Counted from the stretch's first letter, positions 1 to 49,294 are shown. The stretch is DNA of 49,294 nucleotides from Parcubacteria bacterium C7867-007 (GCA_001189195.1 LFCQ01000006.1:120841-170134), one strand, 5' to 3'. Notes: generated by a model from the sequence alone, not told the origin. Numbers and translations: made by a program.

Positions 1-12
1 GTTTTAAATCAT

Positions 13-168
13 ATGAACAAACAACTCACACGTAAGCAGTTTCTCATGTACGTCGGGTCATTAATTGGCGTCTTTGTGCTATCGCGATTACCAGGCACGT
101 CAACAAAGAGTGCTCCCGTGGCACATACGTATGGCGGAGGATCATATGGAGGTTCTTCCACGTCCTAA
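13..168 (+). CDS. Small secreted or membrane protein (51 aa)
   Basis: A 51-codon frame that begins with MNKQLTRKQF, continues with a hydrophobic stretch (about residues 11-25) and ends in a Gly/Ser/Tyr-rich tail (YGGGSYGGSS). The charged N-terminus followed by a hydrophobic core looks like a signal peptide or single membrane anchor. Its last 23 bases overlap the start of the FN3 protein gene, and the GGAGG that serves the downstream start (136-140) lies inside this frame, so translational coupling is likely. The Gly-Tyr-rich tail resembles the YGSGLYG stretch at the mature N-terminus of the next protein. I do not recognise a named family. Function unknown; the overlap and matching style argue that it is real. 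Confidence 0.6.
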   Translation: MNKQLTRKQFLMYVGSLIGVFVLSRLPGTSTKSAPVAHTYGGGSYGGSSTS

Positions 169-1327
169 TCGCCTTGCAGTTGCAGTCCTCGTCCTAATGA
201 TTGGCGGGAGTATATTGTGTACCTCACTCTTTTCTCCACTTTCTGCAGCAGCAGATACCGCATATGGTTCAGGTTTGTACGGTGCGGCTCTCTATGGTGG
301 TGTGGTGCTTGATGCAACAGGCCCTGTTATTTCCTCTATTGTCGAAGGAACACCAAGTGACACCTCGATAACGATTACTTGGAGCACGGACGAAGCAGCG
401 AACTCACGTATTGATTATGGCGCTACCGTCTCATATGGCTCTGCTTCTACTTCAGCCTCACTTGTAACGTCACATTCAATTACACTTACAGGTCTCTCTC
501 CATCCACAACCTACCACTACCGTATTCAGTCTGCAGATACGTTGAGCAACTCAACTAACAGTTCTGATGGCACCTTCACTACCTCAGCAACACCAGATGT
601 TACTGACCCTAGCATCTCTTCAATATCTGCACGTACCCCAGATAGCACTGAAGTAACTATCCGCTGGACCACAGATGAATCATCAGATTCTGCAGTTGCA
701 TATGGCACAACTGCTTCATACGGTGCCACAACAACCAGTTCTTCACTTGTAACTTCACATTCTGTGGACCTCTCGAATCTCTTACCGCTGACTACGTATC
801 ATTATCGAGTTCGTAGTGCAGATGGTTCAGGGAATGCAAGTTTTTCCTCAGACCAGACATTTACCACAGCAGAACAGGGAACCACACAGAATCGTCCCGG
901 TCAGTCTGTATCTATAGCGCGAGGACCCGCAGGATATGCAGGAGGAACCTCAACAGGAGTTTCAGCTGAAATAAGCGCCATAATTATCGCAAACCGAGAT
1001 GTATTCCTCTTCGCACAAGCACAAGGGATTGCACTTCCGGCATACATTCTCCAAGTCCTGGGCATGGGAGGTACTGCTGCAGGATCCTTCACCCGTGACC
1101 TTGAAACAGGCGCAATGGGAGTAGATGTTCGTACCCTTCAGGTATATCTAAATACGCACGGTGCAGTGGTAGCTGCCACAGGAGCAGGTTCAGTAGGGAA
1201 TGAAACTCAATTCTTTGGCCCTGCCACTAAAGCAGCACTTATACGATTTCAGACAGCAAACGGTATTGTGCCAGCAGCAGGATACTTTGGCCCCAAGACG
1301 CGTGCGTACATCGCATCACATCCTTAG
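146..1327 (+). CDS. Secreted protein with two fibronectin type III domains and a C-terminal peptidoglycan-binding domain
   Basis: The start at 146 is preferred because GGAGG (136-140) lies 5 nt upstream and because it gives a clean signal peptide: a short charged start (MEVLPRPNRL), a hydrophobic core and an Ala-rich cleavage region (SAAADTA). An earlier in-frame ATG at 131 is possible. About 393 aa. The mature part opens with a Gly/Tyr-rich stretch, then two tandem FN3 domains (about residues 58-145 and 155-245), each with the ITWSTDE / IRWTTDE strand and the TTYHYR motif. A linker leads to a PG_binding_1-type domain at the C-terminus (GPATKAALIRFQ, GPKTRAYI). Expected role: an exported cell-wall-attached protein. 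The substrate of the FN3 domains is unknown. Its stop overlaps the stop of the convergent alkyltransferase gene by 4 bp (TTAG). Confidence 0.85.
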   Translation: MEVLPRPNRLAVAVLVLMIGGSILCTSLFSPLSAAADTAYGSGLYGAALYGGVVLDATGPVISSIVEGTPSDTSITITWSTDEAANSRIDYGATVSYGSASTSASLVTSHSITLTGLSPSTTYHYRIQSADTLSNSTNSSDGTFTTSATPDVTDPSISSISARTPDSTEVTIRWTTDESSDSAVAYGTTASYGATTTSSSLVTSHSVDLSNLLPLTTYHYRVRSADGSGNASFSSDQTFTTAEQGTTQNRPGQSVSIARGPAGYAGGTSTGVSAEISAIIIANRDVFLFAQAQGIALPAYILQVLGMGGTAAGSFTRDLETGAMGVDVRTLQVYLNTHGAVVAATGAGSVGNETQFFGPATKAALIRFQTANGIVPAAGYFGPKTRAYIASHP

Positions 1328-1662
1328 CGAGAACGTTTCGGCTGCCACTGGTTTGCCTTTAAGTCTACCGTTGTTCCATTTGTTTTAAAAGAAACTCCCT
1401 CCTTCTGGAGGAGTTTCTTTTTTGTGGAGAGTCCATCACCATAGGCATATCCAGCAAGAGTTCCATTCGATGCAACGACGCGATGGCAGGGAACGGTATG
1501 TGTATCTTTGTTGTTACGCATACAGGTCCCAACTGCACGTGCCGCACCGGGTCTTCCAGCAAGTTCTGCTATCTGTCCGTACGTAGCTACTGATCCCCTT
1601 GGAATGCTTGCGACCACTGAATATACCGTGCTCTGGAAATTGCTTTTAGGTACGTTCTTCAT
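1324..1662 (-). CDS. Methylated-DNA-protein cysteine methyltransferase (single C-terminal domain form)
   Basis: 112 aa from MKNVPKSNF. It contains the MGMT/Ogt active-site motif PCHRV with the acceptor Cys at residue 59, the AARAVG arginine-finger segment (about 40-45) and the VATYGQIA helix-turn-helix entry (about 25-32). Only the DNA-binding and active-site domain is present; the N-terminal RNase-H-like domain of full-length Ogt is absent. Because the Cys is kept, it is more likely a true suicide methyltransferase than an alkyltransferase-like protein, which has Trp there. The start at 1662 is supported by a TATACT box (1670-1675 on the complement) ending 7 nt before the ATG, which is the leaderless arrangement seen through this window. 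It is divergent from the DUF192 gene and convergent with the FN3 gene. Confidence 0.88.
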   Translation of the reverse strand: MKNVPKSNFQSTVYSVVASIPRGSVATYGQIAELAGRPGAARAVGTCMRNNKDTHTVPCHRVVASNGTLAGYAYGDGLSTKKKLLQKEGVSFKTNGTTVDLKANQWQPKRSR

Positions 1663-1680
1663 GGGTTGAAGTATATCAAA

Positions 1681-1697
1681 GCTGCTATGATAGCAGC
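1681..1697. promoter_or_regulatory. Inverted repeat over the DUF192 promoter, between divergent genes
   Basis: GCTGCTA-TGA-TAGCAGC is a perfect 7-bp inverted repeat ending one base before the DUF192 ATG at 1698 and containing its TATGAT -10 box (1686-1691). It could be an operator for a dimeric repressor, or a hairpin at the 5' end of the transcript. No regulator is identified. Confidence 0.4.
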
Positions 1698-2204
1698 ATG
1701 TATCAAGGGGTAGACGAGCCGCATAAAAGACAATATGTCCTATACGGCATAGCGGGGATCGTAGCACTCGGACTTGTTGGAGGATGGCTCTGGCATGCAC
1801 GACCATTCATGTCCGATAGCACACTTTCTGTATTCCCCACCACTCCCACTACTGCATCAAGTCCCATTTCATTTGAGATAGTAAGCAGTGAGAAAGACAG
1901 AGCACAGGGACTAAGCGGGAGAAAGAATATTAAGCCTGATTACGCAATGCTCTTTGTATTTGAAACAGATGGCTCATACGGTATCTGGATGAAAGGCATG
2001 TTGGTTCCTCTCGACATACTTTGGCTATCGGACAACGGTACGATAGTCACCCTAGAACAGAATGTTGAACCATCCTCCTACCCGCATGTCTTTTATCCTG
2101 ATATGCCGGTGCGATACGTGATGGAAATGCGTGCAGGACAGGCGGCGGCGCGAGGATGGACAGTCGGCACTACCGTGCAGCTCCCCTTGCCATACGGGAA
2201 ATAA
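1698..2204 (+). CDS. DUF192 family membrane-anchored protein
   Basis: 168 aa. One N-terminal transmembrane segment (about residues 15-33) is followed by a Thr/Pro/Ser linker and a complete DUF192 (UPF0127) domain. The family signatures are visible: RAQGLSGRK, MLFVFE, GIWMKGM with PLDILWL, and a VMEMRAG strand near the end. The domain sits outside the cytoplasm as oriented by the anchor. The biochemical function of DUF192 is not established. The -10-like TATGAT (1686-1691) ends 6 nt before ATG and no Shine-Dalgarno is present, so the mRNA is probably leaderless. Confidence 0.85.
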   Translation: MYQGVDEPHKRQYVLYGIAGIVALGLVGGWLWHARPFMSDSTLSVFPTTPTTASSPISFEIVSSEKDRAQGLSGRKNIKPDYAMLFVFETDGSYGIWMKGMLVPLDILWLSDNGTIVTLEQNVEPSSYPHVFYPDMPVRYVMEMRAGQAAARGWTVGTTVQLPLPYGK

Positions 2205-2312
2205 ATTCTCGAGTGCAGTGTCCACAGTCTGATTCGATGAAGCAGCGGTACAATTCATATACGTCGACATCATCCTCGTTCTTCGGCGCCTATTATCTCT
2301 TACCCAAACCCT

Positions 2313-4685
2313 ATGGCTAAAACCACGAAGTCCGCAGTGCTCTCTTCAAAGAAAAAAGTAGTATCTGCAAAAGTAGCGGTACCCGCAGAGAGCAAGGAGA
2401 CGAAGCGATACCGCGAACTAATTCCTAAGATAGAGAAGCGCGACGGACGGATGGCAGATTTCTCATTTGAGAAGATTGTTTCGGTAACCCATAAGGCAAT
2501 GGCTGCGGCCAATGAAGGAGGAGAGGATGATGCAGTGCTCGTAGCACACCAGGTAGCAGGCGAACTCGCTCGCTTTGCAAAGAAGTACAAGAATTTCCTT
2601 CCAACCGTGGAGGGAATTCAGGATGCGGTTGAGAAGCAGCTCATGTTGAATGATTTCACCGGTTCTGCAAAAGCGTACATTCTATACCGCGACAAGCGGA
2701 ACCAGATGCGCACAGAGCATATTGAGATTCCAGACGATGTACGTCGCCTCGCAGATGAGAGTAAGACGTACTTCAAGGGAAACGCTCTTGGAGAATTCGT
2801 ATACCTTCGTAGCTATTCGAAGTGGAGTCCTGCAGAGGGTCGTCGTGAGACCTGGGTAGAGACAGTAGACCGCTACATCGGATTCATGAAAAAGAATCTT
2901 GGAAAGAAACTTAGTGATAAGGAATACGCAGAGCTTCGTGAAGCAATTCTCAAGCAGGAAGTGATGCCATCAATGCGTCTTATGCAGTTCGCAGGTGAAG
3001 CGGTAGAGCGTTGCAATGTTGCAGCGTATAACTGCTCGTTCATTGCACCATCGAAGATCGCAGACTTTGCAGAGATTATGTACATCTCCATGTGTGGTAC
3101 TGGTGTTGGGTACTCTGTTGAGAGCGCAAACGTACAGGCGCTTCCACAGATCGGGGCACAGACTGGTGAGAAACTCCCAACACATGTGGTGGGGGACTCA
3201 AAAGAAGGTTGGTGCGATGCTCTCACACTTGGTCTCAAGACCTGGTTTGCAGGCAACGATGTAGACTTCGATTTCTCTCAGGTTCGTCCCGCAGGTGCAC
3301 GCCTTAAGACTATGGGTGGAAAGGCATCAGGCCCTGAACCACTTCGTAGTCTCCTCGCCTTCTCTCGTGAGCGTATCTTGAGCCGTCAGGGCCGTCGTCT
3401 TCGTAACATCGATGTACACGACATGATCTGCAAGATCGGTGAGTGTGTGGTGGCAGGTGGAGTACGCCGCAGCGCCATGATTTCCCTCTCAGATCTTGAT
3501 GATGATCTTGTTCGTGATGCTAAGAAGGGTGAGTTCTGGAACACCAACCCTCAGCGCTCCATCGCAAACAACTCAGCTATTTATAACGAGAAGCCAACAA
3601 ACGCAGAGTTCATGGATGAATGGGTTGCGCTTATGAAATCAGGTTCAGGTGAGCGCGGTATCTTCAACCGTGGCGCACTTGCACAGCAGCTCCCAGAGCG
3701 TCGTGTTGAGTTCTGGAACAAGACCGGATACATCAAGGCAGATAAGGTGGTGGGTCCTGCAGGAACCAATCCCTGTGGTGAGATCATTCTTAAGTCCAAA
3801 CAGTTCTGCAACCTCACTGAAGTAATTGCGCGTGCAGGGGACACAAAGGAATCACTCGTACGCAAGGCGCGTCTCGCAACCATCCTTGGTACCTATCAGT
3901 CCACCCTCACCAGCCTCAACTATCTTTCTAAGGAGTGGACCGAGAACTGCGAAGCAGAGCGTCTCCTTGGTGTATCTGTCACTGGCCAGTGGGACTCAAA
4001 GGCATCACGTACAGCAGACACTCTTAAGGCAATGCGTCTTGAGACCATCAAGACTAACAAGAAGTATGCAGAGAAGATGGGTGTGAGTGCGTCTATGGCA
4101 ATCACCTGTGTGAAGCCATCAGGTACCGTATCGCAGACCTTCGATGTCTCTTCTGGCATGCATCCTCGTCACTCACCGTACTATGTTCGTCGTATTCGTA
4201 TTAGTGCAACCGATTCCCTCTTTAAGTTCATGCGTGATGCAGGTGTACCGTTCTTCCCTGAAGTGGGGCAGAACCCAGAGACGGCAAACACCTATGTACT
4301 CGAGTTCCCGGTGAAAGCTCCAGAAGGTGCTATCTCCAAGAACGACATCACGGCACTTGATCAGCTTGAGCACTGGAAGCTCGTGAAGCAAAACTATACT
4401 GAGCACAATCCATCCGTAACGGTATCTGTGGGAGATGATGAATGGATCAAGGTTGCTAACTGGGTATATGAGAACTGGGAGATTGTTGGAGGACTCTCAT
4501 TCCTCCCTCGTGATAACCACGTATATCGTCTTGCTCCATACGAGCCAATTACCAAGGCAGAGTACGAAACTCGTATGAAAAACTTCCCAACCGTTGATTA
4601 TGCAAAACTCATGCTCTACGAGCGCGCTGATGAGACGGAGCTCAAGAAAGAAATGGCCTGTGTGGCGGGTATTTGCGAGATTTAA
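2313..4685 (+). CDS. nrdJ: Adenosylcobalamin-dependent (class II) ribonucleoside-triphosphate reductase
   Basis: 790 aa. It converts ribonucleotides to deoxyribonucleotides using a thiyl radical made by coenzyme B12. An ATP-cone allosteric domain lies at about residues 33-125. The catalytic barrel follows: Cys241 (YNCSF), the MCGTGVGY loop (260-267), and NPCGE with the radical Cys488 and Glu490, then Cys499 (KQFCN). The 11-residue spacing of 488 to 499 matches the Cys408/Cys419 pair of the Lactobacillus enzyme, and the C-terminal Cys783-x4-Cys788 pair matches its reductant-shuttling thiols. No B12 synthesis gene is nearby, so the cofactor would have to be salvaged or made elsewhere. A TATTAT box (2291-2296) may drive it; no good Shine-Dalgarno is visible. 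It ends at a strong palindromic terminator. Confidence 0.93.
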   Translation: MAKTTKSAVLSSKKKVVSAKVAVPAESKETKRYRELIPKIEKRDGRMADFSFEKIVSVTHKAMAAANEGGEDDAVLVAHQVAGELARFAKKYKNFLPTVEGIQDAVEKQLMLNDFTGSAKAYILYRDKRNQMRTEHIEIPDDVRRLADESKTYFKGNALGEFVYLRSYSKWSPAEGRRETWVETVDRYIGFMKKNLGKKLSDKEYAELREAILKQEVMPSMRLMQFAGEAVERCNVAAYNCSFIAPSKIADFAEIMYISMCGTGVGYSVESANVQALPQIGAQTGEKLPTHVVGDSKEGWCDALTLGLKTWFAGNDVDFDFSQVRPAGARLKTMGGKASGPEPLRSLLAFSRERILSRQGRRLRNIDVHDMICKIGECVVAGGVRRSAMISLSDLDDDLVRDAKKGEFWNTNPQRSIANNSAIYNEKPTNAEFMDEWVALMKSGSGERGIFNRGALAQQLPERRVEFWNKTGYIKADKVVGPAGTNPCGEIILKSKQFCNLTEVIARAGDTKESLVRKARLATILGTYQSTLTSLNYLSKEWTENCEAERLLGVSVTGQWDSKASRTADTLKAMRLETIKTNKKYAEKMGVSASMAITCVKPSGTVSQTFDVSSGMHPRHSPYYVRRIRISATDSLFKFMRDAGVPFFPEVGQNPETANTYVLEFPVKAPEGAISKNDITALDQLEHWKLVKQNYTEHNPSVTVSVGDDEWIKVANWVYENWEIVGGLSFLPRDNHVYRLAPYEPITKAEYETRMKNFPTVDYAKLMLYERADETELKKEMACVAGICEI

Positions 4686-4690
4686 TCTAA

Positions 4691-4742
4691 GACGAACCAA
4701 ACAAAGAAGCACCCAATTGGGTGCTTCTTTGTTTGGTTCGTC
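4691..4742. terminator. Perfect 52-nt palindrome, bidirectional terminator
   Basis: Two 26-nt arms are exactly complementary with no mismatch; the centre is CCCAATTGGG. It lies 5 nt after the RNR stop and before the convergent small gene at 4764-5075, so it can end transcripts from both sides. Confidence 0.75.
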
Positions 4743-4763
4743 CCTAGTCCACTAGCTAAAATA

Positions 4764-5075
4764 CTATTTTTGAACCTTTGTTACGCTTGTCCTTGATCTA
4801 GAAAGCATCAAAGCGCTAACAGCGATAATAATGGAAACGCACACTAAGGCGCCTGCCGCCAAATCATCTCGTGATTTAATTCTGCGCTCAGACTCACCAA
4901 GTTCTTTGACGTGTTTAGAAAACGCCTCCAACTTTTCTGTGCAGTCAGGACCGCGCTTCTCCACTGGAGTATTAATACAGACGCTAACATCTTGGGATGG
5001 AGTAAGTGCATACGTCTGACCAGTAGTCATTAGTCCGACACTTATGAACGTAAGTAGCAGAAGTCTTTTTAGCAT
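4764..5075 (-). CDS. Small exported membrane protein (103 aa), unknown function
   Basis: A clear signal peptide (MLKRLLLLTFISVG to about residue 24, TYALTP cleavage region) is followed by a short extracytoplasmic part with two Cys (SVCINTPVEKRGPDC) and a charged, likely helical segment. A transmembrane helix (about residues 73-92, LAAGALVCVSIIIAVSALML) and a basic tail complete it. The topology is that of a signal-peptide-bearing single-pass protein. An AGGA about 9 nt before the ATG is a weak Shine-Dalgarno. No family recognised. It is convergent with the RNR gene, and rnpB diverges upstream. Confidence 0.6.
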   Translation of the reverse strand: MLKRLLLLTFISVGLMTTGQTYALTPSQDVSVCINTPVEKRGPDCTEKLEAFSKHVKELGESERRIKSRDDLAAGALVCVSIIIAVSALMLSRSRTSVTKVQK

Positions 5076-5151
5076 CTAGTAATCCTATCATTAGGTACGT
5101 GGCTATAATCCACGCGGCGAGTAAAGAAGAAATCGCTTTATTTTTCAGATA

Positions 5152-5160
5152 TGGTATAAT
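5152..5160 (+). promoter_or_regulatory. Extended -10 promoter of rnpB
   Basis: TGGTATAAT is an extended -10 element (TGn-TATAAT) that ends 8 nt before the first base of the P1 helix of RNase P RNA. No convincing -35 is visible, which is compatible with an extended -10 promoter. Confidence 0.65.
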
Positions 5161-5168
5161 CCCACCTA

Positions 5169-5490
5169 GACCGATCCAGACGATCGCTCTGAGTTTCTCA
5201 GGGAGGAAAGTCCGAACTCAGGCTAGCAATAGCAGCAGGGTAGCGGGTAACGCCCGTCCGTAGTGATACGCGAGGTGCGAGCAGAGACGCTCGAAGAGAA
5301 ATCCTAGAGCATCTGACCTCGGTCAGATGAATCCACTTGGCGACTTGTGGGGTGAAACGGCTAAATCCTTACCTCTGTGCAAGGCCGTGCCCAGTAATGG
5401 GAGCGCCGCTTGAGCCGTCTGGTAACAGGCGGCCCAGATAGATGATCGTCCGTACTTCGGTACGACAGAATTCGGCTTATCGGATCGGTC
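5169..5490 (+). ncRNA. rnpB: RNase P RNA (bacterial class A)
   Basis: The catalytic RNA that removes 5' leaders from pre-tRNA. The ends pair as helix P1 (GACCGATCC at 5169-5177 with GGATCGGTC at 5482-5490). The universal cores are present: GAGGAAAGTCC near the 5' end and ACAGAATTCGGCTTAT near the 3' end, along with GCTTGAGCC in the P15-P17 region. About 322 nt, slightly shorter than the E. coli RNA. The P15 loop region reads CCCAGTAATGGGAGC, where I cannot find the GGU that contacts the tRNA CCA end. This fits the lack of encoded CCA in the tRNAs of this window. Confidence 0.95.
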
Positions 5491-5499
5491 TAAATACAT

Positions 5500-5538
5500 G
5501 AAGAAACCTGCCCTCTGGGTGGGTTTCTTCGCTTTTTA
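5500..5538 (+). terminator. Intrinsic terminator after rnpB
   Basis: GAAGAAACC pairs with GGTTTCTTC, extended inward by TGCCC/GGGTG, and is followed by CGCTTTTT. It begins 9 nt after the P1 helix of RNase P RNA. Confidence 0.85.
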
Positions 5539-5667
5539 TACGAACGTGTTCTGGTGTTCTATCCCCACTCTTTGCATACGGACCTCCTCGAAGAAGGGGC
5601 GGGACGTATACTTATATAGGTATTATTAGGTTTATCAGGGTTAATCCCGTAATTACGGTGTAACAAT

Positions 5668-8118
5668 ATGCAAACAGATACAGCTCACACAGCGGTATCC
5701 GTCGCGCCTCACCCTCGGCGCTTTTCGTTCGATACGCTAGCTATCTGGGCTCTCACGCTCACGGCTGCGCTTTCGGCGATAGCGTTCATTCCGGTGGCCA
5801 CGGTACCGTTCCTTTATACGAAAGTGTCGATCATAGCCCTTGGTGGTTTGATCGCATTGGTGTTCTTCGTTCTCGCTCGTCTTACGCGCGGCAACATCAT
5901 TGTTCCCCCGGTCGCACTGATTGGGGCACTATGGTTCCTGCCGCTTGCGTATGCACTCTCGATGCTCTTCTCTGGCAATAACCTTGCTGCAGGTGCATTT
6001 GGAAATGAGCTTGAACCAGACACGTTCGGCTTCATACTTATCCTTGCGTCATTCGCAACACTCATTGCACTGGTGTTCCGCAGAACCAATCACTACCGCA
6101 CGTTCTTCTCAGTGGCGGGTGTGGTGCTCGCAATTGCGCTGGTAGTGCAGGTTTTGTTCGTGATCATTGCAAAGGTGTCACCAAACCTCATTTCTTCAAC
6201 CTCTAACCTTATTGGATCGTTTACTGATCTTGGTACGGTGGTTGGTCTTGGGGTGGTTATTGGTCTTCTCGCTATTCGCTTTGTGTCTCTCACCCCGCGT
6301 ATTCGTACGGCACTCTGGATCTTTGGAGGTCTTGGGCTCGTTGTGCTTGCGCTCGTGAACTCAAAGCTCATATGGATTCTTGTTACCCTTGTAGCGCTCG
6401 GTCTCTTTATCGAGGCCATCATGAAGCGTCGCGGTATGGTAGATGAAGATGATCTTGAAGGAGTGGCAACACTTGAGATGACGGCTGGTCGTGAGACCAC
6501 TGTGGCAGATTCTCGTGCACTTGCCCCTGCACTGGTAACCATTGTTATTGCCCTCTTCTTTATTATTGGAGGGAATACTATTGGTGCAGCGCTTTCAAAC
6601 GCGCTTGGCACCAACTTCCTTGATGTGCACCCATCATGGCAGTCCACCTTCGCGGTGGGAAGTCACACTTATGCGTCATCACCGCTCTTTGGCTCTGGCC
6701 CAGGAACATTTGGTGAGCAGTGGCTTAAGTATCGTCAGCCAGCATTGAATGACACGATCTTCTGGAACATAGACTTCAATGCAGGTATTGGTATGATCCC
6801 AACCTCGTTTGTGACCACCGGTATTCTTGGTGTGCTCGCGTGGCTCGGATTTATAGGTCTCTTCTTATTCACTGGTATTCGGGCACTCCTCTTCCGTACC
6901 CCAGAGGACGCATACGCACGCTTCGTTGCGGTGGCATCATTTGTGGGAAGTGTGTACCTGTTTACCGTGATGATATTCGCAACACCAGGCCCACTGGTAC
7001 TTCTGGTTGGGTTCTTCCTTGTGGGTCTCTTCATCTCATCGCTCCGCTATAGCGGTACACGCCGTGAATGGGGAATCGTATTTGCGAAGAACCCTCGTGT
7101 TGGATTCGTTATCGTATTCGGTCTCACTATCCTCTTGCTCGCTTCAGTGGTTGCAGCATATACCGTGGTGGAACGATATCTTGGAAACGTATCCTACGCA
7201 CAAGGAGTGTCTGCTCTTTCAAAGGGTGACATCACCAAAGCGAGTGAAGCAGCACAGCGAGCCATACTCTTTGGAGCAAATGACCGCACCTATCAGTTGG
7301 CAGCAGCCATTGGTATTGCGCAAATGAATCGTGTAGCAGCAGATCAATCTCTTGCACCAAGCGATGCACAGCAGCAGTTCCAGGCCGCACTCTCAACCAG
7401 TATTCAGGCTGCATCAAAGGCAGTAGAGCTCAACAGCAAGAACTACCAAAACTGGGCAGTGCTTGGCGGGGTATACCAGACGGTTGTGCCACTTAACCTT
7501 GAGGGAGCGTATGAGAAATCAAAAGAGGCTTATACACGCGCCATTGAGCTTAATCCTTCAAGTCCAACCCTCCCATTTGCACTTGCACAGCTTGAGATTG
7601 CAAAGAGAAATTATCCTGCAGCAGAAGAAGCACTTCTTCGTGCAGTGAGTCTGAAGCGTGATTACACGCAAGCAATCTATCTCTATTCGCAGCTTGCTGT
7701 GCAGCAGGGCAAGGCACGTGAAGCACTTGAGGCAGCAGAAGCAGCTGCGTATCTCGCACCAAACGATCCAAATATTCTCTTCCAAGTAGGTATTCTTCGT
7801 TCAGGAAGCGGAGATGCAGATGGTGCTATTCAGGCACTCTCACGAGCAGTTGATCTGAACAAAGAGTTCGCTAACGCGCGCTTCTTCCTGGCGGTAGCAT
7901 ATGCAACAAAGGCGCAGTACGCACCGGCACTTGCACAGCTTGAAGCGATTGCCGCGCTCTCTCCAGAGAACGCAAAGATCGTGGAAGCAGACATCGCACA
8001 GCTTCGCGCAGGAAAGAATCCATTCCCTGCCTCACGCCTTGGAGCACTTGGTGTAGCTAAGCCCCCACTTCCGGATGCTCAGACATTGCCCGCAACCACC
8101 GCGGTACCCGCGCAGTAA
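5668..8118 (+). CDS. O-antigen-ligase-like multi-pass membrane protein with C-terminal TPR repeats
   Basis: 816 aa. The first about 500 residues contain roughly a dozen hydrophobic segments with a large extracytoplasmic loop (about 310-375, around GSHTYASSPLFGSGPGTF), the layout of Wzy_C/O-antigen ligase family proteins. The GSGPGTF segment resembles the conserved loop of that family. Residues about 500-790 form tandem TPR repeats (for example YTRAIELNPSSPTLPFALAQ) followed by a Pro/Ala-rich tail. Likely role: transfer of a glycan or assembly of a surface polysaccharide, inferred from architecture only. A 12-bp palindrome (CCGTAATTACGG, 5647-5658) sits just upstream and could be an operator. 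murJ follows after 9 nt, so the two are probably co-transcribed. Confidence 0.8.
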   Translation: MQTDTAHTAVSVAPHPRRFSFDTLAIWALTLTAALSAIAFIPVATVPFLYTKVSIIALGGLIALVFFVLARLTRGNIIVPPVALIGALWFLPLAYALSMLFSGNNLAAGAFGNELEPDTFGFILILASFATLIALVFRRTNHYRTFFSVAGVVLAIALVVQVLFVIIAKVSPNLISSTSNLIGSFTDLGTVVGLGVVIGLLAIRFVSLTPRIRTALWIFGGLGLVVLALVNSKLIWILVTLVALGLFIEAIMKRRGMVDEDDLEGVATLEMTAGRETTVADSRALAPALVTIVIALFFIIGGNTIGAALSNALGTNFLDVHPSWQSTFAVGSHTYASSPLFGSGPGTFGEQWLKYRQPALNDTIFWNIDFNAGIGMIPTSFVTTGILGVLAWLGFIGLFLFTGIRALLFRTPEDAYARFVAVASFVGSVYLFTVMIFATPGPLVLLVGFFLVGLFISSLRYSGTRREWGIVFAKNPRVGFVIVFGLTILLLASVVAAYTVVERYLGNVSYAQGVSALSKGDITKASEAAQRAILFGANDRTYQLAAAIGIAQMNRVAADQSLAPSDAQQQFQAALSTSIQAASKAVELNSKNYQNWAVLGGVYQTVVPLNLEGAYEKSKEAYTRAIELNPSSPTLPFALAQLEIAKRNYPAAEEALLRAVSLKRDYTQAIYLYSQLAVQQGKAREALEAAEAAAYLAPNDPNILFQVGILRSGSGDADGAIQALSRAVDLNKEFANARFFLAVAYATKAQYAPALAQLEAIAALSPENAKIVEADIAQLRAGKNPFPASRLGALGVAKPPLPDAQTLPATTAVPAQ

Positions 8119-8127
8119 TACGAGGAA

Positions 8128-9810
8128 ATGGTTCGCGAATTCCTCACAAAGCTAACAGCACCCGTACGCGGCCTACATCAGGCCGCGTACCTGCTTGCCT
8201 TGCTGACGCTTGCGTCCCAGCTCCTTGCACTTACACGTGATCGCATCTTCGCTCACACCTTTGGTGCGGGTGAGGTGCTGGATATGTACTATGCGGCGTT
8301 CAAGATTCCCGACCTCGTATTTGCCCTGGTCGCATCATTGGTCTCAGCGTACGTACTTATTCCGATGATCTCGGGAATGGAGAAGAAAGAGGCGCGACGA
8401 TTGCTCTCTGAAACAGCAACCTTCTTGGTTATAACCGGAGGATTCATCTGCATCATACTTGCAATCTTCGCGCCGAACTTCGTCTTCATTTTGTTCCCAA
8501 GCTTTGCAAACTCACCCAATGCAGATCTGTTCGTAACATTAGTACGTCTTCTGTTGATACAACCGATCTTGCTCGGACTTTCAGGTATCCTTGGCAGTGT
8601 TACGCAGATCAAACGACGGTTCGTACTGTTCGCACTTTCTCCCGTACTCTATAACCTCGGTATTATCTTCGGTACCGTATTCCTCTATCCGCAGTACGGC
8701 ATCTTAGGTATTGGTATGGGTGTTCTCATTGGTGCAACAGCGCACCTGCTTCTGAACGTGCCTATAGCATTTGGTGCAAAGCTACTTCCGTACCCCCGTA
8801 TTCCTTCGTATGGAGTGATTATGTCGGTAGTGCGCAACTCAGTGCCGCGTTCGTTAGCACTTGGTATGGGGACAATCACCACTCTTGGTCTCCTTGCAAT
8901 AGCTAGTCGTCTTGGCCCGGGCTCTGTATCCGTGTTTACCCTTGCAAGCAACCTGGAGGCAGTACCTCTTTCACTCATTGGTGCTGCATATGCAACAGCC
9001 GCATTCCCGGTGCTTGCAGAACAGCATGGCAAAGGGAAGAAGGATGAGTTTCAAGCAACCATATTTGCAGCAGCACGCCACATCATTCTCTGGTCTTCAG
9101 TGATCTTGGTGCTAACTGTGGTGCTGCGTGCACATATTGTGCGCATTATTCTTGGTTCTGGTGCTTTTGATTGGGATGCAACACGTCTCACTGCAGCTAT
9201 CCTCGGCATTATGGTGCTTTCTCTCATTGCACAGGGAATAATCCTTCTTGCAGCTCGTGCCTTTTATGCGGCGCACCGGTCGTGGAACCCGTTGTTTGTA
9301 CAACTTGCAGATTGCGGCATCTCAATCCTCAGTGCTCTTGGATTCTTGCACCTTGCAAGGACCGTACCTGAAGTACGTTATTTTGTAGAGTCTCTCTTTA
9401 GGGTTACCGATGTGCCCGGTTCAGAAATACTCTTTGTTGCCTGTGGATTCACGCTTGGTCAACTCATCATGGGAGTGGTGGCGCTCATCACCCTTCGTAC
9501 AGTGGTACCTGGTGCAGCTCGAGAACTCATCCGACCCATCCTTGAGTCATTCGGTGCAGCACTGCTTGGAGGAACCGCTGCATACGGGGCTCTCTCACTC
9601 ATGGGTAACATAGCGCCACTCACCACACTTCCCGTAGTGGTTGCAGAGGGCGCTGTGGCTGGTATGGTGGGTCTAGCAGTGGCTTGTGCGGTACTCTTCA
9701 TGCTCCAGAACAAAGAGATGAAGGCACTCTGGAACTCTCTTTCTAAGCTCCGAAACCTTCGTGCTCTCAAGCCATACGCGCCAATCGGAAATGACCAAAC
9801 ACATACGTAA
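8128..9810 (+). CDS. murJ: Lipid II flippase MurJ
   Basis: 560 aa, multi-pass (about 14 membrane helices). It is a member of the MOP/MviN family that moves lipid II across the membrane for peptidoglycan synthesis. Characteristic features are the N-terminal LLALTRDRIFAHTFGAGEVLDMYYAAFKIPD region (family RDxxxA...G..sDafyaAfriPn pattern), NLEAVPLSLIG and ATAAFPVLAEQ. It sits between the O-antigen-ligase-like gene and lepA; its last 20 bases overlap the lepA start, so the three look like one transcript. Confidence 0.93.
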   Translation: MVREFLTKLTAPVRGLHQAAYLLALLTLASQLLALTRDRIFAHTFGAGEVLDMYYAAFKIPDLVFALVASLVSAYVLIPMISGMEKKEARRLLSETATFLVITGGFICIILAIFAPNFVFILFPSFANSPNADLFVTLVRLLLIQPILLGLSGILGSVTQIKRRFVLFALSPVLYNLGIIFGTVFLYPQYGILGIGMGVLIGATAHLLLNVPIAFGAKLLPYPRIPSYGVIMSVVRNSVPRSLALGMGTITTLGLLAIASRLGPGSVSVFTLASNLEAVPLSLIGAAYATAAFPVLAEQHGKGKKDEFQATIFAAARHIILWSSVILVLTVVLRAHIVRIILGSGAFDWDATRLTAAILGIMVLSLIAQGIILLAARAFYAAHRSWNPLFVQLADCGISILSALGFLHLARTVPEVRYFVESLFRVTDVPGSEILFVACGFTLGQLIMGVVALITLRTVVPGAARELIRPILESFGAALLGGTAAYGALSLMGNIAPLTTLPVVVAEGAVAGMVGLAVACAVLFMLQNKEMKALWNSLSKLRNLRALKPYAPIGNDQTHT

Positions 9811-11587
9811 CTTTAGTATTATTGCTCACATCGACCATGGAAAATCGACCTTAGCTGATCGACTTCTTGAGCGTACCGGTACAATTGAAGCGCGTAAGAT
9901 GCGCGATCAAGTATTGGATAAAATGGATCTTGAACGTGAACGCGGTATCACCATCAAGATGCAGCCAGCACGCATGAAGTACAAAGCTAAGGATGGGGAA
10001 GACTATATTCTCAATCTTATCGATACTCCAGGGCATATCGACTTTGCCTATGAAGTCTCTCGCGCGCTCTCTGCCGTTGAGGGAGTGATTCTCCTTGTCG
10101 ACTCAACACAGGGTGTGCAGGCACAGACACTCACCACACTTGGTATGGCCAAGAAAGCAGGCTGTGTGATCATCCCGGTGCTTTCAAAGATCGACTCACC
10201 AGCAGCACGTATTGATGATGTAACCCTTGAGCTCGCAGAGCTTCTAGATGTACCACCAGAAACCGTTATGGCTGTCTCAGGGCGTACCGGGGAAGGTGTT
10301 GAGGCTCTTCTGGAAGAGATTATTCGATTAGTACCTGCACCACGCCCGAGTGAAGGTGATTCGGCACGTGCGCTTATCTTTGACTTCTCATACTCTACAC
10401 ATCGCGGTATTGCCGTATTTGCTCGTGTGTTTGATGGCACCCTTAAGAAAGGGGATTTGCTTCGCTTTGCTGCAGCCGGTACGCGGTTCACCGCACTTGA
10501 GACCGGTATATTTATGCCAGACGAAGTATCTACCGAATCTCTCTCTGCAGGAGAGATCGGATACATTGTTACCGGAGTGAAAGAAGCAGGAGTGGTGGCT
10601 GTGGGAGACACTATTTATGCAGACCGAGCCAATATCCCACCCCTTGAAGGTTTTGATCGTCCGCGACCAGTGGTGTGGGCATCAGTGTATCCAGAAAGTC
10701 AGGATGATCTAACTATGCTCCGTCAGGCACTTGAGCGTCTGCGCCTTTCAGACTCCTCACTATCTTTTGAAGAGGAGTCATCAGGTGTGCTTGGCCGGGG
10801 GTTCCGTTGTGGTTTCCTAGGAATGCTTCACCTTGAAATTGTTACCGAACGCTTAAAGCGCGAATTCAATCTCACCCTTATTGTTACCATTCCAACTATT
10901 GCCTACACTGTTACCAATAAGCAGGGAAAGAAGGAAACTATATACACTCCCTCAAAGTTCCCCGCCTTTGGTGATGTTGCAGAAATTGCTGAACCTTGGG
11001 TTAAGGTCATCCTTATCACCCCTGCAGAATCTCTTTCAGGGATGATTCAACTCTTTCATGATCACGAAGGGGCAGTGATGGATACCCAGACTCATCTTGA
11101 TGGTCGCATCGAACTTGCGGCAGAGATGCCACTTCGGGAGCTTATGCGTGGCTTCTTTGACCGCGTGAAGAACGTTTCTTCAGGGTATGCATCTCTTTCA
11201 TACGAATTCCTTGATGAGCGTCTTGCGGATGTGGTGAAGCTAGAGATATTTGTAGCAGATGAACCAGTACCCGCCTTTGCTCGTGTGGTGTCTCGACGTC
11301 GTGTTGAACAGGATGGTGAACGAATGGTTGAGAAACTCCATGAGATTCTTCCTCGTCAGATGTTCGTACTTAAGATTCAGGCACATGCGCTTGGTCGTAT
11401 TGTCTCTTCTAAGTCTATCTCTGCACTCCGCAAGGACGTCACAGGATATCTCTATGGAGGAGACATCACACGTCGTATGAAACTTCTTGAGAAACAGAAG
11501 AAGGGAAAGAAGGTGCGTGGGGTACACGCAAAGATGGAAATACCCCAGGAGGTATTCATGAAAATGGTGCAGGATAGTGGGCAATAG
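9791..11587 (+). CDS. lepA: Elongation factor 4 (LepA), back-translocating GTPase
   Basis: 598 aa, the usual LepA length. The start at 9791 (MTKHIRNFSIIAHIDHGKS) is chosen by family alignment. G1 motif AHIDHGKST, G3 DTPGH and G4-like SKID (S replaces the usual N) are visible. The LepA-specific C-terminal region is present (GRIVSSKSISALRKDVTGYLYGGD, then a Lys-rich KKGKKV segment and QEVF). It acts on stalled ribosomes. The start lies inside the 3' end of murJ (20-bp overlap). Confidence 0.96.
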   Translation: MTKHIRNFSIIAHIDHGKSTLADRLLERTGTIEARKMRDQVLDKMDLERERGITIKMQPARMKYKAKDGEDYILNLIDTPGHIDFAYEVSRALSAVEGVILLVDSTQGVQAQTLTTLGMAKKAGCVIIPVLSKIDSPAARIDDVTLELAELLDVPPETVMAVSGRTGEGVEALLEEIIRLVPAPRPSEGDSARALIFDFSYSTHRGIAVFARVFDGTLKKGDLLRFAAAGTRFTALETGIFMPDEVSTESLSAGEIGYIVTGVKEAGVVAVGDTIYADRANIPPLEGFDRPRPVVWASVYPESQDDLTMLRQALERLRLSDSSLSFEEESSGVLGRGFRCGFLGMLHLEIVTERLKREFNLTLIVTIPTIAYTVTNKQGKKETIYTPSKFPAFGDVAEIAEPWVKVILITPAESLSGMIQLFHDHEGAVMDTQTHLDGRIELAAEMPLRELMRGFFDRVKNVSSGYASLSYEFLDERLADVVKLEIFVADEPVPAFARVVSRRRVEQDGERMVEKLHEILPRQMFVLKIQAHALGRIVSSKSISALRKDVTGYLYGGDITRRMKLLEKQKKGKKVRGVHAKMEIPQEVFMKMVQDSGQ

Positions 11588-11617
11588 GGAGGTGGAGTGT
11601 CTTGGTATACTCAGAGT

Positions 11618-11971
11618 ATGTCCAGACACAAGACAGTACCAATCAAGGAATATCTGATTGCAGGAAGTCTCATTCTTGTGATTATCTGGTTCGTCTTCCT
11701 CATCATGGGTATTGCGCGTAAAGAAGAGATCGCACGCCATGCGGTAAAGGATACACATGCACAACTTGCCGCTCTCGATGAACGCCGTGCCACTCTCCAA
11801 CAGAACCTCGATGATCTCTCAACAGACCGAGGGCAAGAGGCAGTATTGCGCCAAACATATGGTGTGGCTAAACCTGGAGAGCAGGTGATTATTGTAGTTC
11901 CTCCCAAAGCGACACCCCCACCTCCACCGCTCCCATGGTGGAAGGAAGCCCTTATCTGGCTCAAGTTCTAA
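11618..11971 (+). CDS. FtsB/DivIC-like septum formation initiator
   Basis: 117 aa. A single N-terminal membrane helix (about residues 13-32) is followed by a coiled-coil segment (ARKEEIARHAVKDTHAQLAAL to about residue 72), then the RQTYGVAKPGEQVIIV segment typical of FtsB/DivIC proteins and a Pro-rich C-terminus. Expected to be a cell division protein linking septal synthases. The start at 11618 is preferred because TATACT (11606-11611) ends 6 nt upstream, the leaderless pattern seen elsewhere; an in-frame codon at 11597 would extend it by 7 residues. Confidence 0.72.
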   Translation: MSRHKTVPIKEYLIAGSLILVIIWFVFLIMGIARKEEIARHAVKDTHAQLAALDERRATLQQNLDDLSTDRGQEAVLRQTYGVAKPGEQVIIVVPPKATPPPPPLPWWKEALIWLKF

Positions 11972-11972
11972 C

Positions 11973-12000
11973 TTGACAGAACCTACATAAGTACTATAAT
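11973..12000 (+). promoter_or_regulatory. Consensus sigma70-type promoter
   Basis: TTGACA (11973-11978), a 16-nt spacer, then TATAAT (11995-12000): both hexamers match consensus perfectly. It drives the gene at 12027, which unusually for this window also has a strong Shine-Dalgarno (GGGGG, 12017-12021). Confidence 0.85.
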
Positions 12001-12026
12001 ACATACAGCAAAACAAGGGGGCTACC

Positions 12027-12479
12027 ATGTTGCTGTTCCTTCTACCGTTGGTGTTGATCCTCGTCGCCGCACGGTTTGCCTTCCAGAATCGCTGGTGGCA
12101 CGCCATTCCCGAGCGCCGGATCATCTTCCTCCTCTCGGTCGTGATCGTCATCATGCTCTACTTCATGGGTTTCTACTGGCGCTTCAAGCCGGTGACTTCT
12201 GAAGAGCTGATGGTCTTCGCCGCAGCGTGCTTCATTGGCCTGATCGCCGTGGAGCTGTGGGGAGTGATCCGCAGGGTCACGCCGCGTCTGCTGCGAGGGA
12301 TCCGCGCCAGGCCTCAGGTCTTGATCCTGGTGATCGTGGTGGGATTGCATCTGATTGCACTCCTTCCAGGATCCGATCCGAGCCTGATCTCTCTGATGAT
12401 CGGCATCGACTTCGTGTTGCTTGCTCTCTATCTCATCATCACGAGGGGTCTCAGGATCAAGCCACGGGGCTGGCCATAA
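12027..12479 (+). CDS. Four-helix membrane protein, unknown function, GC-rich
   Basis: 150 aa with about four hydrophobic segments (residues 2-18, 31-50, 64-80 and 105-140) and Arg-rich connecting loops (RRVTPRLLRGIRAR). No family recognised. It has its own consensus promoter, a Shine-Dalgarno 5 nt before ATG, and its own terminator, so it is a self-contained unit. Codon usage differs from its neighbours: G/C-ending codons (CTG, ATC, GTG, GCC) dominate, whereas flanking genes favour CTT, GGT, CGT and GCA. Recent transfer or a distinct expression class could explain this. Confidence 0.7.
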   Translation: MLLFLLPLVLILVAARFAFQNRWWHAIPERRIIFLLSVVIVIMLYFMGFYWRFKPVTSEELMVFAAACFIGLIAVELWGVIRRVTPRLLRGIRARPQVLILVIVVGLHLIALLPGSDPSLISLMIGIDFVLLALYLIITRGLRIKPRGWP

Positions 12480-12506
12480 CAAACGGGGTGGGACCCGAAA
12501 ATCCCA

Positions 12507-12533
12507 GCCGCTCTTGTACAGAGCGGCTTTTTC
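12507..12533 (+). terminator. Intrinsic terminator
   Basis: GCCGCTC pairs with GAGCGGC across a 7-nt loop and is followed by TTTTTC. It closes the GC-rich membrane protein unit. Confidence 0.88.
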
Positions 12534-12580
12534 GTTATCCCCATAACCAAAATGTTATACTGGGTACATAATCAAACTCT

Positions 12581-12823
12581 ATGGAAAAGAACATCACTAT
12601 TTACAGCACCCCAACCTGTCATTTCTGCCAGATGGCTAAAGAATTCCTCACTGAGCACAGTATTCCGTACACTGAGCACAACGTTGCTTCAGACCTTGAG
12701 AAGCGCCAGGAAATGATTGAGAAGAGCGGACAGATGGGCGTGCCCGTTATCATGGTGGGTGATGATCTTATTGTCGGATTCGACAAGGAGAAGCTCTCTT
12801 CACTCGTTGGAATTGCTGCGTAG
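12581..12823 (+). CDS. Glutaredoxin / NrdH-like redoxin
   Basis: 80 aa single thioredoxin-fold domain with the active site TPTCHFC (Cys13, Cys16), cis-Pro motif GVPVIMVGDD and the terminal GFD segment typical of glutaredoxins. Likely role: thiol reductant, possibly for the class II ribonucleotide reductase encoded at 2313-4685, which needs external dithiols at its C-terminal Cys pair; that link is inference. A TATACT box (12556-12561) lies 19 nt upstream of ATG, giving a short leader without a Shine-Dalgarno. A terminator follows. Confidence 0.9.
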   Translation: MEKNITIYSTPTCHFCQMAKEFLTEHSIPYTEHNVASDLEKRQEMIEKSGQMGVPVIMVGDDLIVGFDKEKLSSLVGIAA

Positions 12824-12835
12824 CACAGAGCAAGT

Positions 12836-12870
12836 ATAAAAGGGTCCGGCTTTTAGTCGGACCCTTTTAT
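12836..12870 (+). terminator. Intrinsic terminator after the glutaredoxin gene
   Basis: A 13-bp perfect stem (12836-12848 with 12858-12870) with core GGGTCCG / CGGACCC, ending in CCCTTTTAT. Confidence 0.88.
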
Positions 12871-12889
12871 ATGCTACCCTCGCTGTACC

Positions 12890-12961
12890 GCCTTCATAGC
12901 TCAATGGATAGAGCATCTCACTCCTAACGAGACGATCTTGGTTCGATTCCAGGTGAAGGCA
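12890..12961 (+). tRNA. tRNA-Arg (CCT)
   Basis: Acceptor GCCTTCA pairs with TGAAGGC; D arm GCTC/GAGC; anticodon loop CTCCTAA gives CCT, reading AGG; T loop TTCGATT. Discriminator A at 12961. The next bases are CTG, so CCA is not encoded. Confidence 0.95.
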
Positions 12962-13006
12962 CTGTAAGAAGCAGGAATGAGGGTCGTCTCCATATATACT
13001 ACGTAT

Positions 13007-13708
13007 ATGAAACGAACCAGCGCGATGGTGAATATAGGGGCAATTGTCTTCGCAGTAATTCTGTGTGGCGGTGCACTATTCCTCTTTTTCCGTCAGTCTA
13101 CAAATACCAACATCTCTGAACCTCTTGCGACGTCGACTGTGGGCATGATTTCAACGAGTACTGAACCTGCTACAAAACCAGGTATATCTGTCCCCACTAC
13201 CCGACCCTTTGGTTCCATAACCCTTAAACTAGGAGAGACTGCACGTTTTGCTGGCCTCTCCATCACTCCTATTTCAATTGTTGAAGATAGCCGCTGTCCG
13301 CTAGATGTGGTGTGTATCCAAGCCGGAACCGTTCGTGTATCAGTGCGTGTTGCAGCAGCAGCAGGAACCAACACTCAAACTCTAACCCTGAATCAAACAT
13401 TCACCACGGAAGCAGAGTCAATCACTCTGACAGAAGTTAAGCCAGCAAAGCGTCAGGGAGATATGAAATCCTCTGACTACGCTCTCACATTTAATGTACA
13501 AAAGCGTACTGTACCAAAACCCTGTTACGTGGGAGGTTGTTCATCTCAGATCTGTACGGATAAGCCAGATATGGTTTCCACCTGTGAATACCGTGCTGAA
13601 TATGGCTGCTACCGCTCCGCAACCTGCGAACGCCAGATAAACGGTATGTGTGGTTGGACACAAACTCCAGCACTGCAGGCCTGTATTGCCAATCCTCCTC
13701 AGCTATAA
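13007..13708 (+). CDS. Membrane-anchored protein with C-terminal eight-cysteine cluster
   Basis: 233 aa from MKRTSAMVN. An N-terminal membrane anchor (about residues 6-25) is followed by a Ser/Thr/Pro linker and a beta-rich domain with a Cys pair (SRCPLDVVCIQAGTV). The C-terminal domain (about 172-228) contains eight Cys in the arrangement CYVGGCSSQIC, TCEY, GCYRSATC, MCGW and QACI. This matches what I know as the eight-cysteine-cluster domain of secreted proteins. Four disulfides are likely, so it folds outside the cytoplasm. Function unknown. TATACT (12995-13000) ends 6 nt before the chosen ATG; the in-frame GTG-like upstream codons are less likely. Confidence 0.75.
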   Translation: MKRTSAMVNIGAIVFAVILCGGALFLFFRQSTNTNISEPLATSTVGMISTSTEPATKPGISVPTTRPFGSITLKLGETARFAGLSITPISIVEDSRCPLDVVCIQAGTVRVSVRVAAAAGTNTQTLTLNQTFTTEAESITLTEVKPAKRQGDMKSSDYALTFNVQKRTVPKPCYVGGCSSQICTDKPDMVSTCEYRAEYGCYRSATCERQINGMCGWTQTPALQACIANPPQL

Positions 13709-13743
13709 GAAATAGGGAGCACCCAGTGATATAATTGGGGTAT

Positions 13744-14166
13744 ATGAAAACACTAATTCATCGTACAAGTCGTCGGCTCTATGATCCGTCACTCGGTATC
13801 TTCTTTATCCGCCTCATGGTCGGTCTCATCTTCCTCACCCATGGATGGAATAAGGTGGTGGCTCTTTCACAAACCATGGCTATGTTCTCGAACCTCGGTA
13901 TGTGGCCACTCGTAGGGGTGTTCATTGGTTGGCTTGAGGTTATCGGTGGTCTCGCGCTTATCCTTGGCTTTGCAACACGCTTCTTTGGTGTCATCTTCGC
14001 TATTGAAATGATTGCAGCTGCACTCCTTGTTGGTGCTGCACGAGGTTTCAGTGGTATGGAGTTTGAACTTCTCCTCGCAGCATGTTCACTTGGTATCGTG
14101 TTCATCGGTTCTGGAAAGTACTCGGTATATAAGATGGAACGTCATCTTAATCCGGACGTGGGGTAG
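13744..14166 (+). CDS. DoxX family membrane protein
   Basis: 140 aa with four membrane helices. DoxX features are visible: FFIRLMVGLIFLTHGWNKV in helix 1, GWLEVIGGLALILGFATRFFG in helices 2-3, and a terminal helix before KYSVYKMERH. DoxX proteins are linked to quinone or thiosulfate-dependent redox in other organisms; the role here is not known. The ATG at 13744 follows TATAAT (13730-13735) by 8 nt. The next gene starts 2 nt after its stop, suggesting a two-gene transcript. Confidence 0.85.
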   Translation: MKTLIHRTSRRLYDPSLGIFFIRLMVGLIFLTHGWNKVVALSQTMAMFSNLGMWPLVGVFIGWLEVIGGLALILGFATRFFGVIFAIEMIAAALLVGAARGFSGMEFELLLAACSLGIVFIGSGKYSVYKMERHLNPDVG

Positions 14167-14168
14167 GC

Positions 14169-14486
14169 ATGGCGCTCACTGAAGAAGATAATGTAGTGCT
14201 TGCGCGCCTTGAGGAGTTGCTCGAGGAGAATCTTAAACTTGCAGAGGATACTAATCGTATCCTTCGTGAGGTACGTCGTACCGGTCTTATTTCCTTCTGG
14301 GCGAAGGTAATCCTGTGGACCATTGTACTTATCCTCCCACTCTTCCTCATTGGTCCTCTTCTAAGTGCTCTTAAGCCATACTTCAACGCAACGGTTCCAG
14401 ATGGTTCAGCAGCACTCCTTGGTGTGCCATCCCCAGAGCAGATTCAGCAAGCTGTGGAGCTGTTTAAAGCCCAAAATGGGTCGTAG
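14169..14486 (+). CDS. Small coiled-coil plus membrane-helix protein
   Basis: 105 aa. An acidic, heptad-like N-terminal helix (EEDNVVLARLEELLEENLKL to about residue 38) precedes one membrane segment (about 45-68, ILWTIVLILPLFLIGPLLSAL) and a C-terminal tail ending PEQIQQAVELFKAQ. It follows the DoxX gene by 2 nt, so they are probably translated together. No named family recognised. Confidence 0.7.
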   Translation: MALTEEDNVVLARLEELLEENLKLAEDTNRILREVRRTGLISFWAKVILWTIVLILPLFLIGPLLSALKPYFNATVPDGSAALLGVPSPEQIQQAVELFKAQNGS

Positions 14487-14532
14487 CGTCAGAGATGAAA
14501 TACGGCACCTGCTATGGTAGGATAGCCGTATT

Positions 14533-14605
14533 GCTTGGGTAGCTCAGTTGGTAGAGCGTTCCCCTGAAGAGGGAAGGGTCCCCGGTTCAAATCCGGGCCC
14601 AAGCA
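14533..14605 (+). tRNA. tRNA-Phe (GAA)
   Basis: Acceptor GCTTGGG pairs with CCCAAGC; D arm GCTC/GAGC; anticodon stem TTCCC/GGGAA with loop CTGAAGA gives GAA; T arm CCCGG-TTCAAAT-CCGGG. Discriminator A at 14605. CCA is not encoded; the DUF2914 gene begins 7 nt later. Confidence 0.96.
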
Positions 14606-14612
14606 CATTTGG

Positions 14613-15674
14613 TTGAAGCAACACGAGCGCCGTCTTGCGAGCGTAGTATTTGTAGGGGGTTTTGTTGGTGATCTGCTCACGTTCACGCTCATTGACCTAT
14701 CATTGGCAAACCTAGTGTTTATAACGTATCTCACGCTTGCTGCGGTGAGCACGTTCTTGGCCCATACCGTCTCTTCACGATTTGATACCGATGATGCGCT
14801 TTGGCGTCGGATTGTTTCCGTGCTCGCCCCCCTCGCAGCTCAGTATGCAATTGGTGCGCTACTTTCAGGTATTCTTATCTTCTACACAAAGAGTGCGACA
14901 CTGGGAGTTTCGTGGCCGTTCCTCCTCCTGCTTGCCCTGGTATTTATTGGGAATGAATTCTTCCGTGGATATCGTGCACATTTGGCATTCCAAACCGTTC
15001 TCTTCTTCTTTACGCTCTATGCCTATGCAATCTTTGCGCTCCCTCTTGCCCTTGGAACACTTGGTCCCGTCACGTTCCTTCAAAGCACCGCTCTTGCAGT
15101 ACTAGCATTTGCTGCTTTTCTCGGCCTCCTTGCATGGATAGGGTGGCAACGCTTTGCAAAGACCTTCCATATGATTGTGGGTGGCTCCATTCTTGTACTC
15201 GTCGTTCTTGTCGGCTCCTATTTCACCTCACTTATTCCTCCCATACCACTAACACTGCGTGATAGTGGTATCTATTATTCTGTTAAACACATACAAGGAG
15301 GGTATGAGGTTCTTGCAGAGAGTGAACGACAGTGGTGGGAACTCTATAAAACACAAATCATCCACCATGTACCAGGAACACCACTGTTTGCGTTCAGTTC
15401 AGTGTTTGCCCCTGGATCATTCACCGCCAAGGTATCTCATGTATGGGAGCGCTATGATGAAAATACTAAGAAGTGGATCAGGCAGAGTATGATCACCTTC
15501 CCACTCTCAGGTGGCAGGGAGGGAGGATACCGGGGATACTCAGAAGTCTCAAACGTTCAACCGGGTGCATGGCGCGTATCTATAAAAACAATATCCGGCC
15601 AAACGATTGGACGGATACGGTTTGATGTTGAGAACGTTGGAACTGCACCAACCCTACACACAGAGACTCGTTAG
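14613..15674 (+). CDS. Multi-pass membrane protein with C-terminal DUF2914 domain
   Basis: 353 aa. Residues 1-210 form about seven membrane helices beginning with KQHERRLASVVFVGGFVGD, and the last about 110 residues are a DUF2914 domain with KVSHVWERYDE, SGGREGGYRGYSE and PGAWRVSIKT. The start is TTG at 14613, only 7 nt after tRNA-Phe; no ATG or GTG gives the full first helix and there is no Shine-Dalgarno, so translation may begin on a nearly leaderless RNA left after tRNA 3' processing. Function of DUF2914 is not established. The stop overlaps that of the convergent Hsp20 gene by 4 bp. Confidence 0.82.
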   Translation: MKQHERRLASVVFVGGFVGDLLTFTLIDLSLANLVFITYLTLAAVSTFLAHTVSSRFDTDDALWRRIVSVLAPLAAQYAIGALLSGILIFYTKSATLGVSWPFLLLLALVFIGNEFFRGYRAHLAFQTVLFFFTLYAYAIFALPLALGTLGPVTFLQSTALAVLAFAAFLGLLAWIGWQRFAKTFHMIVGGSILVLVVLVGSYFTSLIPPIPLTLRDSGIYYSVKHIQGGYEVLAESERQWWELYKTQIIHHVPGTPLFAFSSVFAPGSFTAKVSHVWERYDENTKKWIRQSMITFPLSGGREGGYRGYSEVSNVQPGAWRVSIKTISGQTIGRIRFDVENVGTAPTLHTETR

Positions 15675-16210
15675 GTTGATTTAACTTTAAGCTTTGTTTG
15701 ACGAGACTTATCAAGCTTTGGCATGACGATGGTGAGAAGACCATCTTTAGCTCCAGCTGATGCATTATCTACATCCACTTCCTGAGGAAGAAGGATGGTA
15801 CGAGAGAACGAACCCCAGAAGAGTTCACGGATGAAATAGTCTTCGTCCGTTACGGCATCACGTTCCTCACGAGCACCCTCAATAACCACCATATCGCGGC
15901 TCAGTGAAAGACTTATCTCATCAGGACGTACTCCTGCAATGAAGGTACGAATAACAATTTCACTAGGTGTTTGATATACATCAACCGGTAGCTCCCCATC
16001 ACTGTGCTTTTCATCAAGAGCATCAAGAGTGTTGTGTGCGCGTGTTGCAGGCATGGTTGAGATAGGAGAAGAAGGTGTTGCGGACATGGTAGAAGATGAC
16101 ATCTTACGAATGGGTTGCTGCTGAGGAACAAAATCGTCCTCGAACGCATCATAGTCGTCCGCGATCGGTACCGATCCGGAGAGTCGCTCGAAGAAAGATC
16201 GTTTTTTCAT
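15671..16210 (-). CDS. Hsp20 / alpha-crystallin small heat-shock protein
   Basis: 179 aa. A variable, acidic and Ser/Met-rich N-terminal arm (residues 1-72) is followed by the alpha-crystallin domain (about 73-168: LPVDVYQTPSEIVIRTFIAG, then DMVVIEGARE, FSRTILLP and GLLTIVMPK). The C-terminal extension lacks a clear I-x-I motif (TKLKVKST ends with LKV). It acts as an ATP-independent holdase. The convergent DUF2914 gene shares its stop region (TTAG). Confidence 0.92.
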   Translation of the reverse strand: MKKRSFFERLSGSVPIADDYDAFEDDFVPQQQPIRKMSSSTMSATPSSPISTMPATRAHNTLDALDEKHSDGELPVDVYQTPSEIVIRTFIAGVRPDEISLSLSRDMVVIEGAREERDAVTDEDYFIRELFWGSFSRTILLPQEVDVDNASAGAKDGLLTIVMPKLDKSRQTKLKVKST

Positions 16211-16228
16211 AAGAATGAGATAAGTATG

Positions 16229-16939
16229 TTAGCAAACGTTCTTGGCTGCGTGCCGATAGCGGAAATATTTCAAGACCTCAAAGAGTGCAAAGAAGACGAT
16301 TGCACCGGTCCAAACGATGAAGAAGGCAAGCAGCGTATGTGAACCGCCTCCATAGATTATAAAAAAGTTAAACAGGGCATGCAATGCAATCGCAAGGATA
16401 AGTCCTCCTAGTGCAGAGAGGGCACGCAGCCAGCGTGGAAGGGTATACGTGAATGCAAGTGCAAATCCAATAACAGAAGAGGCAATTACATGAAGAAGGG
16501 TTGAACCAACAAAGCGCAGATTATCGGTAGCGAGGCCTGCAAGGTATTGACCTGCACCAAATGGCTCAAGCAGGAAGAGTACGTTTTCAAGTGCTGCAAA
16601 CCCTAGAGCCACAGTGAGCATATAGATCACCAAATCAATAGATTCATTCACTTCACGACGCCAAAGTACAAAGATTGAGGCAAGAGCAAACTTAACGGTC
16701 TCTTCTATAGTGGACCACGCAATAATTTGCGGTAGCCCATCAGGCAAGAGAGAGGCGGCAATAGTTTCAAGAGGTAGGACAATAGGAACAGCAAACATAC
16801 CTGCTATAAACGCGATGGTTATGAGTGTGCGAGGCTCAGGGCAACGCTCATCTTCTTTGAGAAGGAAATGAAGCCATATAAGAGCGGGGAGTACGCCGCC
16901 GAGAAAGGCGTATCCAACCGTAACCATCGAAGGAAGCAT
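16229..16939 (-). CDS. PrsW family intramembrane metalloprotease
   Basis: 236 aa with about eight membrane helices. The PrsW (M82) motifs are present: IEETVKF (EExxK type), GFAALENVLF (FxxxEN type), HVIASSVIGF and HALFNFF near the C-terminus, supplying the Glu and His residues expected at the metal site. PrsW cleaves anti-sigma factors in Bacillus, but no anti-sigma gene is visible here, so its substrate is unknown. The start at 16939 is chosen because TATAAT (16946-16951, complement) ends 6 nt upstream. Another in-frame ATG 5 codons earlier would overlap that box. Confidence 0.85.
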   Translation of the reverse strand: MLPSMVTVGYAFLGGVLPALIWLHFLLKEDERCPEPRTLITIAFIAGMFAVPIVLPLETIAASLLPDGLPQIIAWSTIEETVKFALASIFVLWRREVNESIDLVIYMLTVALGFAALENVLFLLEPFGAGQYLAGLATDNLRFVGSTLLHVIASSVIGFALAFTYTLPRWLRALSALGGLILAIALHALFNFFIIYGGGSHTLLAFFIVWTGAIVFFALFEVLKYFRYRHAAKNVC

Positions 16940-16974
16940 GTATTGATTATACAATACGGCGTGTGTTGTAGTCC

Positions 16975-19119
16975 TTACGCGCTAGGCCATTGCGCCACAA
17001 TCAACATCCCTTCTGTTTCTGGAAGACTTTGCCAGATCTCTTCAGTAACAAATGGCATAAATGGATGCAGGAGAATAAGAAGGTCCTTAAGAAGAGCACG
17101 CAGTACCGCCTTACGTGATGCGGCAGCGGCTGCATCATCGCCGCTCAAGATAGGCTTAGACTCCTCAATGATAGTTGATGCAAGCTCGCTCCATGCGTAC
17201 TGGTACAGTTTATCGGCTGCAAGATAGAGACGATATGCCTCCATATCCTTTGTCACATCAGCTGCAAGATTTGCGAATGATGCCTCTAGGGTAAAGTCAG
17301 CCTCCGTACGTGGAGCTTCAAGATCTACGTCCTCAGTGTTTTCAAGAATGAAACGAGTGATGTTCCAGAGTTTATTTGCAAAGTGCTTGTACCCCTTTAT
17401 GCGGTCCTCTGAAAGCTTCATATCTGTACCGGGAGTATTACCGATCACTAGAGAGATGCGTGCTGCATCTGCACCAAACTTATTGATTACTTCTATAGGA
17501 TCAATTCCGTTACCAAGAGACTTCGAGAACTTACGTCCCTGCGCATCCCGAACGAGACCGTGAAGGTATACCGTCCTAAACGGAATCTCACCAAGCACGA
17601 ACTGGCTCATAAGTATCATGCGCGCCACCCAGAAGAATAGAATCTCATACGCAGTTTCAAGTACATCGGTAGGGTGGAAGCGCGCTAGGTCTGGTGCCTC
17701 ATTTGGCCACCCAAGCGTTGAGAAGGTCCAAGAACCAGATGAGAACCATGTATCAAGGGTGTCTTCGTCCTGAACCCATCCCTCTGCTTTCCAGTCTCCT
17801 GCAGGTGCATCTCCCACCACAGATTCTTCACCACGGGTCCATACCGGAACTCGATGTCCATACCAGATCTGACGACTAATACACCAATCACGAAGGTTTT
17901 CGATCCAGTGATAGTACGTTTTGTCGTAGTGGTCAGGAAGAATATTGATTGCTCCTGAACGAACGGGTTCCAGCATCAATTCCTTTAGCGATTTATTGCC
18001 ACGTTCCTTAATGGGCTTGTTAACATCAATAAACCACTGCAGCTTTGGAAGCGGTTCAATAACACCACCAGTACGTTCTGCGGTTGAGATGTTCTGTGTG
18101 ATGGAAACTTCGCTTTCTAACAGATTCTGCTCCTTAAGCCACTCCACCACTTTCTCGCGTGCCTCAGCAACTTTTAGTCCATGTAGTGGACCCTCAACCA
18201 TAATCTTTGCACGCTCATCAATAACTTGAGGATGAGGAAGATTATTTCTTTCACCTATCTCCCAATCTATATGTGCATGTGCTGGTGTAACACCAAGTGC
18301 ACCGGTGCCAAACTCAGGCTCAACACTTTCGTCTGCAACAATCTTTATGTGTAGGGGTGAACCACAGAATTCAAGGTCATATTCATTTCCAATAAACTCC
18401 TTGTATCTTGGATCATTGGGGTGTACTGCTACGGCTGTATCACCAACCTTTGTTTCAGGACGGCTTGTTGCAATCGTGATAGGAAAGTCCTTCGCATACT
18501 TGAATGTATACAATTTTCCTGGACGTTCCTCGTGCACAATCTCATCATCTGAAATAGTAGTCTGTCCCTTAGGATCCCAGTTCACGATGCGTAGACCTTT
18601 ATAGATGAGTCCTGCATCATACATATCCTTGAACATCTGATTCACGGCACGATTACGCGCCTCATCAAATGTAAATGCTTCACGGGACCAGTCGCATGAT
18701 GCTCCCGTTGCACGAATCTGTTTGCGGATCGTGTCTCGACTCCCCTCAACAAACTCATCAATACGACGAACAAGTTCTTCACGACCCAGATCATGGCGAC
18801 TTTTTCCTTCGTTCTTTGAGATGTCCTTCTCAACGCGTGCTTGGGTGGCGATAGCAGCATGGTCAGTACCAGGAAGGAACAGCGCTTCATACCCTTGAAG
18901 GCGACGGAAACGAATCATGATGTCCTGAATCGTGCAGCCAAGCATGTGGCCCATATGGAGTACCCCGGTAGCATTTGGGGGAGGCATCATGATGGTGAAC
19001 GGACCCTTGGTCGCATTCGGAAGATTGTCTGGGTTGAAATAGCCACTTTCTTCCCATGCCTTATATAGGCGGGCCTCGGTCTCAGCAGGTTCGTATGGCT
19101 TTTTAAACTTCTCGTCCAT
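16975..19119 (-). CDS. valS: Valyl-tRNA synthetase (compact form)
   Basis: 714 aa. Class I synthetase with the HIGH-type motif in PPPNATGVLHMGHM (about residues 46-59) and KMSKS-type FSKSLGN (about 540). The editing-domain segment ATSRPETKVGDTAVAVHP is present. The anticodon-binding region (about 590-710) ends at PETEGMLIVAQWPSA, and the protein stops there without the C-terminal coiled-coil arm found in the roughly 880-950 aa bacterial enzymes. The editing insertion also looks short. TATATT (19127-19132, complement) ends 7 nt before ATG. Confidence 0.95.
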   Translation of the reverse strand: MDEKFKKPYEPAETEARLYKAWEESGYFNPDNLPNATKGPFTIMMPPPNATGVLHMGHMLGCTIQDIMIRFRRLQGYEALFLPGTDHAAIATQARVEKDISKNEGKSRHDLGREELVRRIDEFVEGSRDTIRKQIRATGASCDWSREAFTFDEARNRAVNQMFKDMYDAGLIYKGLRIVNWDPKGQTTISDDEIVHEERPGKLYTFKYAKDFPITIATSRPETKVGDTAVAVHPNDPRYKEFIGNEYDLEFCGSPLHIKIVADESVEPEFGTGALGVTPAHAHIDWEIGERNNLPHPQVIDERAKIMVEGPLHGLKVAEAREKVVEWLKEQNLLESEVSITQNISTAERTGGVIEPLPKLQWFIDVNKPIKERGNKSLKELMLEPVRSGAINILPDHYDKTYYHWIENLRDWCISRQIWYGHRVPVWTRGEESVVGDAPAGDWKAEGWVQDEDTLDTWFSSGSWTFSTLGWPNEAPDLARFHPTDVLETAYEILFFWVARMILMSQFVLGEIPFRTVYLHGLVRDAQGRKFSKSLGNGIDPIEVINKFGADAARISLVIGNTPGTDMKLSEDRIKGYKHFANKLWNITRFILENTEDVDLEAPRTEADFTLEASFANLAADVTKDMEAYRLYLAADKLYQYAWSELASTIIEESKPILSGDDAAAAASRKAVLRALLKDLLILLHPFMPFVTEEIWQSLPETEGMLIVAQWPSA

Positions 19120-19134
19120 TACATGGAATATAGC

Positions 19135-19161
19135 AAAAAAGAGCCAATTTAGCTCTTTTTT
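19135..19161 (-). terminator. Intrinsic terminator of tsaD, also symmetric
   Basis: AAAAAAGAGC pairs with GCTCTTTTTT across a 7-nt loop. It overlaps the last codons of tsaD and lies just upstream of valS; because both flanks are A/T runs it can work in either direction. Confidence 0.8.
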
Positions 19162-20342
19162 GAAAGTGAACGGTTACCGTTTGCGGTGAGTGCATCAACC
19201 TCTATAAACTCCTTGTGCAGATAACTGTAGTACGCAGCGATGCCAATCATCACGGCGTTATCTCCTGTTAGAAACTTTGGAGGAACGAATAACTTCACCT
19301 CAGGATGATCTTCCGGAAGATGTTCTTGGAAGTATCGACGGATATGAGTACTTGCAGACACCCCTCCACCAATGGCAAGAGACTTGGCACCTGTTTCGAT
19401 AAGCGCTTTAGATGTTTTTGTGTACAGTACGTCACTCACTGCATCTTCGAACGCATGGGCAAGCTGTTGCTTATCAAGTTCAGACAGTTCTTTATCTTTA
19501 ACCAGATACAGCACAGATGTCTTAAGGCCGCTAAAGGAGAAGTCACAATCCTTTGTATCAATCATTGGACGAGGAAGCGTGTATGGATTTGATCCACCAT
19601 CCTCACGATTCCTCTCAGCCAACTTAGAAATTTCTGGCCCTCCTGGATACGGGAGATGCATCATGCGTGCCACCTTATCAAAAGCTTCTCCCACCGCATC
19701 ATCACGTGTCTGGCCAACAAGCCTATACTCTCGCCAGGTGTTTGCTCCAACTATCTCTGTATGTCCTCCAGAAATGAGAAGAGCAAGTAGGGGAAGCTGC
19801 ACATCCTTCAAATCGAATACTCGTGCGTTGCTATCCGGTACTTCTGTAACGAGGGCAGAGAGTGTATGACCCTCCATATGATTTGTTGAAATGAGTGGTT
19901 TGTCCCAGAGTACGGCAAGAGCTCGTGCAAAGTTAACTCCAACCCACAGAGCAGGTTCAAGACCAGGACCCGCCGTTACGGCAATGGCATCAATATCTGG
20001 AGTCTCCATCTCAGAAAGGGAAGTCATAAAGGCTTCACCCAGATCGGGCTCACGTTCAAGAATCTTTAGTATTCGTTCCCGAACATCAGCAGGAATAGCT
20101 TGTGTATCTTCACGAAGCATTTCAGCCTCACTTAGAGTAGCCTCAAGAATAGGCACCAGATTCTTTGCGTGCTCACGCTTCGCAAGGGCCGGGAATACTC
20201 CACCGTACGGTCGGTGTATCTCTATCTGCGAGAGAAGCGTATTGCCCAGAATGGTGAACTGCGCGGCAGTATCATCACCGGTGCATTCCAGTATGGCTAT
20301 CGCTGTCTCGTCGCACGAGGTCTCAATCGCTAGTAGTTTCAT
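19149..20342 (-). CDS. tsaD: tRNA N6-adenosine threonylcarbamoyltransferase TsaD
   Basis: 397 aa from MKLLAIETSCDET. It transfers threonylcarbamoyl to A37 of ANN-decoding tRNAs. Visible motifs are ETSCDET, PYGGVFPALAKREH, TAGPGL, the metal-binding HMEGH (about residues 170-174), SGGHT, and the C-terminal GGGVSAS and TGDNAVMIG. It is longer than the roughly 340 aa family norm because of an insertion around residues 72-113 (SEAEMLREDT onward) before DIDAIAVTAGPG. The start lies inside the end of the DHH gene (20-bp overlap), so the two are an operon. Confidence 0.95.
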   Translation of the reverse strand: MKLLAIETSCDETAIAILECTGDDTAAQFTILGNTLLSQIEIHRPYGGVFPALAKREHAKNLVPILEATLSEAEMLREDTQAIPADVRERILKILEREPDLGEAFMTSLSEMETPDIDAIAVTAGPGLEPALWVGVNFARALAVLWDKPLISTNHMEGHTLSALVTEVPDSNARVFDLKDVQLPLLALLISGGHTEIVGANTWREYRLVGQTRDDAVGEAFDKVARMMHLPYPGGPEISKLAERNREDGGSNPYTLPRPMIDTKDCDFSFSGLKTSVLYLVKDKELSELDKQQLAHAFEDAVSDVLYTKTSKALIETGAKSLAIGGGVSASTHIRRYFQEHLPEDHPEVKLFVPPKFLTGDNAVMIGIAAYYSYLHKEFIEVDALTANGNRSLSKKS

Positions 20343-21180
20343 CTTCGATAAGTGTCCACGGGAATGGTCCTTCACGTGGGATAAGGAAGCCAGAAGAGCT
20401 TGGGTGTCCGTTGCCACCGAACTTTGCAGCAATCTTGCTCACGTCAACAGTTCCGTCTCCGCGAATAGATACACCGTAGCCATTTGGATGTGCGGCAACA
20501 ACCAGTGCAATAGGCCCCTTTTTATCAGAGAGTAAATGGCCAACCATTGATTTCAGTGACTTTAACGGATGTGCAGTTGCGTAGTAGCATTCATACCCCT
20601 CGAACGAAACTAGTTTTGCTCGATCTACAGACTTGAGAGCAAGTAGTTCAAAGTATTCAGCGTACGTACGTGTCTTCTCAAAGAAGGCGTCACGAGTTTC
20701 GGGGTCATCAAGCTTCTTTGCAGTCTCGTCCCATGCCTCAAACGTAAAGGGATGTACTTCAAGGTATGTGATCACTGCACGAGTGTCTGGGAGTGCAAAG
20801 CGGAAGAGATCGTCATCCTGCACATGTGCAAGTAGGGTTGGTATTGGAGTGTCAGGATGGAAGTAACGCCATGCAATACCTGAACCAGATAGATCACTTT
20901 CATATACGTACTCAGGCATAGACTGAATCACATCAGCAACACCTTCGTGATGATCAAGCACCGTCACCTTTGAAGCAATTGAGACAAATTTATCCATCAC
21001 GTCTTTCGTGTAGCAGAAGTCTATGAAGTATAGATGTGCACCCTCAAGACCCTCTGGAAGCGGACTGCCACGATGAAGGGGGATATATTCAGCACTATCT
21101 CCAAACTTCTTCCACGCTGCATAGGCACCACCAAAGCCATCCGGGCAGCTGCCATGATAGAGAATTACTGTTCGTTCCAT
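20323..21180 (-). CDS. DHH/DHHA1-type phosphoesterase
   Basis: 285 aa from MERTVILYHGSCPDG. The DHH superfamily metal motifs are visible: HGSCPDGFGGAYAA near the N-terminus, FIDF (about 52-55) and VLDHHEG (about 75-81). A C-terminal region with GNGHPSSSGF (GGGGH-type substrate-binding loop) matches DHHA1. Members hydrolyse short oligonucleotides (NrnA/NrnB type) or cyclic dinucleotides; which applies here cannot be told. TATAAC (21187-21192, complement) ends 6 nt before ATG. It is translated ahead of tsaD with overlap. Confidence 0.87.
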   Translation of the reverse strand: MERTVILYHGSCPDGFGGAYAAWKKFGDSAEYIPLHRGSPLPEGLEGAHLYFIDFCYTKDVMDKFVSIASKVTVLDHHEGVADVIQSMPEYVYESDLSGSGIAWRYFHPDTPIPTLLAHVQDDDLFRFALPDTRAVITYLEVHPFTFEAWDETAKKLDDPETRDAFFEKTRTYAEYFELLALKSVDRAKLVSFEGYECYYATAHPLKSLKSMVGHLLSDKKGPIALVVAAHPNGYGVSIRGDGTVDVSKIAAKFGGNGHPSSSGFLIPREGPFPWTLIEDETTSD

Positions 21181-21221
21181 ATATACGTTATAGCGTATTT
21201 GGGGTGTGTGGGCGAATTGAT

Positions 21222-21250
21222 CCGACCCGGACTGCGAGCAGCCGGGTCGG
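21222..21250. repeat. GC-rich hairpin after the 40-aa membrane protein gene
   Basis: CCGACCCGG pairs perfectly with CCGGGTCGG around a small inner CTG/CAG stem. There is no T run on either side, so it is either a weak terminator or an mRNA 3' stabiliser for the small minus-strand gene at 21255-21377. Confidence 0.5.
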
Positions 21251-21254
21251 TGTA

Positions 21255-21377
21255 TCAATGCATGGGTCGAGTGAGACCCTTCCAGAGAAGGAGACCGAAA
21301 ACGACGGTCACAGCCCCGATGGTGAAGACAGGAATTGATACCGTGTCTTCGATAACTTTATTTATGAATTGCCCCAT
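21255..21377 (-). CDS. Small single-pass membrane protein (40 aa)
   Basis: The frame MGQFINKVIEDTVSIPVFTI continues into a hydrophobic helix (about residues 15-32) and ends in a basic tail (WKGLTRPMH). The complement carries AGGAAAGGAAA immediately upstream, a good Shine-Dalgarno region, with a TACAAT-like box (21400-21405 on the complement) before it and a hairpin after the stop. These signals support it being a real short gene. No family recognised. Confidence 0.6.
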   Translation of the reverse strand: MGQFINKVIEDTVSIPVFTIGAVTVVFGLLLWKGLTRPMH

Positions 21378-21413
21378 GGCAGTTTCCTTTCCTGTATATA
21401 TTGTACTGCTAAA

Positions 21414-21447
21414 ACAATACACACCTGCGTATGCAGGTGTGTATTGT
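21414..21447 (-). terminator. Perfect hairpin terminator after tRNA-Val
   Basis: ACAATACACACCTGC pairs with its exact complement around a GTAT/ATAC loop (15-bp stem). Read on the minus strand it lies 7 nt after the tRNA 3' end and is followed by TTTTAG. Confidence 0.75.
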
Positions 21448-21453
21448 TGCGGG

Positions 21454-21526
21454 TGCGCGATGCAGGATTCGAACCTGCTACCTTTTCTACGTCAAAGAAA
21501 CGCTCTACCAATTGAGCTAATCGCGC
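21454..21526 (-). tRNA. tRNA-Val (GAC)
   Basis: Read on the complement: acceptor GCGCGAT pairs with ATCGCGC; D arm GCTC/GAGC; anticodon stem TTTCT/AGAAA with loop TTGACGT gives GAC; T arm GCAGG-TTCGAAT-CCTGC. CCA is not encoded (CCC follows the discriminator A). Confidence 0.94.
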
Positions 21527-21648
21527 ATGTGGGGCAGGATAACGTATTTTGTGCAATCCCGCCACCAAAACTTCACTGATCTGATTCTTAACTAAGTTAC
21601 GCATACTCCGCGAAGAAGAACGTAATTTGCAGAGTATACTTAAGATAT

Positions 21649-22215
21649 ATGAAAAATACGCATGCATGGGCGATTATCGGAGTCGTGTTCGTAGTTGCAC
21701 TCGGTTCTATCTGGTATATGGTCCAGAAAGTAGGTGAGTATCCTGACGTATCAGACACCGCAACTACCACGGGTGATGCCATGATGGATTCAAAGGGTGG
21801 GGCAATGGGTGGTGCAGTATCAAAGCCTGCAACAGGAGGAACCGTTACTCCAGGTGCAACAGATTCTCGCCCTAAGATCACCAAACTTACTCCTGCAAGT
21901 GGTCGTATTGGAACAGTCGCTGCTATCAGTGGTATGAACTTCGATGCAACATCGAACGTTATCACCTTCGGTCCCTCAAAGGGTCTCCATCATGAGGATG
22001 GTACTCCAGACAATCAGGTAGCGGGCATTCCTTCTGCAGATGGCAAGACCCTTACCTTTAAGGTCCCAACCTCAAAGCCAGGAGGCAATCTTTGTGACAT
22101 AAACAACAAGTGTGAGATACATCCAACACAGCAGACTGAGCCAGGTACCTATGCTGTTCGAGTCATAAACAAGAATGGTCTCAGCAATGAGATGATGTTT
22201 ACGGTGGTTGAATAA
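21649..22215 (+). CDS. Membrane-anchored IPT/TIG domain protein
   Basis: 188 aa. An N-terminal membrane segment (about residues 7-25) leads to a Gly/Met/Thr-rich linker and one IPT/TIG immunoglobulin-like domain (about 75-188: PKITKLTPASGRIGTVAAISG, ITFGPS, PGTYAVRVINKNGLSN, MMFTVVE). One Cys pair (NLCDINNKCEIH) probably forms a disulfide. Likely an extracytoplasmic binding or adhesion protein. TATACT (21635-21640) ends 8 nt before ATG. A symmetric terminator follows. Confidence 0.8.
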   Translation: MKNTHAWAIIGVVFVVALGSIWYMVQKVGEYPDVSDTATTTGDAMMDSKGGAMGGAVSKPATGGTVTPGATDSRPKITKLTPASGRIGTVAAISGMNFDATSNVITFGPSKGLHHEDGTPDNQVAGIPSADGKTLTFKVPTSKPGGNLCDINNKCEIHPTQQTEPGTYAVRVINKNGLSNEMMFTVVE

Positions 22216-22231
22216 ACCTTCCTTGTTTAAT

Positions 22232-22260
22232 AGAAAAACCCGCCAATGGCGGGTTTTTCT
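22232..22260. terminator. Intrinsic terminator, symmetric
   Basis: AGAAAAACCCGCC pairs perfectly with GGCGGGTTTTTCT around an AAT loop. It ends the IPT/TIG gene and, by symmetry, can act on the opposite strand. Confidence 0.9.
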
Positions 22261-22330
22261 ATATGCGTGATCCTAACGGGAAATAATTGGAACCGGTTTC
22301 TGAGGCAGATACAGGATTTTAGGGTATTGA

Positions 22331-22364
22331 AACAGCAAAAACCCCAGACGGATTGTCTGGGGTT
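22331..22364 (-). terminator. Intrinsic terminator of the 22382-23095 gene
   Basis: On the complement, AACCCCAGAC pairs with GTCTGGGGTT around a 5-nt loop and is followed by TTTGCTGTTT. Confidence 0.85.
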
Positions 22365-22381
22365 GCGAACGTACGTGCAGC

Positions 22382-23095
22382 TTATCGCTTGAGCCCTTTC
22401 GAACCCCACGGCCGCCTTACGAGCGACCAAAGGTAGTAGGGAGTGCTGATCGTGGCGCTCGCCGCTTTGAACTGTTCCCAAAACATGGATTCAGATCTCG
22501 GGAAGGTGTAGTGCGGAGGGAAACTAGTGACCTGAAGTTCGGAGAAAGGCCCTTTGTTCAGGTAGGGAATCGTCTTCCCAATGAAACCCCAAACATTCTC
22601 CGCAATCTTCTCAGGAGAAGTGCGCTCCTCGGGAGCGTAGAGCTGAGTCATGTTCTTGCAGGTTCGATACCTGAAGTCTGGGAATAGGGTTTCGTCAGGC
22701 CCGCAATTGTGGTGCGGAACCTTTCGGTATTCACCGCCCCAAGTATCTTCTCTAATTTCACTGCGGGGGACTTTTTCAAAGACGCCGATTGATGTCTTCA
22801 TGACGAGCTCGCGAACTGGAAGGAATTCGTAGTCGAACACAGCATCCCAGTGTCCCTCGACAGAATTAGAAGGTTCATTCCAATCACAGGCGTCCTCGTT
22901 GTAAGCGAGGGTCACGATAAGGCACGTATTCGGGTAATGGAAGAACAAACGTGTGTCGCGAGCCTGAGTTACAGACACGTGATACTTCACTTCGTCGGTC
23001 TGCTCAGTGGTGACGCGGGAGAAGAGCACGAAGCCCTTCTTATTCATTTCCGCGATCACTTGTTCGAAATAGGTTTCATCAACCAGATTCGTCAT
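22382..23095 (-). CDS. Hypothetical cytoplasmic protein (237 aa)
   Basis: The start at 23095 (MTNLVDETYFEQVIAEM) is set by GGAGA (23101-23105, complement) 5 nt upstream. No signal peptide or membrane helix. The sequence is rich in aromatic and acidic residues, with Cys-containing segments (EDACDWNEP, HHNCGPDE, YRTCKNM). I recognise no family. It has its own promoter, Shine-Dalgarno and terminator. Codon usage is richer in G/C third positions than that of the neighbouring genes, like the genes at 12027 and 45729, with which it shares this self-contained layout. Confidence 0.7.
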   Translation of the reverse strand: MTNLVDETYFEQVIAEMNKKGFVLFSRVTTEQTDEVKYHVSVTQARDTRLFFHYPNTCLIVTLAYNEDACDWNEPSNSVEGHWDAVFDYEFLPVRELVMKTSIGVFEKVPRSEIREDTWGGEYRKVPHHNCGPDETLFPDFRYRTCKNMTQLYAPEERTSPEKIAENVWGFIGKTIPYLNKGPFSELQVTSFPPHYTFPRSESMFWEQFKAASATISTPYYLWSLVRRPWGSKGLKR

Positions 23096-23159
23096 AGCTT
23101 TCTCCAAGTGCAGATGCAGCTTTGCCCGCTGCATAAGGCCGACACACTGTATGTCTGTA

Positions 23160-23190
23160 TTTATAGTAGCACTTTTATATTAAAAGTCAA
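23160..23190 (-). promoter_or_regulatory. Promoter with -35 and -10 for the 22382-23095 gene
   Basis: On the complement, TTGACT (23185-23190) and TATAAA (23160-23165) are separated by 19 nt. This would give a leader of about 60 nt before the Shine-Dalgarno and ATG. Confidence 0.6.
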
Positions 23191-23196
23191 TATTTG

Positions 23197-23268
23197 TGAC
23201 CCTACGGGGAATCGAACCCCGATTTCAGCCGTGAAAGGGCCGCGTCCTAACCGTTAGACGATAGGGCC
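23197..23268 (-). tRNA. tRNA-Glu (TTC)
   Basis: Read on the complement: acceptor GGCCCTA pairs with TAGGGTC (one G-T wobble); anticodon stem CGGCC/GGCTG with loop CTTTCAC gives TTC; T arm CGGGG-TTCGATT-CCCCG. Discriminator A; CCA is not encoded. Confidence 0.95.
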
Positions 23269-23341
23269 TTGTATGAAGGCAGCACCTGCCTATCCTAGCA
23301 TTTTTCACCCCAAAAATGCTAGGATACCAAAGTTAATCAAG

Positions 23342-23428
23342 GGAGAGGTGTCAGAGTGGTCGAATGAACCGGTTTCGAAAACCGGCAGGGGTGAAAACTC
23401 CTCGGGAGTTCGAATCTCCCCCTCTCCG
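23342..23428 (+). tRNA. tRNA-Ser (CGA)
   Basis: Acceptor GGAGAGG pairs with CCTCTCC; anticodon stem CCGGT/ACCGG with loop TTCGAAA gives CGA; a long variable arm (AGGGGTGAAAACTCCT) marks class II tRNA-Ser; T arm GGGAG-TTCGAAT-CTCCC. Discriminator G. CCA is not encoded. It forms the left edge of the accessory region. Confidence 0.95.
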
Positions 23429-23437
23429 CCGGATTGA

Positions 23438-23494
23438 GCGCTAGTGTTTAGCGTCCGTTTCCCCTCAAAGGGCGATGGGACGCCGAACTAGCGC
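23438..23494. repeat. Long interrupted hairpin just after tRNA-Ser
   Basis: GCGCTAG (23438-23444) pairs with CTAGCGC (23488-23494) and, inside it, GCGTCC (23451-23456) pairs with GGACGC (23478-23483), with a further CCCT/AGGG at the tip. No T run follows. It could be a recombination end, an RNA structure, or a processing signal for the tRNA. Confidence 0.5.
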
Positions 23495-23537
23495 CAAAAG
23501 AAATGACAGCCGACACTGGTCGGAGTAGTCTTTTAAG

Positions 23538-24779
23538 ATGTCTGATGAATATAAGAATCATCACTACGTTCCGCAGTGGTACCAGAAGAAATTCATGCTC
23601 CCAGGCGAGCACGAGCTATTTCATCTCGATATGAAGCCGGATACCTTTGCCGACCCGCGCGGCATAGTCCATACGAGGAAAGCGGTTAAACGACAAGGTA
23701 GCAAAATGTGTTTTGTCGAAGAGGATCTATACACCACGAGGATTAGGGGCATTGAAACAAAGGATATCGAGAAGCACTTCTTCGGCACTATTGATACAAA
23801 AGGTCGCCCAGCAGTTGAGTACTTCGAGAATTTTGGCTATCCATTGAAAGACTGGGGTACGTCTCTTGAAGACATCATGCGTTATATGAGTACGCAAAAA
23901 CTCAGGACTCCGAAGGGTCTTTCGTTCCTGAGCGAGCAAATTGGTACTTCAGATAGGGACGCAACTCTACGGACGATGCTACGACTCCGGAACATCCATG
24001 GTGCCATTTGGATGGAATGCGTGTGGCTCATCGCTGATGCATCGCAATCGGACACTAAGTTCATTGTCTCCGATCATCCAGTCACGGTATATAACCGTGA
24101 ATGCGGTCCGCGCTCTGATTGGTGTCGCGGGTCGAATGATCCCGAAATATGGCTTCAAGGAACTCACACGGTTTTCCCGCTTTCAATCGACAAGGTGCTT
24201 ATCCTCACGAACCTCTCGTGGGTCAGGAATCCATATCAAAAAGCGACGAACTTCCGACCTAACCCGAATCCTTTTCGCAACGCCATTTTCAAGTTCACTG
24301 ATGTTCAGGTGTTACGGCACTTGAGCGAACAGGAAGTACGCGAGATAAATTTCATCATTAAGAGCCGCGCGGCACGGTACATTGCCGCTGCGAAAGAAGA
24401 ATGGCTCTACCCTGAGCGACATGTGTCAAAATCGAACTGGAATACCTACGGCAATGGGTACTTGCTCATGCCAGATCCGCGCCCAATTCATTGGGGTGGA
24501 ACCATTATGTGGGGTGGTGGTCCAGGTGGATCGGGAGCAATGGACGAATATGGAAGATTGCCAGGTGATCCCGATTTTGAATCGGAAACCAATAAGGGTA
24601 CAGAACATCAAACACTTCCTTGGTTCCAAGGAGAGTTTGCGAATATGATCGGTCCGTATCGACGCGGACGCTCTATGCAAGCATTACAGATGGATAACGA
24701 ACGCGATAGTGACGAATTCCATCAGTATCATCTTGGACTTCAGAAAAAGCGTTACAAGAATCGCAACAGAAAGAACTAA
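23538..24779 (+). CDS. DUF4238 domain protein
   Basis: 413 aa. The N-terminus HHYVPQWYQKKF is the DUF4238 signature (HHYVPQFYLKNF type), and residues about 170-225 contain the FIVSDHPVTVYN segment and QGTHTVFPLS found in the family. The C-terminal about 100 residues (Gly-rich WGGTIMWGGGPGGSG and a basic tail KKRYKNRNRKN) extend beyond the usual core. No membrane helix. Function of DUF4238 is unknown; it is common on mobile elements. First gene after tRNA-Ser, close to the recombinase, so it is probably cargo of the accessory region. Confidence 0.78.
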   Translation: MSDEYKNHHYVPQWYQKKFMLPGEHELFHLDMKPDTFADPRGIVHTRKAVKRQGSKMCFVEEDLYTTRIRGIETKDIEKHFFGTIDTKGRPAVEYFENFGYPLKDWGTSLEDIMRYMSTQKLRTPKGLSFLSEQIGTSDRDATLRTMLRLRNIHGAIWMECVWLIADASQSDTKFIVSDHPVTVYNRECGPRSDWCRGSNDPEIWLQGTHTVFPLSIDKVLILTNLSWVRNPYQKATNFRPNPNPFRNAIFKFTDVQVLRHLSEQEVREINFIIKSRAARYIAAAKEEWLYPERHVSKSNWNTYGNGYLLMPDPRPIHWGGTIMWGGGPGGSGAMDEYGRLPGDPDFESETNKGTEHQTLPWFQGEFANMIGPYRRGRSMQALQMDNERDSDEFHQYHLGLQKKRYKNRNRKN

Positions 24780-24882
24780 CAATTCCTTTCAAGCGAAGCT
24801 GTTTGTCCACAAGTATCCGCGCTTCTCATCTAGCACATGTTTCAATGTATCTATGGTCACCCCCGAAGGGGTAACCGTGGAT

Positions 24883-25032
24883 CTACTTTTTCTTACCTGT
24901 GTCGCCGTATCCCGGCTTGGGGACACGTTCGACGACATGGGTGTTCGGCTGTGAACGAGCTTCCTTCACAGTAGTGAATTCACCTGTCTTCGCATCACGA
25001 CCCTTGAGAGTGGTTTTTGGTTCCTTGCTCAT
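24883..25032 (-). CDS. Small basic protein (49 aa)
   Basis: The frame starts MSKEPKTTLKGRDAKTGEFT and ends GYGDTGKKK. It resembles small Lys/Thr-rich proteins with a KDAKTGEFVTVKEA-like core that recur in Gram-negative plasmids and phages; I know no function for them. The start at 25032 is supported by TACAAT (25040-25045, complement) ending 7 nt upstream, the leaderless pattern; an ATG three codons earlier (25041) overlaps that box. Confidence 0.6.
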   Translation of the reverse strand: MSKEPKTTLKGRDAKTGEFTTVKEARSQPNTHVVERVPKPGYGDTGKKK

Positions 25033-25183
25033 GGCAGTCATTGTAGTTGGTTAATAAGTTCGACGTCGACCTCGCCGGGTCTGTAGCAGCAAGAACGTCG
25101 AACCTATTCCTTCAGGAGTGCCCATAGGTACACTGATTTTAAGGAACAATTTGAATATATTTTATCAAGCGTATTGAAAGATG

Positions 25184-26506
25184 CTACTCCTCCAGCTTTA
25201 GCATCTTCTGGCTCAAGACCAACCGACTCTTAATACAGAGCAACAACTCACGCTTCTCCGTCACACTACCTTCCTTCAAGAGATACATCGCATACCCACG
25301 CAGATCGATCTCCTCATCCGGCTCAACACCTGATGCTCCAGCAAAGCTCCGCTGGAACTTCCGCATACGTTCGACCTCAGCCTCAAATTTTTGCCTCATC
25401 GTAATACGGTTCAGATCGATATTATCCATGATCTTTACGAGTTGTTCGATCAACTCTTCCTCTCGGATATACCCGCCCTTACATGCGAGGTCTCGCGCCT
25501 TGGTACATCCGTAATAGACATAGCGGTTCGAGGTGCCGTCTTTTAACTTTTTAAATTTCTCGTCAGCAGAGATACCCGAGCCGCAGTCTCCGCACATCAT
25601 GAGCTTGGTAAAGGCGAACTCCTTTATGTCAGAACGCACGATGCGGTCTCGCTTTAGTTGCTCTTGAGCGCGGTCAAACATCTCCTTGGTAATAAGCGGC
25701 TCATGCTTGCCCTGATACCAGTTGCCGGATTTTTCCGGGTACTCGAAGACACCATAGTAGAAAGGATTTTGCAGAACGAGGTACACGCTAGATAGCGTCA
25801 TATTCTTATTCGCACGGCTCGTGAAGTTCAAGTCAAACTTAAGCCATTGGTGGATACGCCTGCCGCTCCATTTCTCATTCACGCACTTTTCGAAGATCTG
25901 TTTGATGACTGGTGCGCGGAGCGGGTCGATAGCCGCGTGGCACTTCTTGTCGGCATACTTCTCGTTGCTGTATCCCACCGGTGCAACACCTGGGCGCAGA
26001 CCCATCTCACAGCGCGTCCTCAGACCACGCTTTACGTTCACGCCTCGATTGTCGTTCTCAAGCTTTGCCTGTGAACCCAGAATCATGAGAAGGAACTTCT
26101 CACTCGGGCTATTACTAAATCGCTGGCCAAACGTGCGTATCTCATGGAGCTTACCTGCATCCATAAGATCAACGATCTTGCCTAGATCACCGGCGTTACG
26201 CGAGATACGGTCTGGTGCCCAGGTAAGGATACCGTTGAATTTCCCTGCATTCAGTTCTTCGATGATCTCGTTGAAGATTGGTCGCTGACCCGTCTCCTTA
26301 GCCGAGTGCGATTCGCGCTTCATGGTCACAACCTCCAGTCCTTCGCGATCCGCGAGTTGGAGCATTTCCTTGATCTGACTGTCTATGGATAGTATCTGCC
26401 GTTCCTCGCTCTCTGTACTCTTACGGGCATACAGACAGTACGTGACCCTAATAGGAGCCTCTATTTGTTTAGCCGGAAATCCCGTCGGCGCTTGTATCGT
26501 ATTCAT
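25184..26506 (-). CDS. Large serine recombinase
   Basis: 440 aa. The N-terminal resolvase/invertase catalytic domain (about residues 18-165) has the nucleophile Ser in YCLYARKSTESEERQ and the WAPDRISRN active-site arginine motif. The recombinase domain (about 175-285, with GVAPVGYSN and NPFYYGVFEY) follows. A zinc ribbon lies at about 310-350 (MCGDCGSGIS with YYGCTKARDLACKGG). The protein ends with a helical, coiled-coil segment. It would catalyse integration and excision of the accessory region. att sites are not identified by eye. No recombination directionality factor is recognised, though the small genes beside it are candidates. Confidence 0.9.
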   Translation of the reverse strand: MNTIQAPTGFPAKQIEAPIRVTYCLYARKSTESEERQILSIDSQIKEMLQLADREGLEVVTMKRESHSAKETGQRPIFNEIIEELNAGKFNGILTWAPDRISRNAGDLGKIVDLMDAGKLHEIRTFGQRFSNSPSEKFLLMILGSQAKLENDNRGVNVKRGLRTRCEMGLRPGVAPVGYSNEKYADKKCHAAIDPLRAPVIKQIFEKCVNEKWSGRRIHQWLKFDLNFTSRANKNMTLSSVYLVLQNPFYYGVFEYPEKSGNWYQGKHEPLITKEMFDRAQEQLKRDRIVRSDIKEFAFTKLMMCGDCGSGISADEKFKKLKDGTSNRYVYYGCTKARDLACKGGYIREEELIEQLVKIMDNIDLNRITMRQKFEAEVERMRKFQRSFAGASGVEPDEEIDLRGYAMYLLKEGSVTEKRELLLCIKSRLVLSQKMLKLEE

Positions 26507-26525
26507 ATACTTAAGGCACCTGGGT

Positions 26526-26765
26526 TTAGTCCAAGAACTTTGGGTTCGGATTTATGCCTACTACTTCTCGCGTATCCTGTTTTATAATCCTTCCACAATC
26601 AGCGCAGACATATAGCCCGTCCCAGTCGCTACCGATGAGCGGTTCCATCTCATCCCCGTTCTTGTCGCATGGATAGAATCCTCCGTATGCAGCCATATTG
26701 CGACATATACAAATCCAAACCTCCTCATCTCCTGATTCGTAACTAATATATTCCTTGGTTTCCAT
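26526..26765 (-). CDS. Small Cys-rich protein, possible zinc binding (79 aa)
   Basis: Contains WICICRNMAAYGGFYPCDKNG near the N-terminus and YVCADCGRIIKQDTREVVG, an apparent split zinc ribbon (CxC...C / CxxC). The acidic N-terminus and lack of a hydrophobic core suggest a cytoplasmic protein. It lies directly upstream of the recombinase on the same strand. No Shine-Dalgarno. Function unknown. Confidence 0.6.
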   Translation of the reverse strand: METKEYISYESGDEEVWICICRNMAAYGGFYPCDKNGDEMEPLIGSDWDGLYVCADCGRIIKQDTREVVGINPNPKFLD

Positions 26766-26912
26766 AGGTTTGGTTCAAATTTTTAATCAAGGGAAAGGCT
26801 CCAAAAGCCTCCTCTGCCCTCATATCTAATGGATGACGGAGATTCCCTCAGGTGTCTAGAGCGTCCGACTTACCCTCTAGAGACAACCGATATTAGGCTA
26901 TAAAATGTCCTT

Positions 26913-28289
26913 ATGGACAGTAAGGCTAACCTTAAATCCTATCAGCACTACGCAGACCTCTACGATCGCTTCACCGTCGAACGGTGCCGCGAGCTTGAAG
27001 CACTCTCTATTCGCGAGATAACCGACGAGGAACTACCGGAAGGCATCACTAAGGAGCGAGCCGGAGCAATAATGAAATGGGCGTGCGACATGCGTGTGCG
27101 TTTTACTGCTGGAGAACGATATCTTAAGCGCGAAGAAACCATCCGTGATTGGATGGACAGAGATCGGAAGAAAGACGAGCTGTATGAGTCAGCTGAAGCT
27201 CCTGAAGACATCCGATGCCTCACATGCCGTAACCGCATGAAGCCAACTTGCAAGGACTTGTGGGATTTGGATGACAAAGAGCGTGTCTTATTCATGTACG
27301 ACTGTCCGAATCAGTGCATGCCACGTCGGGCATTTTTTAATGATGGAGAGGAATGGCGCACCAAGCCAAAGCTTTGTGTGAATTGCACCGAGCCTGTTAT
27401 CACAACCTCCGAAGAACGTCCTAACGGATATGCCACAGTCAATACCTGTACTGAATGCGGTCACTTACAGACTGATGAGCACGAATGGCACAAAGAAGAA
27501 GATGTATATGACGAGAACTTTGCCAAAGACCGTGACCGCTTCTGTCTCACCGAGGAAGAAGGAAAGAAATTCCAGGAGGAAAAATGGAACTTAGAACGAT
27601 TAGGAAAGTTTAATAAGGAGTGGGAGGAGAAACAAGAACGCTTAAAGAAGAGACTTGATGAGAACCCAAAGGGCTTCCATCTTGAAGGCGCAGGGTACAC
27701 CTGTGCCATCTGTCGGACCGATACTCCTGAAGGCGACAATTGGTATGACGACCACGGCATTAAATGCCTAGTCTGCCAGAAAGCTATTGATGAGGGCGAG
27801 ATACCGGCAACGGTAGCAAGTGACAAGGAAAGTTGGTATTCGAAGTACGATCTTGAGGATCGGTTCAGTCTTAAAGGGGCGACGCTTCGCACATGGCTTA
27901 AGGAAGGAATTATCAAGTCCCGCATTGTTTCTCATTACGGCAAAGGCACCCACTACGAACTGTTCCTCATTGAGGATAATAAAGAATTTCTACCGCCTAA
28001 GGAGTTAACTAAATCCCAGTTCGGAAATGAGATAATCAATGGAGAGAAACGACAACGGCTTTACCCATGGTACCGCTTTGTCGATCCTTTTGAGCATCTG
28101 AAGGACTATGGAATTATTAAGCATATGCGTGTCGTACCAGAAGATGAGATGAGAGAGCGTGAGGAAGCAAAGAAAAAGAAGGAAGAGGAACGAACGAAGA
28201 GATGGGAGGAAAAGCGAGCACGAAGAAAGCTAATAAAGAAAGCTCCAAGGAAAAGAAAGAAGACCAATCCTCCAAAGGAGGATGTCTAG
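26913..28289 (+). CDS. Cysteine-rich zinc-ribbon protein of the mobile region (458 aa)
   Basis: Three or more CxxC pairs are spaced along the protein: RCLTCRNRMKPTC (about 100-112), KLCVNC with NTCTECG (about 153-184), and YTCAICRT with IKCLVCQ (about 266-288), typical of zinc knuckles. Residues about 308-350 (KYDLEDRFSLKGATLRTWLKEG) look like a winged helix or MerR-like DNA-binding segment. The C-terminus is a long Lys/Arg/Glu-rich helix and basic tail (residues about 400-458). Likely nucleic-acid binding, but not assignable to a family. TATAAA (26899-26904) lies 8 nt before ATG. It is divergent from the recombinase. Confidence 0.65.
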   Translation: MDSKANLKSYQHYADLYDRFTVERCRELEALSIREITDEELPEGITKERAGAIMKWACDMRVRFTAGERYLKREETIRDWMDRDRKKDELYESAEAPEDIRCLTCRNRMKPTCKDLWDLDDKERVLFMYDCPNQCMPRRAFFNDGEEWRTKPKLCVNCTEPVITTSEERPNGYATVNTCTECGHLQTDEHEWHKEEDVYDENFAKDRDRFCLTEEEGKKFQEEKWNLERLGKFNKEWEEKQERLKKRLDENPKGFHLEGAGYTCAICRTDTPEGDNWYDDHGIKCLVCQKAIDEGEIPATVASDKESWYSKYDLEDRFSLKGATLRTWLKEGIIKSRIVSHYGKGTHYELFLIEDNKEFLPPKELTKSQFGNEIINGEKRQRLYPWYRFVDPFEHLKDYGIIKHMRVVPEDEMREREEAKKKKEEERTKRWEEKRARRKLIKKAPRKRKKTNPPKEDV

Positions 28290-28413
28290 GTGCCCAAAAC
28301 CTGACCGTCAGTTACCTCGTGCTTAGATATCGCCCTCGAGACGCGTCGATAGTGATATACTTATATTTAGGAAGGTTGTCTTGACTACCCTTATTCTCTC
28401 CTAACTATAAAAT

Positions 28414-28644
28414 ATGAAACCATCCAAATTGATGCATGTGATCAGTGTTATAACAGGTTTCGCAGGAGTTATTACGTTTATAGCCATTGGCTTCGCTTCA
28501 TTCGGTAAAGGCGACGAGCTTGTATTTGGCGTTACGAAAATAGATGCCTTGCTCTGTGTTGTGGTTCTTCTACTTATCGCAACCTGGCTCCAGATCGCAA
28601 CCATTCATCACATGATGCTTGAAAAGAAAGGGGAACTTGTCTAA
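28414..28644 (+). CDS. Small two-helix membrane protein (76 aa)
   Basis: Two hydrophobic segments (about residues 8-28 and 42-60) are joined by a short charged loop (GKGDELVFGVTKID). It ends TIHHMMLEKKGELV. A TTGACT (28381-28386) and TATAAA (28406-28411) pair with 19-nt spacing lies upstream, but the -10 is only 2 nt from ATG, so the real transcript may start elsewhere. It is 31 nt ahead of the DUF6629 gene. No family recognised. Confidence 0.6.
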   Translation: MKPSKLMHVISVITGFAGVITFIAIGFASFGKGDELVFGVTKIDALLCVVVLLLIATWLQIATIHHMMLEKKGELV

Positions 28645-28675
28645 GTGATAGACCTGCCCCGTTTCTACAAATAAT

Positions 28676-29308
28676 ATGTGCTTTTCAGCAACCGCGAGTT
28701 TTGTGGCAGGAGCGGCCTTAACTGGTACGGGTGTCCTGACTATCAAAAAGGCAGAAACTAAAGCGGAAATACCTTTCGCCAGTATTCCGTTCTTGTTTGG
28801 AATCCAACAACTTATTGAAGGCGTGGTGTGGTTGTCTTTCGGAAATGCTGCCGTCAACGTTTTGGCCACCTACTCTTTCTCGTTGTTTTCTCACGTACTC
28901 TGGCCGATACTCGTACCGTTCTCTGTCTTGCTACTTGAGACTAATCCCATACGGAAGAAAATCCTATGGATTTTCTCTATAATCGGATTAATCGTTGGAC
29001 TGTACCTCTTGTACTTCATAGTTACCGAGCCAATTACATCTAAGATTGTAAACAGAAGCATTGCCTACAATTCTCCGCATCTTTTCTTGTATCCAATGCT
29101 GTTCTTCTACTTCCTAGCCACCTGCGTGAGTTGTTTCTTCTCAAGCCATAAAATCATTAACCTATTCGGCATAGTCGCACTCGCTTCTGCCGCAATTGCC
29201 ACGTGGTTCTTTACCGAAACCTTCCTGTCTGTATGGTGTTTCTTTGCCGCAATTCTAAGTGTGCTCGTGTATTGGTTCTTTAAAAAGAAACCTACTAGAG
29301 TCTCTTGA
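28676..29308 (+). CDS. DUF6629-like multi-pass membrane protein
   Basis: 210 aa with about seven membrane helices. It begins MCFSATASFVAGAALTGTGV, the conserved start of DUF6629 proteins, and has QQLIEGVVW in helix 2. Function unknown. The 3' end overlaps the convergent DUF305 gene by 14 bp. It uses TGA as its stop, showing that TGA is a normal stop codon in this genome. Confidence 0.75.
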   Translation: MCFSATASFVAGAALTGTGVLTIKKAETKAEIPFASIPFLFGIQQLIEGVVWLSFGNAAVNVLATYSFSLFSHVLWPILVPFSVLLLETNPIRKKILWIFSIIGLIVGLYLLYFIVTEPITSKIVNRSIAYNSPHLFLYPMLFFYFLATCVSCFFSSHKIINLFGIVALASAAIATWFFTETFLSVWCFFAAILSVLVYWFFKKKPTRVS

Positions 29309-29741
29309 GAATCTCATTCATCTGGTCGATTTCCTGTTGCTGGCTTTCAATAATGCCTTGGCAGAGCTGCTGAATTTCAGGATCAGTGATGTTCGCTTTC
29401 TCGCACATAAGAACAGCACCTGAGTGATGGGGAATCATAGACTGAAGGAAACCCTTATCTCCCACAAAAGTCTGATACCGAATCATCAGGAAGGACACCA
29501 CGAGAACAATTATTCCGATAAGAATCACAAGCTTGTTAAGTTTTTTGTCCTTGTACATCATGCCCATGAGCATCATCTCTAGAATGAGCATCGGCGCGGA
29601 CATCATAAAGCCCATGTACAGGAAATTGATATTCGGAACGGCGTTTGCAAACGTGTTTACCATGGCGAACATAAGGACGAACATGGCGACAACATGGAGT
29701 CCGGCCATGAGGGCTAGTAGCTGGTATGGTGAGTGTTTCAT
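29295..29741 (-). CDS. DUF305 protein with N-terminal membrane helices
   Basis: 148 aa from MKHSPYQLL. Three to four hydrophobic segments (about residues 6-90) precede a short DUF305 domain with SMIPHHSGAVLMCEKANI and ESQQQEIDQMNEILK. DUF305 proteins occur in copper-handling loci; the HH pair and Met residues are candidate Cu(I) ligands. TATACT (29749-29754, complement) ends 7 nt before the ATG at 29741, so the other ATG at 29747 is less likely. It is divergent from the DoxX-like gene, with a TATACCCC half-site in the shared region resembling half of the CsoR operator downstream. Confidence 0.82.
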   Translation of the reverse strand: MKHSPYQLLALMAGLHVVAMFVLMFAMVNTFANAVPNINFLYMGFMMSAPMLILEMMLMGMMYKDKKLNKLVILIGIIVLVVSFLMIRYQTFVGDKGFLQSMIPHHSGAVLMCEKANITDPEIQQLCQGIIESQQQEIDQMNEILKRL

Positions 29742-29786
29742 ATTCATAAGTATACCCCGGCCATTTTTATAGAGTACAATTTTCGT

Positions 29787-30122
29787 ATGCTCAGCATACT
29801 TTTCTTAAAGATAGGTCTCGGGGTAACTTTTGTGCTTACAGGCTTGCTAATATTAAGTAGTAAAGATCGGTGGGTACATATGTTGCCAGGGTGGTTCGCT
29901 AGTCGTTTGTCTTCTACGCGTGGTTTTATGATAGTGACTGCTATTGCCGACATTACTCTTGGGGTGTGGCTCTTAACTGGAATCTTTACAGCCATTGCGG
30001 CTATTCTAGCGGCCATACACCTTCTAGGTGTCCTTATAATTTCAGGCAAGCATGAATTCCATGAGGTCTATCGTGACATAGGGCTCTTATTTGCTGCTGT
30101 GGCCTTGGTATTTTCGGTGTAA
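29787..30122 (+). CDS. DoxX-like four-helix membrane protein (111 aa)
   Basis: Four hydrophobic segments with GVTFVLTGLLILSSKDRW in the first and TAIADITLGVWLLTG in the third, similar to DoxX/SURF4-type small membrane proteins. The start at 29787 is set by TACAAT (29775-29780) ending 6 nt upstream. It lies just upstream of csoR in the copper block. Function not assigned. Confidence 0.65.
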   Translation: MLSILFLKIGLGVTFVLTGLLILSSKDRWVHMLPGWFASRLSSTRGFMIVTAIADITLGVWLLTGIFTAIAAILAAIHLLGVLIISGKHEFHEVYRDIGLLFAAVALVFSV

Positions 30123-30154
30123 ATGACTAGAGGAGTCTAGCTACCAGAACCCTC

Positions 30155-30184
30155 TTGATTAGGTATACCCCTTAGGGGTATCAT
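30155..30184 (+). promoter_or_regulatory. csoR promoter with embedded CsoR operator
   Basis: TTGATT (30155-30160), 18-nt spacer, TATCAT (30179-30184), and ATG 6 nt after the -10. The spacer contains the palindrome ATACCCC-TTA-GGGGTAT (30165-30181), which matches the inverted G/C-rich operator type bound by CsoR repressors. Binding there would block RNA polymerase; Cu(I) would release it. Confidence 0.8.
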
Positions 30185-30190
30185 AAACTT

Positions 30191-30457
30191 ATGAAGTTAG
30201 AAACTAAGAAGCCAATACAGAATCGTCTTCGCCGCATCGAAGGCCAGATCCGAGGCCTCCAAAAGATGGTTGAGGAAGATACGTACTGCATCGACGTCAT
30301 CACGCAGACCTCTGCCATCAAAAGCGCGCTTTCAAGCGTCGAAGATCTGTTGCTTGAGAACCATCTCGATACCTGCGCTTCTGACCAAATGAAATCTGGG
30401 AACGTCACTAAGGCAAAACAAGAGATTCTTGCGGTATATCGGCTTAAACGTAAATAA
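30191..30457 (+). CDS. csoR: CsoR family copper-sensing repressor
   Basis: 88 aa all-helical DUF156 protein. The Cu(I) ligands of CsoR are present in the expected order: Cys33 (TYCIDV), His58 and Cys62 (ENHLDTC), so it should sense Cu(I) rather than Ni(II) or formaldehyde. The start [22 protein letters not shown] contains the RRIEGQIRG family signature. It is autoregulated, judging by the palindrome in its own promoter. copA starts 2 nt after its stop, so the repressor and pump are one transcript. Confidence 0.93.
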
Positions 30458-30459
30458 AT

Positions 30460-32754
30460 ATGAACGACTCTCAGACCTACCGTATCAAAGGAATGCACTG
30501 CGCCTCTTGCGCAGGAATCATAGAGCGTACGGTTAAAAAGGTTGATGGCGTAGAACACATTGAAGTGAACTATGGTACTGAAACTGCGAAGATAGCTTTT
30601 GACTCAACGAAAACTGACCCCCATCAGCTTTCAGGCCACATCAAACCACTAGGGTATACGCTAGTCGTACCCACAGCTGAATCAATGGACATGTCTGCGG
30701 ACGAACACGCCTCACATACAGGTCTGAACCAATCGAAGACAGAAAAGCTAGCTGAACTTAAAGAGATGCGATGGAAGATTCTTTCAGTTATACCCCTGGC
30801 AGTTTTCAGCATATTCGTGATGGGTTGGGAAATTCTCGCGCAATTTGGCGTGACAGGAGCTATCCCTGAAATCCTGTACGAGTTCTTCCATCACCTGCTC
30901 CCGATCTTTGCTACATATGTGCTTATAGTAGTCGGACAGCCGTACCTCCTTGGCTTCTACCGCTTCCTTCGCTATGGCAAGGCGAATATGGATACTCTGA
31001 TCGGTATCGGTACCTCCGTTGCCTTCGTGTACAGTTTTATACTTACTGCTTTTGAAGAGCCATTAAGAGCTTTCCTGAACGTCGACCAAACGTATTACGA
31101 TGTAACCATCGTCGTTATCGTGTTCATCGCGCTCGGCAAATATTTAGAAGCTCAGTCAAAACTTAGAACCGGAGACGCAATTGAAAAGCTGCTTGGTCTT
31201 CAAGCAAAGACCGCTCTGGTGATGAGAGACGGCAAGGAAGTCGAAGTGCCAATTGACCAAGTTACCCATGGGGACCTTATCGTCGTGAAGCCAGGCGGCA
31301 AGATTCCGGTTGATGGCGTAATTGTCGAAGGAAATTCGTACATCGACGAATCTATGGTTACGGGAGAACCCATGGCTGTTGAGAAGAAGACTGGAGACAA
31401 TGTGGTCGCTGGAACTCTTAATACGAAGGGCCACTTTGTATTCAAAGCGACTAAAGTCGGCTCTGAAACGCTCCTTGCAAGCATTATAAGAATGGTCGGC
31501 GAAGCTCAAGGCAGCAAGGCACCGATCCAAGGACTTGCCGATAAGATCTCTAGCGTCTTTGTGCCTGTAGTTCTTGTGTTCGCCGTACTTGTCTTTATTG
31601 CATGGCTCGTGCTCGGCATTCCAACACTCGGTCTCGCACAAGCACTTTCTCTCGGCCTCACGTCATTTGTCGGCATTCTTGTTATCGCATGCCCATGCGC
31701 GCTCGGGCTTGCCACACCTATTGCCGTTATTGTCGGTGTTGGAAAGGGAGCCCAGGAAGGCATCCTCATTAAGGACGCGGCAACGCTTCAAAAGCTCAGG
31801 AGCGTAAATACTATTGTCGTAGACAAGACGGGTACGATTACGAAAGGAAAGCCCGAAGTGATTGAGCTACAGACCTTTCAAGGAAAATCAGAGCAGGAAG
31901 TTATGCGTATCCTCGCATCGCTTGAGAGTAAATCAGAGCACCCGCTTGCAAGTGCGATACTCGCGTATGCTGAGGGAAATTCTATTCGTTCGTCCGCCTC
32001 AGAGCAATTCGAGATAATCGAGGGAAAGGGGCTCAAGGGGACGATAGGAAATACCGAATACTTTGCAGGTAACGCAAAGCTTATTAATGATCTCGATATT
32101 CCGTTCGATAGTGGGGTCTTAGCTTCCCATACCAGCGAGGGAAGAACACCTGTCTTTCTTGCTACGAGCAAAGAAGTGCTCGGGCTGGTATTTATTGCAG
32201 ACGCTATAAAGCCTGAAGCAATAGATGCCGTTAAGAGGCTTCATAAGATGGGTATTAAGACGGTCATGCTCACGGGTGATAATCGGCAAGCGGCAGAAGC
32301 GATTGCGAAGCAGGTTGGTATAGACGAGGTCGTGGCAGAAGTCTTGCCAGGAGAGAAGCTCGACAAGATTAAAGAACTCCAAGCAGAAGGCCGAATAGTC
32401 GCCATGGCTGGTGACGGCGTGAACGATGCCCCCGCACTTGCTCAAGCTGACGTAGGTATCGCTATGGGAACGGGTACCGATGTCGCTATCGAAACGGCTG
32501 GCATAACGCTTCTTGGTGGAGACATCGGCAAACTGGTGAAGGCTATTCGACTTTCACGATTCACCATGAACGGAATTAAGCAAAATTTGTTCTGGGCATT
32601 TGCTTACAACATCATCGGTATTCCAATTGCAGCAGGAATACTCTTCCCGTTCTTTGGATTGCTTTTGTCGCCGGTGATTGCGGGACTCGCCATGGCGCTC
32701 TCGAGCGTTTCGGTGGTGCTCAACTCGCTTCGCTTAAAAACTGTAAAACTGTAA
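30460..32754 (+). CDS. copA: Copper-transporting P1B-type ATPase CopA
   Basis: 764 aa. One N-terminal heavy-metal-associated domain with GMHCASC (about residues 9-15), then eight membrane helices with the [10 protein letters not shown] metal channel motif (about 410-419). The phosphorylation site DKTGTIT (about 454) and GDGVND hinge (about 650) are present. YN in helix 7 and [14 protein letters not shown] in helix 8 complete the Cu(I) P1B-1 signature. It exports Cu(I) from the cytoplasm at the cost of ATP. Linked to csoR and the next gene (3 nt gap). Confidence 0.96.
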
Positions 32755-32757
32755 CCC

Positions 32758-33774
32758 ATGGAAACCTATACTTTTCACGTCCAGGGAATGCACTGCAAGT
32801 CTTGCATCGCGCTTACAGAGGGCGAGCTTATGGATCTGCCCGAGGTTACCCACGCGGAGTCCTCGCTTAAAACCCACACGGTTGATGTTGTGGGAGAGTT
32901 TGGTGGACGTACTCAAGACGAGATCGTGGCGTATCTCACCGAACCGCTCAAGAGGCATGGCTATAGTCTCCATCTTGAGAAACAAGCGCATAAGGTCAAG
33001 TGGGCAGACTTTACCTATGCCATACCAGTAGCCGCAGTCTTCATTGCGCTGTTCATCGTTCTACAAAAGCTCGGCATCGTTAATCTGGCTGGTTCTGGGG
33101 AAATGACCTATGCAACCGCGTTTGTCATTGGACTCGTCGCTTCAGTATCGACCTGCATGGCAGTAGTTGGCGGGCTCGTACTCTCCATGTCAGCGAGCTA
33201 TGCAAAGGAAGGACAAGGAGTGCGACCGCAAATACTATTCCATGTTGGCCGTCTCGTATCCTTCTTCGTTCTCGGCGGTGTGATTGGCGCGCTTGGCTCA
33301 GCTTTCCAGCTCGGAGGTACTGGCACATTTGTCCTCAGCTTTATAGTAGCCGTGATCCTGCTCATACTCGGACTTAACCTGCTTGACGTGTTCCCATGGA
33401 CGAAGAAATTGCTACCAACCCTTCCAGCTTCGTTCAGTAAGCATGTTACTCGTTTCAAGGGAGTAAACAGTACGCTTACGCCTCTTCTTATAGGTGCGGC
33501 GACATTCATTCTCCCGTGCGGCTTTACCCAATCGATGCAGCTCTACAGTCTTACGACAGGCAGCTTCCTTCAAGGCGCGCTTACCATGACAGTCTTCGCT
33601 TTAGGAACGCTTCCGATCCTCGCGCTCCTCAGCTTCAGTTCGCTCAGTATCAAGAAGCTGCAGACGGGTGTGTTCTATAAGACGGCGGGGCTCGTCGTTA
33701 TATTCTTCGGACTTTTTAACCTCATGAATAGCTTGGTCGCCGTCGGCCTAATTCCGCCATTATTTAGCTTCTAA
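32758..33774 (+). CDS. HMA domain fused to DsbD/TauE-like membrane protein
   Basis: 338 aa. An N-terminal heavy-metal-associated domain (residues 1-75; GMHCKSC, followed by LPEVTHAESSLKTHTVDV) is joined to six or seven membrane helices of the sulfite exporter TauE / cytochrome c biogenesis DsbD_2 type (AFVIGLVASVSTCMAVVGGLVLSM; ATFILPCGFTQSMQLYSLTTGS; conserved Cys in both repeats). It could hand copper or electrons across the membrane; in this fused form it is typical of copper loci. It starts 3 nt after copA stops. Confidence 0.85.
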   Translation: METYTFHVQGMHCKSCIALTEGELMDLPEVTHAESSLKTHTVDVVGEFGGRTQDEIVAYLTEPLKRHGYSLHLEKQAHKVKWADFTYAIPVAAVFIALFIVLQKLGIVNLAGSGEMTYATAFVIGLVASVSTCMAVVGGLVLSMSASYAKEGQGVRPQILFHVGRLVSFFVLGGVIGALGSAFQLGGTGTFVLSFIVAVILLILGLNLLDVFPWTKKLLPTLPASFSKHVTRFKGVNSTLTPLLIGAATFILPCGFTQSMQLYSLTTGSFLQGALTMTVFALGTLPILALLSFSSLSIKKLQTGVFYKTAGLVVIFFGLFNLMNSLVAVGLIPPLFSF

Positions 33775-33788
33775 CGTATACTATTCTT

Positions 33789-34178
33789 ATGAAGAAATTA
33801 CCTATTGTCGCTTCAGTGCTCCTCGCTGCTCTAATCATTGGCGGGGCAATAGCCTTTGGTGGAAAGTCCACATCGTCTAATCAAATGGTTCAGAATGTCT
33901 CGATGGAGGGGGAGAAGCAAATAATCGAGATTGATGCGAAAGGGGGCTACTCGCCCAAGCTCACTACAGCGAAAGCCGGCGTACCAACCATTCTTCGTTT
34001 GAAGACGAATGGCACTTATGATTGCTCGTCTGCGGTGTCGGTGCCAGCCCTCGGATTCCAGAAGACATTAGAAGCGACTGGCGTCACTGATATCGAAGTG
34101 TCTTCTCAACTGGCGCAAGGAACCCTCGAGGGAGTCTGCGCGATGGGAATGTATAACTTCTCAGTGAAATTTCTCTAA
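33789..34178 (+). CDS. Membrane-anchored cupredoxin-like protein
   Basis: 129 aa. An N-terminal anchor (about residues 5-25) leads to a cupredoxin-fold domain (about 40-129: IEIDAKGGYSPKLTTAKAGV, TILRLKTNGTYDCSSAVSVP, LEGVCAMGMYNFSVKF). The candidate ligands are two Cys and a Met (DCSS, GVCAMGM) with no His, so a classical type 1 site (2 His, Cys, Met) is not obvious; a Cu(I) thiolate site is possible. TATACT (33777-33782) ends 6 nt before ATG, giving a second promoter inside the copper cluster. Confidence 0.75.
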   Translation: MKKLPIVASVLLAALIIGGAIAFGGKSTSSNQMVQNVSMEGEKQIIEIDAKGGYSPKLTTAKAGVPTILRLKTNGTYDCSSAVSVPALGFQKTLEATGVTDIEVSSQLAQGTLEGVCAMGMYNFSVKFL

Positions 34179-34186
34179 CAAAAAGT

Positions 34187-34636
34187 ATGCGTTCTCAATC
34201 GATTACAACTCGAGAAAAAAAATCACGATTGCAAACTGTACTCAAGAAGTTTAGTGCAATCTTGATTGGAAGTTTTCTTACGCTTGGAATATTGCTTTGC
34301 TTTAGTTTCGTATCAGGTATCTCAAATCATTCCATAGCTGAAGTACCGGACCATTCCTGCACTTCTTCTGAAGGATCAAGCCCATGTGACTCAATCAGCG
34401 AACATATTTCATATTGGCAAACAATTTCAACGGCAGTTTTCACTGACAATTTTCTTCTACTTTTAGTTAGTGCCGCATTGTTATTTTTGTGGATTTCTCA
34501 TCGCACTAAATTTACACACAAGGGCTACGCCCTATTCCATCCGACTAAGCCGAGTATAAACCTTGGTCTGATACTCTCACGCAACCCCCTTCAAGAGGCA
34601 TTCGCATCGGGCACCATTCATAGTAAGGCTTTTTAA
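34187..34636 (+). CDS. Two-helix membrane protein with extracytoplasmic Cys pair (149 aa)
   Basis: A basic N-terminus precedes one helix (about residues 23-44), an external loop with DHSCTSSEGSSPCDS, a second helix (about 85-103), and a basic cytoplasmic tail with RNPLQEAFASG. It sits 8 nt after the cupredoxin-like gene. The Cys pair in the loop may bind copper or form a disulfide. No family recognised. Confidence 0.6.
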   Translation: MRSQSITTREKKSRLQTVLKKFSAILIGSFLTLGILLCFSFVSGISNHSIAEVPDHSCTSSEGSSPCDSISEHISYWQTISTAVFTDNFLLLLVSAALLFLWISHRTKFTHKGYALFHPTKPSINLGLILSRNPLQEAFASGTIHSKAF

Positions 34637-34676
34637 TTACACCGAGTCGTATTGATTAGCGTTAATTTAACTACTT

Positions 34677-35078
34677 ATGGACATAAAGACGAATACTAAA
34701 ATAGTAATTTCAGCAGTCGTGGGTATTATTCTGGGTGCTGGAGGTGTGATGGCCTTTTCTCAAAAGAATGAGATTGCCATGCCATCAATTTCTGGTGACG
34801 CAGTGGTTGGTCATAACACACAACAAGATCCTATGATGTCTTCACTAGCAGGAAAGAAAGGAGAGAGCTTTGATCGTGAGTTTATTATTCAGATGATTGC
34901 GCATCATCAAGGAGCAATTCAGATGGCAGAAATGGCACTTGAAACCTCAAAACGACCTGAAATTAAAGAACTTTCAACGGAAATTATCGCTGCTCAGAAG
35001 ATGGAAATTCAGAAAATGCAGGAATGGCATCTGGCGTGGTTTGGTTCGTCAGTACCAGTAACCCCTACGGGGCAATAA
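34677..35078 (+). CDS. DUF305 protein, membrane-anchored
   Basis: 133 aa. N-terminal anchor (about residues 8-27), then a DUF305 domain with FIIQMIAHHQGAIQMAEMAL and a helix EIIAAQKMEIQKMQEW. The HH and multiple Met residues are candidate metal ligands. Second DUF305 protein of the cluster, here with one anchor rather than several helices. The DsbA-like gene begins 17 nt after its stop. Confidence 0.83.
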   Translation: MDIKTNTKIVISAVVGIILGAGGVMAFSQKNEIAMPSISGDAVVGHNTQQDPMMSSLAGKKGESFDREFIIQMIAHHQGAIQMAEMALETSKRPEIKELSTEIIAAQKMEIQKMQEWHLAWFGSSVPVTPTGQ

Positions 35079-35095
35079 TTGTAGTTAACAAATGT

Positions 35096-35848
35096 ATGGA
35101 AACAGATAATAAAATAGAAGTCGCATCTGCGCTGAGTAAGTACTCAACACCAATCTCAGTGTTAGTGGGTGCAATTATTATTGCAGCTGCGCTTACTTTC
35201 GGTGATGGAAAACTTCCTCAGCAGGACGTAGCAGCGAATCCAGGCCAGGCCCAGCCAGACGCTGCGGCACTTCAAAAGCAATTAGAAAATATTGCACCTA
35301 TCACTGCTGAAGACCATATTCGAGGGAATCCAGATGCACCTGTAAAAATTGTTGAGTACTCAGATACGGAATGCCCATTCTGCAAGAGATTTCACCCTAC
35401 GATGCAACAAGTAATGAGTGAATATGGTGCAGACGGCAAAGTTGCGTGGGTGTATCGGCATTTCCCTCTTGACCAGCTTCATAAGAAGGCTAGGAAAGAA
35501 GCCATTGCGCTTGAGTGTGCTGGAGATCAAGGTGGCGATGATGCTTTCTGGAAATATACAGATCGACTCTACGAAGTGACACCCTCAAACGACGGCCTTG
35601 ATCCATCGGAACTTCCAAAGATCGCTAGTGAGGTCGGACTTAATGTCACCACCTTCAACACATGTCTTGCAAGTGGAAAGTTCGATGCACATGTTGAAGC
35701 AGACGCACAAAATGCTATTGCAACCGGCGGAAGCGGAACCCCGTGGAGTATAGTTATCGGCAAGAATGGCAAGAAGTACCCACTTTCGGGTGCCCAGCCG
35801 TATGAATCAGTAAAGCAGATAATTGACCTCGCTTCACAAGGCAAATAA
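35096..35848 (+). CDS. DsbA-like thioredoxin-fold protein, membrane-anchored
   Basis: 250 aa. One N-terminal membrane helix (about residues 19-36), a linker, then a DsbA-family domain with active site TECPFCKRF (Cys93, Cys96), a helical insertion, and the cis-Pro motif GTPWSIV (about 212). It likely oxidises or isomerises thiols of exported proteins, including the several Cys-bearing copper proteins of this cluster. An upstream in-frame codon at 35024 would start inside the previous gene and is less likely. The next gene begins 2 nt after its stop. Confidence 0.87.
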   Translation: METDNKIEVASALSKYSTPISVLVGAIIIAAALTFGDGKLPQQDVAANPGQAQPDAAALQKQLENIAPITAEDHIRGNPDAPVKIVEYSDTECPFCKRFHPTMQQVMSEYGADGKVAWVYRHFPLDQLHKKARKEAIALECAGDQGGDDAFWKYTDRLYEVTPSNDGLDPSELPKIASEVGLNVTTFNTCLASGKFDAHVEADAQNAIATGGSGTPWSIVIGKNGKKYPLSGAQPYESVKQIIDLASQGK

Positions 35849-35850
35849 AG

Positions 35851-36393
35851 ATGCTGTTCCAAGCGTTGCAAAAGGTATTGCGGAGGCCGACATACATGCT
35901 ACTTGCTCTGACGGTAAGTCTGGCGGTCTTTGCACTCGCTGTGTTACTGCCAAACGCTAGTTTAATTGGTATCATCGTCAGCTCGCCTAACATATTGCTC
36001 TCCCAAAAGCTTGGAATACCATTTAGTTTGTTAGGTTCTATTATTACTAACTTCACTATCCTTTCTGCGATCTCGACAATTGCTATCGCAACTCTGTTCG
36101 GAATAAATGTTGCCATGGTGCTTTATTTCCTGAGGCGGAAAATTAGCGAAGTAAAGAAGATCGGAATTACTACTGGGTTCTTGGGTGTTACCAGTGGGAT
36201 TATCGGCATTGGATGTGCCGCTTGCGGATCACTCCTGCTTACAAGTATTCTCTCGCTGTTCGGTGCATCAAGCATACTCGCATTCCTGCCCCTCGCAGGC
36301 GGTGAATTCGGTATCCTTGGCGTCATCTTACTCGTGATATCTGCTCACAGTATAGCCAACCAAATCCAGCATCCTGCAATCTGTAAAATTTAA
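35851..36393 (+). CDS. Membrane protein with intramembrane CxxC (180 aa)
   Basis: About five membrane helices, with GIGCAACG in the middle (about residues 120-127), a CxxC within or next to a membrane segment. It follows the DsbA-like gene by 2 nt, so the CxxC could pass electrons to or from that protein; this partner idea is inference from adjacency. It is too short for DsbB or VKOR homology and I do not recognise a named family. Confidence 0.65.
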   Translation: MLFQALQKVLRRPTYMLLALTVSLAVFALAVLLPNASLIGIIVSSPNILLSQKLGIPFSLLGSIITNFTILSAISTIAIATLFGINVAMVLYFLRRKISEVKKIGITTGFLGVTSGIIGIGCAACGSLLLTSILSLFGASSILAFLPLAGGEFGILGVILLVISAHSIANQIQHPAICKI

Positions 36394-36402
36394 CTCAACT
36401 AT

Positions 36403-36942
36403 ATGGAAAATAGTCAGCCTAATGAATATGTAAGTAGCAAAGAACGGAGAGAACGTAAACAGCAAGCAAAACTGGAAGCAAAAAATTCAGTGCTTCAAAA
36501 GCGGCGCGCAGCAAAAGTTATCCGATGGATCGGTTGGAGTTTGGTTGGCGCGGCGATTATTGGAAGTTTAGTTTGGTTCGTACTATCCCAGCCTAAGACC
36601 TCTGATTCTGAAATCATCTCTCGCACTGGTATTCACTGGCATCCGGAGCTAGAGATCTATGTCAAAGGCGCGAAGGTGGAATTTCCCGCCAATATAGGCA
36701 TTGGAGTAGCACATCAGCCTGTCCATACTCACGAAGATGCTGTAGAAGGAGTTGTACATCTTGAATTCGAAGGACTAGTTCGTAAAAGCGACACTACGCT
36801 AGGACAGTTCTTTAAGAGCTGGGGCAAAGATATTCGCTCACTTGGAGCGAATGTAACGATGACTGTCAATGGTCAGGAAAATATCGATCTTGAGAATTAT
36901 CAAATGCAGGACAAGGATGAAATTGTGTTGAGGTATGAGTAA
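36403..36942 (+). CDS. Membrane-anchored His-rich (HWHP) protein
   Basis: 179 aa. A Lys/Arg-rich cytoplasmic N-terminus (residues 1-38) precedes one membrane helix (about 41-62) and an extracytoplasmic domain starting GIHWHPELEIYVKG, with AHQPVHTHEDAVEGVVHLEFEG further on. The six clustered His residues are plausible copper ligands. The HWHP-type domain recurs in copper clusters of uncultured bacteria and archaea, but has no proven function. It lies 9 nt after the CxxC membrane protein gene. Confidence 0.7.
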   Translation: MENSQPNEYVSSKERRERKQQAKLEAKNSVLQKRRAAKVIRWIGWSLVGAAIIGSLVWFVLSQPKTSDSEIISRTGIHWHPELEIYVKGAKVEFPANIGIGVAHQPVHTHEDAVEGVVHLEFEGLVRKSDTTLGQFFKSWGKDIRSLGANVTMTVNGQENIDLENYQMQDKDEIVLRYE

Positions 36943-37001
36943 TACGGAACGACAATGCTCTCGTACTCCACTGAGTATCAAAACGCTAACAGCTTAAGAA
37001 T

Positions 37002-37778
37002 ATGAAACTGAAAAAGATAGCTTTGATTGGGCTCTTTGTTGTGCTGGTAGGAATTACAGGACTCATGCTTTTACAAAGCATGAAAAGTACTTTGGGAACG
37101 CAAACAGAGTCTCAGACTGAAGATGAGGTTGTTCTGGAAGTACCTGCACAGATAGCCGATCAAGAAGTCTTAATCAGTCGAGTTACGATGCCTAGTAACG
37201 GATGGGTTGTGGCACGGGGTATCGAAGATGGAAAACTCGGTCAGATTATAGAAATAAGCCCGTTTCTTGAAAAGGGTGAGTATAAAAAGGTAATTATTCC
37301 CCTCGGCGAATTCTATAATGGCGAAGAACTCATTGCCGTTATTTATGAGGATCAAAATGCTGACGGTATCTTCAATGGCCTCGATCTCCCCAAACTGGAT
37401 TCAAAAGGTCTTATGATAGCTCGCAGTGTAAAGACCGGAGAAGAAGTCGAAGGTCTTTCTGAGGCAGGTATGAGTGGGATGCTACATAATATGCCTGGAA
37501 TGGCAGACATGATCCAGATTCGATATACGAATACTGGCTTCGTTCCCAAGAATATTGAGGTGCCCGCAGGTTCTCTCGTTGAGTTCATTAATGAAAGTGA
37601 CCGGGAAATGTGGGTAGCATCCGATACTCATCCAACCCATGAACGACTCGCAACGTTCGACCAGTTTAGATCCTATCCTAAAGGCGGAGTGTATCGATAT
37701 CTTTTTGATAAGCCGGGAACCTGGCCGTATCACGATCACATCAGTCCAGCAGATGAGGGGATAATCACCGTACGCTAA
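37002..37778 (+). CDS. Membrane-anchored protein with C-terminal cupredoxin-like domain
   Basis: 258 aa. N-terminal helix (about residues 6-24). The middle domain (about 45-150) contains VLISRVTMPSNGWVVARGI and DQNADGIFNGLDLP, similar to the DUF7282-type extracellular domain. A Met-rich loop (GMSGMLHNMPGMADM) leads to a cupredoxin-like domain (about 170-258) with SDTHPTHERL and GTWPYHDHISP supplying several His. The Cys of a type 1 copper site is replaced by Tyr-His in WPYHDH, so copper chemistry is likely altered or it only binds metal. Confidence 0.75.
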   Translation: MKLKKIALIGLFVVLVGITGLMLLQSMKSTLGTQTESQTEDEVVLEVPAQIADQEVLISRVTMPSNGWVVARGIEDGKLGQIIEISPFLEKGEYKKVIIPLGEFYNGEELIAVIYEDQNADGIFNGLDLPKLDSKGLMIARSVKTGEEVEGLSEAGMSGMLHNMPGMADMIQIRYTNTGFVPKNIEVPAGSLVEFINESDREMWVASDTHPTHERLATFDQFRSYPKGGVYRYLFDKPGTWPYHDHISPADEGIITVR

Positions 37779-37846
37779 TAAGCCACGATAATACTTGACT
37801 TTATTACTAAATATGATAAAGTACAATTCAATTAGGATTCTAAGTT

Positions 37847-38458
37847 ATGATTTCCGCACTGAAAACAGTAGGATTCTTTATCCTAACCGCCCTTATCTTC
37901 TTACTGTCATTTGCAGTGCTATTTGCATTTGATTTGGTTCCAGAGAGCAAATCCGAACTTACAGCGAGTGCTGAAAAAGTGGTGGACGTTCCAGCTGTAG
38001 TTGAAAGGGTTGAAGAACCTGCTCGTATCGTTGCTACAGACATTGGGTTAGACGCTTCTATCGTCAACCCGACAAGCAAAGATATAGCCGTGCTGGATAA
38101 AGCGCTCCTCTCAGGAGCGGTGCGCTACCCTGAAACGGCGCTTTTGGGAGAAGATGGGACAGCACTTTTGTTTGGGCACTCCAGCTATCTGCCTTTAGTA
38201 AAAAACAAGAACTATCAAATCTTTAACGATGTTCAAGAGCTTGAGAAAGGCAATATTGTGAGCGTGTACTCAGGCACGCGCGAGTATCGCTACGAGGTGG
38301 TGAGTGTTGAGCAAGCGAAAGCAACAGCTGATCGTATCAATCTCGAACAGAATGGTCGCTTTCTGAAGCTAGTTACATGTAACACCTTCGGTGCGAAAGA
38401 AGATCGGTTTGTCGTGACCGCCAAGTTCGTTGGAGTATATGAAACACAAAGCTCTTAA
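37847..38458 (+). CDS. Class D/E-type sortase
   Basis: 203 aa. An N-terminal anchor (about residues 7-29) and a sortase domain (about 60-195). The catalytic triad is present: His111 in LLFGHSSYLP, Cys178 in LKLVTCNTF, and Arg187 in KEDRFVV. Sortases cut LPxTG-like signals and attach proteins to the wall or to each other. No LPxTG protein with a following hydrophobic segment is seen in this window, so its substrate is elsewhere or non-canonical. It follows the cupredoxin-like gene in the same direction with a separate AT-rich promoter region (37795-37827). Confidence 0.85.
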   Translation: MISALKTVGFFILTALIFLLSFAVLFAFDLVPESKSELTASAEKVVDVPAVVERVEEPARIVATDIGLDASIVNPTSKDIAVLDKALLSGAVRYPETALLGEDGTALLFGHSSYLPLVKNKNYQIFNDVQELEKGNIVSVYSGTREYRYEVVSVEQAKATADRINLEQNGRFLKLVTCNTFGAKEDRFVVTAKFVGVYETQSS

Positions 38459-38584
38459 CTTTTAAGATATATCTGTGGCGTCGGCAGGTCGGTTTCAAGG
38501 CGGAATCAACTTTGCATATTGAGTTATTAGCTTCTAAAGCAAATAACTAACTCCAGGACGTGTGATACTTTTAGTACGTAATCT

Positions 38585-39457
38585 ATGAACAGACACTCCC
38601 ACGACAGTCAGGGAAACATAAAGATTGCGCTCTTTCTCAATATTGGTTTTACGATTATTGAGCTTATCGGAGGTCTACTTACGAACAGTCTCGCTATACT
38701 CTCGGACGCGCTTCATGACTTTGGAGACACTATTGTTCTCTCGCTCGCGTGGTATGCCGAGAAGAAATCAAAGCAGGGTCCAGACGAGAAGCGCACCTAC
38801 GGGTATGCCCGACTTTCCGTATTCTCCGCACTTGTTTCAGGTGCTGTCCTAATCGGTGGTTCTCTTTTCATCATCTCTCAAGCCATTCCGCGTCTCTTAA
38901 ACCTTGAAGCAGTGAATGCGCCAGGCATGATGGTACTTGCTGTCATTGGAATTATCTTTAACGGCATTGGCGCACTTCGTTTAAAGAAGGGAGAAGGTAT
39001 CAGCGAACGAGTGCTTTCATGGCATCTCTTTGAAGACGTGTTTGGATGGACGGCGATACTTATTGGTGGCGGGTTGATCTATCTCTTCGACCTGCCGATT
39101 CTGGACCCCGTACTCACGATTGGCTTCACGCTCTTTATCCTCTGGGGAGTTATCCGCTCAATGGGAGAAGTGAGCAACATTCTGCTTGAAGGCGTACCGC
39201 AGCAGGTACACCTGAAGGCGCTCAAGACCGACATACTCCAGTTTGAGGGTATACTCGGTCTCCACGATGTCCATGTTTGGTCTCTTGAAGGCAAGACCAA
39301 TGTATTGAGTGGGCATATCATCATAAAGCCGCAGAGCGTTGATGAGGGACGAGCCATACAACAGAACGTAAAAGCCATGCTCAAGGAGAAACACGATATT
39401 GAGCATGCAACGATAGAATTGGAGACCGATGGAAGTTGCGAAGAGAAGAATTGCTAA
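38585..39457 (+). CDS. Cation diffusion facilitator (CDF) transporter
   Basis: 290 aa. Six membrane helices; SDALHDFGDT in helix 2 and SWHLFEDVFGW in helix 5 provide the H/D metal site (HxxxD pattern). The cytoplasmic domain (about 205-290) has LEGVPQQVH, LHDVHVWSLEG and HIIIKPQ, the zinc-regulated CDF C-terminal fold. N-terminal MNRHSHDSQG is a short His-containing arm. Likely exports Zn(II) or Co(II). End of the metal block. Confidence 0.92.
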   Translation: MNRHSHDSQGNIKIALFLNIGFTIIELIGGLLTNSLAILSDALHDFGDTIVLSLAWYAEKKSKQGPDEKRTYGYARLSVFSALVSGAVLIGGSLFIISQAIPRLLNLEAVNAPGMMVLAVIGIIFNGIGALRLKKGEGISERVLSWHLFEDVFGWTAILIGGGLIYLFDLPILDPVLTIGFTLFILWGVIRSMGEVSNILLEGVPQQVHLKALKTDILQFEGILGLHDVHVWSLEGKTNVLSGHIIIKPQSVDEGRAIQQNVKAMLKEKHDIEHATIELETDGSCEEKNC

Positions 39458-39519
39458 GTGCTATTTATAGGCCGTACTTAAGCCATATTCTAGTCCACAT
39501 TTCTTCATAAAAGCATCAT

Positions 39520-39547
39520 TGACCCGCCATTCTCCCACGCTATACTA
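39520..39547 (+). promoter_or_regulatory. Promoter upstream of the LysM-M23 gene
   Basis: TTGACC (39520-39525), 16-nt spacer, TATACT (39542-39547). Its transcript would begin about 39554, pass through a terminator-like hairpin (39578-39600), and reach ATG at 39606. Confidence 0.75.
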
Positions 39548-39577
39548 GTGGAACTGGTTAGATACGGTTGTACTCAA

Positions 39578-39600
39578 GAAAAGCCTATACAGGCTTTTTT
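39578..39600 (+). terminator. Terminator or attenuator hairpin ahead of the LysM-M23 gene
   Basis: AAAAGCCT pairs with AGGCTTTT around ATAC, ending in TTTTTT. It lies between the promoter at 39520-39547 and the ATG at 39606, so it could end a short RNA of about 47 nt or attenuate expression of the peptidase. Confidence 0.7.
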
Positions 39601-39605
39601 GTATT

Positions 39606-40739
39606 ATGAAGAAACGCTGAACGTCCCTTTGTTTTCCTATTTTACCTTCCAACTTTTCCACCCGTTCTATAGCTAACGCTAAGAAAAGGGGTACATACAA
39701 AGTTTATGGTTCGGTAGCAGCGGTATTCGCTCTATCTCTTTTTATACATACTGTGTCGCCACAGTCCGTGGACAGCGTCTTTCCTTTTCCACATACCGCA
39801 CATGCTCAAGGAGCAGAAGATGTAATCCTCCATGACCCTTCCATAGACCTTCTTGAGGCAGCTATAAACTCTGACCCAAACCCGGATAAGGGTGATCATG
39901 AAATGGAGGTCGCAGGAGGCATGGCGCTTCTTCCACACGGAGACCTTCCCGAAGGCGAAGCTGAAGTTTCAAGCTCGAAAGCTTCTAAACCTAAGAAGAC
40001 AGGTATTGCTATCTACACAGTGCAGGAAGGCGACTCGCTCTCTGAGATTGCTGAAGAATATGGCGTATCCACAAAGACCATTCTCTGGGCGAACGATATT
40101 CGTGATGCAAGCACCATTCGTATTGGGGATGATCTCATCATTCTTCCGGTCTCTGGGGTGCAGCATAAAGTTGCAAGCGGAGATACCCTTCAATCTATCG
40201 CCAAGAAGTATGGCTCTGACGTAAGCGATATTGCGCTCTACAACGGAATAAGCGAGTCCAAGGGGCTTATTGCAGGTTCTGAGATCATCGTACCTGGTGG
40301 TGCATTCCCCTCGGCTCCTTTAAAGAAAGTGGCGAACTCAGCTTCATCTAAGAAAAGCACTCCTGCGGCTAAGTATTCTAGTCCGTCTAGCTCATCAGGT
40401 AAGTTAGGAAACCCACTTCCAGGTGGAGTAATCACTCAGGTAAATCACGGATATAACGCTGTGGACATAGACGGAGAAACTGGAGACCCTATTTATGCTT
40501 CAGCAAGCGGCTCGGTCATCATTGCCAAGGGTGGAGGAGGATATAACGGTGGCTATGGAAATTATATCGTAATTGAGCATGGCGCAGGTGTTCAGACTCT
40601 CTACGCACATATGTCGAGTCTCGCTGTATCAGGCGGAACGGTTGATAAGGGTGAGGTTATCGGATATGTGGGGAACACGGGTAAATCAACGGGCTCGCAT
40701 CTGCATTTTGAAGTCCGCGGAGCAATTAATCCCCTATAA
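39606..40739 (+). CDS. LysM-M23 peptidoglycan endopeptidase with an in-frame TGA at codon 5
   Basis: From 39621 the frame is open to 40739. It encodes a signal-peptide-like segment (VYGSVAAVFALSLFIHT), a Gly/Glu-rich linker, two LysM domains (about 40012-40310: YTVQEGDSLSEIAEEYGV, then HKVASGDTLQSIAKKYG) and a C-terminal M23 domain. The M23 domain carries NHGYNAVDID, TLYAHMSSL and GSHLHFEVR, so the zinc and catalytic His/Asp are kept. The only upstream ATG (39606) gives ATG-AAG-AAA-CGC then TGA at 39618-39620. GTG at 39753 is the first usual start after that but would cut away most of the signal peptide. Either the gene is damaged, the TGA is a sequencing error, or initiation is non-canonical (ATT at 39639 is in frame). 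Confidence 0.7.
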
Positions 40740-40786
40740 TCTTGCTCTGTCGGTAAGCTCTTCGCAATTGCCAAAAGTCTGATAGG

Positions 40787-40987
40787 GTCTTGGGCGATAG
40801 CGCATATGGGGCTATCATGTTCCTGTTAGCCAAGACCTAACCCCTAGGATTCCAATCCTAGGATATGGTCGAAAATCCTAGTAGAGATCAAAGGACTCCC
40901 AGTCAGAGTCACTCTACTAGGTCATATCTGGAAACAGGTATGGGTCTGGCCGAAAGGTTGGATCGCGATGGCTGGGAGCCTTTTGAT
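40787..40987 (+). ncRNA. Structured non-coding region, unknown RNA or DNA element
   Basis: The 299-nt gap between two genes contains unusually many exact inverted repeats. GTCTTGG (40787-40793) pairs with CCAAGAC (40830-40836), enclosing GATAGC/GCTATC. CCTAGGATT/AATCCTAGG is at 40843-40862. CCTAGTAGAG (40877-40886) pairs with CTCTACTAGG (40912-40921). The arm at 40887-40902 pairs with 40972-40987 (about 14 of 16 positions). The last two stems interleave, so they would form a pseudoknot or two alternative folds. CCTAGTAG recurs at about 41017. No known RNA class fits. Direction of transcription is assumed. Confidence 0.45.
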
Positions 40988-41038
40988 TATCTCTTGGGGC
41001 TCTCTGCTACTTAAAAACCTAGTAGAAAATAATTACGT

Positions 41039-41518
41039 ATGGATACGCCAACAGCGTCCGCAAAGAAACCTCTTCTTAAGAAGTGGTGGGTCTGGGTACT
41101 TATCGTACTCGGCATCTTTATTATCATAGGTTCGATAGGCGGCTCTGATTCTTCAAGTTCAGGAAGCCAGAGCGCGAAGGAGGAAGTGAAGGTCGAGCCA
41201 GCTCTTACGGTCACGGCTTTCAAAATGGCTGCCGAGTACAAGGAAAACGAAGTCGCTGCAGACGCAAAGTACAAGGGCAAGCTCGTCGAAATATCAGGCA
41301 GCGTAGATACCATCGGCAAAGATGTTCTCGATACGCCGTTTATCGCCTTCTCAACTGAAAATCAGTACGAGATCATCAATCGAATTCAGTGTATGTTTGG
41401 AAAGAACGATGTGGAAGTGCTCTCAAGTGTCTCCAAGGGTCAGAAGATTACCCTTCGCGGTACTGTCTCCGGTGCTCTCGGAAACATCATTGTTAAAGAT
41501 TGCGAAATCATAGAGTAG
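41039..41518 (+). CDS. Membrane-anchored OB-fold (tRNA_anti-like) protein
   Basis: 159 aa. N-terminal helix (about residues 17-35) after a basic segment, a Ser-rich linker, then an OB-fold domain (about 60-158) of the tRNA_anti-like type: AADAKYKGKLVEISGSVDTI, then KGQKITLRGTVSG and NIIVKDCEI. These domains are common in secreted or lipoprotein-like bacterial proteins of unknown role. It directly follows the structured non-coding region. Confidence 0.75.
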   Translation: MDTPTASAKKPLLKKWWVWVLIVLGIFIIIGSIGGSDSSSSGSQSAKEEVKVEPALTVTAFKMAAEYKENEVAADAKYKGKLVEISGSVDTIGKDVLDTPFIAFSTENQYEIINRIQCMFGKNDVEVLSSVSKGQKITLRGTVSGALGNIIVKDCEIIE

Positions 41519-43036
41519 CTAGAACCGGCTGTTAAATCCGAGTGGATACCACGGCCCTTCGCCATCGTCCCAGATGCTGTTTCTTCCGAGGTCGATAACA
41601 GTGATACGTGGTGTCGCTCTTCCATAGTGCTCAAGCCCATGATGGGCGAGAATCGTAAATGCATCGACTAGGTCGTCGTGCCGCTCTATGCCAAACCCTA
41701 CGAGCTGCCGGATCAGCTCCTCGCATCCATGCTTCGGGAACTTAATCTTTCCGTTCTGGATGAGCGCAGAAACCGTCATGAGTCGGGAACGTTTGTCGCC
41801 TGATACTTTTACTCCCTTGGCCCCGTATACGTCATGGGCGAGCTGGTCGAGGACCGCTTTCTGGTATCCGACCTCCTCAACCAAAATCTCGACTCGGTTG
41901 TATATCTTTTTGTTGGCGTGATACACCGCTTTGATCTGGTCGATAGTCTGCGGAAACGTAAGACGCTTGTTGATAGGGTTTGGTAGAACGTACAGACAAA
42001 ACTTATCTTCGTGCCCGCTTATGATGCCGGAGACCATCGCCGTGTAATCAGCGGTCTCTTTCTGCGAGATGGCGAGGTCGATACCTACTCCTATATCGAT
42101 AAAGTTTCGTGTTGATTCGGGAATCCCATCGTAGTAGTGAATCCAGTCAGGGTGTATGACCTGATCTTCGTCTGGGACGATATTCAGGAGGTACTCTCGC
42201 TGCCAAGCATACGGATTGCCGCTTTTCTTCCGCTCTACTTCTATATCGGCCATGGTCGGGTATTTCCCCGGCCAAGCGATCTTTTGTGATTCCGAGAGTA
42301 ATGGAAACATCTTGAATACACCTTCACGCTGACCTTCATCAATATCCTTCTTGAGATGCATCACGAGTGAATCCTCATGGAGTAGGTTTCCGATAACGAT
42401 AAGGCGCGTATTCAGTCCGCCGCCTGGTATCACTTCGCCTGTGAGCCAGTGATAGGTTTTCTGCCTTGATTCATAGGTCCGAACGGATTGCAGGTCTTCG
42501 ATGTCGTCGCAGATGATGAGATCCGGGCGATGCTGATTGTGCCGAAGTCCGCGAATACTCTGTTCCATGGACGCGACCGTAATACGTGCGCCAGTATTCG
42601 AGAATACCAAGGACGACGAACCCCATTCGTCGCTTTCTTCTTCAAAGGGCCCCAAGTCACTCTTGAGTAAAGAGTTGCTCTCAAGCTCACGCTTCAAGTT
42701 CATCATGTGCTGCTTGGCCTGAGTACGGGTTTGGAAGAACATTAGTACGAACTTCTTTTGCTGGATACCAAGAATTGACCACAGCGAGTACGAGAACGTG
42801 ACGAGCGTAGATTTACCCGAACCACGGAACGCGACGATGACGGCAAGTTTGTTCTCGCTGTCCTCGGTTATGCGGAAGATGTCTTTCTGGAACTCCGCTA
42901 TCGGGTACTGGACGTAGTGCGAGAAGTACACGTAGAAAAACATGAGGTGCGATTGCCGCGTGACGTGCTGGCGCACCGCGCGGTTCTTCGTGAGTTCCTC
43001 GAATGCATCGTCATCAAGAGGGCTGTTCTGGCTCAT
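41519..43036 (-). CDS. Phage-type terminase large subunit
   Basis: 505 aa. The ATPase domain has Walker A FRGSGKST (residues 70-77) and Walker B LIICDDIE (173-180). The C-terminal RNase H-like nuclease has GIDLAIS with a following Asp (about 315-330), EILVEEVGYQKA and HDDLVDAF near the end. All expected acidic residues seem present. It would package DNA into a phage head, but there is no portal, protease, capsid or tail gene in the window. It overlaps the small subunit gene by 23 bp, so the two are co-translated. Confidence 0.87.
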   Translation of the reverse strand: MSQNSPLDDDAFEELTKNRAVRQHVTRQSHLMFFYVYFSHYVQYPIAEFQKDIFRITEDSENKLAVIVAFRGSGKSTLVTFSYSLWSILGIQQKKFVLMFFQTRTQAKQHMMNLKRELESNSLLKSDLGPFEEESDEWGSSSLVFSNTGARITVASMEQSIRGLRHNQHRPDLIICDDIEDLQSVRTYESRQKTYHWLTGEVIPGGGLNTRLIVIGNLLHEDSLVMHLKKDIDEGQREGVFKMFPLLSESQKIAWPGKYPTMADIEVERKKSGNPYAWQREYLLNIVPDEDQVIHPDWIHYYDGIPESTRNFIDIGVGIDLAISQKETADYTAMVSGIISGHEDKFCLYVLPNPINKRLTFPQTIDQIKAVYHANKKIYNRVEILVEEVGYQKAVLDQLAHDVYGAKGVKVSGDKRSRLMTVSALIQNGKIKFPKHGCEELIRQLVGFGIERHDDLVDAFTILAHHGLEHYGRATPRITVIDLGRNSIWDDGEGPWYPLGFNSRF

Positions 43037-43421
43037 GAGGCTTAAGCGTTAAGTTCGCAAGCGACAACGCCTTATGGACGAGTTCTTTCTGCTCGTCCGA
43101 AAGTTCCTGAATTGTGTTCACGGTCCCTTCGATCTGCACTTTGGTGCGATACGAAGGATGGTTGTGTTTCAGCCATCCCATAACTGCGGTCATATTCCGG
43201 TCTTTGATAGCACCGATGAGCTGACCTTCTGCTAGATCGTTCACCATGAGTCTGCCTTCGAGCAGAGCGTCGTCCACGCTCTTTGCGAAGTCCGCATTCT
43301 CCGCTCGCCATCGGTATAAGGTCACACGGCTGATGCCGACCTTCTCGCATCCGACCTGAAGGATTGGTGTCTTGCGGAGTTGTTCAAGAAGCGCGGCTTT
43401 TGAGGCGTCCGACTTTTTCAT
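43014..43421 (-). CDS. Terminase small subunit-like DNA-binding protein
   Basis: 135 aa. N-terminal helix-turn-helix (about residues 10-40; LRKTPILQVGCEKVGISRVT then LYRWR) with a C-terminal helical segment. The fold and position before the large subunit match phage small terminase subunits that recognise the packaging site. The ATGA overlap with the methyltransferase stop (43418-43421) makes a methyltransferase, small subunit, large subunit operon. Confidence 0.8.
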   Translation of the reverse strand: MKKSDASKAALLEQLRKTPILQVGCEKVGISRVTLYRWRAENADFAKSVDDALLEGRLMVNDLAEGQLIGAIKDRNMTAVMGWLKHNHPSYRTKVQIEGTVNTIQELSDEQKELVHKALSLANLTLKPHEPEQPS

Positions 43422-44689
43422 ACCTTCACAGCCTTCTGGCCAGTTAGCCTCTCATAGCGGCGAATGATGAGATCTACGAAGATTGGCTCGCGCTCAATCA
43501 GGTATGCAGACCGCTTCAACTGCTCGCACGCAATCAAAAGACTGCCTGAACCACCAAAGCAGTCGAGGATGATGTCAGAGGGCTTGGTACAGCGCCTCAG
43601 CGCCCTCTCATGGAGCACAGGCGGCTTCTCGGTCGGGTGTTGATATCCAGTCCCATTCAGCCGCTTTACGAGCCAGATATCGAGGAGGTCATAGATGTCT
43701 TCAAGAGTCTGATTTCCCGTGCCGATCTCCTTGTTCAGGATTTCGGAGAGATTCAGCACCTTGTCCGAGAGGTACGGCTTGCCGATTGTGCCGTACACGC
43801 ACGGCTCGTACTGCTTGTTGAACGCGCTATGCGGCGTAGGTGAGGAGTTATTCTTAATCCAGAGGCACACCCGCTTGTTCGCGATGCCGGATTCCTGATA
43901 CAGGCTCTGCAAGAGCCAGATGTACCGCTGGTCGCAGTAGGTGAAAACGTGCGCGTCTTTCTTGGTAACAGCAATCGCGTTCTTGAGACAGGAAGCGAGA
44001 AATGCTTTGTATGCCTTGTCGGTGAGGGAATCATCGACAGTGCCGCCATACGACTTCTTGCCGCCTACGCCTTTGTCGTACGAAAGCCCGATGTTGTATG
44101 GCGGGTCGGTCAGGATGGTGTCGGCTTTCTTTCCGGCCATGAGTCGTGCAAACGTATCAGGGTCGGTACTGTCCCCGCAGATGAGACGGTGCGAGCCGAG
44201 CTGGTATAAATCGCCGGTCTTTGCTTTTGGTTTCTTAATCTTTGCTAACTCCTTCTCGACATCAAACTCATCATGCTCGACCTCAAGATCGTCGAAGAGA
44301 TGCGACAGATCGGTATCATCGAAGCCGCTCGCAAGCAGGGTCTCGACATCGAACTCGTCCACGAGTTTTTGCCAGTCCCAGTCTCCGTGGATACGGTTAG
44401 AACCGAGGAGGTACTGGTCGTACTCTTTCTTCGTGAGCTTGCGGTTCGGCACACGGACCGAAATAGTCTCTTTCTCGCGTCCGAGGAGTTTCAAAACCAT
44501 GAGCCGCTGGTGCCCAGCGATCACGGTGTTGTTCTTGTCGATCACAGGAAGTTCTACGAGATCGAACTTCCTGAGACTCTTCTTCAAGTCTTCGATCTGT
44601 TTTGCGCTCATAGTGCGCGGGTTTCTGATATTAGGCACAAGGTCGGCGATCTTGCGGTTCTGGGTAGTCCAGGAGAGTTTTGCTGGCAT
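43418..44689 (-). CDS. ParB-like domain fused to beta-class DNA methyltransferase
   Basis: 423 aa from MPAKLSWTTQ. The N-terminal ParB/Srx-type nuclease-like domain (about residues 11-90; IRNPRTMSAKQIEDLKKSLR, then VIAGHQRLMVLKLLG) is common in phage and plasmid methyltransferases. The catalytic domain shows DPPY (195-198) before DCFGGSGS (376-383), the motif IV then I order of beta-class N6-adenine or N4-cytosine enzymes. No restriction endonuclease partner is visible, so it is an orphan or phage-protection methyltransferase. An ATG 15 codons upstream (44734) is a possible start. Confidence 0.88.
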   Translation of the reverse strand: MPAKLSWTTQNRKIADLVPNIRNPRTMSAKQIEDLKKSLRKFDLVELPVIDKNNTVIAGHQRLMVLKLLGREKETISVRVPNRKLTKKEYDQYLLGSNRIHGDWDWQKLVDEFDVETLLASGFDDTDLSHLFDDLEVEHDEFDVEKELAKIKKPKAKTGDLYQLGSHRLICGDSTDPDTFARLMAGKKADTILTDPPYNIGLSYDKGVGGKKSYGGTVDDSLTDKAYKAFLASCLKNAIAVTKKDAHVFTYCDQRYIWLLQSLYQESGIANKRVCLWIKNNSSPTPHSAFNKQYEPCVYGTIGKPYLSDKVLNLSEILNKEIGTGNQTLEDIYDLLDIWLVKRLNGTGYQHPTEKPPVLHERALRRCTKPSDIILDCFGGSGSLLIACEQLKRSAYLIEREPIFVDLIIRRYERLTGQKAVKV

Positions 44690-44849
44690 ATGAGTAAAAT
44701 GATGAATAAGCAGATTGCTCTGTACATCCAGCAAACCAACAATTTCATTTGCTCGACACGCCCGTTATCGTGAACGGAAAGAGAAATACCGCTCGTAATT
44801 GAGCCGTATTTCAAATCTTATCCACCGTCACGATGGCGTCCGGATGGCC

Positions 44850-45494
44850 TTAGGTGCGATGGATGAACACTTCGGGATTTAACATGTATCCAGATCCGCG
44901 ACGAGCGATAACAATCCGCTCCTTAATACCGAGCTGCTTCCTTGCCTCACCGTTGATGCCTTGCACCATCTTTCGTATAGCGTCCGTGCTATTACGACCG
45001 AGTTCTTCTCTCAGAGTTTCGGTAGCTATAGGCTGACGAGCACTCATTAGACGTACAAAGAGCCGTCTTCGCCCCTTGTCTTCAAACGCATATACGCGCC
45101 GCACATTAGAAACGGTCTTGGAAAGAATGGCCTGACGAGCATCAAAGGTGAGATCCGTGTCGGGAATCCGTACGGTTGTCACCAACTTAGCAGCTGTTAC
45201 CTCTGGCTTTGATTCAACCTCGGTCTGGGTAAAGATTCTGCTAGGGTATTCAACCGTTGGAATTGAATAGAAGCTCACCGACTCTCGCAGACGAGCCATT
45301 GTCTCAAGGGTAGGCCGCATAGACTCTGCCAAAGCCTGTATTGTTTTAAACATTGGCGCATATGACTCATTTATACGATCAGCTAGCTGGGTCATTTGGG
45401 CTATTGCCGGGGCAACGCGCATCATCGCTCGCTGCTGCTCTTCAAAAGCTCGCGCGAGGCTATTCTCGGAGATGGTTAGTAATGCGCCTGTCAT
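44850..45494 (-). CDS. Hypothetical protein with C-terminal winged-helix-like segment
   Basis: 214 aa. A helical, Ala/Met/Gln-rich N-terminal part (residues 1-75, likely coiled coil) precedes a Cys-free linker and a C-terminal domain (about 115-205) that resembles a winged helix used by response regulators (SNVRRVYAFEDKGRRRLFVRLM, RIVIARRGSGYML). TAATAT (45501-45506, complement) ends 6 nt before ATG. It lies upstream of the methyltransferase-terminase genes on the same strand and may regulate them; that is inference. Confidence 0.6.
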   Translation of the reverse strand: MTGALLTISENSLARAFEEQQRAMMRVAPAIAQMTQLADRINESYAPMFKTIQALAESMRPTLETMARLRESVSFYSIPTVEYPSRIFTQTEVESKPEVTAAKLVTTVRIPDTDLTFDARQAILSKTVSNVRRVYAFEDKGRRRLFVRLMSARQPIATETLREELGRNSTDAIRKMVQGINGEARKQLGIKERIVIARRGSGYMLNPEVFIHRT

Positions 45495-45578
45495 ACCTAA
45501 ATATTACGCTACATAGTGGGGATAGGGCAACGAATGTAACGCGTACAAACTGGCCCTTTGGTGTTACATTTTATATCA

Positions 45579-45665
45579 ATGAGGAACCCGTCCGACCCCC
45601 ATCGTTTTGCCGAATCTCAGATTAGCCGTAGGGCCCTTGTGGGGCTTGGTATCCTGGGGTTCTAG
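45579..45665 (+). pseudogene. 28-codon frame resembling a truncated twin-arginine signal peptide
   Basis: Reads MRNPSDPHRFAESQISRRAL then VGLGILGF and stops at TAG. ISRRALVGLGILGF resembles a Tat signal (S-R-R-x-L-V plus a hydrophobic run), but nothing follows it. It may be a relic of a secreted protein cut by the right end of the accessory region, or chance. Confidence 0.3.
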
Positions 45666-45691
45666 TCCGACCCTGCCCGCACTCAAACAGT

Positions 45692-45719
45692 CATGGCCCA
45701 CCAGAAATGGCGGGCCATG
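45692..45719 (-). terminator. 12-bp hairpin after the 45729-46013 gene
   Basis: CATGGCCCGCCA and TGGTGGGCCATG pair across a TTTC loop on the complement (one G-T pair). It lies 9 nt after the stop codon of the minus-strand gene; only a weak T-rich tail follows. Confidence 0.65.
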
Positions 45720-45728
45720 TGAATACAA

Positions 45729-46013
45729 TCAATGGTCTTTCTCGATGAGCTCTCCGGTCTGAAGAAGTGGATGCCAGGTGATGGTGTGTGACGTGGGTGT
45801 ACGCACGGTACCGTCCACAACCGAACCTTGCAGTTCAATCGCCCCATTTACATCAGGACGGCTGATGGAGAACACACTGAAGATCACCTCCTCACCATCT
45901 ACTTGAGTGAACCTGAGAAGCAGTTCTTTGGTCTTTATGTCGAGAAACCGTTCCAGCATACGGTTCAGGCCCGAACGATTAGGACCGAACTTGAGTTTTG
46001 TTTTGCGGATCAT
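45729..46013 (-). CDS. Small hypothetical protein (94 aa)
   Basis: Basic N-terminus (MIRKTKLKFGPNRSGLNRML) followed by a mostly beta, soluble sequence (ELLLRFTQVDGEEVIFSVF, DVNGAIELQGSVVDG). No Cys and no membrane helix. GGGAG (46020-46024, complement) lies 6 nt before ATG, a good Shine-Dalgarno, and a hairpin follows the stop. It is G/C-rich in third positions and is the third self-contained Shine-Dalgarno gene in the window. No family recognised. Confidence 0.65.
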   Translation of the reverse strand: MIRKTKLKFGPNRSGLNRMLERFLDIKTKELLLRFTQVDGEEVIFSVFSISRPDVNGAIELQGSVVDGTVRTPTSHTITWHPLLQTGELIEKDH

Positions 46014-46105
46014 GACCAGCTCCCGTTTTCTGGTTGAATAGTGCCCTAAGAGGCTAATAACGCAAGGAACACGAAGATGTTGGGTTGCTAGGCTACACTA
46101 GTAGC

Positions 46106-46669
46106 ATGATTTCTTCTGTGGAGTGGCTACAACTTGTATTCAGTGTTTTGTTTGTTCTTCTGGCCATTAGGTTCATTTGGGGAATGATGCGTATTGGTAC
46201 GGTATCGCCATTTATACGAACACGTACTCAAGTGGCAGAGGAAGTTGCTGCAGTATTTGGAACCCTTCCCACAGGAAGTACTCTCATTGATCCAGGGTGT
46301 GGAGATGGGCGTGTACTATTTGCTATAGCGAAACAGAATCCACACACTCACTTCATTGGTATTGAGCTTCGACTTCTTCCATACCTGCTCGCTCTGCATA
46401 AAAGGAAGAGGGAAAAGAACACAACAATTGATTTTGTACATGGGAACTTCTCTCAGCACGATCTATCCTGCGCAACACATATGTATACCTATCTGTACCC
46501 GCATGTGATGGATGACTTGCTACCAAAACTGGAAAAGGAACTGCAGCCCGGTACCCAACTCATTTCACTTGATTTCTCGTTTTCTATGAAGGAGGCAGTA
46601 CGTACCATTCCACTCTTAAGTGCTGAAGAAGGGAAGCTGGGCAGACTCTTATATGTGTATCAATTCTGA
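46106..46669 (+). CDS. Membrane-anchored class I SAM-dependent methyltransferase
   Basis: 187 aa from MISSVEWLQLV. An N-terminal membrane helix (about residues 8-27) is followed by a Rossmann-fold domain with motif I LIDPGCGDGRVLFAIAK (about 61-77), acidic GIEL (about 87-90, motif II), and DFVHGNFSQHD (motif III region). YLYPHVMDDLL is a lineage-typical motif IV-like segment. The substrate is unknown; the anchor suggests a membrane or envelope target. TACACT (46094-46099) ends 6 nt before ATG. Confidence 0.8.
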   Translation: MISSVEWLQLVFSVLFVLLAIRFIWGMMRIGTVSPFIRTRTQVAEEVAAVFGTLPTGSTLIDPGCGDGRVLFAIAKQNPHTHFIGIELRLLPYLLALHKRKREKNTTIDFVHGNFSQHDLSCATHMYTYLYPHVMDDLLPKLEKELQPGTQLISLDFSFSMKEAVRTIPLLSAEEGKLGRLLYVYQF

Positions 46670-46705
46670 TATCTAGTCATATATAGCTAGACAGATTAAG
46701 CCGTG

Positions 46706-46733
46706 TTGCCCTTTGCGTACAGGTACGTATACT
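46706..46733 (+). promoter_or_regulatory. Promoter of the small acidic protein gene
   Basis: TTGCCC (46706-46711), 16-nt spacer, TATACT (46728-46733). The transcript would start near 46741 and carry a leader of about 68 nt. Confidence 0.65.
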
Positions 46734-46754
46734 GAGACTATCGGTCGAATCATT

Positions 46755-46793
46755 GCCAGCCAACCCTGGGCTGGCCTTTGCCTTTCAAAGGCC
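46755..46793 (+). promoter_or_regulatory. Two mutually exclusive hairpins in the leader of the small acidic protein gene
   Basis: GCCAGCC (46755-46761) can pair with GGCTGGC (46769-46775), while GGCCTTT (46773-46779) can pair with AAAGGCC (46787-46793). Both stems need bases 46773-46775, so only one can form fully. This is the layout of a simple RNA switch or sRNA target; no ligand is known. Confidence 0.5.
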
Positions 46794-46808
46794 TCCCGAA
46801 AAACACCT

Positions 46809-46949
46809 ATGATTGAAGATGAAATCAAGCCTGTAGATGGAGAGGAAACTACTCCTGACATGGCAGAAGACGCTGAAGTTGTTGCTGAGGAAACTCCAGC
46901 AGTAGCAGAGGAGGGAATGGATAAGGGCGATGAGGAGGTTGTTGCGTAA
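46809..46949 (+). CDS. Small acidic protein (46 aa)
   Basis: Reads MIEDEIKPVDGEETTPDMAE and continues with Glu/Ala/Val repeats (EVVAEETPAVAEEG), giving a strongly negative, probably disordered peptide. It has a promoter with a structured 68-nt leader and a strong palindromic terminator, which suggests that it is expressed as its own unit. No Shine-Dalgarno is visible. Function unknown. Confidence 0.6.
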   Translation: MIEDEIKPVDGEETTPDMAEDAEVVAEETPAVAEEGMDKGDEEVVA

Positions 46950-46969
46950 GCACTTCAACTCACACCCAC

Positions 46970-47009
46970 ATATAAAAACACCGCGAGCATGCTCGCGGTG
47001 TTTTTATAT
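46970..47009. terminator. Perfect 40-nt palindrome, bidirectional terminator
   Basis: The two 20-nt halves are exactly complementary; the core is CACCGCGAGCATGCTCGCGGTG, flanked by AAAAA and TTTTT. It separates the small acidic protein gene from the convergent trxB. Confidence 0.92.
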
Positions 47010-47016
47010 ATACCCG

Positions 47017-47940
47017 CTACTGCATCTTCACCCAGAGGTATATATCCTCAAGAGCCTTCACGGCATCCCCTGCAGCAATGTTGTTCTGATGATAGAGCTC
47101 ATCGGTACAATCCCCTGCAGCCCAGATACCCTCTACGCTTGTGTGCTGATTCTTAGGATCCGTTACGATACGTCCCACAGGATCAAGATCCACAAGACCT
47201 GCTGCAAAGCTCGTGCTTGGCATCACTCCGATTTCCACAAATACACCAGAGACAGGCAGAGTGGTTTCAACGCCGGTGGTACGCTCTTTGATCACAAGAC
47301 CTGTTACAAACTTCTCACCCTTGATCTCAATTGGTTCACTGTTGCAGATAGCCTTCATGTTCGGATGTGCTAGCACTTTTTCAATGGTGATAGCGTCACC
47401 CTTAAGCTCTCCATGGCGATGGATAAGGGTTACTGACTTCGCATACGCGAGGAGCTGTGCGGCAGTCTCAAGCCCTGCGTTTCCACCACCCACCACCGCA
47501 ACATCCATGCCCGAAAAAAGAGGACCGTCACAAGAAGCACAGTATGTGAGACCTTTATGCTCAAAGGTTTCAGCACCAGGAACCTGTAGTTTGCGACGTG
47601 ATGCACCTGAAGCAATGAGTACGGCTTTTGCATCAAACGCATCTCCTTTCGCTGTTACTGCACGGAATCCACCAGCAATCTTTTCAAGCATCGCAACATT
47701 AGAGCCTTCGTGAATAGAAACCACATCACCTGCATATGTCTCAAGGTGTTTCTTAAGAGACTTCTTTAAATCTTCCCCTGAGATAACGGGAGTACCAATC
47801 CAGTTCTCGATGCCCTCAGAAACGATAGATTGGCCTCCAAACTCTTCTGTTATAAGAACACTGCTAAGACGCTTACGCGCCGCATATACGCCTGCAGCAA
47901 CGCCTGCAGGTCCCCCTCCAATGATGATCAAGTCTTTCAT
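47017..47940 (-). CDS. trxB: Thioredoxin reductase
   Basis: 307 aa flavoprotein. The FAD-binding GGGPAGVAAGVYAARK is at the N-terminus, the redox-active CASC (Cys134, Cys137) is in the middle, followed by the NADPH-binding GGGNAGLETAAQL (about 151-163) and GIWAAGDCTDE near the C-terminus. It reduces thioredoxin-like proteins using NADPH; here it could recycle the glutaredoxin at 12581. TATACT (47947-47952, complement) ends 6 nt before ATG. Confidence 0.95.
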   Translation of the reverse strand: MKDLIIIGGGPAGVAAGVYAARKRLSSVLITEEFGGQSIVSEGIENWIGTPVISGEDLKKSLKKHLETYAGDVVSIHEGSNVAMLEKIAGGFRAVTAKGDAFDAKAVLIASGASRRKLQVPGAETFEHKGLTYCASCDGPLFSGMDVAVVGGGNAGLETAAQLLAYAKSVTLIHRHGELKGDAITIEKVLAHPNMKAICNSEPIEIKGEKFVTGLVIKERTTGVETTLPVSGVFVEIGVMPSTSFAAGLVDLDPVGRIVTDPKNQHTSVEGIWAAGDCTDELYHQNNIAAGDAVKALEDIYLWVKMQ

Positions 47941-47958
47941 GTACGAAGTATAGCAATG

Positions 47959-47990
47959 TAAAAGAAAAGCGCCCTGTGGAGGGCGCGTTT
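47959..47990 (-). terminator. Intrinsic terminator of ftsZ
   Basis: GCGCCCT pairs with AGGGCGC around a 4-nt loop (47969-47986) and is followed on the complement by TTTTCTTTT. It starts right after the ftsZ stop codon and lies upstream of trxB. Confidence 0.88.
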
Positions 47991-47991
47991 C

Positions 47992-49275
47992 TTATTTCTT
48001 GTGGCGGCGGAGGAAGCTTGGAATGGCACCCCAGGCGTCATCCTCATCCTCTATAACAGGAGGAGTGATAGGTTGTGCTGTGTCGCGTACCTTTGGCATT
48101 GCAGTAACTATAGGTTCTTCACGTTCACGGCGAGGAGGAAGGATAGGACCTTCGTCACTAACAGGTTCAGGCATCGGGGTTGGAAGGGGCACTACTGGTT
48201 CCTCACGGCGACCAAGTACGTCATTGAAAATCTTTCCACGACTCTCCTCCTGTTCCTTTGCAGGCATGGTGAAGAGAGAACGTTCGAAACCTCCGCTAAA
48301 TGCGCTTCCGCCATCCTGTTCTGGGAATCCTGTAGCGATAACAATGATGCGGATCTGGCCCTTCTTGAGTTTCTCATCGCGCATGATACCGAAGATAACC
48401 TTTGCTGTTTTATCAACGGACTCACCGATAACCTTAGCTGCTTCCTGCACCTCAAGGATACCCAGATCCTCAGAGCCTGCGACCACGAAGAGGATACCCT
48501 TAGCACCCGTGATAGAGACGTCGAGAAGTGGGGAATTAACCGCAGCTGCTGCAGCATCCTTTGCTCGGTTGTCGCCATCGGCAATACCAATACCCATGAG
48601 TGCTGGACCTGCACCCTCCATAATTGCTTTGATGTCGTTAAAGTCTGTATTGATTTCACCGGGAGTGGTGATGATATCTGAAACACCTTCCACTGCCTGA
48701 CGAAGGATTTCATCACAGAGTGCAAATGCATTCTTAGCAGATGTCTGTGCTTCTACAATTGAAAGAAGTTTGTCGTTTGGAATGATGAGATACGCATCCA
48801 CCTCCTTCTTAAGAAGTGCGAGACCATGTTCAGCGATTTCAGTGCGCTGCTGACCCTCGAAGGTGAAGGGCTTTGTTACAACAGCAACAGTGAGAGCACC
48901 GAGCTCCTTTGCAATCTTTGCAACAACACCCGCTGCACCGGTTCCGGTACCTCCACCCATACCGCAGGTGATGAAGACCATGTCTGAACCCTGGAGTGCT
49001 TCCTGGATTTCCTGACGAGTCTCATCTGCCGCACGGCGACCGAGTTCAGGATTCATGCCTGCACCCAGACCACGGGTCAGATTCTTGCCAATATGGATCT
49101 TTCGCTTTGCGAGGCTACGGTGTAGATCCTGGGCATCAGTGTTGATAGCGATGAATTCTACGCCCTTAACCTTGGAGTTGATCATGTGATTCACAGCATT
49201 GTTGCCAGAACCACCAACACCCACCACACGAATGCGGGCGAAGGTTTCTATTTCAGGAGTAACGCGCTTGGACAT
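47992..49275 (-). CDS. ftsZ: Cell division GTPase FtsZ
   Basis: 427 aa. The tubulin-like GTPase domain (residues about 10-320) has [14 protein letters not shown], the GTP-binding [11 protein letters not shown] (about 109-119), and [15 protein letters not shown] with the catalytic Asp. A Pro/Glu-rich linker (about 345-412) leads to the conserved C-terminal peptide [13 protein letters not shown], which would bind FtsA-type or SepF-type membrane anchors. It forms the division ring. The upstream part of the operon lies outside the window. Confidence 0.97.
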
Positions 49276-49294
49276 GTAGTGGTACGGATAAATT

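Follow-up and report, generated by a model that had tools for sequence, protein, structure and literature searches.

A packaging operon at one end of an integrated element

The window, i.e. the whole 49,294-nucleotide stretch of the Parcubacteria bacterium C7867-007 genome that was analysed (LFCQ01000006.1:120841-170134), contains three consecutive genes for a DNA methyltransferase (MTase), a small terminase subunit (TerS) and a large terminase subunit (TerL). Their coordinates are given in Table 1 with those of the surrounding features; gene calls are mechanical. Adjacent genes overlap by 4 nt (MTase/TerS) and 23 nt (TerS/TerL), and all three are intact. The original prediction of a tightly overlapped trio with intact catalytic motifs was confirmed in its coordinates, its overlaps and its Walker and nuclease residues. 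The trio forms one end of a ca. 22-kb integrated element that has a serine recombinase at its other end.

TerL matches phrog_38 (2.7e-75) and Terminase_6C (2.6e-10) and displays what characterizes a large terminase, namely a Walker A/B ATPase (FRGSGKST and LIICDDIED) and the acidic residues of an RNase H-like nuclease (D320, E387 and D454/D455/D458), all of which are present and conserved. Its AlphaFold model has a two-domain fold matching that of solved large terminases (8dgc, 1.9e-16; D6E, T4 gp17 and HK97). The MTase, which carries the DPPY and CFGGSG motifs, matches the Pfam family N6_N4_Mtase (5.8e-30) and phrog_498 (1.3e-97). TerS belongs to a conserved HTH family; its sequence matches are weaker than those of TerL (phrog_4044, 2.2e-8; phrog_309, 3.6e-8), and a search of PDB sequences returned no meaningful match. 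Its fold weakly resembles that of phage small terminases (Foldseek: 1e-4 in BFVD; in the PDB, Sf6 TerS and phBC6A51 only at E>0.4).

Table 1. Features of the window and of the element integrated in it
Feature	Position	Strand	Remarks
tRNA-Ser(CGA)	23342-23430	+	ARAGORN; 3' end faces element and recombinase; inferred left attachment site
Integrated element	23431 to ~45.5-46.05 kb		right end bracketed only, 45495-46085
DUF4238 protein	23538-24779	+	cargo between recombinase and tRNA; Pfam PF14022 1.1e-15
Large serine recombinase (integrase)	25184-26506	minus	440 aa; zinc ribbon
458-aa protein	26913-28289	+	family recurs in 11 other elements (phmmer over loci)
Cargo block	30191-40739	+	CsoR-like regulator to LysM-M23 peptidase; copper-type
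CsoR-like regulator	30191-30457	+	named from reading the sequence
Copper-type P-type ATPase	30460-32754	+	P-type ATPase and HMA domains in pooled cargo scan
DsbA-like protein	within 30191-40739	+	named from reading the sequence
Sortase-domain protein	within 30191-40739	+	Sortase match
Cation-diffusion-type transporter	within 30191-40739	+	named from reading the sequence
LysM-M23 peptidase	39753-40739	+	M23/LysM matches
OB-fold (tRNA_anti-like) membrane protein	41039-41518	+	superinfection-exclusion-like; convergent with TerL; PF12869 1.3e-22; phrog_8545 2.6e-25
Large terminase TerL	41519-43036	minus	505 aa; ATPase and RNase H-like nuclease
Small terminase TerS	43014-43421	minus	135 aa; HTH and helical oligomerisation region
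ParB-domain and N6/N4 DNA methyltransferase	43418-44689	minus	423 aa; ParB-like N-terminus
214-aa protein	44850-45494	minus	no assigned family; directly upstream of MTase
Right junction zone	45495-46085		candidate att region
Chromosomal right flank	46085-49275		methyltransferase-like gene, trxB (47017-47940), ftsZ (47992-49275); conserved beside tRNA-Ser in congeners

The recombinase, located on the same strand as TerL and 15 kb beyond it, combines the Resolvase catalytic domain (7.2e-18), the Recombinase domain (6.2e-15) and the zinc ribbon (Zn_ribbon_recom, 4e-8) of the large serine recombinase family, all three above the Pfam cut-off, and matches phrog_95 (1e-62). This gene (25184-26506) and the tRNA-Ser (23342-23430), which mark the other end of the element, had been overlooked in the original prediction. 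Between the two ends, the 458-aa protein has no Pfam or PHROG match, homologs of the P-type ATPase were found within or close to several further elements (e.g. L034, L049, L065 and L070), and homologs of the superinfection-exclusion-like OB-fold protein are found directly beyond TerL in several others.

Chromosomal site and extent of the element

The element sits between tRNA-Ser(CGA) and trxB-ftsZ, an order of genes that is kept in the 18 congener loci inspected. tRNA-Ser and ftsZ are separated by 24.6 kb in this genome, while many congeners have 1.4-5 kb between them and some loci up to ca. 12 kb. The locus thus appears occupied in this genome and empty in many congeners, a comparison of sites that supports integration. 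On the right, the 214-aa gene belongs to the element, since 6 others have a homolog at the corresponding place, and the gene at 46085-46669 is also chromosomal, adjoining trxB-ftsZ, in G021. The extent given in Table 1 was derived from these two genes and from the tRNA-Ser/ftsZ spacing. No significant direct repeat was detected at the right end of the window, where the best local match was equalled in 107 of 300 shuffles. A tRNA-like stretch at +45652, considered as the right att site, was not convincing.

A family of related elements in Patescibacteria

A TerL profile search detected related stretches in contigs representing one genome per species (293) and in IMG/VR (294), and the best 80 from each source were used. 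The comparison set leans towards TerLs having conserved peptides in common with that of the window. After dereplication, 153 full-length TerLs were classified by their neighbouring genes, with L040 and L041 (21-26% identity) being treated as unrelated or distant. The search for the trio in other Patescibacteria genomes that had been suggested with the original prediction yielded 119 dereplicated element-type loci, whose neighbours were tabulated. Record titles place the loci in many Patescibacteria lineages, namely Parcubacteria, Zambryski-, Kaiser-, Taylor-, Falkow-, Moran-, Uhr-, Woese-, Doudna-, Berkel-, Gracili-, Peregrini- and Dojkabacteria; a small number of short contigs assigned to other bins may be mis-binned. 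The upstream MTase is present in 114 of the 119 loci and the TerS family in 113, and a same-strand recombinase occurs downstream of TerL in 51 of the 64 loci having at least 8 kb of downstream sequence, within 300 bp in 40 of them.

The distribution of these elements is sporadic, with ca. 13 of 93 congeners carrying them and up to three copies occurring at different loci (two or three in G042, G024 and G025). The suggestion of a domesticated host cassette therefore becomes unlikely, and that of a plasmid-like element was not upheld either, as the elements lie in the chromosome and no replicon was observed. A check of contig ends for circular forms revealed no terminal repeats except in L107, where the 44-nt end match falls in a repeated coding motif and hence is no proof of a circle. 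Pairwise comparison of TerL genes gave omega values of ca. 0.02-0.13 where synonymous changes were unsaturated, indicating that TerL is under strong purifying selection in the relatives. A terminase broken in all relatives, which would have refuted the original prediction, was not encountered: TerL is unbroken except in two relatives, L037 and L038, that have an ATPase-only version.

Integration next to tRNA genes

Five elements of 9.6-18.8 kb are flanked by exact direct repeats, overlapping or directly adjoining a tRNA 3' end: L032 (tRNA-Gln, 18 nt, 13.6 kb), L045 (tRNA-Ser, 15 nt, 15.7 kb), L073 (tRNA-His, 29 nt, 18.8 kb), L095 (tRNA-Asn, 18 nt, 12.6 kb) and L097 (tRNA-Ser, 24 nt, 9.6 kb). 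In the control, a reversed query on the same regions, matches did not exceed 14 nt. The smallest att-bounded element, L097, has only a few small genes besides MTases, TerS, TerL and the recombinase. A sixth case, flanked by a 33-nt repeat at a tRNA-Met, is a composite of 37 kb that contains two recombinases. In all 24 loci having a tRNA beyond the recombinase, the nearest one has its 3' end toward the element, and in 13 it is a tRNA-Ser. Mobility and tRNA targeting of the element family are well supported.

Absence of structural genes and relationship to phages

The original prediction that no portal, protease, capsid or tail gene occurs in the ca. 22 kb was borne out, since no structural gene was found in the element of the window, and the capsid PF05065 and the portal PF04860 have no match anywhere in the genome (702 kb, 99% complete), in which positive controls were detected. 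The same two families are absent from 11 other element-bearing genomes, again with positive controls detected, and portal, protease and capsid genes were found in none of the 86 element loci with at least 3 kb of downstream sequence. A single phage family supplied the seeds of the HMMs for structural genes, and PHROG scans and the Pfam models of portal and capsid served as independent checks; results of the pooled PHROG/Pfam cargo scans are those among the 25 most frequent families listed. A match of L095 to a tail-protein PHROG is weak and partial, and was taken as a shared-domain match.

Portal-bearing loci, 29 in number, have neither the element TerS family (0/29) nor the recombinase family, which lies downstream of TerL in 83 elements versus none of these phages, and a single change on the TerL tree separates the recombinase elements from the portal-bearing phages. 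Structural genes beside the terminase of relatives had been named at the outset as evidence against the prediction; related TerLs with such neighbours do exist, but only in this separate clade of true phages, at 38-46% identity. One of them, L036, is a phage of the same genus in which a related TerL occurs with portal, protease, capsid and tail genes, and G034, in that genus too, is a further case of a related TerL belonging to a phage of these hosts. Compatible helpers therefore plausibly exist. No resident helper prophage was found in element-bearing congeners, and since none of them has a phage-type portal, the helper would be an infecting phage.

These data also bear on whether the element derives from a tailed prophage by decay and loss of structural genes. 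Phage packaging modules usually have MTase-TerS-TerL at their left end, and a related TerL does occur in true phages. Such a remnant is nevertheless very improbable and was rejected by the TerL tree, in which the elements form one side, and by the absence of structural genes: portal, capsid or tail genes, or remnants of them, by which a prophage or defective prophage is recognized, were not seen beside the terminase. Furthermore, the same gene set is found at 119 loci in many lineages, TerL retains the low omega values given above, and the sister phages have neither the TerS nor the recombinase family.

Regulation and cargo

A LexA/S24-type repressor gene lies upstream of the operon on the opposite strand in 22-24 loci, about a quarter of the relatives (Pfam Peptidase_S24, up to 9e-24); a repressor divergent from an operon is the classical arrangement of an inducible switch. 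No S24/LexA-type repressor is present in the window element. Most satellites carry a replication module; no conserved primase or replication initiator was seen in the elements.

Genes located inside 51 elements mainly encode restriction-modification systems (type I, IIG and ResIII helicases), reverse transcriptases and metal P-type ATPases. Diversity-generating retroelements (DGRs) of textbook form occur at no fewer than 15 loci, their template and variable repeats differing almost solely at A and the variable repeat ending near the stop codon of the target gene. The DGR is situated between TerL and the recombinase in L022, L069, L073 and L089, of which L073 is att-bounded; that of L032 falls outside the att-bounded element.

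Proposed mode of transfer and alternative readings

Taken together, these analyses demonstrate or strongly support the existence of mobile, tRNA-integrated, sporadic, multi-copy elements that bear a recombinase and a maintained packaging module and have no recognisable shell genes. We propose, with a probability of roughly two in three, that the trio acts as packaging module in an integrative, phage-satellite-like element and that it probably serves to fill helper procapsids. Among the three possibilities raised originally (a satellite, a plasmid-like element or a domesticated cassette), only that of a satellite-like integrative element was retained, on the basis of the recombinase, the tRNA-linked sites, the occupied versus empty locus, the more than 100 relatives without structural genes and the purifying selection on TerL, the use of helper capsids being the presumptive part of it. 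The presence of terminase genes on an element has been taken to suggest mobilisation by phages (review, PMC11389934).

In the scenario proposed, the serine recombinase would integrate the element beside a tRNA 3' end, frequently that of tRNA-Ser, a step that is strongly supported, and would presumably excise it again. Where present, the divergent LexA/S24-type repressor would control the packaging operon, which suggests induction by DNA damage or by an incoming phage. The ParB-MTase may then mark or protect the DNA of the element, and the element-specific TerS would bind a pac/cos-like site on it, while TerL would dock on the portal of a helper-phage procapsid and fill procapsids with element DNA. 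The resulting particles would carry the element and its cargo into new Patescibacteria. A broader proposal, to which we give even odds, is that these elements constitute a phylum-wide family with a complete packaging motor (TerS, TerL and MTase) and no shell, for which the helper supplies only empty procapsids and tails, and that they are a major vehicle for defence, metal resistance and DGRs in Patescibacteria.

The best surviving alternative, which we regard as unlikely, accepts a real integrative element and assigns its terminase another function, either as an anti-phage decoy or interference system or in cutting and translocating the DNA of the element so that it is transferred by a different route, e.g. 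natural competence. Such a role would agree with the lack of a resident helper in element-bearing congeners, with the ATPase-only TerLs and with the anti-phage nature of much of the cargo; a satellite moved by natural competence has also been published (PMC13376191). It is less easily reconciled with both subunits and the MTase being found in canonical phage order in more than 100 elements, with intact nuclease and ATPase motifs under strong purifying selection, nor with the element-specific TerS, which implies that the element has a recognition site of its own. A complete virus whose structural genes have diverged beyond recognition, or a gene-transfer agent or domesticated cassette serving the host, is slightly less probable even than a decayed prophage: several conserved element genes are unassigned and 87% of PHROG families are without function, but L097 holds few genes besides the module, interior genes relate mainly to restriction-modification, reverse transcription and metal transport, and a sporadic presence in several copies per genome is unlike that of a domesticated host system.

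Significance for gene exchange in Patescibacteria

Patescibacteria have tiny genomes. Conjugation relaxases are few in these bacteria (109 in 103 genomes; PMC12102498), and gene exchange is frequent (PMC12455944). An integrative element that is common and brings a packaging motor of its own would offer a concrete and testable route for such exchange. Patescibacteria-restricted DGRs have so far been classed as cellular, their targets having an unknown role (PMC8144416), and their frequent location on these elements suggests what spreads them. Virus finders based on terminases call these elements phages, and dozens of them sit in IMG/VR. No published description of this element type was found in the open-licence literature, and the passages searched on gene exchange, secretion systems and phages of Patescibacteria make no mention of such elements.

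Comparison with known systems

Satellites are generally defined by an integrase between att repeats, a size of ca. 7-20 kb, regulatory and replication modules, no structural genes and packaging of their DNA into helper-phage particles (PMC13376191, PMC11389934). The elements described here were termed satellite-like because their integrase, att sites, size and lack of structural genes fit this definition, a recognised replication module being the exception. An integrase between att repeats is found in five of them; for the window element, the evidence consists of the left-hand tRNA and the comparison with the empty site, no right-hand repeat having been detected; portal, protease and major capsid genes are lacking in all 86 loci, and PF04860 and PF05065 in 12 genomes; and the 9.6-18.8 kb of the five delimited elements fall within the size range, the ca. 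22 kb of the window element being slightly above it.

Like SaPI/PICI, they are chromosomal islands of about this size with an integrase, att repeats, their own TerS, accessory genes and no structural genes. Unlike PICIs, which use the large terminase of their helper, they carry their own TerL with intact motifs; they also differ in having a serine rather than the usual tyrosine integrase, an MTase in the operon, no recognised primase or replication module, and Patescibacteria hosts. Both terminase subunits are also carried by capsid-forming PICIs and by the Mulch and Flayer satellites of Streptomyces (PMC10690885). These bring portal and capsid as well and need a helper only for tails or less, whereas the portal, protease and major capsid genes that typify cf-PICIs are lacking here.

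Tycheposons and VEIMEs, which are marine satellites, are likewise tRNA-associated, carry cargo and are thought to move in phage particles; they differ from the present elements in recombinase type and hosts. Both are named in PMC11389934. In Vibrio cholerae, a large serine recombinase is reported to excise the anti-phage island PLE (PMC6002521), which recalls the enzyme found here. No PLE-like gene content was recognised in the elements. No terminase pair is known from PLE. The phages of Patescibacteria, such as L036, share with the elements a homologous TerL and nearby ParB/MTase genes, but in these phages TerL is followed by portal, protease and capsid genes, and neither the element TerS family nor the recombinase is present.

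Canonical PICIs bring TerS only and P4 relies on the terminase of P2, while capsid-forming PICIs and Mulch/Flayer bring terminase and head genes (PMC10690885); PICMIs seem to depend on a packaging motif only (PMC11389934). An element with a complete terminase but neither portal nor capsid corresponds to none of PICI, cf-PICI, P4 or PICMI. It raises the question of whether a foreign terminase can load the procapsid of a helper, and such elements would represent a missing intermediate between satellites that borrow a terminase and those that build their own heads.

Insertion sites and composite elements

Directly past tRNA-Ser, the sequence of a congener (G021, stretch L246) is near-identical to that of the window, and the two loci are one common insertion hotspot. 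By eye, the product of the putative nuclease-like gene found past this tRNA in G021 was judged to be Shedu-like. Another genome, G025, carries a composite, bounded by a tRNA-Met repeat, with two recombinases but a single large terminase subunit (TerL) gene, which suggests that it arose by tandem accretion of elements. Two serine recombinase genes also occur in some elements, such as L045 and L107.

Gene content and relation to phages

The cargo of L031/L252, possibly a biosynthetic cluster, opens with genes that by eye are acyl-CoA-ligase- and ketosynthase-like. The LysM-M23 peptidase of the window, whose gene has a relative in one other element (L061), is a possible candidate for an exit or entry factor. 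In two relatives, L037 and L038, TerL is missing its nuclease domain and no nuclease remnant was found downstream, reflecting either decay or another use.

Coordinates of features on the window and related loci
Feature	Locus	Position
ATPase-only TerL	L037	9610-10611
ATPase-only TerL	L038	9627-10685
DGR	L022	2603-4037
DGR	L069	6569-8019
DGR	L073	11520-13508
DGR	L089	11632-13058
Further DGRs, among others	L063, L067, L071, L098, L148	
Element with ~24 kb separating TerL from recombinase	L031/L252 (G042:C7)	about 122.6-149 kb
LysM-M23 cell-wall peptidase, within element	window	39753-40739
Stretch past tRNA-Ser that holds a putative nuclease-like gene of 393 aa	L246 (G021)	891-2149 (strand with tRNA-Ser plus)
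37-kb composite bounded by 33-nt tRNA-Met repeat	G025:C3 (L253, L029, L260)	about 37972-75369
Two serine recombinase genes	L045	5200-6465 and 15819-17159
Two neighbouring serine recombinase genes, longer type (576 and 582 aa)	L107	10760-14229

Many IMG/VR contigs filed as viral (L021-L024, L122-L151) correspond to capsid-less elements, which terminase-based virus detection wrongly labels as viral. Diversity-generating retroelements (DGRs) with A-specific template and variable repeats were detected inside or beside elements at 15 loci or more, and those of Patescibacteria may be tied to these elements; in three loci (L063, L069 and L089), TerL is followed at a distance of 21-205 nt by the diversified gene, in the position that the portal gene occupies in a phage.
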